From contig JAQGBZ010000271.1 in assembly GCA_034687125.1 (NCBI GenBank), forward strand, positions 1-64,000: 64,000 nt of DNA, in the 5' to 3' direction. The notes beneath the pieces were generated by a model, which made no database searches, had not been told where the DNA came from, and saw only the letters and a list, made by a program, of their open reading frames with translations. Positions 1 to 64,000 of this stretch are shown in pieces; position 1 is the first letter of the stretch, and each line of letters begins with the position of its first letter. The translations under genes and the position numbers were made by a program. The DNA is from Neelides folsomi. Taxonomy: Eukaryota; Arthropoda; Collembola; Neelipleona; Neelidae.

Positions 1-2563
1 TTATTTGAATTTCTAATGACTTGTCAAGTAACATGATTCAATTCTCAATAATCTTCTCAAATGGAATAGAGTATAGAAGGACTTAATTTAAATTTTTAAA
101 CTGGGTCTCCCCGATGTTATTCGACATAAATATGTGCGTTTTGCAGTTAAATTATACAAATTTAGTTTCAATTGAAGTGGAGGCATCGTTGCAAATATGA
201 TTCAGTCATGATAAGCTTACATCCTATGAAAGAGAGATAGGGAGGCTGAAGGCTGAGCAAATGAAAGATGCATTTGAGATGAGATGTAAACCGAGGATTT
301 GGATTGAGAAATGGGGAATTATAGGAAAATATTCAAGATAATATTGATAAAAGTGTGATAAAAAGGAGTGTTGAAACGAGCGGATGACCGAGGCCCCAGA
401 CAGTCGTCTCAGTCTTTTGAATTTGGATGTGGGCCGATGGCAGTGGTTCGTATTTTAAGGTCTCTTTTTTCACCCCCATTGTTACGCATTCGTGGCATAA
501 TAATGGCTCCTCGCCTCTTTCCCAACGAAGGGCAAATGGGACTAGGGGAGTTAGATGGGAACAAGGAGAGAGAAGGAGTGAGATAGGAAATAGAGGGACA
601 AGGTTAAATTTCAAATTAACTCTCTAAATCCATATTGATAAATATTTGAGTGGGGAAGGTTGGCTTTGGTTGTTTTGGAGTTGTTCCATGGCCATTTTCT
701 CCTCACTGGAAAGATCCCCCTCCTCCTGGACCTTCCTGTGAGAATAAAGAAACTGAAAATTTAATGAGGCGATTCGAGGGCGAGGGTGGAATGAGAAGAA
801 TCCTCCTTTGGTCCAATATGAGACTGTGTGAATTGGAGCTGCGGAATGGGAATAATGGGATAGGACTCGATTCCACCTATATATAAAACCTCCCGACCAT
901 GCTCCTAGCCGAGTTAAAAAGAGAAACGAGAGTGGGGGGAGTCCTTATTCTTCGGAAGGGCATGAGGGGGGCCTTGAGCTCAACTCGGGAAGGATTGTGG
1001 AGTGTCCGTAGGCATAGGGTCAGAGATGGATGTAGGCCAGGGGAGAATAGCGTCGCGGAAAGTGTGTCAATGTCACGGGAGACGCGTAGGCCGTATCGAT
1101 TCCTCTGTCTGCGTCTGAGTGAGTGGCGGAGGGCCTTGGTGAGGAAGGTCAGCCCGCGACCCTGAGCTTCTTCCCGAGAACACCCGAGTTTCTCTCCTGA
1201 GGTCACTCCATTCCACGTTGCTCGTTGAGCCAGGCTGCTCGGAGAGTCAGGCGAGGCTCAACAATCAGATCATTACGTGAATTCACCTTGTTCGCTTCTC
1301 GAGGCCAATTGGAGAATCATCAATGTCATTTTCCTACAAATAATACGCGAGGAGCGATTACATATAAAACAATTTTACAATTCCAATCTCCTTTTCCTCA
1401 TTCTATGATGAAGTGGGAGTGAACGTGCATTAAAAGGTTAGTAAAAGAAGACGAGCCAATTCCTGTTTTTCCCCTTTCGAGTGTTGTGGTAGCCCATTAT
1501 ATATACATTTTCCTTTATTTTGTCGTCTCATGGTCGTAGTCATGGCCAGGAGGCTGAAAGGGGATTGAGGCTTCCACGACGGTGGCCTGGAAATGCCCGT
1601 CTCACTCACGGGAAGGTGAGAAGGGCATGGGGGGATTCTGAAGGCAGTTCAGAGAGAGAACTCGAGGAGTTATTACAATATTAGAGAGACGGAAGGCGGC
1701 CGAGGCAGAACGAAGGAGTGAGAGACCTTCTACTGGCCTAGGAATTATATTGCGAGTTTGCGAATCGCGTTTGTTGAGGCTTGTTCACAAGGGCAGGGTC
1801 GCTCTTTTTTGGCTCACCCTCCTCGCCTCTTTTCATAGAACTTTTAACTCGCCTCGATGTAGAGTCTCTCAACATCAGTCAGTGAATTTCCGGAAATGGG
1901 CGAGGAGACGTTCCTCACCTCACTCCTCGACTAGTGTCGGAGAACGACGATTCTATTCAATATCATTACTTTCGAGCTTCAATTGCATTACTTGTCCATT
2001 ACGTTTATTTGTGATTTAAATTTAACTCGTAGTTAATTTTTAAAGTGAATATAAGAATATAGTTAACGATCTATTTACTTATTATTGTCTATTATTCATT
2101 TCTTAAATAAACTATGTTTTTAATTTATTGTTGGTTGAAACGTTAAAAGTGTTTTTAATTACAATTCAAGACAAAAGTTAACAGCTGGGATTTAAATTCT
2201 TAACGACTAAATATTACGACTCAACTAACGACACCATTAGTGGGTTATTTTAATTTTATTCCAAAATATTAAATCTGTTTACGTGGGATCATCGAGGTTA
2301 TCCAAGAAAGCTAGCGTGATAAATGTGAAATAAAGGAAGTGAGGCAAAGTGCACCTGAGAGATTCCAAGAGAGTCATAATAAGAACGATATGTGTAGAAT
2401 AAACACATAAAGGTTTTGATCAGTGTGGTGTGACATTGAGAGGATTTGTTATTGGGAGAGCCATTCAATTAGAGAAGCCACTCGACCTTGGGGTTCGTGA
2501 GCAAACTGACTAATTAGGAATAAATGACTTCATATGTGTTATTTGGACTTTTAGGTTTGTATA
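1..2563. other. Upstream region of PRDM10, no supported coding gene
   Basis: No open frame here resembles a known protein. Short frames exist on both strands (for example 877-1206 minus and 1750-2019 plus), but they are arginine/serine-rich translations of GC-richer DNA without domain character. About 650-1950 is visibly richer in G+C than the flanking DNA, which fits a promoter and 5' UTR for the gene starting at 2564. A pyrimidine-AG directly before the PRDM10 start (AG at 2553-2554) could be the acceptor of a 5' UTR intron reaching back into this region. Confidence 0.5.
878..888 (+). promoter_or_regulatory. TATA-like element in GC-rich upstream island
   Basis: The sequence TATATATAAAA sits at the edge of a GC-richer block. 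It could position transcription starting near 910 for a 5' UTR exon of PRDM10. The support is motif shape and location only. TATA-like strings are common by chance in this AT-rich DNA. Confidence 0.2.
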
Positions 2564-5500
2564 ATGGAAGAAGAGACTCCACCGGTCAATCGTCCGTTCA
2601 GGATCCGTCGGCCTTCATCGAGCATCATCTCCAGTACGACACCATCAAATAATGTTTTTGCAGCTCCTTCGGCCCCACAAAGGTCAGGGGTGATGCGGAG
2701 GGATTTAGACGATGACGTTCAACCTTCATCCTCCTCGACCTCGTCATTTCCTCCGCCGTCGTCAGCTCGAGGTGGTCGATTCAGGAACCCACCGTCTCCA
2801 TTGGGATCTCCAGATTCGACCTTTTGGTCAGCTCCTTCCCCGGTCTCATACAGAGGACCAGCAACTCCCGGAGGTGTTTGTGCAGTCTCATCTTCCACAG
2901 CGGATGATTCATTTAATGAAGAAGCCCTTATCCCTCAACCACTCCCTGTTGAACCCGATCCACCTTCTCCACTTGATGTTCCTTCCTCCTCATTTTCTCC
3001 TCTTAGGAGTAAAATCAAAAAGGCATCGAGCTTTGAAAGGTTTTCGGCCCAACAATTGGCATCGGCCGCTCCCCAGCCACAATTACCGCCACCACCGCCA
3101 CCACCTCCGATCCCAATTGAGTTACCCACTTCCCCAGCACCAGGGCCAAGTCGGCTTATGTGGGAAGGTCAAAATGGAAGAAATTCCAATAATATTTCTT
3201 CTGGTTCCTCAACATCACACATTAAAATACCAAGTAAGAAGCTCGCTGCAAAACTAGCAAGCGTCTTCGAACAACAGGAGCAACAGCAAGCCTTTCGTCT
3301 TTCAGAAGCGATAAATGAACAGAACCAGCAGCAGCAAGTTCCTCTTGCGTTACAACCACCCTCAGTTTCATCAATTGTACAACAAGGGAGTCAGCAATTT
3401 TCTCAACAACAACACCAACAACTCATAGCTGAGGAAAATGAAAGTTTAATGAGAGAATTGTCCGAGAGCCCTCTCAACCTCACAGACAATTCAAGCTCAA
3501 ATGGTGCAAACGGTCCAGGGGGGATTTTACGGAATCCAACTGTCATCTCACAATCAACAAGGAATAAAAAGATTCCACTTACTCCCAAACAGAAGTTACT
3601 ACAAAGAATTCAAAGTGCTGGTGAACTCCTCTCACCTCTTTCACCTCCTCCGCACTCACCACCTTCAAGTGTGGTGGTTCAACAGCAACAGCTTCCTCAG
3701 CTCCCTGATAACCTCCAGAACAATTTGAGTAACAATGGAGTGGTTTTACACTCACCTCCACCCCAACAGTTGGAATATGGTTCTTACGAAGCGTTACTTC
3801 GACCGCCTCGTGACGACTTTGTTCAAGATCTCAAGGGAGTTGAGAGCGGAGACCCAAATGTTTCTGTTCTCTATGATGCTGATGCATATTCGTATTATTA
3901 TGGAAATATTCTTGCCGATGAAATATTTTCGTCGAGTTCGGGTGGCGGGTCATCATCACGGCAACTTCTCCTCATGAACCAGTCGACCTCTGCGCTCCAG
4001 GAGGCCGTCGACTCACTACAAGGACATCAGGTAGGATCTTCGACTTTACAAAGTTGCAATTTTCCTTCCTACTCTTATTATCAATTTATTCATCTTGATC
4101 GACTCTTTTTCCTTTTAACTCATTCAATATTGAGTCTTAATTAAAGTTTTTGTATATTAGTAACCATTTTCCCTATTTTACCACTAATTACTTAATGAAC
4201 CTCCTCATGGGCTAGGTTATGTTTATCTCATTGCCATTGCCAATATCTCTGTTGTTTCATGGTTAATTCGAAATGGCTGTTAAGCAATGTTGGTTAGGCA
4301 TGTGTTTTTATGTTAATTCAAACTATTAATATCAATGGAATAGGTATAATAGGAAGATTAGGTGTAAAAAGACCTTCTCACATTAATATCCAATTTAATT
4401 TCAATTCCTGCCAACATGGCTGCATGTAATATAGTAATACTTATAACTAAATACTTATAAGGGCAATTACGTAAATAGTATAGTTAATAATGGTATATAA
4501 TGTAAAATCAAATCGTTTATTGTTTAAATATAAAACATTTCAATTAGGCCAAGAGTTCCGAAATGAGGCTTTGTTAACCTTCACATTTATCTCATTGCGT
4601 TCAATATCAATTTTGTGAACTTGACATTTGATTTTAGTTACACTCCATGATTGAATTAATAATGTACTTCAGACCTCATTTCTTACATCCAATACAATTT
4701 TCAAAAAAAGTTAATTCATTTCTAAATATTTTTTAGGTTCTTCAAGGACATCCGCATGGCCATCTTGAATTTGTTCTTGGACTAAACGGAGAAGACCCAG
4801 GGCATGAAGGAGAAAGAAGAGACGATCAAGAACCTCCACATCCGCAATTCCTAGAACAAAATGAAGCTCAAAGAGCTGATAACATCTCAACACTTCGGAA
4901 TTTGTTAATGATGGAACCTCTTCGCACACACGATGACTCGTGGATAACTTCAGCCGACTATCAAAGAATGAGGGGAAATAATATGAGTTTAAATTCATGG
5001 GTCGGGGAATGGCCAAGACAATGGCAGCATGGACAAGAAGAGCAAGACGAAGTAATGGACATGTCTGTCATGGACGGATCAGATAAATCAAATAAACGGG
5101 GAAATCAATCGCATATGGAAGAAGAGGATTTGTCTGGATTGCCGCTTTTAAATTCAATGCAAATGCCATTGGATTTACAGCAGTTGAAAGGTCTCGATCG
5201 TCTTGAACATGCTGGGATGGAAGAGCAAAATAATCCAGTTGATCTCCACCATCACTATCGCCCAATCCCAATTGATGTAGACGAAGAGCCGGTGAATCTA
5301 ATGAGTGTGAATTTAGAATCAGATTTACAACACAACCAACTTTTAGAATCCCCCAAACAAGCGTCCTACTGTCTTTCAATAACAACGGCCCCTTCGTCCA
5401 ATAACGACAACTTTCCTATTGAAATTCAAAATGACAACATTGATGAAAGAAGACTAATCCGAGTAAAGAAGAATAAAGAGACGAGTATGGATCCACTTGT

Positions 5501-8189
5501 GCCACCACCCAAAAACCAAGTTGAACAAGCCGAACAACCAAATTTCATCCCGGATAAACCCGTTCAACCAAAATCCTTTGCTTCACTCCCAACTCCACTC
5601 AATTTAGTCCGAATGGGGAATGGAGGTTGGGCCGTGTTTACGAATAGAAATAAAACAATTCCGGCGAACACGAGATTTGGCCCTGTTGAAGGTCCATTAA
5701 AAAAAGCCTATGCTGAAGATTTGGAATCAACCAATGCAATTTATCCTTGCTTAGTAATGGTTGATAGCTCAAATATCCTTTGGCAATTGGACCGGACTGA
5801 TGATGAATTATGCAACTGGATGAAGTTTGTTCGGTTGGGAAAGAGTGCAAAGGAGCAGAATGGGATTATTTCTGAGAATGAAGGACTTCTATATTTTACA
5901 ACTTGCAAGGAAATCCCACCAAAGACTGAGTTACTTGTTGGCTATGGATTTGATTACGCTGCTCGTTATGGCTTACCATTTCATCCTCAACAGTCACAAG
6001 TGGCTCCGTCGGCCCAGCCGGATTCCGAGGCCCAAAGCCCAACTTCAAGCTCTAATGAGAAAATACTATTGAGTGGAGATTTGCCAAATATTGAGGCTTA
6101 TCTTTGTTTTGAATGTGATACTGATTACCCCACAGTGGAGGATCTCAATGATCATTTGGATAAAGACCACAAGGATGAAGAAGAAAGGAGACCTAAAAAG
6201 AAGAAAATTGTGAACAATCCAATTGCTGTTGTGTCCTCAAGCAGTGCGAAAGAAAATGTTGAAAGAAAAACGTTTTTATGTACTTTTTGCGGAGATACGT
6301 TTAGTTCCTTGGTTCTTCTTAAAAAACACGGAGAAATGGAACATGCCACTTTGAGAGAAACAAGAAACAATGTCAATGAAGAGGAAAGGGTTGAAGAAGA
6401 AGAACCACCTGTGAAAGTGAAATGTGTTCTTTGTTATAAAACATTTGCAACAAAGGATCGACTTGAACGGCACATGATTGTACACAGCGATGATGAATCC
6501 AAACCTCTTAAATGTAATTCATGTCCGAAGAGATTCCTTACTAACTCTGCTTTGGCTGGACATGTAAAAACTCATGCAGGTAAAATACTGTTTTTTATTA
6601 ATACAGGAATTATATTTTAATTATTGTGACCAATTAATTAAAATTATTCCTATTTTTTATTACAGAGGAAGGAAAATGTTTCGAATGTCCTATGTGTGAA
6701 TTTTCAACACAGCAACTTCTTCAACTCAAGGAACATGTCCAAACTCATAAAAATCGAGAAAACGGACTGTTCCATTGTCCTAGATGTTCAAAGGTAATTA
6801 CATTAGTACTATATTAATTACTGTACATTTAGCCACAATTGTTAGCATTTTAAAATATTTAATTTTGTCGAATTGCAATCTAAATATTTGTTGTTTTTGT
6901 AATAGAAATTCGTAATGTATTCAATGGTCCGGAAACATATTCGAGCTTTCCATGGCCCAAGACAGTTCGGTTGTGATACATGTCCAATGTCATTTCCAAC
7001 TTCTGACAAATTGAAGCTCCACCGATTGAAGCATTCCGATCATCGAGAGTTCCTATGTGCCGAATGTGGCAGACAATTCAAGAGGAAAGACAAACTTCGT
7101 GAGCACATGAAGCGAATGCATGAAAATAAGAAGAAAACCATCGAAATCACTTTAAGCTTAAAGGAGAAAAATGTGAAAAAATTTATACCAAAAGTTTCTC
7201 CAGAGGAATTTGAACGATTCATGTACAAATGTGGTGACTGCATGCTTGGGTTTAAACGACGAGGAATGCTAGTAAATCATTTAGCAAAGAGACATCCAGA
7301 CAAACCACCTCAAGCCGTTCCAGAACTCAACATGCCAATTCTTCGTCCAACAAGGAATTACTTTTGCCCTTATTGTGAGAGAGTTTACAAAAGCAGCAGC
7401 AAGAGAAAGGGGCATATTTTGAAGGGTCATCCTGGACAGGCCGTTCCTCCTCAACTACGAGGAAAGGATTTGAATAGTGGGGAAAAATCAGTTCGATCTG
7501 TTTCGGAAAGACAAAGCAATCGCATTAGCGAAAAAGAAAAGGACGATATGAAAGTTAATGAAATAAGAAGAGAGACAATTGTTGGGAAAGTTCATGCAAA
7601 TCCACATGCTTGCACTTGGTGCCATCGACAATATGCCACGAGGGCTAAATTGTTGCAACATCAAAGAAAGTCCCATTTGCATTTGATGCCTGTTGATATA
7701 CAGGTAATTTACATTAATTTTAAAAATTAAATTACTTAATATATGAGAATGTTGCGGTATCTAAACTAGTTTTTGATTAAATATAATTTTTATTAATTTC
7801 AATTATTATTATTATTTTAGATGCCACGAACTCAAAAAAATAACGTTGTTCGAAATGAACAATCCAATGAAGTTATTTCCTTATCTGTATCAAACGAAGC
7901 GACTTCTGTCATTACAATTCCAACAACTGGCTCTAGCACAATTACAACCATCACAACCACCAATTCACCTCCAGAAAGCGAAGAAGGAAGTGTAATTGGT
8001 TATCTTCTTACAACAGCGACCGTCGGAGCGAACGGCGAGCTGAGCAATTTGATCCCTGGAGAATTAGTCATGCTCCCTGTTCCCTCTCATCTCCAAAGCC
8101 CTTCATCCCAAAACAGCCTCCAGCAAAGTGTGAACAATGTGATCTCAAACCTCAATGTTGTCAATCCGATTCTCACTCAAAACGATTGA
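2564..8189 (+). CDS. PRDM10: PRDM10-like PR/SET domain zinc-finger transcription regulator (5 coding exons)
   Basis: Coding exons are 2564-4030, 4737-6579, 6666-6793, 6906-7703 and 7821-8189. The sum is 4605 nt, or 1534 aa plus stop, with matching phases throughout. Residues 1 to about 770 are low complexity, rich in Ser, Pro and Gln. A PR/SET domain at about 775-905 carries FGPVEGPL, LCNWMKFVR and ELLVGYGFDYAARYG. Eleven C2H2 fingers follow, starting near residues 945, 1003, 1051, 1081, 1106, 1137, 1167, 1196, 1253, 1300 and 1380. The stretches QFKRKDKLREHMKRMH, FKRRGMLVNHLAKRHPD and VYKSSSKRKGHILKGHPG are close to vertebrate PRDM10 as I remember it, so the family call is firm. PRDM10 is a nuclear DNA-binding regulator. 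The start is the first ATG after an in-frame TAG at 2552-2554, although extra 5' exons are possible. The protein is longer than vertebrate PRDM10 (about 1150 aa), mostly because of the N-terminus. The tail after the last finger is Ser/Thr/Ile-rich, as is usual in PRDM10. Confidence 0.93.
3061..3435 (+). repeat. Poly-Pro and poly-Gln coding low-complexity tracts in PRDM10 exon 1
   Basis: CCN runs near 3085-3112 encode a proline run. CAA/CAG runs at about 3268-3290, 3325-3340 and 3390-3425 encode glutamine clusters. They lie in the reading frame of PRDM10 and mix synonymous codons, so they are selected or tolerated protein tracts more than pure microsatellites. Confidence 0.7.
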
Positions 8190-8259
8190 CTTCTTTTTTA
8201 GTTTTCTTCTGTTTCATTCAATTTTATTTTGAAAATCAGTATGGAAGGAAATTGTTTTT

Positions 8260-8265
8260 AATAAA
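8260..8265 (+). terminator. Polyadenylation signal AATAAA, PRDM10
   Basis: This canonical hexamer lies about 70 nt after the PRDM10 stop codon, followed by T-rich sequence. The position fits a short 3' UTR. Use of the site is inferred. Confidence 0.55.
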
Positions 8266-10439
8266 TTGTACTTTTAATAAGCTTTCTTATATTTAAGGAA
8301 TTTGGGAATAACTCTGGTTGAGTAGAATCATGTTAACAAATCTTATTAATTAATGATTTTCAAGAGGGTTCACTTCCCTCCCTCACAAATTGTTTTTTTC
8401 CTCGATAAACTCTTCACTTATTTCAATTCATGAGACAATTTAACTGTAATATTAAATAATGTTTTACAAAAACATTAACTCAGAAGGCTGATTTGTTTTT
8501 GTACTATCTCGTATTTTAAAAAAATGTTGAGGAAAAATGTTCATTTTATCTTGTAATTATTGAGGGGTTGTATTGTAGTAGAAGGACGGTTAATATTGGA
8601 TGAATTTATAAGACAAATTTATTTGAAGGACCAAGGACGAATTTTTCATTTCATAATCCTTTGATGAATGTATCAGGGAATCCTTGACTTCCCTCTTATC
8701 TTATTCATTGAACTATTGCCAAATTGGGGGACGCCGAGTTCCTCTACCATTAAATAAATGTAGGGAGTTTTTTTTAGTTTAGTTTGGATTTCCGTGTGTA
8801 GAATTGCTTCTTCACCCCAAGTGCCAATTTTCTAAAAATAAATCCCAAAGTTGAAAAGTATATGAGCTAACATTTTAAAGAGCAGATGTGTGAATTTCCC
8901 ACTTTGTTGATTTTGTGCTCAATTTCAATTATATTAAATTCATATCATATTTTCAAATATATTTTGAAAGAAAATACCCCTCCATGTTTATGATAACAGG
9001 ATTACATGTTTAATGTAATATAATTCGAAATATCATTGGTATAAATATATAATCTACTTGTATTGTTTAAACAGAAGTTAAAACTTTTAAACTCGTATCA
9101 ATTTTGTTTGTTTTACCCGGTTATTAAAATTTAGTCAGAAGTAATTAGTTGTTTAGAAGTTTATAACCATTGAATAAATAATGTTAAACTTGTGTGTAAA
9201 TAATTTTAATGAGTCACGAGACAATTTTAAAAAAGGATGAAGCCAACGATTTAAGAGAGATGAAAACTTGTGAAGAATTTTGTGGAATGATGTAAAGTGC
9301 CAAAGGGCGCTGTGAAGCCTTCAAGTTGACTCGCGTGTCTTTCACATGTCGCATCATAAATAAGTTAATCTTCAATTCTTGTTCGTTTTTGAATGTTTAA
9401 AGAGTTAAGGATCCGATGGAGATCTCAAAAACGTCATTTGTGGCACGTCATTAAAGTAGGAAGTACAATTTTAGAACTTTGTGTGTTCTTACAACTTTCA
9501 CTTCTCTCATCTTCACTCCACCCGTGACTCCACGCCGAGAAAGACCACAGTTAATTTTGATCCTCTGTAAAATCCATTCGAAAGTTTAAATAAGAAACTG
9601 CTTAAATCTTATTCAATATATGTAATTACCACCATTAATAATATATACACCTTTCAAAAATTAATATATTTTGATGTGAAAAGTGAAATTATTTACAAAT
9701 TGCGAAATATTTTACTCAAAAATAAATCAAATATTTAGCTAAAATATATTCTATTAAAACAAAGACTTTCGTATGAATTGAATTATAAAAAGTATATAAC
9801 GAATAACTAAATAATTATTACAGTGAATATCGACTTCATTTTAAAAAACGAACTCTAAAATAAATAATACTAAACGTGTAAGTAGTGTGGAAAAGGAATA
9901 ATTATCGATAATAAAAGAATACTATCAAATATTCGCGTAACGCTATTGTTTGTGAAATAAATACGCACGCTGTAGTTAATAATTGGTTAAATTAGCGATA
10001 CAAATTTAATTGTTTAGTTCGGTTACATACATAGGAGGCAGTTGGAGTTTTTGCATGAGAATTACAAACAATCCAATATTAAGCTTGACATAGAGCGTGA
10101 TATTTCTTTCTCTAAAATATCCTAAAAACCGTTTGTTTTACATTAAATATTATAATTATCAATATTAAAAAATACATTATCTAAATAAAGTTCTTTGATT
10201 CAACATATACCGTTCCTTTTATATTTAATTACTTATTTACATACTCGCTGTACTAAGTAAATATAAGAGTATAAATTTTATATAAAGATTGTTAAGGCGT
10301 TTTTCTTGCAAGTGGTGTTTCACATTACGTATCTTATTATTGTTTTAATCACTCAAATTCGCAATAAACAATTGAAGTAATAAGGTGGATTGCGAAAAAG
10401 TTGTTTTTTTCATCCAAATCTCCTTTACATAAAGGGAAG
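8266..10439. other. Intergenic AT-rich DNA between PRDM10 and DUSP3-like gene
   Basis: About 2.2 kb without an open frame worth reporting on either strand. I see no known repeat or RNA gene. It should contain the DUSP3 promoter, but no clear core element stands out from the AT background. Confidence 0.5.
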
Positions 10440-12825
10440 ATGTATTCAAGTGAGAAGAAGAGTTACCCAACAAGACATGACCTAAGAGACATTGTAGAGG
10501 TCAAATGGAGATGTCCGATCAATGCCTTTGATGAAGTTTATCCCGGGATTTACATCGGGGATGCGTAAGTGATTATCTAGGTCTCCCTTACCCATTCATG
10601 ACCCAAATGTTATTTAAAGCACAAGGCATACTCTACATTCAACACCAATGTCTAGAATTTCTATATTACATAATGTCTATAGATAGTAATATAATATGTA
10701 GATCTTGCATAGAGATATAAACACGACGTGTTTAGTTCATTTAACAAGAACATGCATATAAGATCAGGGTACATGACATCATTAAAACTTTGTAAACCAG
10801 AGATTTAAAACACATTGACAGCAATTTCATCTCATCAGCTTCATCAATTCGATGATAGAAATTAGCTTTTTTCTTAAAAAATTGTATTTACTATTTATGT
10901 TACATTTGATTCTGTGCCAAATGTTCATTTTGCAAATGCATAGAGGTATATTATGTAACGTATGTATTTAACGTTTGTAATAATCTTGTACTTTTAAATA
11001 ACTTATTTACTTCAACAAGTATAACTTTTTAGTAAGGTTTTTTCCTTAGTACTTACCTTCAGTTTGTAAGTACAACGCACATATCTGTATTTGCTATTCA
11101 ATTTCTTTGTAAAATTGGTGCAATTTCTCATCATATTTTTTTGCTTGAAGTTGATCACTTTAAGCTTTGAGAACATACCATATTTATTGAGAGTATTTAA
11201 AATTAATCTTTTAAACCAGTACAAAAGATACGTGTAGGCACATAGTAGTGTGCGAATTAAAATTAAGAATAACAAGAAAATTGTAAATAGAAATTGTACA
11301 TTTAATTCGTTAGTGCAACAGCTTTGAGCCTTCGTACTCTTGCGGCCGAAGGAATCAGCCATGTATTGAATGCCGCCACTGGATGTGTCGATTGTCTCCA
11401 AAAGGATCCATGTGGTTGCTGCGTTCTCACACGTCCTTCTTATTACAATCCAAGTTCGATATCATTCTTTGGGATCTCGGCCGTTGACACGAGAGGATTT
11501 CAACTCTGGAGATTCTTTGAGGAAGCAACTGCTTTCATCCACTCTGCGCTTTCCTCTGGAGGTTCACCTTTAACACCCATCTTAGAAATCTAATCTTCGA
11601 GTTTTAAAACTGCTTTTTTGTACTTTATTACATTACTTCTCATATTTTGTTGAATGCGCTTATTTAATTAACAAATTAATCCCTCGAACATACCCACATT
11701 TATGTAGTAATACACTCAAATCATGATTTAATTAATTTTCCCATTCATCTGTGGGACTTATAAGTACCGAGATCAATCATTCATAAAATCATCTATGTGA
11801 TGAGGAAAGAAACAGACAGTGAGCTTTTGCTTCTTCTTTGCTTCCAGACGAACCGCCAAATGCACCATGACACTTGAAAATGAGAAAATAACTCATGTAC
11901 TTAATGCTGCTCTTGGATCAGATGAATGCATGTACGTCGACACTTCGGAAGACTTTTATAATAAGAAGAAATTTAAATGTGAGTTCCTTGGGATTCCAGC
12001 AATGGATATTATGGCTTACCAACTTCATCACTTCTTCAAAGGAACTTCGGATTTCATCGACTCTGCTTTAAAATCCAATGGTCTTTAATACAAAATTGCA
12101 CTCCTTCCTTATACCTATACTAAAAAGACAAAATAACTACTTTTAGCATTTTATTTGCAGTAGAATTTCTTTAAAATCTCATTTGCTCTTTATTTTCTTA
12201 ATTACTACTAGAGATTAGAAATATTGTTAATGTAATAGAGACGCTTTTATTAGTATAATCGATAACTGATTAAATATAAGTATATTATAATTTAGCATTA
12301 ACGTTGAAAATATAATGTTGATTTTAATTTAATTCTTTAACAGGGAAAGTTCTGGTTCACTGCCGTGAAGGTAAATAAATATTAAATTCATTTGAATCCC
12401 TGATCTTATTTCGTAGTATTTATTTGAACACCCGTTGCACGTACAAATCTGTGAATTGCATAAATATTTTCTTTTCAAACTAGGCATCAGCAGATCCGCT
12501 ACATTGGTCCTTGCATATTTAATGATGAGAAAAAATATGTCGGCAGTAGATGCAGTTAAATTAGTGAGGTACTCAGAAGATTAGAAATCTAATTGTATTT
12601 TAATCAAGGTCATATGGATTAATTAGCGTATTAACTTGTTTGTTTACTCTTTTTGCAGAAGCAAGAGAGAAATATTTCCCAATGAAGGCTTTCTCGGTAA
12701 TAAGAATCTAAATATCACGAGAAAATGTGTTAGTATGAAATATGTTCTTATTTAACGTGTTTTTTATTTACATCATTTTAGAACAACTCTGCGATTTGGA
12801 CATTCGACTCCGACAGCGACGATGA
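10440..12825 (+). CDS. DUSP3: DUSP3/VHR-like dual-specificity phosphatase with alternative second coding exons
   Basis: Coding exons are 10440-10564, then either 11314-11561 (2a) or 11848-12080 (2b), then 12344-12370, 12484-12568, 12659-12696 and 12782-12825. The product is 188 aa with 2a or 183 aa with 2b; human DUSP3 has 185. The signature HCREGISRS is split between a 27-nt exon (with the catalytic Cys) and the next exon. The general-acid Asp is present in both alternative exons (GISAVDT in 2a, GIPAMDI in 2b). VYPGIYIGDA, HVLNAA, LAYLMMRK and REIFPNEGFLEQLCDLDIRL line up with DUSP3. The family dephosphorylates phosphotyrosine and phosphothreonine on substrates such as MAP kinases, in the cytosol or nucleus. 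The ATG at 10440 gives the length normal for the family; no stop lies just upstream, so it is not proven. The donors after 2a and 2b (gttcac, gtcttt) are weak and need transcript support. Confidence 0.9.
11314..11561 (+). CDS. DUSP3: DUSP3 alternative exon 2a (Cys-rich version)
   Basis: The exon encodes about 82 residues from ATALSLRTLAAEG to SALSS. It enters in phase 2 and leaves in phase 1. It contains HVLNAA and the general-acid Asp in GISAVDT. The loop after HVLNAA is five residues longer than in exon 2b and holds CVDCLQKDPCGCC, five Cys in 13 residues, which I do not recall in DUSP3 of other animals. The acceptor is attcgttag and the donor is a weak gttcac. If the donor is not used, translation would run to a stop at 11591-11593 without the catalytic Cys. 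Confidence 0.75.
11848..12080 (+). CDS. DUSP3: DUSP3 alternative exon 2b
   Basis: A second copy of the same protein segment, about 77 residues, with the same entry phase 2 and exit phase 1. The lead-in RTAKCTMTLENEK before ITHVLNAA is the same length as in exon 2a and in human DUSP3. VDTSEDFYNKKKF resembles the DUSP3 loop more closely than exon 2a does. The acceptor follows a strong pyrimidine tract (ttcttctttgcttccag). The donor (gtcttt) is weak, and reading through it meets a stop almost at once. Confidence 0.78.
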
Positions 12826-15568
12826 TGAATATACTTATAATCAAAATATATATTATGAAAGAAAATATAAATTAAGAATACAATTCAATTGAAGTTCAAA
12901 AAATGACTTTGATGATGTGCTTTATTAACATTTAAATGCATAAAAATAACATTTCTCAATCACAATATAATGTAAATGTACTTACATCATATTTATGTTA
13001 AATAAGTTATATGTACAGTTAACAATAAGTATGGTATGTATTTAGGTGTGTAAGTTATAGGTACTGATATATGATATATTTATTAGGTAATTTGATATAT
13101 GCAAAGTATAGGACGACAAACTTTTCATACGTCAGCATTCATGTGAAAATTATTTATGTATATAAGAATTACAAATTGTAAATCTTCAATTGATTTATAT
13201 TGTCTGTATGATGACGTTCGCATCTCCGCATCTTGAACTTTCTTTCCTAAACTTTGTTATGTATTAGTGTTTTATCGGTTTTGTCAACTCTTTATTAATT
13301 TTATTTGTATCGATTTACATGTATAAGTCTGTATAAGGAAACGTTCTTCACTCTTTGTTAAATTAATTTAAGATTTTAATCGTCTTTGAAAGAGATTAAA
13401 AGCTTAGTAATTTATGTTTTTATAATTTCGACTTTACCCTCTTTCTCCTTGAGTAACATCATAGACGTGAATGAAATTCAACATCCAATTTGATTGTGAT
13501 AATTATTCATTTTTCACAATTTATTTCAACAATAGCCCGATTGAAATGCCCAGTATGTAATTATACGAATACAATGTATGGTGAATATGATAGTACCCTA
13601 CATCCTTTGTCTATACTGTATTTAATAAATTGTCAAGTTTCAATCTACATAAATTCCTTTCATTAAAGTATAGCACAATTATATAAACGTGATTATATTG
13701 TAATTCTAAATTGCATGTTTTTTAAGTTTGATTTTAGCAAGCAACTGGGATAAGATTGAATCCAGAGATATCCAGATGGACATTGAGGGCGGTGAACGTT
13801 GAGGTCGTGGGCGGATGAATGCAGCCTAAATACAATGAAGATTAAAAAATGATCCGATTTCATATTTACGAGTTTTCTAACATCTAGCTTGCATATTATA
13901 CTTAATTATTGTTCAATGAAACATGATATACTTACATCTTTATACAAATATATTACATTCTCATACCAATACTAATAAGTATTCTTCATTCCATTTGTCT
14001 ACCATCACAATGCTCCTTATGCCTGATTTACAAGCATAAGAACAAAACAATGATCATTGGCATACATTGATATTGTATTGTATGCATTGAAGAGAAAGAG
14101 TCGAAAGCTTTCAAGTTAAAGTTAATTCTATAAATATGGAGGCGGTGCCCCATTTCAGTACGAAACGACCAATTAAACATGGAGGTTCTTGAGCTAATAA
14201 GCATGTAATAGGACAAAGAATTAAACGAAATGGGAGTAACTGAGGATTAAAATATTCACAATCTGTGAAAAATATTGTTCTTCGACTGGCCAATAAAATC
14301 ACAAATGGTAAGAACTTCCTCTTTTAAATTCTCTCTTCATAATTCCATTAGAAGGAGAAACTCGTGATACTTCAGAGACTGTATCATTGAAAAGAGATTA
14401 TTTAAATGAATTTAGACCGTCTGTTTTTGCTACTTTATAATTCACTAATTATTATAATTTTATACGTACCATTAGCCATTGTAGGTCGAAAACACATCTT
14501 CGATCACAATCACAATACTTCTATGATATTGTACCAATATTATTAGTATTTTCTCTTATTAAATTTTACTAGCAATAAAGATATTGATTTATATGCACAG
14601 ATGCAATATTTAGAAAATATCCTCCAATGAATAATCTTTAATGATCGAGTAATACGAGCGATCTGTCTAATGGATTCCATATATCTTTTTATTATAGGAC
14701 TTTTCTCTTGTATTTATTCAAACTCACATATTGGTACTTTAGTACAGATATAAAATAGTGTCTTAGAAAAAATGTCCCAATCGAAGCTGATCATTGGGAG
14801 CTTAATAATATAAATCTGTTATCTTGTATAATTGTTATAATATTTCAACAGCCAGATAATCCTCAATCATTGGAGAATTGTAGATAACTCTCTCCCTCTT
14901 ATAATTCACATCCATGAAATAAAATTCAGTTGTAAGAGAGACGCGAGCCTCATCATTCGCTCAAATCCCTCAAGTCTCTGTGGCACACAACATTATTAGG
15001 ATTATTCAACCAAAGGGACGAAACTTTCCATCAGTTATACTGGAGTACAGGGAAAGATAGGAATAGCCATATTTTAAGAAGCCTTATCTCCGAACCTGCA
15101 GTCTTTCCTTAACCATCAAAGGGACACACCACCCTTCATGTTGTAATAATAGTACAAGTCCGAGTACACATAGTAAAGGTTGTGGACAAAGTTAAAAACA
15201 AAATTAACATACACATTGAAGTTAGTTGCTGTCGAAGTGGTCACGTACACACTTCTCCTCCTTGAGAATAATAACGTACATATGGACTTTTATTTTTAAT
15301 CTCCTATTACCTAAATCATAATGAGAATTAGAGAAATATTAATAGAGATTTCTTTTTAAAAGGCTTAGATTTTGTTTTTCTCCTTCCACTTTTTATCAGT
15401 TGATCCTTCCCTTTAAATTCTAAAGATATACAAGTCAACATTTAAAATCAGTTCTAAGAAAGTCGGAGGTGAATAATGTCAACTTTTTTCCTCACTGCTC
15501 GTCTTTAAACATCTCTGGATCTACGGAGTTGAAAGACGAGTTTTTTTGTCGTTCGACGAATGTTGTAG
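12826..15568. other. Intergenic DNA between DUSP3-like and LYST-like genes
   Basis: About 2.7 kb of AT-rich sequence with no supported coding frame. An AATAAA at 13624-13629 lies about 800 nt after the DUSP3 stop and is a possible distal polyadenylation signal. The short frames near 14028-14302 (minus) and 15469-15672 (plus) do not look like proteins. No exons for the missing N-terminal half of LYST could be recognised here. Confidence 0.5.
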
Positions 15569-18500
15569 CAAACGCCATCGTCACCATTGTTTCGTCCTGG
15601 CTTTCGACGCGATTCCTCCCCAATGATGATTTCCCTACCATATCTATGCAGAAATTGGCGAGGGACCGCTAATAGTTTCCCTCTCCATCGAGAGGATGGG
15701 CGAATACCTTGTGGAGGCGCCGTTCATTATCTCAATCGGGGTCACTCGAACGGATTCATCAACACGGCCGCTATGGATATCACCGACAAGGTAATTCACT
15801 CACTTTCAGTATTTTTCACAAATCCCAAATATTTGTTCATCTGTCGTCACAGGCCATGGTCATCTTCCCTCTTCAGAAAATATTTAACAATTTAGTTCAG
15901 ACGGACTCTCTTATCGGCGAACCATTTTATCTTTAGTGTGATTTATGCTCACAAAACTGGCATAAATGAATCTTCGGTAATTCTATTCTCGTGGTTGAAT
16001 TTGAATTTAAATATAGTCAATTTATATGTATTACCTGAACCCACAAAGAATCGTTTTTATAAGGGGGAGTATGCTTTTGAGCTATCTCATTTCCTTATCA
16101 GCTCCCAATGAATATTTGTGAACATATTTTAAACACAACATTGTAATGCGTTGTAAAAAAGTTAAATTCATTTCATGTAAATTAGATACCGTGTGATCGT
16201 CCCATGCGTGTTGTATGTATTTAGTATTTAGTGAATCGATGATTGATTAATCATATTTTTGTAAATGACATCGACCTGCAAGTTTAATATATTTGTATAA
16301 AAGCGATAAAGAGTCTTGTGATGGGTTTCATTTCATGTGACAACCCCACTTTCATCATTTCATTTATTTATATTAAACTTATCGAATAAGGGATTTTAAA
16401 TAGTCATTAAGCTCTTTTAAGTAACTAAATAGTTCTTTAATTTCATTAAATAATCAACCCATTATATAAAATACTATTTTAAATGAATAAAATTAATTGT
16501 TTTGAAATCATGACGGCTTCCAATTGTTCCAACTTACTACATAATGCTCATTTCAGTTAGAGATAATATAATTCAAACTTTATCATTTCTTTACCATTAT
16601 CTTAAATTAAGATTCTTCAAGAGCATTCAATATTATATTTTATCACAGGTCAAAATCCATTTTGTAATTTAATTTTGTCAACATATATAATATGTAGATG
16701 CTTCATATTTTCATTAAGAGTTTAATTATTTTTCAAGCTAATTGATTCCTAATAATGCAAACTAATACTTGATCTTAATTTGATAGGAAAGAGATGCATA
16801 TTACACCGAAGACGATCTCTCTTCCTACTCAACTGCCGAAGAAAGTCATTTTGATGAAGACGAGGAAATGCAGGTTGGTCACGAAGGGATGGGAGGAGGT
16901 CGGGAGAGTCAAAGGAGCTGCTATGAAGAATGCATCCCTGAAGGCCCCTTCTCCTTCAAAATACTCCAGAGCATATTTGATCGTCTCAAGGACAATATTT
17001 CCTCGGATGAATGTGTAAGATCATTGTTAAATTTAATCAAATGACTACTTGTTATTCATAATACGAGATTATGCGTATGAGACTTTTTTTTACTGGACCA
17101 ACTTGTTTTTTTAGGAAGATTTGCTAGACGTTCTTGGAGTGTCTCAAAATAGAGAAGACTTCCAATGGTCACTTCATCAATTAGGAGGATTCAATGCTTT
17201 ATTATTTCTTTATGCCAGAGTAAGCAATCTAATCTATTTACATGCTGAATATAAAAATAATACAATATAAATAAATAAATACTCATATTGTATGTATCAT
17301 TACAGTACAAATACATAGAACAAAGGCATTTTTATTTAACGATATAAAATAACAATAAAATGTAATTGTGTATTAATTTTTTAATAGGTTGTGGAAATTA
17401 GTGACGATGATGAAGTTCAGTCAAAGGGTCTTTCGCTCGTCCTCAGTCAATTAAAAAATCATTCAAAGCTAACTGACATTCGCAAAGATGATCAATATGA
17501 TTTGATACGATTTGTCCTGAACTCTAAAAAGTCGGCATTCGGCTTCAAAACCTTTATCGTTTTAATCAATCACTGTCTCTACCCAAGCGGTCATAAAATC
17601 CTTGACTATGAGCTTATGGAAAAATGTCTCCTTCTCTCTTTCCGGTCTCTGTTAAAAAAGAGAGTAAGCGAATCTGATGGGGCCACTGGGAGACGAAGTT
17701 TATTCGAATGCTTTCTTTCTGTAATTTTGGATCTCCTTGTCGAAGTCAACGAACACCGGGATTGGAACGTGGATCTTTTAAAAGATCATCATTTTGAAGA
17801 ATCGCTATTAGCAATTTGCACTCATGCCGCTACTGAACCCCGTTTAACTTCTCATTTAGATGAATCCGACGCTGTGAGATTATCTGCTCTAGTGAAAGAC
17901 ATTGTAAGTGAATTGATGGCCCCGCCAGATGCCCAAGTGGCAGCTTCAATAGTCAAATATGCCCTTTGTCCACTAATACCCAAAGAGTTGCCCCGAGTTC
18001 CAGCAAAGACCGAAGCCTATTTTCTCTACCAAGACGGGAGAGAGAAATCGGAAGAAGGGGAAGAAGTGACCGAAACAAGTGAAAACTCACAGAAGGAAGA
18101 GGAAGAAATTGAAGTGGGAGATGATCGGATTAATGAAGCTGATATTCCAGAACTTGTTGGAATTTACACATCGGTGACGAGGAATAAAAACCACAATAAT
18201 AATAATTCCGGATGTGGTGACGGGAACATGAGGAATATTCAAGATGGTTCAGCTAAAAGTTTCACATGTGCTTTCCGAGAATCGTTGCTGGAAGGAGCGA
18301 TGGGAATTCTTTTAAATTCATTAGCAATCCTTTCGGATGACTCGTTCCATACTGTTTTAAGTCCACATCTCACTCATCACATCCTCGTTTCCCTCACGTC
18401 GCACGGAAATCTTTTGATCAAGAATCTAAGTTTGAAACTCCTCTCCGCATTCTTGTCAAGGATCAGAAGCCCCGCTCTAACTGACTTCTTAACTAATCAA

Positions 18501-21500
18501 GGATTCTTCCTTACGAGTTTGTACGTGCAAGCGAGCTCGGAATTGTCCAATTTAATCCTAAATATTTGCAAAGGATATGGTCCTATATCTTTTCCTTTGG
18601 TTCTTTCTTTGCTTCATTCTCCGTCCGTTTCATCGAATCTAGTTGATTGGATTCAAGAGGTGAGTTAATGCTAATAAACTAATAACAGACCAATCTGTTC
18701 TATTTTCAAATAATTTAAATATTGCAGATATATCAGTCTACAATTCTACAATATATTTTTATATTCAATAATTTCGTTAAAAAAATTTTTATTTGCATTA
18801 TAATTTTATTATTTTTGCAGGATGCAGCCGGTCTTGTTCCAGCATTAATTTCAATGGGTCTTCTTCCAAGTTTAATTAATTCCAACAAAGTGAACGGTCC
18901 AGTCAATTCCAGACACGTCCAAAGTCTTTTATCAACAGTTACTCGATTTTGCACATTGAACCCGAAGGAAGAATTGTGGAAAGCATTATTTTGCCCAGCT
19001 CTGGAATCCGCTCCACAAACATCCAATTTGATTGCCAAGATGTTTCAAGAGTCCTTAGAAATTCTTCGTGACGAGAAAAAAGAAATATTTAAAAAGTCGG
19101 ATTTTACATCGAGGGTTTTATGGCTACTTGAACGTGGAAGCGTCAGTTCTAAATTTGGACTTGAGTATGACAAATGGCTGTTAAATTTCTACATAAATGA
19201 AGTCATCAATGTTGAAAATTGTGATAATGAATTTTGGAGATATTTTGTTCGAAAACAACGTAAAAGACTTTATGAACTTTTCGCAATCTTTTTATGCCGT
19301 ATATTTTCTCCTAACAAGGGAGATAAAAAATTTTTACATGAAGTTCTGCGGTTCCTTTTACATCCCAATGTCCCTCCACTTTCATTATGGTTACCAAAAG
19401 TGATGAGGAGTGATGAGAAAATCGAAAGAGTTTTCACGGCTTTCGTTCGCGTCTTTCTGTCCAACGCTCTTGAAAGAAATGGAGGAACTGATGGAAGAAT
19501 GAGGAGTCACAGTTTCCAATCTGTTATTACATCCCCTGATGGAAACTTCCTCTTTAGACTTTCAATTCCTCAAGAACCGGATTTAATGCTCGATGACACA
19601 ACCAGCAGGGAGAAGTTTGAGGAAATTCTTATATGTGCTGGCATGCTTTCCCCATCAAATGGATTTTCTTCCTCTTTTACTCCAAACTTTGGAAATGCTT
19701 TTAAAATTAATCTCCTTGAATCCCCAACAATCAGTGGGGTGTCTTACCAAGAACTGAGACAATGTCAAAGCTGTCTTGAGAAAATGAAATCAAACATTTT
19801 GACTTACGGGGAGAAATCAAAAGGAGAGCCGATTTTCCAAAGAAAGTTTTTTGCTGCACCACACAAAATGATCATTACTTCAAATACGTCTTATTTTGAG
19901 AATGTTTTTGACGCTGTGATTAAATACTCAATGGACGTTTTGGAAGTGGTTACGAAAGTGAGGACAAGACAGGAAATTGAAATTGAGCAGAAGATTTCCA
20001 ATTCAGAAGAGAACAGCAAAGCGAGGAGAAATTGGAGAAAGATTTTTGATCAAATGAGCCACCCAAGAGCTCCCTGGCATTTTCCTTCACAATATCCGAG
20101 GTATGCTCATTTAAATATCTTTAATTTCTCTTTAAAATTATGAATAAAACTGGATGTTTAAAAAATATTGAATTTACAGATTTTCATCTTTGGACCAAAG
20201 CGAAGGACCAGGGAGAGTGAGAATTCGATTGAGGAAAGAAATTCTCAATGTTCATCCAAGATTCATACTTCCACAAAGGCAAAAAGGTGAGAATTTAATT
20301 TAAATGTCATTTATTATTTTTTAATAATTTTTATATAAACCTTGATTCACTAAAATTATTAGTTTTGTAGAATCTCGAATCTTTGTATGATTATTACTCA
20401 GTATAAAGGGTCAAGGGTGGACTTAATAAAGTCTTTTAAAATAACCACAAATAACTTTACACACTTTACTCCAATGTTAATGATTAATGATAAACTTAAA
20501 TACAACAATGGTTTGTATTTTAGAAATTGAAGAACAGCAAAGAACACCTTTAGATTATTTATTTAACAACGCAGAAGAAGAACGTGCAGATCCAGTAAAT
20601 CAATCAGATATTCAATTCATGCGATTTTGCACTCGTGTCCTTCCAGGAGAAGAATTCTTTGGCGAAGTTCTCTTTAATAGCACCACTCTCCATTTCATTC
20701 CTGAAATCCGACGGAGTTGCGAGCAAATTGAAGTATCAAGAAAGTCAATTTTCAAAATTCTTAAGAGAAGATACAATTTAGAAGACAGGGCAGTCGAAGT
20801 GTTTGTGGATGGTCAAAGCTTCCTATTTGTGTTTCAAAGACGAGAAGACCGAGAAGAGTTTATGCACACTCTTATCATACCTGGACCTGATGGAAGTCGA
20901 ACTCAGAGTGACACATCACTTGCTGCTACGACCTCGAGATGGTTGAAGGGACGAATGTCAAATTTCGACTATTTAATGTTTATTAACACAGCAGCTGGAC
21001 GAACTTATAGCGATCTCATGCAATATCCCGTGTTTCCATTCGTTCTCTCTAATTATGATTCGTCAAAGTTGGATCTCAATTCTCCCGATTCCTTTAGAGA
21101 TTTGAGAAGGCCAATGGCTATTCAAGATCCCTCTAAAGAAAAACATTTTACAGCTACTTACAATGTAAGACCAAATCCAAAATATATGTATTTATTACTC
21201 ATCTCTCTTTTAGATTCCCAACTTTACCTAAAAAGTAACATTAATCAAATCTTGACAAATTATTCATTTAAATTATAATTTCAGTACTTGAAACGAGAGT
21301 GTGACTCCACACCTTTCCATTATGGTTCACATTACTCGAATTCTGGAATAGTTCTTCATTTTCTTGTGAGACTTCCACCTTATACGCAGCAATTTTTAAA
21401 ATATCAAGGTAATCAAAACTATTTTTTCCTAAATAATGTTGATCGGAATTTGTTGTATAGTATTTTAATAATATCTATACCCAAACGAAATTTCTACTAA

Positions 21501-23637
21501 AAATTAGAAATGGAATTTATTTTAATGGAATATAAATATTTTTTAGATGGAAGTTTTGATTTACCAGACAGAAGCTTTCACAGCGTGGAGACAACATGGA
21601 GACTTGCATCCAAAGATTCAAATACCGATTTTAAAGAAGCGATCCCCGAATATTACTATTTACCCGAATTTTTTAAAAATCTTCAAAGCTTCGATTTAGG
21701 AATTCGACAAAACGGTGTTCGCGTAAACGACGTTATTTTGCCTCCATGGGCTAAGGAAAATCCAAGACTTTTTACCCTCATTAATAGACAAGTAAGAATG
21801 CTTAATCAATTCTAATTGACAACTAAATGTCTTTTCAAAATAAAGTCTAATGAATACTTAATTACAAATTATTAGGCATTAGAAAGCAATGAAGTGCGAA
21901 AATATATGGCAGACTGGATTGATTTGATATTCGGTTTCAAACAAACCGGGAAGCCTGCTATTGCTTCAATGAACGTTTTTCATCCATCTGTAAGTACTAC
22001 ACAATTGTATCCGTCATATCCGTCTATCCATTCACCTATTGAAATTATTTAAATAGGTATTAATGTAATTAACATGATCATTTCTAGACCTACGAAGGGT
22101 TTGAAGTTGAAGGAGTTAGCGATGAATTGGTAAGAAGAGCCAGAAAAGCCATGGTGTCAACGTACGGGCAAACGCCAAAGCAGCTCTTTTTCTACCCGCA
22201 CCCGAAGGGGAGTCCCAACCCCGGAGAGAAATGTGACGTGGAAGTATTGGACACAGTATGTGGGCTCCGCTGGGGCTCCTTCGTCGGCTCACCTGCTTCT
22301 CCTGACCTCATCGTCATCAGCATGAGAGAATACAAAGAATCAGTCAAGCTGTTTGAAACTCAATCCAGAATTGTTTTCTGGCCGGAGAGGACGCTCATCC
22401 TCAGTGATAGCGTCGAAGGTTCTTGGGATCCAAGCGGAATTCGCATTCGATCCAACATTGTTTATCTCTGTCTTGGGGATGAAGTAAGTCTTACAATTAA
22501 TTTACAATTGATTTAAGAGAATTACCTTGTTCGCACCTTTTATGTATTTTTTTACTTTTATTCAGATAACTTTTTGTCGCGGAACTGACACATCATTGTG
22601 GGTTGGACATCAGTCAGGGAAAATTTCAGTATTAAAACTCTCACCAAATTGGGACAGAATTGTGGAATCTATTGATTTGGTCGGACATTACGAACCAATA
22701 AGGAAAATTTGCATTAATCAAGAATTCTCCATCGCTATTTCATGTTCTGGAGAAAACTACGTAATTATTTGGGACCTTAATACGTAAGTTGAGGATTAAC
22801 TAGTTATAAAGCAAATAACTTTCATTTCATTCGGAATATGAAAATATTTATATGTAAGATATATTAACATTTGTATGTTATTTGTGATTAAAATGATTTT
22901 ATTAATTCCTAGATTTGGCTACTTCAATCATATTGAAGTTGCTGCGCGAATTGATGATTTGTATTCATCAAGATCTACTGGAGAGATTGCATTGCTAACT
23001 AAAGAAGTAAACGAAGTGAGTTTATTCACAATCAACGGATTTCTCGTTGGAACCATCAAACCCGAAGAAAAAGTAGAATCCGTTTGTATTTCAAGTCTTG
23101 ATCCAGGAAGGAACGTTAACGTTTTAGCACTTGGTTGTGATTATGGACTTGTCAGGTAATTAAAATAAATATTATAACTATAATATTAATAGTTTTAAAA
23201 AAACGTTAAACATTATTAAGAAATTCAATTCATGAATTGCAATAATTTAATTTATATTGTTTTGTAGAATATATTCAACGTGGGACATGAAATTTTTAAA
23301 TGAAATAAAAGCTTTTCCATTATCAATTCTTGGAGTTAAAAGGTATGTAAACGCTTTAGATAATCAATTTAAAAACATAGTCTAATTTTTATAATAATCA
23401 GAATTAAAATTAATTATGCAATCAAACATCAAGGTCTTCTCAACTAATATAAAATAAGATTAACTTTTAATAAATATTAATGTTTTTAAATTAAATAGCA
23501 TTCGGTATTCGCGAGACGGGAGACGACTTTACTGCTTAGGCAAATCACACGAACATTCCATAAGCATGGCGTTTCAACTTCCTTCACTCTTCTCATTAGG
23601 AAATACTCGTGCAACATCTTCAGCCTCTTCTAATTGA
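15569..23637 (+). CDS. LYST: LYST (lysosomal-trafficking regulator, fly mauve) homologue, short form: PH-like, BEACH and WD40 regions
   Basis: Exons are 15569-15790, 16787-17014, 17115-17219, 17388-18659, 18821-20100, 20180-20286, 20524-21164, 21285-21408, 21547-21791, 21876-21989, 22088-22483, 22566-22783, 22913-23155, 23268-23342 and 23499-23637. All phases match, giving about 1802 codons. Residues 1 to about 1070 look helical, with an acidic Glu/Asp-rich stretch. A PH-like segment lies at about 1095-1195. The BEACH domain (about 1208-1500) includes [34 protein letters not shown] and [11 protein letters not shown]-terminal WD-type repeats include CIIWDLN-like VIIWDLNT and [22 protein letters not shown] and the STWD ending point to LYST more than to neurobeachin, WDFY3 or NSMAF. 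LYST controls size and traffic of lysosome-related organelles. Vertebrate and fly proteins are about 3500-3800 aa, so roughly half is missing. An in-frame TAG at 15566-15568 limits the first exon. Translation may start at ATG 15623, or 15569 may follow an acceptor (ttgtag). The 5' end is uncertain; the rest is secure. Confidence 0.9.
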
Positions 23638-23846
23638 ATCAAAACATTTAACAATTAACTCTTTTTATAATAATAATTTTGCTTCATATTTCTGTCATAT
23701 TTTCTTTAAATACTTATATAGTATTATCTTATTGTAAAAACATATATATTGTACGCAATACGCATATTTATTCATTCCTATAAAACTATGATATTTTAAA
23801 TATAAGTAAAGCTTAAATACTTAATTATAAAGTATCTTACGATTAT

Positions 23847-23852
23847 AATAAA
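23847..23852 (+). terminator. Polyadenylation signal AATAAA, LYST
   Basis: This canonical hexamer lies about 210 nt after the LYST stop codon, in AT-rich 3' flanking DNA. Other AT-rich variants lie nearby, so the exact cleavage site is uncertain. Confidence 0.4.
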
Positions 23853-26800
23853 ATAATGTTTAATTTACTTTTATATTAATTATAAGTTAAATTAAGTTAA
23901 GTTAAATTCTCATCAAGTTTTTAAACCAAAAATGTACAAATACCTATACTATAATTCCAATGTACTTTATAGCTTTCTCTGCATTCCAAAATAGATAAGT
24001 TATGTACACCCAAAGGGAATTTTAAAGTTTTAATAAAATATATTAAGTAATGTTTTTGTACCTTATAAAAATATACTAATACATTAAACTTTTAAAATAA
24101 AATCAATTTAAGTAATATAAAATAAGAGCGAGTGACAAAAGATAATAATATTACCTAAGATTGTAGTATTTAAGTTAAATACCTTTTAAGCTGATTTAGC
24201 AATTTATTTTATAAAATACTTCTAAATCTTCAAAATGAATACGATAATTAAATAAAATAGCGAGTAAGTTAATAAAAATAGCCATATTACCCAATACAGT
24301 TAACTGAATTGTGATTTTACTTATAAAGTGAGAAAATGATTTTTAAATAAATATAAAATTTATCATTTCACTGACGGTTTTCCAATCCATTTATTTGTCA
24401 ACTTAAGAGTACAAGGTGTAATTTATCCTCATAAACATGAGGAAATCTTGTTACTTCTCATCATTAAACACGTGCTTCGCCTTCTCAATTTTATTAATCC
24501 CCACTTTCATTTCTTCCTAATTAAAGGAGAGAATGAGGAATTTGAATTAACCTTGACTTTCATGCCATTTCTTTCCCTCCAATTAAAATTGTTCGCTTGC
24601 TTGCTCACAGTTCACGACTTCACAAATCTGTGCCTTCGCGATTAAAGCAGTTTTTACAGTATAAAGTCCAACATGCTGAAGAGGTTCGTGTTTATTGTAA
24701 TAGTATGCATATGCAGAAACAATCTTTCTTCCGAATTCCTGTTTTTTGACTTGTTCGTCTGTTGCACTCTGCATAAAAACTCTTCCTAATCTTCCTAAAC
24801 AAACTTATGAAAAGCAGGAAGGAAAAAGGATCATATACATATCTGTACTTGTACATATAACACATTCCTTATATGTATACAATACGAGTATAAATACATA
24901 GATTGAAAGTTCTTCAAACTTGTACTTTTATGCATAAATTCATTGAAGAGTCCTTTGTGTATCACTATTCACTATCAGAATAATCACTTTTGCATATAAT
25001 ATAGATTAATATTGTAGCTTTAAGAAGTTGTTTTCCTATCGGCAGTACGTGCCTTTATAACATTAGCTTGGTCAATATACCAAGATATAATCTACCACAA
25101 GAACGAGTTGTGTATATTTAAGGGATCTTAATTCTTTGAACTTTCATTCGGCTCTCTCAAGTCTTTTCAAAAGATTACGCGTATCTGTGTACGAGTACTC
25201 GTATACAAATAAAGTTTTGAATTTTTAAAAGAATAAAGTGAAATAACTCTTGAAAAATCCATTAAAAGATGATAAAACATTGTAAAGTTGATGCGTTTTT
25301 CGTTGTAAAATGTTTATATTTGGTGAAAATGGTACTTGGAAGAGACGAGAAGACAGATGTATTTATTTAAAGGAGGAAATTAGAGATATTTTTGGAGTAC
25401 AAATAAAAAGATGAGTCTTGTTGTATATTTTCCAAGTGAAAAAGTTGAGAACGTGCGTAAGGGCATTTGTACACACATGAATTTTTAACGCCTTGTGGTG
25501 TGTTATTAGGAGTTATGTTTGAATGTGTGTGGATGGATGGATGAAATAACGTGGTTGTGTTTTGTAGAAGTTATATATTGCTTTTTAATGGTTACTCAAC
25601 TGAGGAATTCAAGGGAAAGCGTCTCCGACCTTTGACTTTAAATCCGAGCAGAACAATTGTTAAAGAAATATCACGAGCGAAACAATGGAGAACTGCCATA
25701 TGCGAGATATGCCATTGGCCAATATTTTTTCTCTTTACATGAATTCTTATCTTTGGAAGTATCTCTGGACTTCATGGATGATCCCAAATTCCGTACAATT
25801 TCACCCAGCCTTCAAACACAATATTTAACCACTCACGCACGTTCCGAGTTTCGGCCTGTGATCGAGATATCCAATTAGTATAAAGTAGATAAAGGTTAAA
25901 TAGGAAAAAAATTAACCATTAGGGAAAGTAGAAATTAGCTTGGAGAATTCAAACAAATTAAATTGAAAAACATTGTTGGTTAAATTAAAGGTGATGGTCT
26001 ATAGAGAACACAAGTTGAGTTCGAAGGAAAGTTTAAAGGGAGACAAGGACGATAAATTTCGTATTGTAGCCAACTGTCAACATTTTTGTGAATAAACTCA
26101 AGTTGCTATCAAAGTGTTTTTAGAGGTTTGGAATGGAAATGCTTACGAATGATTTGAATCGCAAATAAGAGTCGGATTATCGCAAGGAACTGGATTTGAA
26201 GAGCAAATGGAGATGAAGGGACGTTAAAAGAACAAAAGAACATCCAGTTTAAAAACCAGGAGAGTGAACGGGAAGGAGATTCATTCTTCGAAAAACAGCA
26301 AATGGGAAAGAAGAAGATTTTAATGGTTCTTCTCTCCTACCATTATCCATTAAAAGCTCATCTTTTGATCTTTTAATGTGACCTCGACACGATAAAACAC
26401 TCTTTGCTTCTTCCCACCACGCAACGATTGACATTTTCACAATTCCAATAAACCACCATCAAGGAACATCAAGGAACAAGCATGCAAAAATTCTCTAAAA
26501 CTATCAACTTGATAAAACAACTGCATTGAGAGATATTACCTTTTGATAAGAACATTTCTCTAGTTTTTTCCAATGATCGATACAACGACCAAAAATTAAC
26601 TGCATTTCTATTATTATATTCAAGGGTAATGAATTTTCATAAATCAAGAAAAACCATATCTTCCATGCATTACATAATAATTTAATTATAAAGAGACGTT
26701 CCAATGAACTATTGATCAAAGAGTCATTTTTATTATAAATCACGTTTAATCTAGAATAAATTAATTATTACATCTCATAGTTAATTGAATGATTGACATC

Positions 26801-28079
26801 TAATGTTAATTACAGTTAATTACATGCATTGTTACTTGTTAAAACATACTGGTATAATAAAAGCATACAAGAAATCTCACCATAAAATATGTTAGCTATC
26901 GACTTATCAAGTGATGAAGCGTGCCATGTTGAAGTAAGCGACAAGGAAAAATCATCTTCACTCAATCGAAATTAGGGATGTAAATAAATGTAAAGATCAT
27001 TCTCATCCAACCCCAGGTTCACCTTCACGCAGATTATCATTACTCCATCCATTTGGATTACAAAGGGGATAAATGCCAACATTGCTCTTCATTCTTCATT
27101 CATTTCTCATTGTGGAAATGATTCGTGAATAATAAGTGAATCGTCATTGGCGGAGGAAGGAGGCCCTGTGAAGGAGTCAAGAAATGGATTTAATAGGAAG
27201 ATGGTGAGCCAGAGATGTTTATGGTGTCCGACTCATCTCGAAAGATTACGTAGTTTCGGTGGTGGAGTCTCAACAACAATCTCCTACATATACAATTACA
27301 TATTGTATAATATACAGGGGGTGGAGAGGGTGAGGGAACCGGGGGTTGGAAAGAGAGTTCCTGCCCGCGGGGGAAAAGTCAACGCCTTCCGAGTCGTCAG
27401 TCTCCTTCACCACACGACGGTGGATCCACCAAACTCCCGCCGCGCCCTCCGACTTCGACCATCTTCTTCCCCACACGGCTCCATCCCCCCGAATACCCGG
27501 CACAAGGGGTAGGGGGAGAAAAGCCCGAATTGACGCGAAGGTTCTGAGTGGAGATTTGTGGAGGGGATTTGGAGGGAAGCTACGACCTACACGGCCAGCT
27601 GCCAATCCATCCACTCACGCCGTCACCCACTTGTCTTTTTCTCCGTCCATCGACCATCGATTTATCTATCAAACAAGTCCAAGATTTTTATATTATTTCA
27701 ATCCGTCGAACTCGTTACGAGTACTATTAGGGAACACACGAGTGGCACCAATCGGAACGGCGTCGACCGATAAACTACAAAAATATCAAATTGAATATTT
27801 GGGTGGAATTCCATCCCGCTTATCAAACTCCGTCCGTGCCTTGTACTGCTATTTTCTACGAGACAATTTATTAAAAGAGTTTTATAACAATTGTATGTGA
27901 ATACGAGAAGAACTGTATTTTTCAAACTTGGTCCAAAGGTAACATTTAGACGCATTTATTGTAAAGTGATATGTGACTTTTAAATTTAAAGTTTGACCGT
28001 TATTATTTTGTGGAAAGCATTTATGTAAATTCTTCAAGAAGGAAGAGACCAAGAGTTGTTAGAACAAATAATTGTATAA
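23853..28079. other. Intergenic region between LYST and afadin, with GC-rich island near 27310-27660
   Basis: About 24000-27100 is AT-rich with no supported gene. From about 27310 to 27660 the sequence becomes G+C-rich with many CpG dinucleotides, then returns to AT-rich before the afadin start. This is the pattern of a promoter and 5' UTR. Frames of up to 184 codons cross the island (27346-27900), but they are Pro/Arg/Ser-rich and overlap frames of similar size in other phases, as expected of GC-rich non-coding DNA. Confidence 0.5.
27310..27660 (+). promoter_or_regulatory. Putative promoter / 5' UTR island of afadin
   Basis: A CpG-containing, GC-rich block about 0.4-0.8 kb upstream of the afadin start codon, within otherwise AT-rich DNA. 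The role is inferred from composition and position. No initiator or TATA element can be assigned with confidence. Confidence 0.35.
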
Positions 28080-31000
28080 ATGGGGACGGATGAAGGAGAA
28101 ACGCTGAAAATGTCACAACCTCAGTCGAGAGAAACGCTGAGGCAGCTAATTGCCCAATGGAATGCCAACCGACTAGATCTTTTTGAAATTTCCGAGCCCA
28201 ACGAGGTATGAATTCTTGTTCTTATTTATGAACACATAATTATAATTCATAAACTTTTACATCAACATTAAATATTGCAGAATAATATTAATAAATGGAA
28301 GGATTGTACGATTGTGACTTTGTGACTCAAGCCATTGTTTAATTTTACAGGAAGGAGATTTTCATGGCGTTATGCGATTCTACTTTCAAGAAGCAGGGGC
28401 GAAGGTGGCGACCAAGTGCATTCGGGTCGCGTCCTCTGCAAGTGCAAAAGCAGTCATTGAGACCCTTGTTGAGAAATTCCGTCCTGACATGAGAATGTTG
28501 TCCATTCCTCTCTACGCTCTTTACGAGATCCACGAGAACGGGGAAGAAAGACGGCTGGAGGAACATGAACGGCCGTTGTTGGTCCAACTCAACTGGCATT
28601 CGGATGATCGAGAAGGGCGGTTCCTGCTTAGGAGGCTTGATGACCAAGGCCGTTACAACTTCACGGTACACATCCTCATCCTCTCTTTTGATGAGCTGAT
28701 AATATAACTCGTAATATCCTTTTTCATTCACTAGACGAACAAAATGCAAGACATTCCCTTTGGAGATAGTTTCAAGAGGAAGCTGAGCAAAAGGGAGAAG
28801 AAGCAACTTAAAAAATTACAAGAAAAAACAAAGGCGGAAGCCGCCAGTGTTGCTGAAAAACTTTATACAGGTAAAGTCAAATAAAATATTTAATTTACTT
28901 ATTTTACTAACAAACATTTTTAAATAATTGTGGTTTAATCTTTATTTACCCGACAAAAAATCTAAAATCTACAACGATATTGATTAGAAAAATTGTCTTT
29001 CGAAATATTTAGTATTTTTGATTTAAATTAAGCAAACTCTTTGTACCTTTATTGCTTTATTTTATTATTAATTAAAGAAATAAGTTTAAAAATTTAGATT
29101 TCCTTTGTAATTTTTTCCTCGTCCCGTAGGTTCCATTTTGTAGATTAAAAAACTTATTGTTCCGATTCGCTATGTAAAGGCGAAGTTCCCTGAATGACAC
29201 GAATTAATTAGAGGAGGAAGTTGAGGGAGTGAATGTAATTAAGTGAGAGTGATCTATGGAGGAATAATTACCTCTCATTGATTCCTTAATGGATATTTTG
29301 AGAATCACGAGGTTCCCCTTTCTCGCAAATTCATTTGCATGTTGCAATTTACCAACTCAAATTTGTTGGTATTACTTTAAAGCTCCACGGCTCAGAGGGC
29401 TCGCTCTCTATTAAATGAGTTTTAGATGAGGATGAGACATTCAAATCGAATTAGTTCGGTTTGGGTGGAGGCCCACCCCGCTAATCGTCACGGCTTAAAT
29501 GAGGGCCAGCTCCACTAGGCTGACCAAACGAAACTAAGCACACTTCCTATTAACTTAATAAATGGAAATCCTCACAGCAAATGAACATTCAGAATCAATG
29601 AATGAGAAACCCATTAAATGTACAGCAGTTCCATTTAACCTATCACGTGCAATTCCTCTTTTTTCTTCAAATTCAGCCCATAGGGTTCACAATTCTAAAG
29701 TTTAAATACATACTAAATAGCATGTGTCTGTCCATTTATAATGTGACAGTAATTAATATTTACTTGATTGTTCTTGTGTCAGGAGTATTTATTTGAACGC
29801 CATAAACTGTCAAATTAGCAAATCCCGTGTAAAACAAATGTCTGGCGCAACTGAAAATGATCCTAATGAATTGTTAATTTTTGATTTACAGAGGTTCCAG
29901 AAACAACATTCACAAGGTCAATTTCAAACCCAGAGGCTGTAATGCGTCGCAGACGACAACAGAAACTTGAAAAGAAGCTTGCTCAATTCCGTTCACGAGA
30001 CGGCGGCCCAGACACCGGCGGAACCTTGAAGATTTACGGAGAATCCCTCTGTCGAGACGTGCCTTACAAGACGCTTTTGCTCTCTGTCAATGACACGGCG
30101 GTGTATGTTGTGAAAGAAATGCTGGCTAAATACGCCCTTACTAACTATGACCCACAGCACTACTGCCTTGTGCAGGTATGGAATTGATCTTAAAACTCAA
30201 TTATAATATTTTAAGGAAATAATAACATTGAACTCCCGAACTCCCCCTTAAGTACACTTTATTTACAAGATGTATGGGTTGGTGTTAACATTTTCAAATG
30301 CTCGATTTCAATTATTTAAGTAGGAAAACTCCTTATGACATTTTGTGCCAGAAACCTCGAAAGATGTTCAAAGCTTAAAATTTGGCGTTCAGCACGAAGG
30401 AGTTGGTTGTCATGATAGCTTGATGGGTTTTACACGTTGATTTGAATTGACAGGAAGGCTAGTTTTGAGGCTCGACGAGTTCTTTTGAACTTTTAATTTT
30501 TTGATATCCTGCTGAGATTCCTATTTCCTACCATATCATTACTATGATTGCCGAAGATGAGTCAAACGTGAAGACCATTTAATAATATGGTAGTTGACAG
30601 TCGATCTAAAAAGTTTGACGCGATGTTATTTGAAGGCAATTTAATAGAATTGGAAGTTTAAGGAGTAAAACAAATAAATGAAGAAAATTCAAAAGTCAAA
30701 CTATAAGAAACACAGGAAAAGAGCTAACATAAAAAGGTTTTAAGATAAGAATGAATGAGAAAAGGGAATTAAGGAAATTTCCAGTTTTTCAAAAAGGACA
30801 TGACAGACAATGAGAATTGCAAGATTATTATAAGCTCAAGATGAAAGTTGTGCCATGCGGGTATTAATTAACTTGTGATGGAGCTTTACGGGAATTTAGA
30901 TCAAATGGCAATTTGGGTAATGAAGCCCCAAGTTTCCTTTCTTCCCTTTAAACATAATTTCTTCTTATTTTCTCATGAAAAGGTAATGACTGTTGTGTGC

Positions 31001-34000
31001 GCAGGTATGCGAGGGAGAAGGCGAGTACATCCTCGACGACGACGAGTCCCCGCTTTCCATCCTTATGAACCAGCCTTCGAGTCGTGGTGAGTCTCAGTGT
31101 GAATTTTGTTGAGGGAAAAGAGCCGGTCTCTTTCCCTTCTCGCTTTCTTCCGCTCTCTTCGCATTCGCATAATAGTGATATTTAAGACACGTCGAATTAA
31201 TATTGGTTAAAAGTATTCCATTATAAATTGTAAATATGATGGGCCTTTGGTCATTCTCGACAAGGAGGCGAAACTGTCAATATGAAGTTGTTCTCGGTAA
31301 TTAATTCATTTCCTTCTTTCTATTTTTTTATTTTATAGCAATTTTTTAGACACGTACTATTTAATATCTTATAAGTATCATAAGGATAAATACTATCTTA
31401 TCATACTATACTATCATAGTACATAGTTGTAAACTCTAAGAAAGACTTTTCATGTTATTTTCAATTTAGATTTTGTCAAGTGTTTTTTCCCCAAGACAGA
31501 ATAAATTGTTTTTTATTATGGCTTTATAAGAGTTTAAAAGGTTTGGGTGGAGGACTGATTGAGAGCAAACAGACGAAATGCATCAATTTAAATCAGCAAA
31601 GAGAGAGGATCGTATAAAACACATTTCGCTTTTTCAATATTTATGAGAGAGTTTATTGTAAGTAAAATAAATGTAAGTTGTCGGGTAAAATGTAAGATGA
31701 GAGATTCATCTTATGTGTTCGCAAAAGAGAAAAGTAAAAATTGGAACCATAAAATTTGGTCAGGAGGTAAAGTGAAGGTTAGGTTATGTTAAAGTCTTGT
31801 TAGCCAAAGTGGAGTTTTCCACATAAGGACGATTAGTCCAACGGCTTTGTTTATCTTTTTTATGGAGAATCTCCTCTAACTGAAAGGGGGTATAAATCCT
31901 TGGCATAAAAGTAATGAATTCTCTCCGACCTTTTATCTCCCTTCCTTCCTTTAAATAATAGACGGTCATGTTGTGAATTTTATATATTTATATAAAAGAG
32001 AGCAAATGTGGATGTCGGATCAAATCTTCGTGATCTCCCTTTATGAGAAGATATTGAACATGGGAAAGTAATTTTATCATAATAATATTTAGTGAGTGAG
32101 AGAAAGCACTACAATAATATGATACATTGTAGCTATATTATGTTGAGAACGAAGAATTTCAATGTACCTTGCAATAATGTACAATTCTTACTCCAAAATT
32201 TTCTCACGCCCTTTTATCTATATATTTAAGATTTGAACAATTTTCAATTTTTACTAGATATTTAATAATAACGATCATCTTTAAACTAATACTTAATAAT
32301 ATTTAATAGTTTGTCATAATATCATTATGTATTATTATTTTTTATTCCAAGAATTCTCCATAAATTACATATTTATGATGAATATGAAATAAGTAGCCTG
32401 CTCATGTCATTGATATACTAAGGGAAAGTCGAGTTTAGTATAAAGGTCCGTCCATGTAAGATCTCGTTTACATGCAAAAGAGATGAAAGGACCATTTTGA
32501 AATTGAAATGATGGGATGAGCCTCCGTTTCGTGTGTATAAAAGATTAAAATTGCTTGTCAATATTTTCTTAGAATTTCAAAATTCTCCCTATCTTTCAAG
32601 GGTTTTGAGCTTTTGAGGAAAGTGAAGGTCTTAGGGGGAAGTGAAGGGGGATTTGAGGAACGCGTAGTTGGCTTTTAACTTTTCGTGATTGAAAGGTCGT
32701 AAGGGATGAAGATGTGTTTAATATGGGGAAGCACGTCTCGTGACATTTGACACTTTAAGTGTGTGAAGGAGATTCCAGGGTAGAAAAATAAAGAGATAAA
32801 GGAGGAGTTAAAAGGATTTACTCATTTCAATTTTCTTCCTTGTCTCGGATCTCATTTATTTTGTCTCCCTACTAGCTCCTCATTAGGAGTAGGATCTATA
32901 GTGAAAAGGAAATGGCGGGGGCGAGGGGCGGATTTCCCCCAACTTTTCCTTTTATTCAATAATAATAGTAGGATGAAGGTTGATCAAATTACTTACCCGA
33001 TCTGTTTTCACAAGGGAATCATGGGATATAGTACAAACAATACAAAGAACATGTCTAGATGTAAGAGTAATGGGGTACAATAACAAAAGGCATGCGAGAA
33101 GACAAATGAATTTTTGCAATAATATTAGTTCAAACCAACGTGATTTTTGTTACATGATGATTAATTTTATTTTATTTTATTTGCTATGTAGGATCTATCA
33201 TGTTCCATGTTCGACGCCGCCCTCCTGATTTCCATCCGAGAAAGAGGAAGAAGAAGCCTGGGAGACGGACAGGAGACGAAGATATTGGAAGCGGCTATAG
33301 AGGAAGCTATGATGGACAAATTGAACCGCTGCTTATTGAGCTTCTTCCAGGTAAAGGAATTTAAGAAATCCTTAAATTTAAAATTTAAACCCATTGTGTA
33401 GTTGGTTATTCATATTCAAATTGTCCTGTATGTAATGGATACTTCATTTTCAAACTCAAGTATGGTTCTTTTTTTAAGGGATACTTGTTAAAATGAATGG
33501 GGGACAGGATTAGGAATCTTTTCTAAGGACATTTTTTCACTTTGTGGGATCTTTTCATAGAATTAATTTTTAAAGCTTTTCACCAGTTTCTTAGAATTTT
33601 TTCAAGGATATTTTTAAGGTAAGTTATAAAATAGAAGGTTTAGGATTTAAAATAGATGAGAACTGTGGGGAGTCTAAAATGGGGGGATATTTGGAAGATT
33701 AGAAGAGAAATGAATAGAATTTGACATTTTCAATGTGGGTAGATCAAACAAAAATTAGATTTTTTTGTATTTAAAATCGCATACTTGGAATGGAAAGTGT
33801 ATCAAATTATAATAAAAGGTGAAGGGTGTTCTAGGATGCGTAGTTGGTTTGTAAGTGGAGGAAAACTTTCAATGAAATGCCTAAAGAGCTTATTTAATAT
33901 TTAAGAGAAATAAGGTAAATACTTGGAAAATGTATGATCATAGAAAAATGCATGACGGAATAGAGAGCTTTCAGTTAAAAGTCATTTTAATACTATAACG

Positions 34001-37000
34001 TACACTATAAAGTATGTATCTGCATGTAAACCGCAAGAAGCGGATGTCTTGTTAAGCCTCTTATATCTCGAACTTTCACGGATAAATGTTTAAAATTGTT
34101 GATGAAGTGAATTTGGGGGTTTTTGAAGCCCTTAACTTTCAGAGTAAATGAAAGTTTTTTGATTGATGAATGAATAAGGGAAGATTTTTCATTAGAGAAA
34201 TAATTTATTTAAATGTTGCACAAGTTTTGAAAAGTTTTTAATTATTTTATTTTAATCATATTATGATAAATACACTCGTGACTGTCATTGAAAGAAGTTG
34301 AATGGAATTAAATTATCTATTTTGAATTCGAAGTACCAAATTCATAGTTCAACGATTCGGTATTCGGTTATTGGCTATGTTCATTTTGAATATTTAAAAA
34401 AAATGTTTATCAAAATTATAAAAGGCGTTTAATTTTTTAAATTTAAGTAATTATTTAAATCACTTTCCATTTATTTCATAGATGAATGCGGAATTGAGAA
34501 TTATCCATATAAATATTACGAGATGTATTTATCCTAAACTTACATTTATACTCGCAAATAACACATTTGTGTTCAATATAAATATAAGTAATCACAAAAT
34601 CCTTAGATTTAATTTGGCATGAAAATTGGGTTTTTGGGATAAAAGTCAAGTTGACAGAAAGTTGAGAACTAAAGTGTCTCGAAGGCTGATGAGCCTGATG
34701 ACATAATGACAAGTCCTTTGTGGATTCGCGTCGTCATTCGAGACTTATTGAGTTGTTCTTTCCACTTTGATGAGTACCGTGTGTTTTATGGATTTGTTCT
34801 ATTTCTGACTTTTCCATCAATTATTCATTTCCAGTTCTTCCTTTCTTTATTTCTGTAAGGGAATATAATTTTTATTTTTAGTATTATCGTCTATTATATT
34901 CGTTATAAGGTCATAACCAGAATATGTAATATGGTGCGAGTAAGCGAGATTATTATTTGGAACTTCTTCCACTCAAATTTGTATAATGTTCGTTATTAAC
35001 CACACAACTCGCCCACGCTTTTCATTTCTACCTGAAATAACAAATAAATGATGTGAACAAAAGGATGAACAAAAGGCTCGAAAAGAGATTTGACATTTCG
35101 AACCGGATTGAAAGAGTTTGTGAATGTTTTATGTAGGAAATCAATATCGTTGTGATTTCTTTAGAAAAAAGTTTGTAAATGCGATTCAATTTTGTTTGTT
35201 TCATTTGTTTGTATGTTCAATCAATTTGAGTTTTGTAATTTTTTCATGAATTCATTTGCGGTAGACCTAACTTTTCTGGGATTTGATATAACTGGACAAA
35301 TAATTCTTTCGGTTAAATATGCAATTCTCAAAGGGAGGTTAATAAAGAAAAATTCCTTACTTCTTTTCATCATTTAAATGGAACTCCCACAGTTTCTTTC
35401 ATTTTTTAATGGATTTCTACATCTAATAATTGTGAACTCTCTTTTTGTCATTTGGTGGTTTGATGCCACAATAAAGAAATCGAGATATTTAAATGGATAG
35501 CAAATTGTTATATTTACTGGTTCCTTTTTATTCATTTGCAAATTGTGAATTTTAGGTTAGGTAAGGTTATCGATAATGTAACCAAATATTTATGTAGAAT
35601 TTTTATAATAATTTTAATTGCATGATGGATAAGATTACCATTGGGCAAGACAAGTAATTTATGTTATTCAAAGAATTCAAGTGCACTTTCACAACGTACC
35701 TAATCACAATCACTTAAAGTGATGTTTTGAAGAAAGAGCTCACCTTTTATGACATTGCTCGACTTATTGATTTCGTGTCCACTTTCGATAAGACTGATAA
35801 TAACATTTAAGCAAAATATTCGAATCCTTTAGTTTATGAATAATTTATGCTTAAATAGTTTCAGCAACACTTAAAGAGTTAAACTTCATTAATATCATTG
35901 ACATTGCGAATCTTGAATCTAATTAAGAATTAGAGTAGAGTCTCCAATGTGCTCACTCAATGTCAGTCTAATTGATTTTATTTGGGAAAGAGGAATGTGG
36001 GGAGAATTGGATTGTTGTACAGCCCTTTGATGTTCAACAGTTCATTTTGAATGTTACAGGAAGGGTAAACGATTTTGGTATCCAGATGTTGGTTAAAGGC
36101 TTTTACATTAAAGTTCTTATCGGACCATTTGTTTAATGTCGGGTTGAACGTCATGATGTTCGTTTTAAGTTTTTTCCTCGCCTTTTACAGATCGAAGTGA
36201 GTTTATCCGAGCGCATCAACTTCCATTCAATTAATTTGTTTTCTTTAACATCTTAATTTCATTTCATTCTCACTTTTGTTTATTAAATTTCCCCATTTAC
36301 ATTCAGTCTAATTAACAAAGCTCGCTTCCTAGAAATCTATCAATTAGTATGGAATGAAAAGCATTTAGGATAAACAAAATATAAACAAAATATCCTTAAT
36401 TTAAGAGTATAAACAATAGAAATATTATTTACTGATAGAAATTAGCTCATTGGAAGAACGATGTGACTATCATTTTACTTTTACCCATTGTCAGTAAAAA
36501 AATATTTTTCGATGCATTGTTAATGCATTTGGTAGATGTATTGTACTATATCTGATACCAATAGAAGTAAGGATTTGACTATACTAAATAAATGTGTGAA
36601 TGTTAAGAACGTGGATATGCCTGTGGTTGTAATTGAGAGAAGTGATTTTTAACAGAAACAGAATGGTATTAATTCCCTATGAATCAAGCAATGAATGAAG
36701 AGTGATACGATGAGGGATGAATTTTCATTTTAGTTTAGGATTATAAATGGAAGGATCATCATATTTAATTTTGCAAGTTGAGTCATTTCATTTGTTAAAT
36801 TGAAATTTTGGGAGGAATTTAATTATTTTGAAATATTTAATAGATGGAAGTGAAACTGGGCGAAGGATCACACTGGAGTCTGACGTAACAGAAGTTGGGA
36901 GCGAATGGGCGGGATTACAATTGGCGGGTCTTCGACCTCGTCACTGTGTCATTGCTCATACTGATGGGATTGTGACGGTCACTCCGTCGTCAAGAGACTC

Positions 37001-40000
37001 GGACATTTACGTGAACGGACAAAGGATCTACGAAACTACAATGCTCCAACACGGGACGATCATCCGGTTTGGACGAACTCATTATTTTAGATTCGCACAG
37101 CGTGGTCGCCCATTCTCTGAAAGGTTATTTTTATTATTAACTCTTTTTGATATTGGAATTTTTTACGCCTTGGTTCCTTATCTCGGCTTTTTTATTGTGC
37201 GTCTCCTCGCCGCCCTCTCACTCCATGAGTCACATGAGGTTGAGTGACTATAATATAAAAGACTGGAGTTTCATTTTATTCATATATATTTGTTCTGCAT
37301 TACATAACTTCGTATCTTATTACTAACATTGATATTGATGGTGGTGGTTTGTGTTTCCTCGAGAGTGATGAGGAATTTATTAGTTGATATACTTTTATTC
37401 AACATTTCGCTTTGTATTTTTCATTAAATTCATCCATGCTTCATCCCTTGCTTCATTTCCCTCTTATTCAGCACATTATTAAACATTTTTTAATTTGTGG
37501 AGCAAGCTTGACTAGCATTATAATTTGTTACACTTATAGCATTACTAGAATGTTTTGTTTTGTTTAACCCGGGACAGGGAAGTGGTAGAGTCTTCTGTAT
37601 CGATGCCTGGAGTAGTTCCCCTTCGTGGAAGCCTCGCCCAATCACCTCCCATGTCTCCCTCCCACGATGATGGTCCTCGGTGAGTTCACGACCCAATTTT
37701 GATATTATTTTTCCTATTTACCTTCTCCTCTCTTTCTATTTATCATTTTCTTTTTTAGAACTAATTATGTTAAAATGCGAGCAAATTCTAATTTAAGAAT
37801 TATGCTTACACTAGAATATTTCAAAATGTATTTTAGTGTGAATATAATGGTAATAGTTTATTTCTAACTGTACTTGACTTTCATTAGATAATTAGATTAG
37901 CATTATGGTAGCAATATTGCATTATTGATTATTTTAATGCAATCTTGACTTAATTGATTAGATAGTTGAATAGTAGAATTGAACAAGCACAATGCAATAT
38001 TCTTCAAGCTAAAATTATCTTTTGGCAATTTAACTCTCACATGACTATTTATTGGTGTTTATCTAATAAAGAAATAAGTAATTATGAAATAATTAATGGG
38101 TTTAAGTTTATTGAAAGCACAGAGAAACGTGCAAGTAAACTTGAGGCGGCATAGTTCAATTAGAAATAGATTATAAAATTGCTTTGATTTTTGATCTGTT
38201 TACAAGCTTGATGACCACGCGGAATTCATTTTGAGTTTAACCTTCTGAGGGCAATGGTTTCTCTCACTATTTATGTAAGAGGGAACGGGGAGAAAGAGGG
38301 ATTTGAATGATTAGGGTGAAATTGGATAGGGACTTCTGGCTAATAATTAGATAAGTTGAGCTTATACGATGTGGCTTCGGACTGTGAGCTGCTGGAGGAG
38401 TCGAATTGAATTTAGTTGACTCAAGAGAAATCGTAGAATGAGTTCTTTAGTGCGACTCCATTTCTAGTGGATTCATCACCCTCAGTTATTTGCACTTCTC
38501 CGTCTTTGTCTACAAGAGTGTTATGATTGTGGAAATCGAATCATGTTTAAAATTCAAGTTGAATTAACTCCTTTACTTTAAATTTAAATATCAACGAGAA
38601 TTCCGTCTAATCTTCTATTCTGTGTTAACTTTTCTCTGAATTTGTTCTTCAAATAGTTTTAACTTATAAATGAGTATTTGTTTAGACCTAAAGAACTTGT
38701 CATTCAAATGAACTGAATAATTAATTGTTGTGAAAATGTACAGGGCAATCAGGCCAGATTCCATTTTGCCTGCAACCCTTGAATTGCCCGAGTCGGGCGA
38801 AGAAGGATTTCTCGCTGCGGTGGTCGTGAACGTCAACCCATCGAGCCTTCAATTCAAATTGGCTCCAACTTACGCTCTCTACTTGGCTGCTCGCTACCGA
38901 GCTACGACTCACTTCCGCCCTGATGCAAACCCACATGAAAGGGCCCATCTTCTTTCCACATTTCTACTCCGAGTCTCTCACATCCTCATGCAAATTGTTC
39001 AAGAGAGGAATTCGGATGCGAATAGCTTGGCATTTTGGATGGCAAACTCATCGGAACTTTTACACTTTCTCAAGTCAGATCGACAAATTGGAGCATTTTC
39101 CCTTGACGCTCAGGATGTTTTGGCGGAAGTGGTTCAATTGTCGTTTCGACATCTTGTGACTGTTGTTCAAGCTGAGCTTGCCACGCTCATTGGCCACTTT
39201 TTACTTGAGAGGGATGACGATGATGACAATGCAACAACACCGGTAACTTTATATATTAACTTTATAAATTTATATAACTTTCTTGAACTATTTTTTTAAC
39301 TAAATGAAAAAGTTTTTATTTTTTATTTAAGTTTTCAATTTACCATAAATAATTGACAAGTAGTTTTTAGTAAGTTTAATGATGAACATAAATATGACAA
39401 AAACTTCACAAGAAATTGTCGATGAAAATTTTTGGATGAAAGGGCTATTTTTATTTAGAGAGAGCGTACGGAATATTGATATTTAATTTTGTTGCAAAAA
39501 GTTGAAAAGGCTTATGAAAATGAAGTTAACTGGAAGATTGAAGTCGATTTGGTGTGGGCGCGGGCCTTTTATGGTTACTCACCCAAAGTCCCAATAATTC
39601 TTTTTTAGATATAAATATTAAATTTATTCTGCCTCCACATTTTTATCGACCGTATTCTTTTTATACCTTTCACTCATTTCATTTCCTGATTGGGTTAGAA
39701 AAAAACTCGTGCTCAGGATTTTACTGGCACAAAATGAAGATGACAGTCAGTTATCATTGTATTTGATAAATAAATAGTGAAATTATTGTATCTGACAATG
39801 ATAGTAAAAAGTTAATTTTACTTCGTTCATTATTATTAATTTAATTTACGAAATTAATATTCGATTGCCATTATATTGTTTCTCCTTTTGATTTTAATAA
39901 AATGTAGGTATTGTTAATGAAAGATGAATCAAGAATCCCCTATTGTGTTCTTGTTAACTAAATTATTCATTTAATCCTCACAGATGCTTGGAGTTCTTGG

Positions 40001-43000
40001 TTCTGGAATGACGTTACTTCGAAGATGCCGAGTGAATGCAGCTCTCACGATTCAACTCTTTTCCCAGTTGTTTCATTTCATCAACATGGCCATTTTCAAC
40101 AAGGTAAAATCTCTTGAAGAGCATCCTATATATTAAAATATTCATTTGCTTCGGAGTACCTCTATCTTTCCTAATAATGGAAATTTAAATATTTTACAAA
40201 CATTGAGGTTTTTCTCCGCATTTTGGATTCGAATGAGTAAATTAGAGCTCTTTGTGGGTTTATTCAACTTAGATACCATAATTAAGTTAACCAGGAAAAT
40301 GCGTGTTGAGTTCAGCTATTAATTTGTAGATTTGGACTTCGAATCGCGTTACACATTGCTCAAGTGTGAATTTTTTATTTGTTTTTTCTCGGAGTGAACA
40401 TGGTAGAACTCGAAGATAAATTCCTAATTGACATTGCTTCAATGCTCAAAATTTCGTTGCGTGTTTAAAATAATAGATTTAATGGTCGAATATGGGTTTC
40501 GGATTGAAGAAAGTTCTTTTTAATCTCGACTGAAAAAATGAAGCTGATTAGGTTGGCCCTTTGAGAATCAGAAGTTAGAGAAAGTAACAAGCGAAATATT
40601 TTATTGATTTTGACGTTGCTGAATGCCTTTCCTTATCACTCATGCAAATAAACAACGAATATTCTCAATTATCAAGTATTTTGAACATTATTTCAAATTG
40701 TAGAACTTTCTTTGATGACATTATAGATATACAACATATCAAGAAATATTGAATCGAGTCAACGTGTTACATTGTTTCATTAATATTTTCGAGTATTAAT
40801 CATGAACCTTGTTAACCTTACATTTAATGAAATCGTTAGGTTTGATTGTTAGGTAAAATGCACTCACTCAACGTTGATTGTATTTTGATTTAGTGTATTA
40901 TTATGTAATATCAAAACTCAACCAAAAATAATTTCTTGATTAATCCTACTTTATATATTCAAACAACAAATTAAATATTCTGAATCCGATAGACCTAAAT
41001 ACCCAATTTTATTACCTAATAAAAATCATTTTTTTTTAAATTCTAGTTGATCGGAATGGATGGGAGGAATTACTGCAGCCGACAATGGGGAAATCGTCTT
41101 CGTCGAAGACTTAATAGAATTGAAACTTGGGCAGAGAAACAAGGTCTCGAACTCGCTGCTGACTGTCATCTCGTTCGAGTCGTTCAAGCTGCCCATCTCC
41201 TTCAGGTTTGACATTCCTCTCCAACGTTCTTCTCTGGAAATAATTAATTGTATTTTACCCTCGCTCGATGAATCGATCCAACTAAATTCTCCGTTAGCAC
41301 ACTGACCATTGCGGATTTTATCTGAATAACTTGTCTTGTTCATAAGATAGACAGAGCAAGTCTTCTATCTTAAATTAAGATTATAGATTGACCTCAAAAC
41401 TTAATTTCAAAAATCAATCATCATTATCTTAATTTAATCATTCAACATACGGTTGTTTTATAGTTAATAGGAGTTATAAAACAGTTTATAAAGGTCACTG
41501 GTATTACGCTTTATATTATTCATACTTCCTTTATAAATTATTAAATATTAGTTCAAGTTTACTTTAGAATCAATTTGAATGAGTTGAATTTTCTTGTCTT
41601 GCGTAATCCTTTTTGTTTATGCTGCGTAATTTGAGTGAAAGGTTTCACGTGTAAATGCAATGTGTGTGATGAAGGCCCAAGAAGAAAGTCTTTTGTTTAA
41701 AATTTCATAAAGTGAGAACTCGAGGAAACCTCGTTTAAAATTGGGCAAAAGAAGTAAAAGTTTCATTTGAGGGAGAAGAAAGTTGTTTAGAGATCTGCTT
41801 AAAAGATTTGTCTTAAACTTAAAGGATCCTTTAGGTCTTGGAACGACTTTCACTATTAAATTTAATGAACTTCACTCTCGTATGAGTCAAGACCAAGAGA
41901 GAAAAAGAGCGTTATAATAAAAAGATCCAGAAGAGCACTATGTACGAAGGTTGTCTAATGTTTACCCATTTCTTTTTCCAGGCTCCAAAGAAGAACGGCG
42001 AGGACGTTGGGAACGCAGCGAGTGCCTGTTTTAAGCTTAACTCCCTACAGCTCCGTTCCCTCCTCATCAAATATCAATGTGAAGGAGATGAAACCCCGAT
42101 TTCGCCTGAAATTTTGGAAACCGTCATTCGGGTATATTTTCATTGGCCTTATTCTGTTTATGTTTTTGGTTCACTTCCGTCGAAATTTCCTTTGTTATTT
42201 GAATATTCGAGAATTGAACATTTTATTCAAATGGAGACAAATAGAGGAAATGGAGAATTGATAGATAAATGCTTTTAATGTTTTTGATAATAATGTTTGT
42301 TTTGGAGCGAAATAATAACATTTCTGCTTAAAGTTTAGAATCCGCATGTAATGTAAATAAGAATTGATCGAAGAATTGTATGTATGATTTAGATTACGTC
42401 ATTGGAAATGATTATGTTTATTTGGATTGGTTCATGAAGGAACGACCAACTTCCTATTTTATGACTAGATTGAGCACATTATCAGAATCATTGAGACATG
42501 TTTGTATGGAAGAGTTCACTTATTGTTAGCATTTATGACTTTCCACTTGATGGCTTAATTGTTGTACTAGGTATCTTTTAAGTGGCCCATCGATTTTTTA
42601 ATTACAAAGTGATTTTCTCTGACGTTGATGAATCGAGCAGTTCTCTTTGGATTATCCTTCTCTGTGCTCTCTATTCGATATTGATTTTAAAATTGACTAT
42701 TGGATTCTACATATTTATTTTTCCAAGTAGTAGTGGATTGTATTGGGAATATTTTTTTTATTATATCATGATCATTCTTTTCATTATTCGATTGAGAAGG
42801 AATTACATATGTGGAGCAGTAGGAGCACTTTTGTAGATCAATAATTCACCTTGTTGAGAATAATTGAGTCCCCGCCCTCATCTTCATTCATTATTTACGT
42901 TCATAGGAAATAAGTATGATAATTTGATAATAGGAGAAAGGTAGAAAATATTTCATGAGATTTTAATATGATTGAAGGGATGATAAGGAGTCGGAATGGC

Positions 43001-46000
43001 TGAGGAGTTAATTGGCCACGTTAAATATAACGGAGGTTTTTTCTGAGAAGCTCATTTAGGCAAAGTTTGGAAGTGGGGACGACGGAGAATTTAAAAAGAA
43101 CGGGAATAAATGAGAATTTCTCATGATTAGAAGGTGATGTGAGGAAAGGAAAGGTTTTGGGCGTAATATGCGATAAGAACTTTTATAACTCCCATCCTCA
43201 AGAGAAGAGGAAATTATGAATGGAGATTGTGAGAAAAGTTTTACAAATAGGCAATGAGGAGGAATAACTGGAGGGTTTAGGAAACTCAAAATAAGGAAGG
43301 TGTTTGACTTTCGAAGCTATCGGACTTTTTATCACTTTTAGTTAAAGAGTATAAGTCCTTTACTTACCAAATAATTCACTCATGTAAATTAGCTATGCCT
43401 GGTTATTCTAACTCAAATGAGGAATACAAATACGTGTATTTATATTTTATTAAAAGCTAAATTATTTGGTTTTCACATGCAGCAAGTTGAAGTCGCCAAT
43501 GTGCTTTTATGTAGAGTACTTAGGGTACAAATGTATGGATATGGATGGATCCATATCCATGCTGAAACGATGCTGAAACGGAAGAAAGAGATTGGGAGTA
43601 TTAGTAATTTATATTTTATTCAAAGAATATAGTTATTTTGAAAATAAGAGTTTTAAAAGCTTTTGTCGAACTTAACGACTCTCCCTGTCTCGTCGTTTAA
43701 TTCATGGGCCATTGTTGGCTCCCTTTGAGATTGACAACATGGAATAATAAAAAAGGTTTGAAAGCGAAAGGAAAAGGAAGTTGAAGGTTTGAATAATCCT
43801 AAGTTATGAATTTTTTGTCCCTTACCATTTTACCTTGAGAATCTCTTTTGGCTCTCTTGAAAGTGCCTTTACATAATACTATTTGTTCTCTGTGTAACAC
43901 GTGTATGTTTTACCAAATCGAAAATTACATTGCAGTTTCTGCATATTTAATGTGGTGCTTGGGTTTAAACCATTATTACTGCATTTTCAACTCTTTTGCC
44001 TGCGTGTGTATGTGTATTAAAATGGTATTAAGTTGTTTGTGAACATAATGGTGGTGATGACGCTATATAGATTGTGAATGACGATGTTTACTTGCACGTA
44101 ATGTAAAGTTTATACTTGTCAGCGAGCAGGGAACGATAAGGTTGCTGAGTCAGTGAATGAGCGTGGGGGTGTTCGACTAATTGTTTTCAAAGTTATTTGA
44201 GCTGATGAGTAATTCACTATTTGGGAGCGGAATCCTTGATCAAGTATTGTATTTCCAGGTGGCAGAGACCACAGTTGATGAGGCAGTGAGGGCGGACGGA
44301 CGGCACGTGCGAGTTGAAGAAGAACCGCTCCTTGGCCTAGCCTTCCTTCTCCCTGAAGACGGATATTCTTGTGACCTCGTTCGAGGAGTACCTTCAGGTC
44401 TTGTTGAATTTCTTGCCCCATTGGCAACTCTTTGTCGACTAACACCGAACCCTTCTGCTGCTGGATATTGGACGATCTTCTTCCAAGACCCAATGAGGTC
44501 ACCAAGTGCCATGAGTTCGCGTTCCTTCGCTCCCTATCCACTCAATGCGAGTGGGATGTCTGGGGGATTTGGCGGGAGTCAGCAAGTTACACCAGCAATG
44601 GCTATGGCCAGAGCTTCCTCTGTGGCTGCGGATGTCCCAGAAGTTCAAACAATCAAATTACAGAAAATGAGTTCAGGCCTTGGACTCTCAATTGTGGCGG
44701 CAAAGGTAAGAGTATTATTTTTCTCATTTTATACATTCTAATAAAGAAGCCTAATCTTAATTAGTGGAGATACCTAAAGGAAGATTTGGAATATAAAGCC
44801 AGGGGATTTCTAGTTGGATATTCTACATACGGAATATCCCGGTTCAGAGTTTGCGATCTACCTATATCAATTTATTCACTCCGGTCTCCTTCCTCTTTCC
44901 TATTATCCTGTTTACTTCTATGGCCTCTTTATCTCTTCCTTTTGATCGGCTCATTTTGGAAAACGGTGTCCTATTCTTCCCCAATTAACTTCACGGATTT
45001 CAAAGATGATATCTGATATATGGTAATATCTAAAATACCTATTTAACTTGAGGATTATTTCTTAATACACTAAACTTTCTATTGACTCTCATTGCACCAC
45101 TCTCCAACTCTTGTTCATTTCCTTTCGTTTGAGGAAATTTTCATTTGGATAGCCTGTCGAGCATGAAATGATAAAAGAAATTAAGAAATTCTTTTTAGAG
45201 CCAAGCCTTAATCGGTCGACTCGCCTATTAAGCCCCGTGTGCATCTTTTTTTTTCTATTTCATAATGCAATAAAAGTGTATTGGAGATGAGTTTTTATAC
45301 GTTGAATTGGTGAAGTAGGACCTAATGTATGTTTATATGGATGTGGTTTTTGAGCCTCAACTCATTTGAACTCGTGAAGAGGGTTTTGAGGTGAAGAAAG
45401 GGAAGAAGTGAGTTTAAGATTCAAACGACGAAGGACCGGAGAAGGAAATCCGCAAGATCCATAGTTATGCACGGCCGAACTACACTCTCCATACATTATT
45501 TTGTGGCGGAGGTTTGAAGAGAGAAAGAGAGAGTAATAGACTCGCTTATAAAACCTCGATTCCATGTATTTAGATGTATTTATGTGTAAGTACTTTTGAT
45601 GTCACGAAAATTTAATGTAAGGTAGATATTAGAAGTGATATATGAGTAAAGTATGGAGGTTGGTTGTGTGTTGTATCGGAAGAAGAAGGATGATGATGCG
45701 ATGCATTTTTTCTCCTTTCATCCACCTTCTATGTCCTATGCCTAGTTTGAGGTTGAGTATGTCTGGGTTTGAGGTTTTATCACCTTTTTAAGGGTTCTTC
45801 AACTAATGGAAGATATGGAGATGGACTTCCTCCCCTTTATCTCGTTGGAATGGAGAAGGCTCTTAAGTTAGGGAGATTATTAGGAGACTCAGGTTGTGTA
45901 GAAGGGGACTCCGTGAGAATGATGCCTTTCCAAATGATTAAAATGGAACCTCCTTCTAATGGGCCTTTTTCATTAGAAAGACATTAAGAGTTTCATGAGC

Positions 46001-49000
46001 TCCGCACACCCCGACAACAAGAGGATTTGGAACGCAGAAGGGAATTTAACTATCTTTCCTTATTGCTTACTCGGCCCATTCCTCGATTTATGTATATTGG
46101 TATTATACCCATTATACCTTGTAGTAGAGATACGTATGGAGTATGGAGAACGGGTCATGTTGGATATTTATCCCAGTGTATTCTAGATGACGAGCACAAA
46201 TTGTTATTATAGTGTCTTTACTGACTTTACAGTTTATATTTTCCACTTAGGACTTCAATCTAAAGTTTTGAGTGGAACGGAGTTATGTAATGACCTATTA
46301 TGCTAAGTTTTGAAATTAATTTACGAAGTTGAGGGCCCTTGATTGCAATGAGCGGCACTGAAGCAGGACTACGGGATTCTGTAGAGCTTGAGATCTTCAT
46401 GATGATGATGTGTGTTTCAATTTGAAACAATTCTTAAAAGTTCATTTTCTAATTTTCTCTTTATTACTAACTTTAATTGTATTTACAACAATTAACAGAT
46501 TTTATAAATTTAGTGGAATTGTGAGGCAAGCACGTTGATTCTCTCTTGGATTTTTATCTATGGAGTACAACGCCGGTGTTTGCCCGTACTTACCACATAC
46601 TGTGAGAGCTGAAATGTGTGGGAAATTTTCCGCACTAATAATAAGTACAGTGTATGTACGTGTACGTGTGTTGTAGTAGAAAATAAAGATCTGGAGAGTA
46701 ATTAGAGTATGAGTTCGGGTTCCTTTTGACTCCTATGTATTTATGAGTGTGAGTTCAATGTGACTTGTTGAGAAAAGGGGATGGGGGAGAAGCCTGAGGG
46801 TGAGTGGAAGGGCGTGCGAAGAAAATCCGGATTCGAGAGGAAGACGGAAATTAGTGTCTGAGGGTTGACTCCTTCTCCTCTACAGAGCACCACACCAAAG
46901 ACCGAAGTCGTGGTAGTAAGAGACAGGAAATCGCAGGTGGAGGACCTCACTATCTCTCCTGCCGCATTCATTAATAGGGATTATCTCTTTTTGAACGGAG
47001 CGTGAAACAGGGCTTTAAATTTTGACTTTAAGTACATTTCTAAATAATATGTTAAATATTTATTTTTCTCATGTTTAAAAAAATTTAAATTGTCATTTTA
47101 CACTACAGGGTTAAATTCAATTAACTAGTAATAAAATAAGGAATGTTAAGAATTGCATAAGAGCTGTGGCTTAAATTCTGAGACTAATAAGGTGTTACTA
47201 ATTAAAATAACGCAGGGTTTTCGAGTCAATTTCATTTTTAAATGTTAAGAGATCTTGAAGTCAAAGTGTGAAGTGTGTTGTTTGTATACTAAAACAAAAG
47301 AGTTTTTATTTTCACACTTCAAAGAATGTGCTTGTAAGAATTAAATTACTTTAAAGTGAAAGAGATACCTATTCTTAACAATAAATTACCAACGTAAAGT
47401 TTTGTAATTTGTCTTGTGCGGATCAAAGTGGCATATAAGAACGGTTTTTATAAAGATTAATGGACGTGTGGTTGGAGTTGTTAAAGGAGTTGGTTTGAAA
47501 GATGAGTGAGAAAGTCGTGAGCGTTGTTCGGAGAGGAGGAGGAGTGACGAATGGACACGGGAGTGTGGTGATCCCTGTGAAAAAGAAGCGAAGGCCGATG
47601 AGCTACGCCGAGCCGGCCCGTCACCCACCTCGACTCACACTCTATACACCTCACCCTCAAGTTGGGGTTGGAAAGAATGGGATGACCAACGGGGTGAGGA
47701 ATGGAATCAATGGGACCTCAGCCACTGTCATCAACGGAAGTTGGTACTCTGTGGCAGATTTAGAAGAGAGGTTAGGACGGCTGAGGCTCCAGCAACTTGC
47801 AAGAAGAAAAAGTGTAGATTTTGCAATTTCTTGTGTGGAGCCTGACCCGACATGTTATTCAATTGAAGACGGGCAGGTTGGGAATCTTTGAATCTCCTCA
47901 TTCTTTTCCTTGTCTTTCTATCTCAGTTACTTCATTTATATGTAAATGATGGTAAGGAAGAGGATGTGTTAAATTGAGTTAAATGGTTCTCCATTGTTGT
48001 GGGGAGATTTTTATGAATGTTTGAGCCTTGTTTAAGAAAATCCTTTGTGGTTGTTCTTCTGTTGTTTAAAATGAGATGGGTTGTTGATAGAAAAGTTGTT
48101 GTGTTGATGTTGGGTCGCCGAGGATAAATTTCCTACTTGGGTGACTCGGAGGAGTGACGCAGAGGATGTGGATAGGCTTAAATACAATATAGAGTAAGAG
48201 ATGGAATTCTCTCCATCTCTCTCTGCCTATCTTCTTCAATCGGAGAGATTAGTGTGATTGGGGAGTGAAATCGCCTCACCTTTTGTCGCCCCTCTGCTTT
48301 GTTGGAATTTATGGAATCTGAGTGGTCGAGGATTAAGATCCAGAGGTCATGCAAGATTCGCTATGGTCCCTTTTTTCTATCTTATACGCTCATCCTCTTC
48401 ATTAGCTCTGGGAAAAGAGTTTTTCATTGTTTGAAGACACTACTTAATCTCCGTGTCCTTGACTTCATTCTTCTTCATTTACTTTTTTTAAAATGAATTT
48501 CTATTTGAGTGAGTTTGACAGTAAATTGTTGGATTCACACCGCCACAGGATTTCTTTACTTCTTTACAAGTCAAAATGATTGTGAATGACTTGTTAAGTG
48601 CATCATTTATGAAGTTGCACATGAATGTTTATGGTTTGAATTGTGAATTAAATATTTGTTTACGGTCCTTACTGTGTCATTTTTTAGTATTAATAGGTCG
48701 TATGACGGAATACTAAATAAGTAGTTGAATCATCGGTGAATGAATAGTTTTATAAATGCGCGTCACATTCAATTACATTGTTGGGAATGAAGGATATGAC
48801 GAAGAGATGAAAGGGAAATTTGTTAGTGAGGGTAGAGAGGATTTTGAAAAAAGGAATTTCAAAATCCTCTCTACCCCAACGGAGATGGTCGCTTTCCTTG
48901 GGATCTCTGACGGTATTCCCTAATGAATCGTAAGGAGATTAACTCTTGAGCCTTTTGACCTTTTCTCACTCTCATTTTTCTCCCCTCCTTTTTCACCTGC

Positions 49001-52000
49001 CCTCTTCCTCTCCTCTCTCTCCTCACGAGTTGACTTGGGAAGGACGGAGTTTGAATAATGGTCATCTTTTGAGGCAATTAATAAATCTCGGATCTAATTC
49101 TCCAATTGATAGCTCTGGGTCACGGCGAGAAGCTTGAAGTCTAATCCTCTCTTTTTTTATATTTCACAGGGCGTGGGACAAGAAAGGCTGGGAATCTACA
49201 TCAAGTCAGTCGTCTCTGGAGGCTCGGCCGATATGGTGAGTTTCAACTCTTATCACTTTTTATTACTACTGCCGAAATGCAGAAGGGAAACTTGAAGAAG
49301 ACATTACATTCCTCACACAAGACACCAACCATTAGATGGTTTTGGTAGAAAAAAGTGGAAGAGTGGAGTTTTAAGTTAAATCGACGAGTAATTGCGATGA
49401 GGACAAGTGGAATTTTTGCATAATTTAAATGGCGTTTAGAAGTTGAAGAGGAATTGCGGTTGACAGTTCTATTCTCCTTTTTCTCATCCCGTTCAACCGT
49501 TCAACTGTCTCGATCCGCATTGAATGTCATATTTACGAGGGGAGAATTCAAGATTTTTGCTCAACAATTGCGGAATTTGACCATTTATTTTCAAATGGGA
49601 TTTTTTCTTATAACGCGTTGAAAGAGTGAATGTGAAGAAGAAAAGTTACTGGGTTTTGAAAGTAAAGTAAATTGTTGTGAGGAAAAAAAAGAATCCGTTT
49701 TTGAATTAATTTTTCTTTGGCAGGTCTAGTAAATTATTAGGATGAATTATGATGATCCACGTGTGTCTCTCTCTTTGAAATATGTGGAGAAGTGGATTAG
49801 AATTTCACACTCGTTATGAGGAGAGGGAGAGATTTCTCTATGTATAGGCTAGCTATACTTTATAATGTACATATGAGGACGGAATGTTTGGTAGTGATTT
49901 TTCTTGGACTCAAACTCGATGTGCTCTCTCGTTAGATATAAGTAGACGTTTTTTGTCTCTTCACTTTTATTCGAGAATTGAACTTCTTAAGTGGCTGCAG
50001 AGTTGTGGAAAAAGGAGGTAGTGGAAGGTGAAGGCTATTACAACAATAAGAACCTCCGGCTTCCCAGGTGAGTTCAAGAGAGAGTTTATGAGAATTTAGG
50101 ATTCTCATTTTACATGGTTCGGTGGCTTTTTTATTTTATTGTATTCTTCTTCCTACCTGAGGTCTTTGGAGTCCATTGAGATTCCAGGTAGGAGATATGA
50201 ACGTTTTTTATACATTCATCCCAATTTCTCTTCTTCATAAACATGGCGGTTCGCTCGCACTGTTATTATTCGTGAAGGTAGTGTGAGTGAATAAACTCGA
50301 TTTATTCCATGGACCTCGCATGAGTCGCATGTAGAGAATAAGGAGAAGCTTAGCATTATTAATAAGTAAAAAAAACTACATTATGACTATGAACATTTCA
50401 TTGTCATTGTGCGTGCAGCGACAGTTCTAACATTATGTTTAAATATCAAGTTCACTTCTTAAGCCTTTTATTACTATCAACATGGAAGGGGGGCTTCGGT
50501 TGTTAGTTTGACTCTTGAATGTCTTGAATGGTTAGAACGTATGGAAAGAGCATTTAACATAATTTATATATCTTATTTATTTCTTCTTTTTAAGAGAGAG
50601 AGTTCGAACGGGTTGAGAATAAACAACTCGGAACTCACCATTCGACTCGCACATTTTGTTAACTAACATTAAACAACCTTTACATTATTTATTTTCATTT
50701 AATTCTATTGTTATTCCTAGCGAACTCATTTTCCCTTTTCCATTTATCTTTTTGGTAACTTGAGGGAGAAAATGTGGATCAAGTGAGAAACGAAACAAAA
50801 TCCATATATATATATATATATATATATTAGTTCATTTATTTACCGTTTCCGCAACACAATTAAGTTCTTAGGAAGTGGATGGGATGAGAATGAATTTCAG
50901 AATTTGAGTCAATGAATGTACGAAGAGAATGGATGAGGAATAATGAAGTGAGTCAGAGAGTATGATGAATTGAATTCCACACTCTGACAATTACTATCTG
51001 TTACTACAACACTATGTACATGGGATGACGAACAAAGGCGTTCAATGACGTCTCACGATGAAGAAAGTGTAGGCCGGGAGGATAAACAAATACAGAGACT
51101 AATTCATACTTGTACAACATGTGGAGAAACACACGTGTTGTTTCTTACTGTACATTTTACAAAGTGTAGCTTTGTCCCATTCTTTTACATAGATTTTTAA
51201 TGGAAAGAAAGGGAATGTAGGGGGCTTGTATTGATTTTCTCTGTAAATTTAATTTCCCATTATATTTACATTTATTTGGGAGAATGTGGAGTGGGAAATA
51301 GTGCATGAGGAGATTTTGTTGGTCTCTTCTTCCACTTCCAGCTATGAATTGTTGAAATGAAGAATAAATGATTATATTATGGTTTTTGAATTACAGGACG
51401 GAAGATTGGCCGCAGGGGATCAACTCTTGAGCGTCGACGGTCAGAGTCTCGTGGGGATTACACAAGAGAAGTGAGCTTTTTATTCTTTAAAATTGAATTC
51501 TTTTTTTTGAGGAAAGTAGATTAAGCTAATAATAATGATATAAATTTTATTATTTAAAATCTAATCATTTATTTTACAGTTGAAAATCTTTTGTTCTATC
51601 ATTCTTTAGTTCTTTTATTTAATTTATTTTACTTATGGGCTACTGGGTGCTTTTTTCATCGAATTTAGGATATAGTTTATTAAATGACATTTTCTTTGAT
51701 TCTAGAGCGGCTGAGTATTTGGTCCGAACGGGTCCTGTGGTAAATTTGGAAGTAGCGAAACAGGCTGCGATTTGTCAAGGATTGGCGACGATGCTCTCCC
51801 AACCCTCACCCGTCATGACGAGAGGTGAGAGAGAAGTCGAAGGTCAGGGGCTTTACTAATCCACATTAACAAATGCCATCTGTACTAAAAATGCTTTCAT
51901 ACTAATGAAATAACTGGTGGTGGGTCGTTACACTAATGGGTGGTATGGGTGACTGGAAAAATAGATTGGATTGATTGGACACGGGAGCCTGGTGGGAGTA

Positions 52001-55000
52001 GTTGTCCTCAACAGTGGCCCATTCGCCCTTCACAATCCGACTCTTCGCTTTTCCGATGGAAGTCGATGGAGGCGTTGAGTCGGAAGGGCCTTTCGGATTC
52101 TTCACTTGGAGTTCCACGGATCGTTGGAAGCTCCCGACTTCTAAAATTCTTCCTCAATTCCTCGTCTGGGCACTCAGGCAATTGAGACACAATTCGATTC
52201 ATCAGCCTGTCCACATTCATTATTTTTATTTTGACTCAATTACTGCACTTACCCATTCATTATATTTATCCCCCTTTTATTTTTCCAATTATTGTCTTTA
52301 TATATGACCTCATGATGTTGTTGATGGGTCGTGCCTGAAAGTAGTTAAATATCATTTATTTATTTACTTGGATGGTTCTATTTTCTATTTTATTTTAACC
52401 TATAAGAATTATTTAAATGATTTATAGTCAATTAAGTTTTATTTACTCTCAAATCGGAGCATGACGTTTTGGGGCTACCTTCTAGTTAGTTAATCATGAA
52501 TTATTATGTTTATTTTGTAATTTAAACGAAAGTCGATATTTTCGTATTATTTAATAATTACTTTTGGGCATGTTTTTGAAGCTTTTGTTGTTGAGTTTTG
52601 TCTTGGTTAGAATTGGATTTGGAATGAGATTACAAGATGTGAATTCATTGGATAAATAATTTGATGGGGGAATTTCTTAATTAATATTCCTCTTGCTTTG
52701 CTTAAAATTGAATGAGTTTTTGTATTATGTAGGGAGTTGATGGTTGTGTTAAATTGAAGTGTTGAGCCTGCGGCTTCGTTTTGCATGTTCCAGTAGTTTC
52801 TTTGAGCGGAAATGAGAATCGGACGAGCTCAAGGTTTTATTGTTTTTCTTAGGGGGATTCAACGCTCCGAGACGGATGAGCGAAAGAGACTTGCCATCCA
52901 AATTTCTCCGTGAGCAGAACCATGAACTCAACGAGCTCCTCAATGTCCCACCTCATATGGCCCAACCAAGGATTCATTCCTCAAAGTCCGTTCCTGCACT
53001 CAATAGTGACAATCCAGGGAATTTGCAAACTCCGCTTCGTTCTCCATCAGCCCAAATGAATCATGTTGGAATGGATCCAATGAGGTTCCAGTCTTATCCT
53101 ACTCATACAATGACAATGCAACCACCGAAGCAGATGATTAACCATGCTGCCACTAATAGTGTGGATCATATTGGAAATCATGTTCAACACTCACAAGCTC
53201 ATCGCTCCAGGTAATTTTTTAAACTCTGACATAATTTTACGATCCATTATCTTTTTTCATTATCTTTATTGTGATTGCTAAATTGTCTATTTAAATTGAT
53301 AGATCCATTCAGAGCCTCTCTGAAACATCCCATAGACCCAATATCGGAACGAAGCAACCTTCAACTCCAGCACTTCATTTACAGCAACCAGAAGATGAGA
53401 GGTTTTATCAAAATGTTGGATATTTTCCACCGCCTCCTCCTCCACCAACAAATCCAGCAAATATGCCTGTGAGGACATACATTCCTTATAGTAATTCAGC
53501 GGGGAGTATTTCTACAATGGGGAATCAAATGAGAGGATTTCCAAGAGGACCACCACCAAACCTCAACCTCTCGATGTCCTCTATGAATTGGAGGCAAATG
53601 GGACCGCAGAACCCGGCACTTTTACGACAAGAGGCCAAAATGATCGAAATGCAGGATGAGCTAAGAAGGAGAGAAGAACGTGCGGCTCTGATGATGACCA
53701 AAGTCGCTCAACACCAACAGGCCCAACAAGCCCAACAAATGAGGAACAATCCAAATAATCGCTTCGTTTATCCTACTAATGTTCCAAATACAATTCCATC
53801 TCGTCTTGGCCCACCAACTGCTCCACCTAAACCGTATGGTGCCCATAGACCTGAGTCACAAGAAATCCCCCCAGGTCGTCCACCTTTACCCGAAGAATAC
53901 AAATTTTCCGAGCTTCCTAGAGGACACTTCTCTTATAATAACATAAATAATAATAATAACATTAATCCAAATGCGCCCAATGGCCTCAAGACTCCTTGGG
54001 AGAGAGATGAGAAGGAACGTGAGGCAATTAGAAGGAAAGAAGCGACTAAATTTTGGTCTGAACAGAAAATTCAAGAGCTTGAAATGACGCCTAATCGAAA
54101 TCCAAATCAAGATGAACAATTGAGAGTTTTAAATTTGGAGAGAGAATTCCAAAGAAGAGCTGAAGAATCCAGGAGGGAAGATGAAGACGATGATGAGGAG
54201 GATGAAGACGTTGAGAGGAAATTGATGATAAGGAGAGTTCAAGAAACACTTGAACAGACGAGATTGACATCGTCGAATACATCAATTGGAATGAGTAGTG
54301 GAACCAATGGGAATAAATTCCCTGACCCTGCAACTGAAGAAAGAGCGAGGAAAATTGAAGAAATGAGAAGGAAAAAATTGGAGCTTGAAGCAACTCAAGC
54401 GGCTGAAGAGAGGCTCGTTAGAGAAGCCCACAAGAGACGGGTAATTTTAATTATGAAATATTATAGCAATTAAAATTGAAGAATGTTTATTTAAAGTTTT
54501 GTTTAATATTAATTTCTTCATTTTAATTAATTTATTACAGGAAGAGGAAATTCGACGGCAACAAATTTTGCAACATCAAATTCAACAACAACCACAAGGA
54601 GGATCATCTGCGTCTTACAATTCTCCTTATAGATCCTCATATCCTCCTAAATTGGGCTCTCCTTCAGGAGAAAATTCCCTTCTCACCCCTCCAACTGCTA
54701 TGGCTCCTCCACTTCCCAAATCCCCTCCGCCAGCGTTATATCGCCCTGCACAACAACCACAAGGGAAATCACCATCCCCACAAAAATCTCCTGTGACTCC
54801 ACCAGAGTCATCTCCTCGACCTCGCTCCGATAAGAAAACTGTTTCATTCAATGAAACCGTTGCGACTAATGAGCCCGACAGTCCACCACAAGAAGAAGAA
54901 AGGAAGAAAGTTCACGAGGATCCAAATGTAATTTGACTAATAAAACTATTTAAACTTAATGAAAATCTTCCACGAATAATCTTTAAAAGTGAGAGAATTA

Positions 55001-55354
55001 TTTATAATAATGATATAATTTTTATTTTTTTAGCGATTCTTCTCAGAAGCCCAAGCAATGCTTGGAAGTCCAAGAAGTCCCGATGGGTTGAGCCCTGGAG
55101 CTGCAAACACTCCTGGAGTCATCGGAGCCCAAGAAGTTTATAGAGATCCTCGATGGCGTCGATTGGCCCAACAACAAGAACAAAAGCAAGCAGCGAATTC
55201 TCCAAAGCCTGAGAAGCTCACGTTCAAAGAGAAGATGAAAATGTTTGCAATGGAGTCAGGAGAAGTTGAGACGCCAAAGGACAAAGTGAAGGTGTCGAGT
55301 AAACAAAGGGAAATTGAGACTCCAGCTACTCCTACAACGACGGCAGCCAAATGA
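28080..55354 (+). CDS. AFDN: Afadin (canoe): Ras-association, FHA, DIL and PDZ junction scaffold, 20 coding exons
   Basis: Exons: 28080-28205, 28351-28665, 28735-28870, 29892-30175, 31005-31086, 33192-33350, 36844-37123, 37578-37679, 38744-39242, 39984-40103, 41047-41205, 41982-42131, 44259-44705, 49170-49235, 51397-51470, 51706-51824, 52853-53210, 53303-54440, 54541-54927, 55034-55354. The sum is 5322 nt (1773 aa), in phase throughout. Domains: RA1 at about 43-137 (FHGVMRFYFQ, EKFRPDMRML), RA2 at about 225-340 (GGTLKIYGESL, YILDDDESPL), FHA at about 372-460 (GIVTVTPSSRDSDIYVNGQR), DIL at about 530-800 (LAFWMANSSELLHFLKSDR, LLRRCRVNAALTIQLFSQLF), PDZ at about 933-1020 (GLGLSIVAAK, DGRLAAGDQLLSVDGQSLVG). 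Then come RRMSERDLPS, Pro/Gln-rich sequence, a charged coiled coil near 1380-1540 and a C-terminal LTFKEKMKMF motif. Afadin links Ras-family GTPases and nectins to actin at adherens junctions. An in-frame TAA ends directly before the ATG at 28080, fixing the 5' limit of this exon. Confidence 0.95.
31087..33191 (+). other. Afadin intron 5, no further feature
   Basis: A 2.1-kb intron between the two exons that finish RA2. It is AT-rich. Frames at 31784-31969 (minus) and near 32901 (plus) are short and have no protein character. Confidence 0.6.
33351..36843 (+). other. Afadin intron 6, no further feature
   Basis: A 3.5-kb intron separating RA2 from FHA. The protein joins as ELLP then DGSE, which matches the short insect-type linker, so no missing exon is required here. 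I see no repeat or RNA gene. Confidence 0.6.
42132..44258 (+). other. Afadin intron 12 with small local repeats
   Basis: A 2.1-kb intron. It contains a 10-bp inverted repeat with a 6-nt loop (43535-43544 and 43551-43560). Next to it is a tandem pair of the 11-mer ATGCTGAAACG (43559-43580). The frame at 42582-42836 translates to a hydrophobic string produced by T-rich DNA and is not accepted as a gene. Confidence 0.5.
47449..47454 (+). promoter_or_regulatory. TATA-like element before the intronic 129-codon frame
   Basis: TATAAA lies 48 nt upstream of the ATG at 47502. The spacing would allow only a very short 5' UTR. It could be chance in AT-rich DNA. Confidence 0.2.
47502..47891 (+). CDS. 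Possible small intronic gene or alternative first exon, 129 codons
   Basis: I do not recognise this protein. The frame starts MSEKVVSVVRRGGG and contains a basic patch PVKKKRRPMSYAEPARHPPR. A Gly/Asn-rich middle follows, then a helical SVADLEERLGRLRLQQLARR. It is richer in G+C than the intron around it and lies on the afadin strand. A TATAAA at 47449-47454 lies about 50 nt before the ATG. A phase-0 CAG/gttggg donor near 47877 could join in frame to afadin exon 14 (also phase 0), which would give a form lacking RA, FHA, DIL and the start of PDZ. It could equally be a chance frame. No homology supports it. Confidence 0.3.
   Translation: MSEKVVSVVRRGGGVTNGHGSVVIPVKKKRRPMSYAEPARHPPRLTLYTPHPQVGVGKNGMTNGVRNGINGTSATVINGSWYSVADLEERLGRLRLQQLARRKSVDFAISCVEPDPTCYSIEDGQVGNL
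48830..48876. repeat. Perfect 20-bp inverted repeat with 7-nt loop
   Basis: The left arm 48830-48849 and right arm 48857-48876 are exact reverse complements. The loop is AAAGGAA. The element lies about 290 nt before afadin exon 14. As RNA it would fold into an uninterrupted 20-bp hairpin. I see no similar copy elsewhere in the window and no target-site duplication. Confidence 0.9.
49236..51396 (+). other. Afadin intron 14, with a TA microsatellite
   Basis: A 2.2-kb intron inside the PDZ-coding region. Its only notable element is a (TA)n run of about 12 units near 50804-50827. No coding frame is supported. Confidence 0.6.
50804..50827. repeat. (TA)n microsatellite
   Basis: An uninterrupted TA dinucleotide run of about 12 units in afadin intron 14. 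A shorter TA run sits at about 61640-61650 in a glutamate synthase intron. Confidence 0.85.
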
Positions 55355-58300
55355 ATCAAGCAGCATTATTTAATTTCTTGATCAAAAATATTATTATTTT
55401 ATATTTACTTAATTATATTGTGTATAGAAAAATTATTATAATACCTGTAGGTCTTATTGAAAATTTACTATAATAATTAATTACTATTAGTGTGTACTTA
55501 CACATCAGATGCCTTCAAGATGTAGAATTGAAAAAAAGCCTTTCCATATATAAATAGCTTATATATATTTGAACAAAGTAATAATGAATTTACGAAGGAA
55601 TGTAGTACCTCAATTGAAATCGGATAGACTTCGTTCGCTAACGATGAATTTTTGACTTGATACATGAAACGTAAGTACTTTTTAATGAATCCACTGTTGA
55701 CCAAGACTACTTATTGTATATATTTTAAAAAGTCCCTATAAAGAGAGAACTTTATTCGAATAGTTAGTATTTAGGAGTGTAATTAGTGTAGTTATTATAC
55801 ATTTTATTGTTTTATGAAATCGTTTGTTCAAGTATGGTAGCTTATTTGGGGACGACCAAATGATAAAAAATGAATGCAATTCTTTTTTAGAGATTTATTT
55901 TATGGCAGATATTTTTCAAGTGTTCCGTCGGCAGTTAATTTTTCACGATTTTCAGATTAATTGTAACTATTTTTGCGATCAGTTTAATTTTAAACCCTTG
56001 TCGTTCACATGTATGCATTCCATATGGAAGAGACCTCGATAGCAATCATTTAATTATAATTTTATACATTAAAAAATTCAATTACATTTTATCTTTTCCT
56101 CAAATCCCTTGCTATGTTTAATAATTTATTATATCTCGAATATTCAATTAGCAATAAATTATTAATTTTTGTCTACGACATTAATTTGTATTTAATATAG
56201 ATTAAGGATATTATTATCTAATACCGATTTAGTTATTTAGCCAGTCACTTACTGTATTGCTTTTATATAAATCTCTTTCCACCGTCAATTGTTTTATATA
56301 ACACATTTATTACTTTAGTTTCTTTTTAATTAGTTTTGTATCTGTTGAATTTGATGATTGTAATTTCATCAAATTTTTATTTATCAAATTAATAATCAAA
56401 TAAATAATTATTGAAAATATTTGTCTTTAAAATATTTTGTAAATATTTTTTTCTAAATAAATAAAATTTAGCCTTATTAAGAAATGTTTAAGAGAATCGA
56501 ATGAAACTGAATATGAAATTATCATAGTTAACGATCAATTTGATGAACAAACGATTTACTAAATATATTATAAAACTATATTTAAACTCAATACTAAATA
56601 ATTTTTATGAGAGATGAAATAAATGAATTTTAAGAAATGTTTATAAATCCTCCTTTATTTCGACTTTTAACCCATTGGATTTTGAACTCTCGACTCGAAC
56701 AGTACTCTGGACATTTAATCCAATCGAACGCAATTAACTACCATCATATCACGCAACATAATATTATTTTTAGTATGTTAACAATAAACGAATGCATGCA
56801 TTAATTAAACATCTTAAATACGAATACTAAATAGCATACTTAATACTATTAAATATTTAAAATTATTAAATCCACCGAATCATTGAATTACCAACAATAT
56901 TGTATACCTATATGTATATGTTATGTACAGTATGAACCATTTGTCCATCTCTTTAGGGTTTATAATAAAAGTTTGATTTGCTAAATGAGTCTGTGTGAAT
57001 TCTATCAAAGTAATACTAAAGACGAATACGATTTTAAGCCCTCAGAGAAATTTCCTTAAAGATGGGGGAAATATACGAATCTTCCCTTTGGAGTGCTGAT
57101 TTAACTCAAAATCTGTTGATCTTTTGACACTACTTTGACGCCATATAAAAAATTATAAAAAAATCTACTGATTTTCAGGTCTGAAATAGCTACAAAAAGG
57201 AACGATACATTAGATTATAAGTAGCTTGATTTAGTTTGTTATAATGTGTGTGGGTAAGCCGCAACAAATTCGGACCGACTTACCGATCATGCTGTATGTA
57301 TGTATGTTATGTAGATAAATCTATTATCGTATTATTATAGTGTATGTTAAACTTGGGTTAAAAACATTTATTTGATAATACATATTGATATATCTTAAGG
57401 AGGATTAAGTCTTAAAGGTTAACGCAAGCTAATGAATCTGATTAAATGCTAACATAAATAATACCTCGTTCATGAGCTCAAAATTATTCTACCCAGACAA
57501 TTGAAGCCGAGGAAGTTAATTCTTACATTTAATAAAATACAATTTTATATCTATTAAATACTATAGTTTACTCTCTATACGTCTACTACATGCATATGTC
57601 TATTACATACCACACATGTACATAAATATAATTTAATAACTAACACATAAATATAATAGCATTAACTTTAATATGTATGTTACAGTAAAACAGTCTAAAC
57701 AAATCTATTAAATAATTTTTATAGCTTATTAAAAGCTGTAAATGTACTTAAATATAAATGAGATTCTTTTTATCTGTATCACATTATTTAATACATTACA
57801 ATACAATATTTTTAAAAATTTAAGACATATCGGGTTACAATTAAACCATTATAAACACATTCATATCATAGATCATACATGAATGATAATTGATAATTAT
57901 ACTTATACTTATTTGGGATATTTGACTTCATAAGGTAAACAAAAATAGTCTTGTCTGAGGACTTTCACATCAACACGAGGTAATGACTCCAGCAATTATT
58001 TCCGACTACGTAATATTATTAATTGCACTCAAGCACTAGTAAATGTATGTAATTGTACTGTATGTTCCATTAGTATTAATTCTAATTATGCATACGTAGC
58101 TTTTCTCATGTTTTATCTCAAGAGGAAATATCAACAATAATTACTGTGTAACGTCCCAGTACAAAAGTAATATGCGGATAAAATTAACGCTCATAAAGTC
58201 ATCAATTGGTAGGTTTTGTTTCTCTTTGTGATAAGGTTCTAAAAGGATATTAAAGTTCATTCCAAATCCTCTTCTTATCTGTCAGTAAAGAATGGGACTG

Positions 58301-58433
58301 TGGGACCAATAACTCATTCAATTTAAAACCCCAAGTGTGAAGTTTATTTCCCTCTTTTCCCCTTCATTTTTTGTGAGTTTGCCGGGTAAGTTTGAGGGTA
58401 TTTTGGGTAACTTGGTAGGGATCGGTTGATCTG
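55355..58433. other. Intergenic DNA between afadin and glutamate synthase
   Basis: About 3 kb of very AT-rich sequence with no supported coding frame on either strand. It must hold the afadin 3' UTR end, but I see no canonical AATAAA in the first 200 nt after the stop. No transposon ends, tRNA or rRNA were recognised. Confidence 0.5.
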
Positions 58434-58443
58434 TATATAAAAA
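58434..58443 (+). promoter_or_regulatory. TATA box candidate for glutamate synthase
   Basis: TATATAAAAA lies about 220 nt before the start codon, at the junction of AT-rich intergenic DNA and a GC-richer 5' UTR-like stretch (58480-58655). This arrangement fits a core promoter with transcription starting near 58465-58475. Confidence 0.4.
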
Positions 58444-58655
58444 AGGTTAAAGGGAGTATTTTAGGGGTTGAGGAAGGGACGTTGGCTTGCGCCCTCCTTC
58501 CTTCTATTGATCTCGTCTGGGAGACTGGGAGGTGGATGAAAGGGAAGCTTGCGTCAGGCGAGTGACAATCACAGTCCGCATTTCTCCACCGACCCCAACG
58601 GACACCCCGAAGTTCCCTTGAGAGAAAAAGTGAGAGAGTTGCCCCGAGAGAGTCC

Positions 58656-61600
58656 ATGGACAGCAGCGGAATGGGAAAAACCGAAAATGCGGTTCCGTGG
58701 GGATGGGAAGGACCGCCAAAGGATGGCCTTTATAATCCAGCGCTGGAGAAAGACGCTTGCGGTGTCGGATTCATCGTTTCCATCGAAGGAAAGCCGAGTC
58801 ATAAGGTGAAGATTTAATTATAATTTATTTAATATTTATTTTATATTTATTTTATATTTAAATTTATTTCGGTTTGGTTCAATATGAGAGAACGTATGGG
58901 ACTTGTATTATTTTATGGTGAATCATTTATTGTAATTTCTCATTGTAGACACAGAGCTCTGGAATAATAAATAATCGATAGTTGGACCATTTGCTAGATT
59001 ATATTTAAAGTTCTGAGTATTAGTAATATAAACAAAGTTGTCGCGTTTAATTCTCCTTCCTTGTTTAGAATTGTTTATGTTGGAATGAACCTTTGGAATG
59101 GAAAATTAAAAATGTATGAATGAGCGAGACGTCCAGAGAGAACCATTCCAATTTTACTGCTCCAATTGAATCAGTTTGCATAATACATTACGTTGTTTTT
59201 AGATAGGATAATTGGAGTTTTAATTTAGATATTCCACAGTAAATAATTGACAGAATATTGTAATTGTTCAGTCAAACAATACTTTTGACCTTATTTCCTT
59301 TCCAAGAAATCAATGCATAAAATGTAGGGAAATGGACGTTTCTTTATTTTAATTCAAGCTTTTATTCAAATTGTGCTAATAAGCGCAGATCTTGTGATCA
59401 ATGTTAGCGATCGACAAAAGAATTATGGATTAATGGATTAAATATGAAGTTGTTTCTTTTAAAATGGAAACAAGACTTTGACCCAGGGATGAGTTGAGGG
59501 GCAATGCGAAAGGGAGAATTCCGCATTACAATCAATGCTACTCTCACCAACAACTCAACCTGCTTTTCCTAGCCAGAGTTGAGGCAGGGAGAGGAATAAA
59601 CCTCCGGTATTTCCAACCTTCGGTGACGTGACCGAAATACTCCCCCTTCCTCTTTCAACCAACATAAAAGATTTTCTCCTCCCCTCAAACAAAACTTCTC
59701 AACTTACCGATAAATTCATATCATCATTAGCTAAATTGCTTTCTAAAGAATCCAAACTTCATCTCCAATTTCTAAGAATGTATAAAATATCTATGTTAGT
59801 TTCATTCTTACTTTAACTCGCTTAATTCCTCTTCTCCTCACGATTCTACATTAGCTAATTACGAATTAGCTAATTCAATTTATTACTCGGAAATATGAAT
59901 TTACTTTATTCAGTATTTGATCTTCCACTCAATTTATCTCATTTATGATTCATCTTGAGTATGATAAAGGCATGATAGGAATTAACTTAACTTAATGTAA
60001 TTTTCCACAGTATACACAAAAATGGGAATAAAAATAATAGTTACATGTGCCTTCTTGCTTTCCTAAAAACATAGGTCTTTGATCCTCTGGTAGTGAGGAA
60101 AGAGGAAATGTACGGGAAAGTAACAAGAAAATGCTCACAAATGTGTAAGCTCTTTCCAATACAAATATCCGTGTTTGACATGTGAAAATAAACGAATGAT
60201 GAGTCAGTCATTCATTAAGACCGGAGTCGAACATGACCTTGATCTCTTTTCCCACTACGTTTAAAGGTATTAATTTGCATCATCAAATCCCGTGCATCAC
60301 GAGTTAAATTAAATTCTTTTGTTTACACAACTTTTAATAAATACAAGAGACAGAGATTTTTAGCTGCGATGACCGCTGACTACAATAGTATTTACTTTTA
60401 TTTTCTCATTCAAGGATATTCCTTATCTCTCAGGTTCAAATGACACGTTCATACGCAATTGTGAGAGGGAAATTAAGATAAATACATTGTCATGTAACTC
60501 ATGTATGGCAAATATACCTTACATAATATGTAGGAAACTTACATAAGTTTATGAAGAAGATTAGATTGAAACATTATAGGGAATACTCAAGGAATTAATT
60601 ATTATTATTGTACTTTATTTTCATTATAATATGGTATACATAAGTGTTACAATATAATTTCTAAATATTAAAATAGATTTAAATATATATACACATTAAA
60701 GAATTTCCCCTTATTCATAATGAATACAAGATATTTGAGTAATTACAAAGGCGGAGATGAAATGGAAATGGAGTAATCCTCGTTTAAGCCGGGACAAAGA
60801 TCTTTTATACTCATACGGATTATTGACTCATCCTTCTCTTCTGTTGAAATACAATCAAACTCACATGGACTGGAGATTACAACATATAAATAATACATTG
60901 AATTCTAATCAATTCCTCCAATCAATTAACTTGATTTTAAATTCTGCTTAAAGTTGATCACTACCATTTATGAAATGGTATTAAAATGTTAATGCAATGC
61001 ATGTTAAGTATAACATATTTTGTTATAAAACTCGCTCTTTTCATTTAATCAATGAATTTTAATGATAAATCTGTTTTAATATTTATTCTGAACAAAGGTA
61101 ATAAAAGTAATATGGCATTATGAGCATTAATAAAAATGTAGAGGTAGAATAAATAAGAGAAGCCATAAATAATTTTTCTCATCAACTTTTATTATCGTAA
61201 ATTACTTTTTGCACGGCAGAATGAAAACTATCAAAAGTAACATTACAGAGAGAGATAAAATTTGGGAAAGCTCCAGATGGTCATTTTCACCAATTAAATA
61301 TTTGAACTTTAGATTCTTCGAGATTCGGCCACGCTGGCTTCGCGAATGGTTCATCGTGGAGCTTGCGGTTGTGACAATGACACTGGAGACGGCGCCGGGG
61401 TCATGACCGCTATTCCACACGAATTTTATGTCAAGATTCTCATGTATGTACAAATATTTCCTCACTATCAATTATCATTTAACTAATTAATAAAATACAA
61501 TGATATAAAAACTAAAAGCTTAAAACCAAATTATGTTGATTAATGTAATACACGATGATGGTTCGATTAGTATAATTATGTTTCAAATAGTTATACTAAT

Positions 61601-64000
61601 ACTGATACGTAGGCTAAATGCTTATATGTTTAATATGTATTATATATATATATTTATAGGGAACAGCAAGGAGTGAGTCTTCCAGCTCCTGGCCGTTATG
61701 CAACTGGGATCTTCTTCATGGACAAATCTCACCACGAGGAGAGCGAGGGACTTTTCGCCGAGTTGGCTCGTGAAACGGATTTGAAAGTACGTTGGCATTC
61801 TCTTCATTAAAAGAACCCTACCAGAAGGATTCAATTAATTCCCTAATTAAACCCGAGAATAAATTCCAAAAATGCCCTACGAAATTAAATTACGCTCTTC
61901 ACTCACACAATGTAATTTATCTTCTTGTAATAATTAATTATGGAAGCTTTCTCCACCATTTTAAACCTCTAACATACTTGACTAATTAAATGGGAAGGAA
62001 TTGAATAAACAAATTAAAAATCACTTCCCTCTTGAGCCATTTAATAAAGACTTGACTTTCCACTAATATATCAGTAAATATGAGATTTCCTCTGGAATCT
62101 TCCAAAACCTCTCAAGTTTCTCAAAAGGAGAGATGAAAAGGAAAGCCGAGGCCGACGAGGAAAGTAGAACGAGGAAAATCGATGTGATTCTTTCCTAAAC
62201 TCTACATGTCCTTATTACATCGTGTAATATACCAAAAAGTTGATGTTTGAAATGTCAGTATATAAAAATATGGATCTTCCCTTTTCCCTTCAAGCGAATT
62301 ACATCGTTTAATAAAAATAATAAATCTGGCCAATGTTTGTTTGAACATAAAAGGAAACTTTGATTGCAGGTCATTTGTTGGCGATCAGTCCCAACAGACA
62401 ATAGATCGATTGGAGAAGTTGCGAGAGGTTCTGAGCCTTTCATGCGCCAAGTATTTATCACCGGTGACCAGGAAGATCTCGATGTCTTGACACGCCAAGT
62501 AATTACTTTTTTATTTATCAAATTATTATTGTTAAACTCACTCTTTTTATTTAGATTTCTTTTACGTTTTAAATTTAACATTAATTTATATTTTGTATTT
62601 ATGCATAGTATTCATGTCATAATTAAGTTAGCAATATTTTATTTAATTTTTTTTATTTGAAGGTGTTTTCACTTCGTAAGCGTGCCACTCACACTTTGAG
62701 AAGGCCAGGCGCTCGATTCTACATTTGTTCTTTGTCAACAACGACGGTCGTTTACAAAGGTCAATTAACATCTGAGCAGCTTTGGAATTATTATCCCGAC
62801 CTCAAGAGCCCGGATTACGAAACTTATTTGTCTCTCGTTCACACAAGATTCTCCACCAATACGTTTCCCTCATGGGAAAGAGCTCATCCGTTAAGGCAAG
62901 TTTTCAAATATCTGAACTTTCACATTTACTTTCCTCCTTCAAACCCAAATGTAATTTATTCCAAAATCCCCCGGAACTCCATTGTTTAAGTGTACACAGG
63001 TGCCTTGTAAGAATTTTAATCAAAAGTTCAAACACGACAAAAAGCAAATCTTTCATAAAAATCATATACAAACCCATTGGAAAGAGGATAAAAAAGGATA
63101 AAGAGATCTTTTAACGTCACTGTTGGTTCTCTACTGACCTACAAAGATCCGCAAGTGCCAAGTTGAAGACGCAATAAATGACGTTGGGGCGCTGACGTTC
63201 GTTTCTCAAATTCACAATTCCATTTACCCTTGCAAATTTCTCGAATATGTATCCTATACTAATATTACTGCCAAAGATAAGCCTAACCTAACCTAGATAT
63301 CAGTACATAAAACTTCATAAAAGTATATGATGCGAAATGGGATATTTCCGAGGCGGTGTTTTAATACATAGGAATTCCAAGTTTCTCTTTATATACCCCC
63401 ACTTGAGGAAATGTTTAGAATGGGGAAATAAGGGTTTATTGATTCTCCATTTCAGGATGCTGGCTCATAATGGGGAAATCAATACGCTCCGTGGGAACGT
63501 GAATCTCATGAAGGCGCGTGAAGGAGTGATGAAGAATAAAGCATTTGGTGTGAATCTCAAGCGGCTTTATCCAGTCGTTGAACCCAATTTGTCTGACTCG
63601 GGATCTGCTGACTGTGTCCTTGAATTTCTCGTCCAAGCTGGTGGCAGATCCCTCCCAGAGGTCAACACTAAATTATTAATTTTTGATCAAAATATTTATA
63701 TTTTAATAATGCTTCTTAGATCAATATAAATGAGGTTTATAATTGATGGATTGTGTGGATGAAGTGGAATTGTATGTTTTATAGTTTGTACCATGGTAGA
63801 ATGGGAATGCATAAGAGGGACAAATTCCTTAATGACAATGATAGAGTTAAAATAAGGGTAAAGGTTGTACTTTTTTCATATATTGATCTCAATCTGACTA
63901 ATGGTGGATCTTTATAAATATGACCCAGGCTGTGATGACGATGGTTCCAGAAGCTTGGCAAAATGATCCTCTTATGAGGCAGGAGAAAAAAGATTTCTAC
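58656..64000 (+). CDS. GOGAT: Glutamate synthase (GOGAT), N-terminal glutaminase domain; continues beyond window
   Basis: Exons are 58656-58805, 61313-61443, 61660-61786, 62370-62498, 62663-62895, 63456-63660 and 63929-64000 (open at the window end). All phases agree. The enzyme makes two glutamates from glutamine and 2-oxoglutarate using reduced pyridine nucleotide. This part is the class II (N-terminal nucleophile) amidotransferase domain. Motifs seen are [20 protein letters not shown] with the nucleophile Cys at about residue 35, [34 protein letters not shown] and [12 protein letters not shown]. The 34 residues before Cys fit the propeptide usual for GOGAT, and no targeting peptide is obvious. 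An in-frame TGA at 58563-58565 makes ATG 58656 the first possible start. Intron 5 uses a GC donor at 62896. Intron 1 is 2.5 kb. The FMN, iron-sulphur and NAD(P)H-binding parts would lie downstream. Confidence 0.95.
58806..61312 (+). other. Glutamate synthase intron 1, no further feature
   Basis: A 2.5-kb AT-rich first intron. The protein continues smoothly from GKPSHK to [21 protein letters not shown], so no exon is missing. The short frames at 59628-59816 and 60757-60951 show no protein character. Confidence 0.6.
62896..63455 (+). other. GC-AG intron in glutamate synthase
   Basis: The exon ends CCG TTA AG and the intron starts GCAAGT, with acceptor TTTCAG at 63450-63455. Only this donor keeps the conserved reading HPLR then [14 protein letters not shown]. 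Using the nearby GT (AAGGCAA/gttttc) would bring a TAA into frame five codons into the next exon. The flank AG/GCAAGT is the usual strong consensus of GC donors. Confidence 0.85.

Follow-up and report, generated by a model that had tools for sequence, protein, structure and literature searches.

Tandem copies of the second coding exon in a DUSP3/VHR-type phosphatase gene of Neelides folsomi, a probable mutually exclusive pair

Gene content and exon structure

The window is the whole stretch of DNA analyzed here, that is, 64,000 nt of Neelides folsomi (Collembola, Neelidae) corresponding to positions 1 to 64,000 of the forward strand of contig JAQGBZ010000271.1 (GenBank assembly GCA_034687125.1). 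A phosphatase gene of the DUSP3/VHR type is located at positions 10440-12825 on the + strand, and its second coding exon is present as two tandem copies, named 2a and 2b (Table 1). All introns of the gene model are of the GT-AG type. The segment treated in the earlier note as a single exon 3 is made up of four exons (exons 3 to 6 of Table 1), and the catalytic loop is interrupted by an intron (HCREG/ISRS, the slash marking the junction).

Table 1. Exons of the phosphatase gene and the intron that separates the two copies of exon 2 (window positions; the slash in donor sites marks the exon/intron boundary)
Feature	Position	Strand	Content
Coding exon 1	10440..10564	+	ATG at 10440; ends ...YIGDA in phase 2; donor GTAAGT; aligned with VHR ...EVTPRIYVGNA
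Alternative exon 2a (248 nt)	11314..11561	+	HVLNAA strand, Cys-rich loop CVDCLQKDPCGCC, general-acid Asp (D100 of the 188-aa isoform), then helix; donor GAG/GTTCAC
Intron between 2a and 2b (286 nt)	11562..11847	+	No AATAAA or ATTAAA, no U12-like donor
Alternative exon 2b (233 nt)	11848..12080	+	Same segment as 2a, with a loop length nearer to that of VHR; general-acid Asp (D95 of the 183-aa isoform); donor ATG/GTCTTT
Exon 3, common to both isoforms	12344..12370	+	GKVLVHCREG, with the catalytic Cys
Exon 4, common to both isoforms	12484..12568	+	ISRSATLVLAYLMM..., with the catalytic-loop Arg
Exon 5, common to both isoforms	12659..12696	+	SKREIFPNEGFL
Exon 6, last coding exon, common to both isoforms	12782..12825	+	EQLCDLDIRLRQRR and the stop codon

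Exons other than 2a and 2b occur in one copy each in the window. When the window was searched by tblastn with both isoforms and with human VHR, only the known exons were detected above noise; neither a second exon 1, nor a second HCREG exon, nor any further hidden exon copy was found. Searches of the species' own genome covered 75.1 Mb in 840 contigs. When that genome was searched with 2a and with 2b, no match beyond these two copies was obtained (two of two scored candidates). The shared tail produced six matches among eight scored candidates; five of these were outside the window and were 39-48% identical.

The region upstream of the phosphatase gene contains, at 4737-7730, a PRDM-like gene that encodes a PR domain and several zinc fingers of the C2H2 type. 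Downstream, BEACH and PH_BEACH domains at 20484-22516 mark a BEACH-domain gene, with a weak continuation of the BEACH match, below the cut-off, at 22088-22513; the long frames at 17388-20143, upstream of these domains, are without a Pfam match and may belong to the same gene. Two RA domains followed by an FHA domain are encoded at 28318-37247, an order that we take to be that of afadin/canoe. Exons for a class II glutamine amidotransferase domain at 62627-63729 are probably the start of a gene that leaves the window, presumably for glutamate synthase. The genome as a whole gave at least 39 matches for Chitin_bind_4, a cuticle family, and at least three for 7tm_6, an odorant receptor family.

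Reading frame, splice sites and candidate signals for exclusivity

Exons 2a and 2b both enter in phase 2 and leave in phase 1, and the length of each is 2 modulo 3. The isoform with 2a has 188 aa and that with 2b has 183 aa. Joining of 2a to 2b leads to a TGA after 131 aa (the 8th codon, counting the junction codon), with four junctions downstream and 360 nt before the last of them; skipping of both copies leads to a TGA after 49 aa (the 9th codon, counted in the same way), with three junctions downstream and 125 nt before the last. The frame is kept by single inclusion only. The frame that continues past the donor is 11 codons long for 2a and three for 2b, with both the split codon and the stop included in the count.

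The coordinates, phases, lengths and stops proposed for the two copies in the earlier note were reproduced, as were the two whole proteins obtained from exon 1, either copy and the remaining exons, the TGA within about eight codons of 2b upon double inclusion and the TGA nine codons on upon double skipping. The same note had concluded that only either/or forms can be made. This holds for whole proteins but not for RNAs, as no feature was seen that would block splicing of 2a to 2b. The reading frame is apparently the only visible enforcer of exclusivity. Such an arrangement is common, because 377 of the 629 human clusters described in PMC5740500 have lengths not divisible by three; joining reads were reported there for 83 of those 377.

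The donors following both copies had also been described as weak, and splicing as possibly regulated for that reason. This was not upheld, as weak-looking donors are common in this genome. For reference, the positions of introns were derived from the continuity of profile matches in nine stretches of the same genome with chaperonin and kinesin genes; these stretches belong to larger sets of 25 and 55 exon matches. From 28 neighbouring match pairs, three with a gap of more than 12 profile positions were left out beforehand; among the 25 that were examined, two had no solution and two were dropped (both from one stretch, where a 6-nt shift was needed), which left 21 introns, 16 exact and five with a 3- or 6-nt shift. 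Both dropped donors had a non-consensus base (C) at position +3. Donors were scored by a leave-one-out procedure over positions -3 to -1 and +3 to +6.

Of the 21 reference donors, 11 scored lower than that of 2a and five lower than that of 2b; among the 16 placed exactly, the numbers were 10 and two, and this last count speaks against a full dismissal of the weak-donor argument. For comparison, the exon 1 donor, GTAAGT, scored above only four of the 21, because of its exonic bases, and the exon 5 donor above two, that is, lower than the 2b donor. One reference donor (GAG/GTTCAAA) was nearly identical to that of 2a (GAG/GTTCACC), and the base at +3 in the reference introns was A in 11, T in eight and G and C in one each. 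On an ad hoc pyrimidine scale, the acceptors of 2a and 2b scored 8.0 and 11.0, respectively, against 3.8-10.9 for the reference, which is biased upward because the best acceptor was taken among the closest fits when there were several solutions. Based on these comparisons with 21 introns of the same genome, the splice sites of 2a are average, and in 2b a strong acceptor is combined with a donor that scores low but does not fall outside the reference range. The correction matters for reading this genome, since donors that are weak by the usual consensus are common in it.

The donors of this genome are loose in general (GTTTGA, GTTTAC, GTTCAA and similar), far from the usual GTRAGT. A gene that we take to be Slingshot-like, at about position 1842 of another stretch, seems to use GAG/GTTTTT, as read by eye. 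An ab initio intron finder based on codon usage produced 20 mostly spurious introns and was discarded.

Signals that could impose exclusive splicing were sought from the sequence only. Neither a U12-like donor nor a steric block was found, the 286-nt spacer being too long for steric exclusion. Pairing between introns, as selector and docking sites, received no support: the duplex energies of five intron pairs were like those of dinucleotide shuffles (40 for each pair), with 12 to 28 of the 40 shuffles reaching the observed energy. The inverted repeats listed at the locus are AT-rich and short. A signal of this kind (pairing introns, a U12/U2 clash or a steric block) is not required of all known pairs. 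Its absence is usual, because in the counts given in PMC5740500 a U12 clash was present in five and a possible steric block in 57 of the 629 human clusters.

Homology and protein consequences of exons 2a and 2b

Exons 2a and 2b share 34 of 76 aligned residues (45% identity), and their local alignment score of 126 compares with a mean of 21.8 for shuffled sequences (sd 4.0, maximum 46, 2000 shuffles). Differences were found at the first, second and third positions of 31, 30 and 54 of the 76 codons, respectively (Fisher P 1.2e-5), in a comparison that is pairwise and cannot prove present-day constraint on both copies. Different codons are used for 21 of the 34 identical residues. As judged from this divergence, the duplication is either old or affects a fast-evolving segment, and it is not datable from the pair because third positions differ in 54 of the 76 codons. 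A recent duplication or an assembly error was ruled out because the copies are only 45% identical.

In a three-way alignment with human VHR (74 columns) there were 29 identities between 2a and VHR, 30 between 2b and VHR and 33 between 2a and 2b, and the matches to VHR private to one copy fell in seven columns for 2a and in eight for 2b. By this alignment the two copies appear about equally close to VHR, and neither looks relaxed relative to the other. A random stretch of 83 codons was open in 0.16% of 20000 simulations with intron composition and in about 2% with exon composition.

The full isoforms with 2a and 2b scored 111.2 and 112.1 bits against the DSPc family (Pfam; cut-off 33.5); the single exons scored 19.5 (2a) and 20.4 (2b) bits, with E below 0.001 yet under the cut-off. 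The best PDB match was DUSP3 for both isoforms (134.3 bits with 2a and 138.4 bits with 2b; 132.1 and 138.4 bits for 1vhr itself), and was again DUSP3 when either exon was searched with GKVLVHCREG attached. DUPD1, DUSP26 and DUSP13 followed, in an order that differed by isoform. By sequence, the DUSP3 group is therefore nearest for both predicted isoforms in this ranking among solved structures.

The gene product resembles human DUSP3 (VHR, PDB 1vhr) in the HCX5RS loop, the general-acid Asp and the HVLNAA segment, and its swapped exon is less conserved (29-30 of 74 residues identical to VHR) than its shared tail (39 of 61). Aligned with VHR, the loop and the Asp correspond to C131, R137 and D100 in the 188-aa isoform and to C126, R132 and D95 in the 183-aa isoform; the catalytic roles of these residues are assumed from work on VHR. 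The Cys is contributed by exon 3 and the Arg by exon 4, both shared; the Asp belongs to the swapped part and is present in both copies. The largest difference between 2a and 2b is in the loop after HVLNAA, where 2a has seven residues absent from 2b and from VHR. Five cysteines are present in the swapped segment of 2a (positions 66, 69, 75, 77 and 78). The anatomy and homology described here support the earlier proposals that the tandem exons code for the same segment of a DUSP3-like phosphatase, and that the Cys loop is common to both forms with the general-acid Asp in the swapped part.

Since the general-acid Asp is kept and the Cys and Arg are shared, both forms are probably active phosphatases that would differ in their substrate-facing surface. 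Retention of the catalytic residue in both copies fits the general finding, as summarized in PMC9741552, that exon copies of this type tend to retain their predicted binding residues (80.6%).

Interpretation and comparison with known systems

The locus is best read, with a probability of about 0.8, as a single gene for an atypical dual-specificity phosphatase of the DUSP3/VHR type in which an old tandem duplication of the second coding exon would be used as a homologous mutually exclusive pair. The two copies are intact, homologous, phase-matched and flanked by GT-AG sites. The criteria described for WebScipio are a length difference within 20 aa, the same frame and a score of at least 15% (PMC3228551); exons 2a and 2b are 5 aa apart, have GT-AG sites and the same phases, and reach 29-30% of the self-score in our own normalisation, which places them inside all of these limits. 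On the fly X chromosome, such features are shared by 90 of 16180 exons (0.56%) that are not exclusively spliced (PMC3228551).

Under the mutually exclusive reading, both 2a and 2b would be used, and ordinary trans-acting regulation, or else competition of one acceptor with the other, would decide which copy is included. Transcripts with both copies or with neither would carry premature stops and would undergo nonsense-mediated decay, or would give fragments without the catalytic Cys; decay is expected by the general rule because the stops lie upstream of junctions. The two isoforms would both be enzymatically active and would share the same phosphatase chemistry, differing in the surface that faces the substrate. 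Against this reading stand the negative outcome of the search for a signal that would enforce exclusivity at splicing, the low-scoring donor of 2b, and the early stops behind both donors together with the ATTAAA past 2b, which would allow for a terminal exon.

In another reading, one copy is productive and the other is mainly a regulatory (poison or off-switch) exon, whose joined or terminal forms would lower the output of the gene. The joined and skipped forms are indeed truncated and expected to decay, no feature was found that would block joining of 2a to 2b, and joining reads are reported for some of the human clusters of frame-shifting length (the 83 of 377 noted above; PMC5740500). However, a purely regulatory exon would have no need of a conserved protein sequence, and in 2a as in 2b the fold motifs and the general-acid Asp are preserved and the distance to VHR is the same, so that we consider this reading quite unlikely. 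The use of 2a or 2b as a terminal exon, or of two promoters that would produce two overlapping genes in the manner of the DUSP13 locus, is very unlikely. Neither exon 1 nor the HCREG exon has a second copy above noise in the window, the two donors lie at the same homologous point with VHR-like sequence restored across the junction, and the catalytic Cys would be missing from a terminal form. In favour of such alternative ends, both donors are followed by short read-through frames, and 29 of 94 look-alike exons counted in PMC3228551 belonged to promoter (21) or poly(A) (8) clusters. An ATTAAA is found at 12269, 189 nt past 2b and within the intron that follows it, whereas neither AATAAA nor ATTAAA occurs in the 286 nt after 2a.

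That one copy has dropped out of splicing and persists as a relic is highly improbable. Third positions have diverged in 54 of 76 codons, and over such a distance a copy without use would be expected to lose its frame, its splice sites or its motifs; a frame of 83 codons would be open by chance in only 0.16 to 2% of the simulations, and the distances to VHR are symmetric. A relic would agree with the longer, Cys-rich loop of 2a, unlike that of VHR, and with the low-scoring donor of 2b.

The proposed exclusive pair resembles the homologous mutually exclusive exons (tandem duplicated exon substitution events) described for human and fly in PMC9741552, PMC5740500 and PMC7954323: the exons are tandem, homologous and internal, with equal phases, their lengths are not divisible by three and double inclusion shifts the frame, and a catalytic residue is present in both copies. 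It differs from the sets of PMC7954323 in size (77-82 aa versus a median of 36 aa) and in identity (45% versus a mean of 67%), and from the catalogued pairs in being known from genomic sequence alone. According to PMC9741552, membrane, ion-transport and muscle functions are over-represented among the genes that carry exon pairs of this type. The arrangement is of a known kind, ordinary in kind and uncommon in place.

Within the same phosphatase group, the DUSP13 locus (DUSP13A/MDSP and DUSP13B/TMDP) also has tandem duplicated coding exons, and DUSP13 is counted among the 236 human tandem duplicated exon events of PMC9741552. In contrast to the present gene, in which only the middle exon is doubled, the DUSP13 event spans the whole protein, with exons 1-3 and 7-9 encoding separate enzymes as described in PMC11274236. 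Table 1 of PMC6264519 gives Drosophila CG7378 and Anopheles AGAP008228 as the genes that correspond to DUSP13 in fly and mosquito, and theirs is possibly the family of this gene. No report of an internal exclusive exon pair in DUSP3-type genes was found in a limited search of titles and the opening parts of abstracts, with the supplement on fly events of PMC9741552 outside its scope.

As proposed, the pair would swap about 80 residues of a small one-domain phosphatase, the general-acid segment included, with the nucleophile loop shared. It would be a compact natural experiment on how the general-acid part of the fold sets substrate choice, and, in parallel with the tandem doubling in human DUSP13, a candidate for convergence within one phosphatase group. 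The exon swap could perhaps be nearly as old as the split between arthropods and vertebrates, given that the copies share 33 of 74 residues with each other and 29-30 with human VHR, with one DUSP3-type gene giving two phosphatases that share the catalytic loop and differ in their general-acid surfaces, and with the five-cysteine loop of 2a possibly gating activity by redox or metal; this extended scenario is speculative, and we regard it as rather unlikely. If it were true, this lineage would have achieved by splicing what vertebrates did by gene duplication within the DUSP3 group (DUSP3, 13, 26, DUPD1).

A TGCATG, presumably an Rbfox-type motif, is found inside exon 2b (11927-11932). It is the only one in 10440-12825 and could be due to chance.
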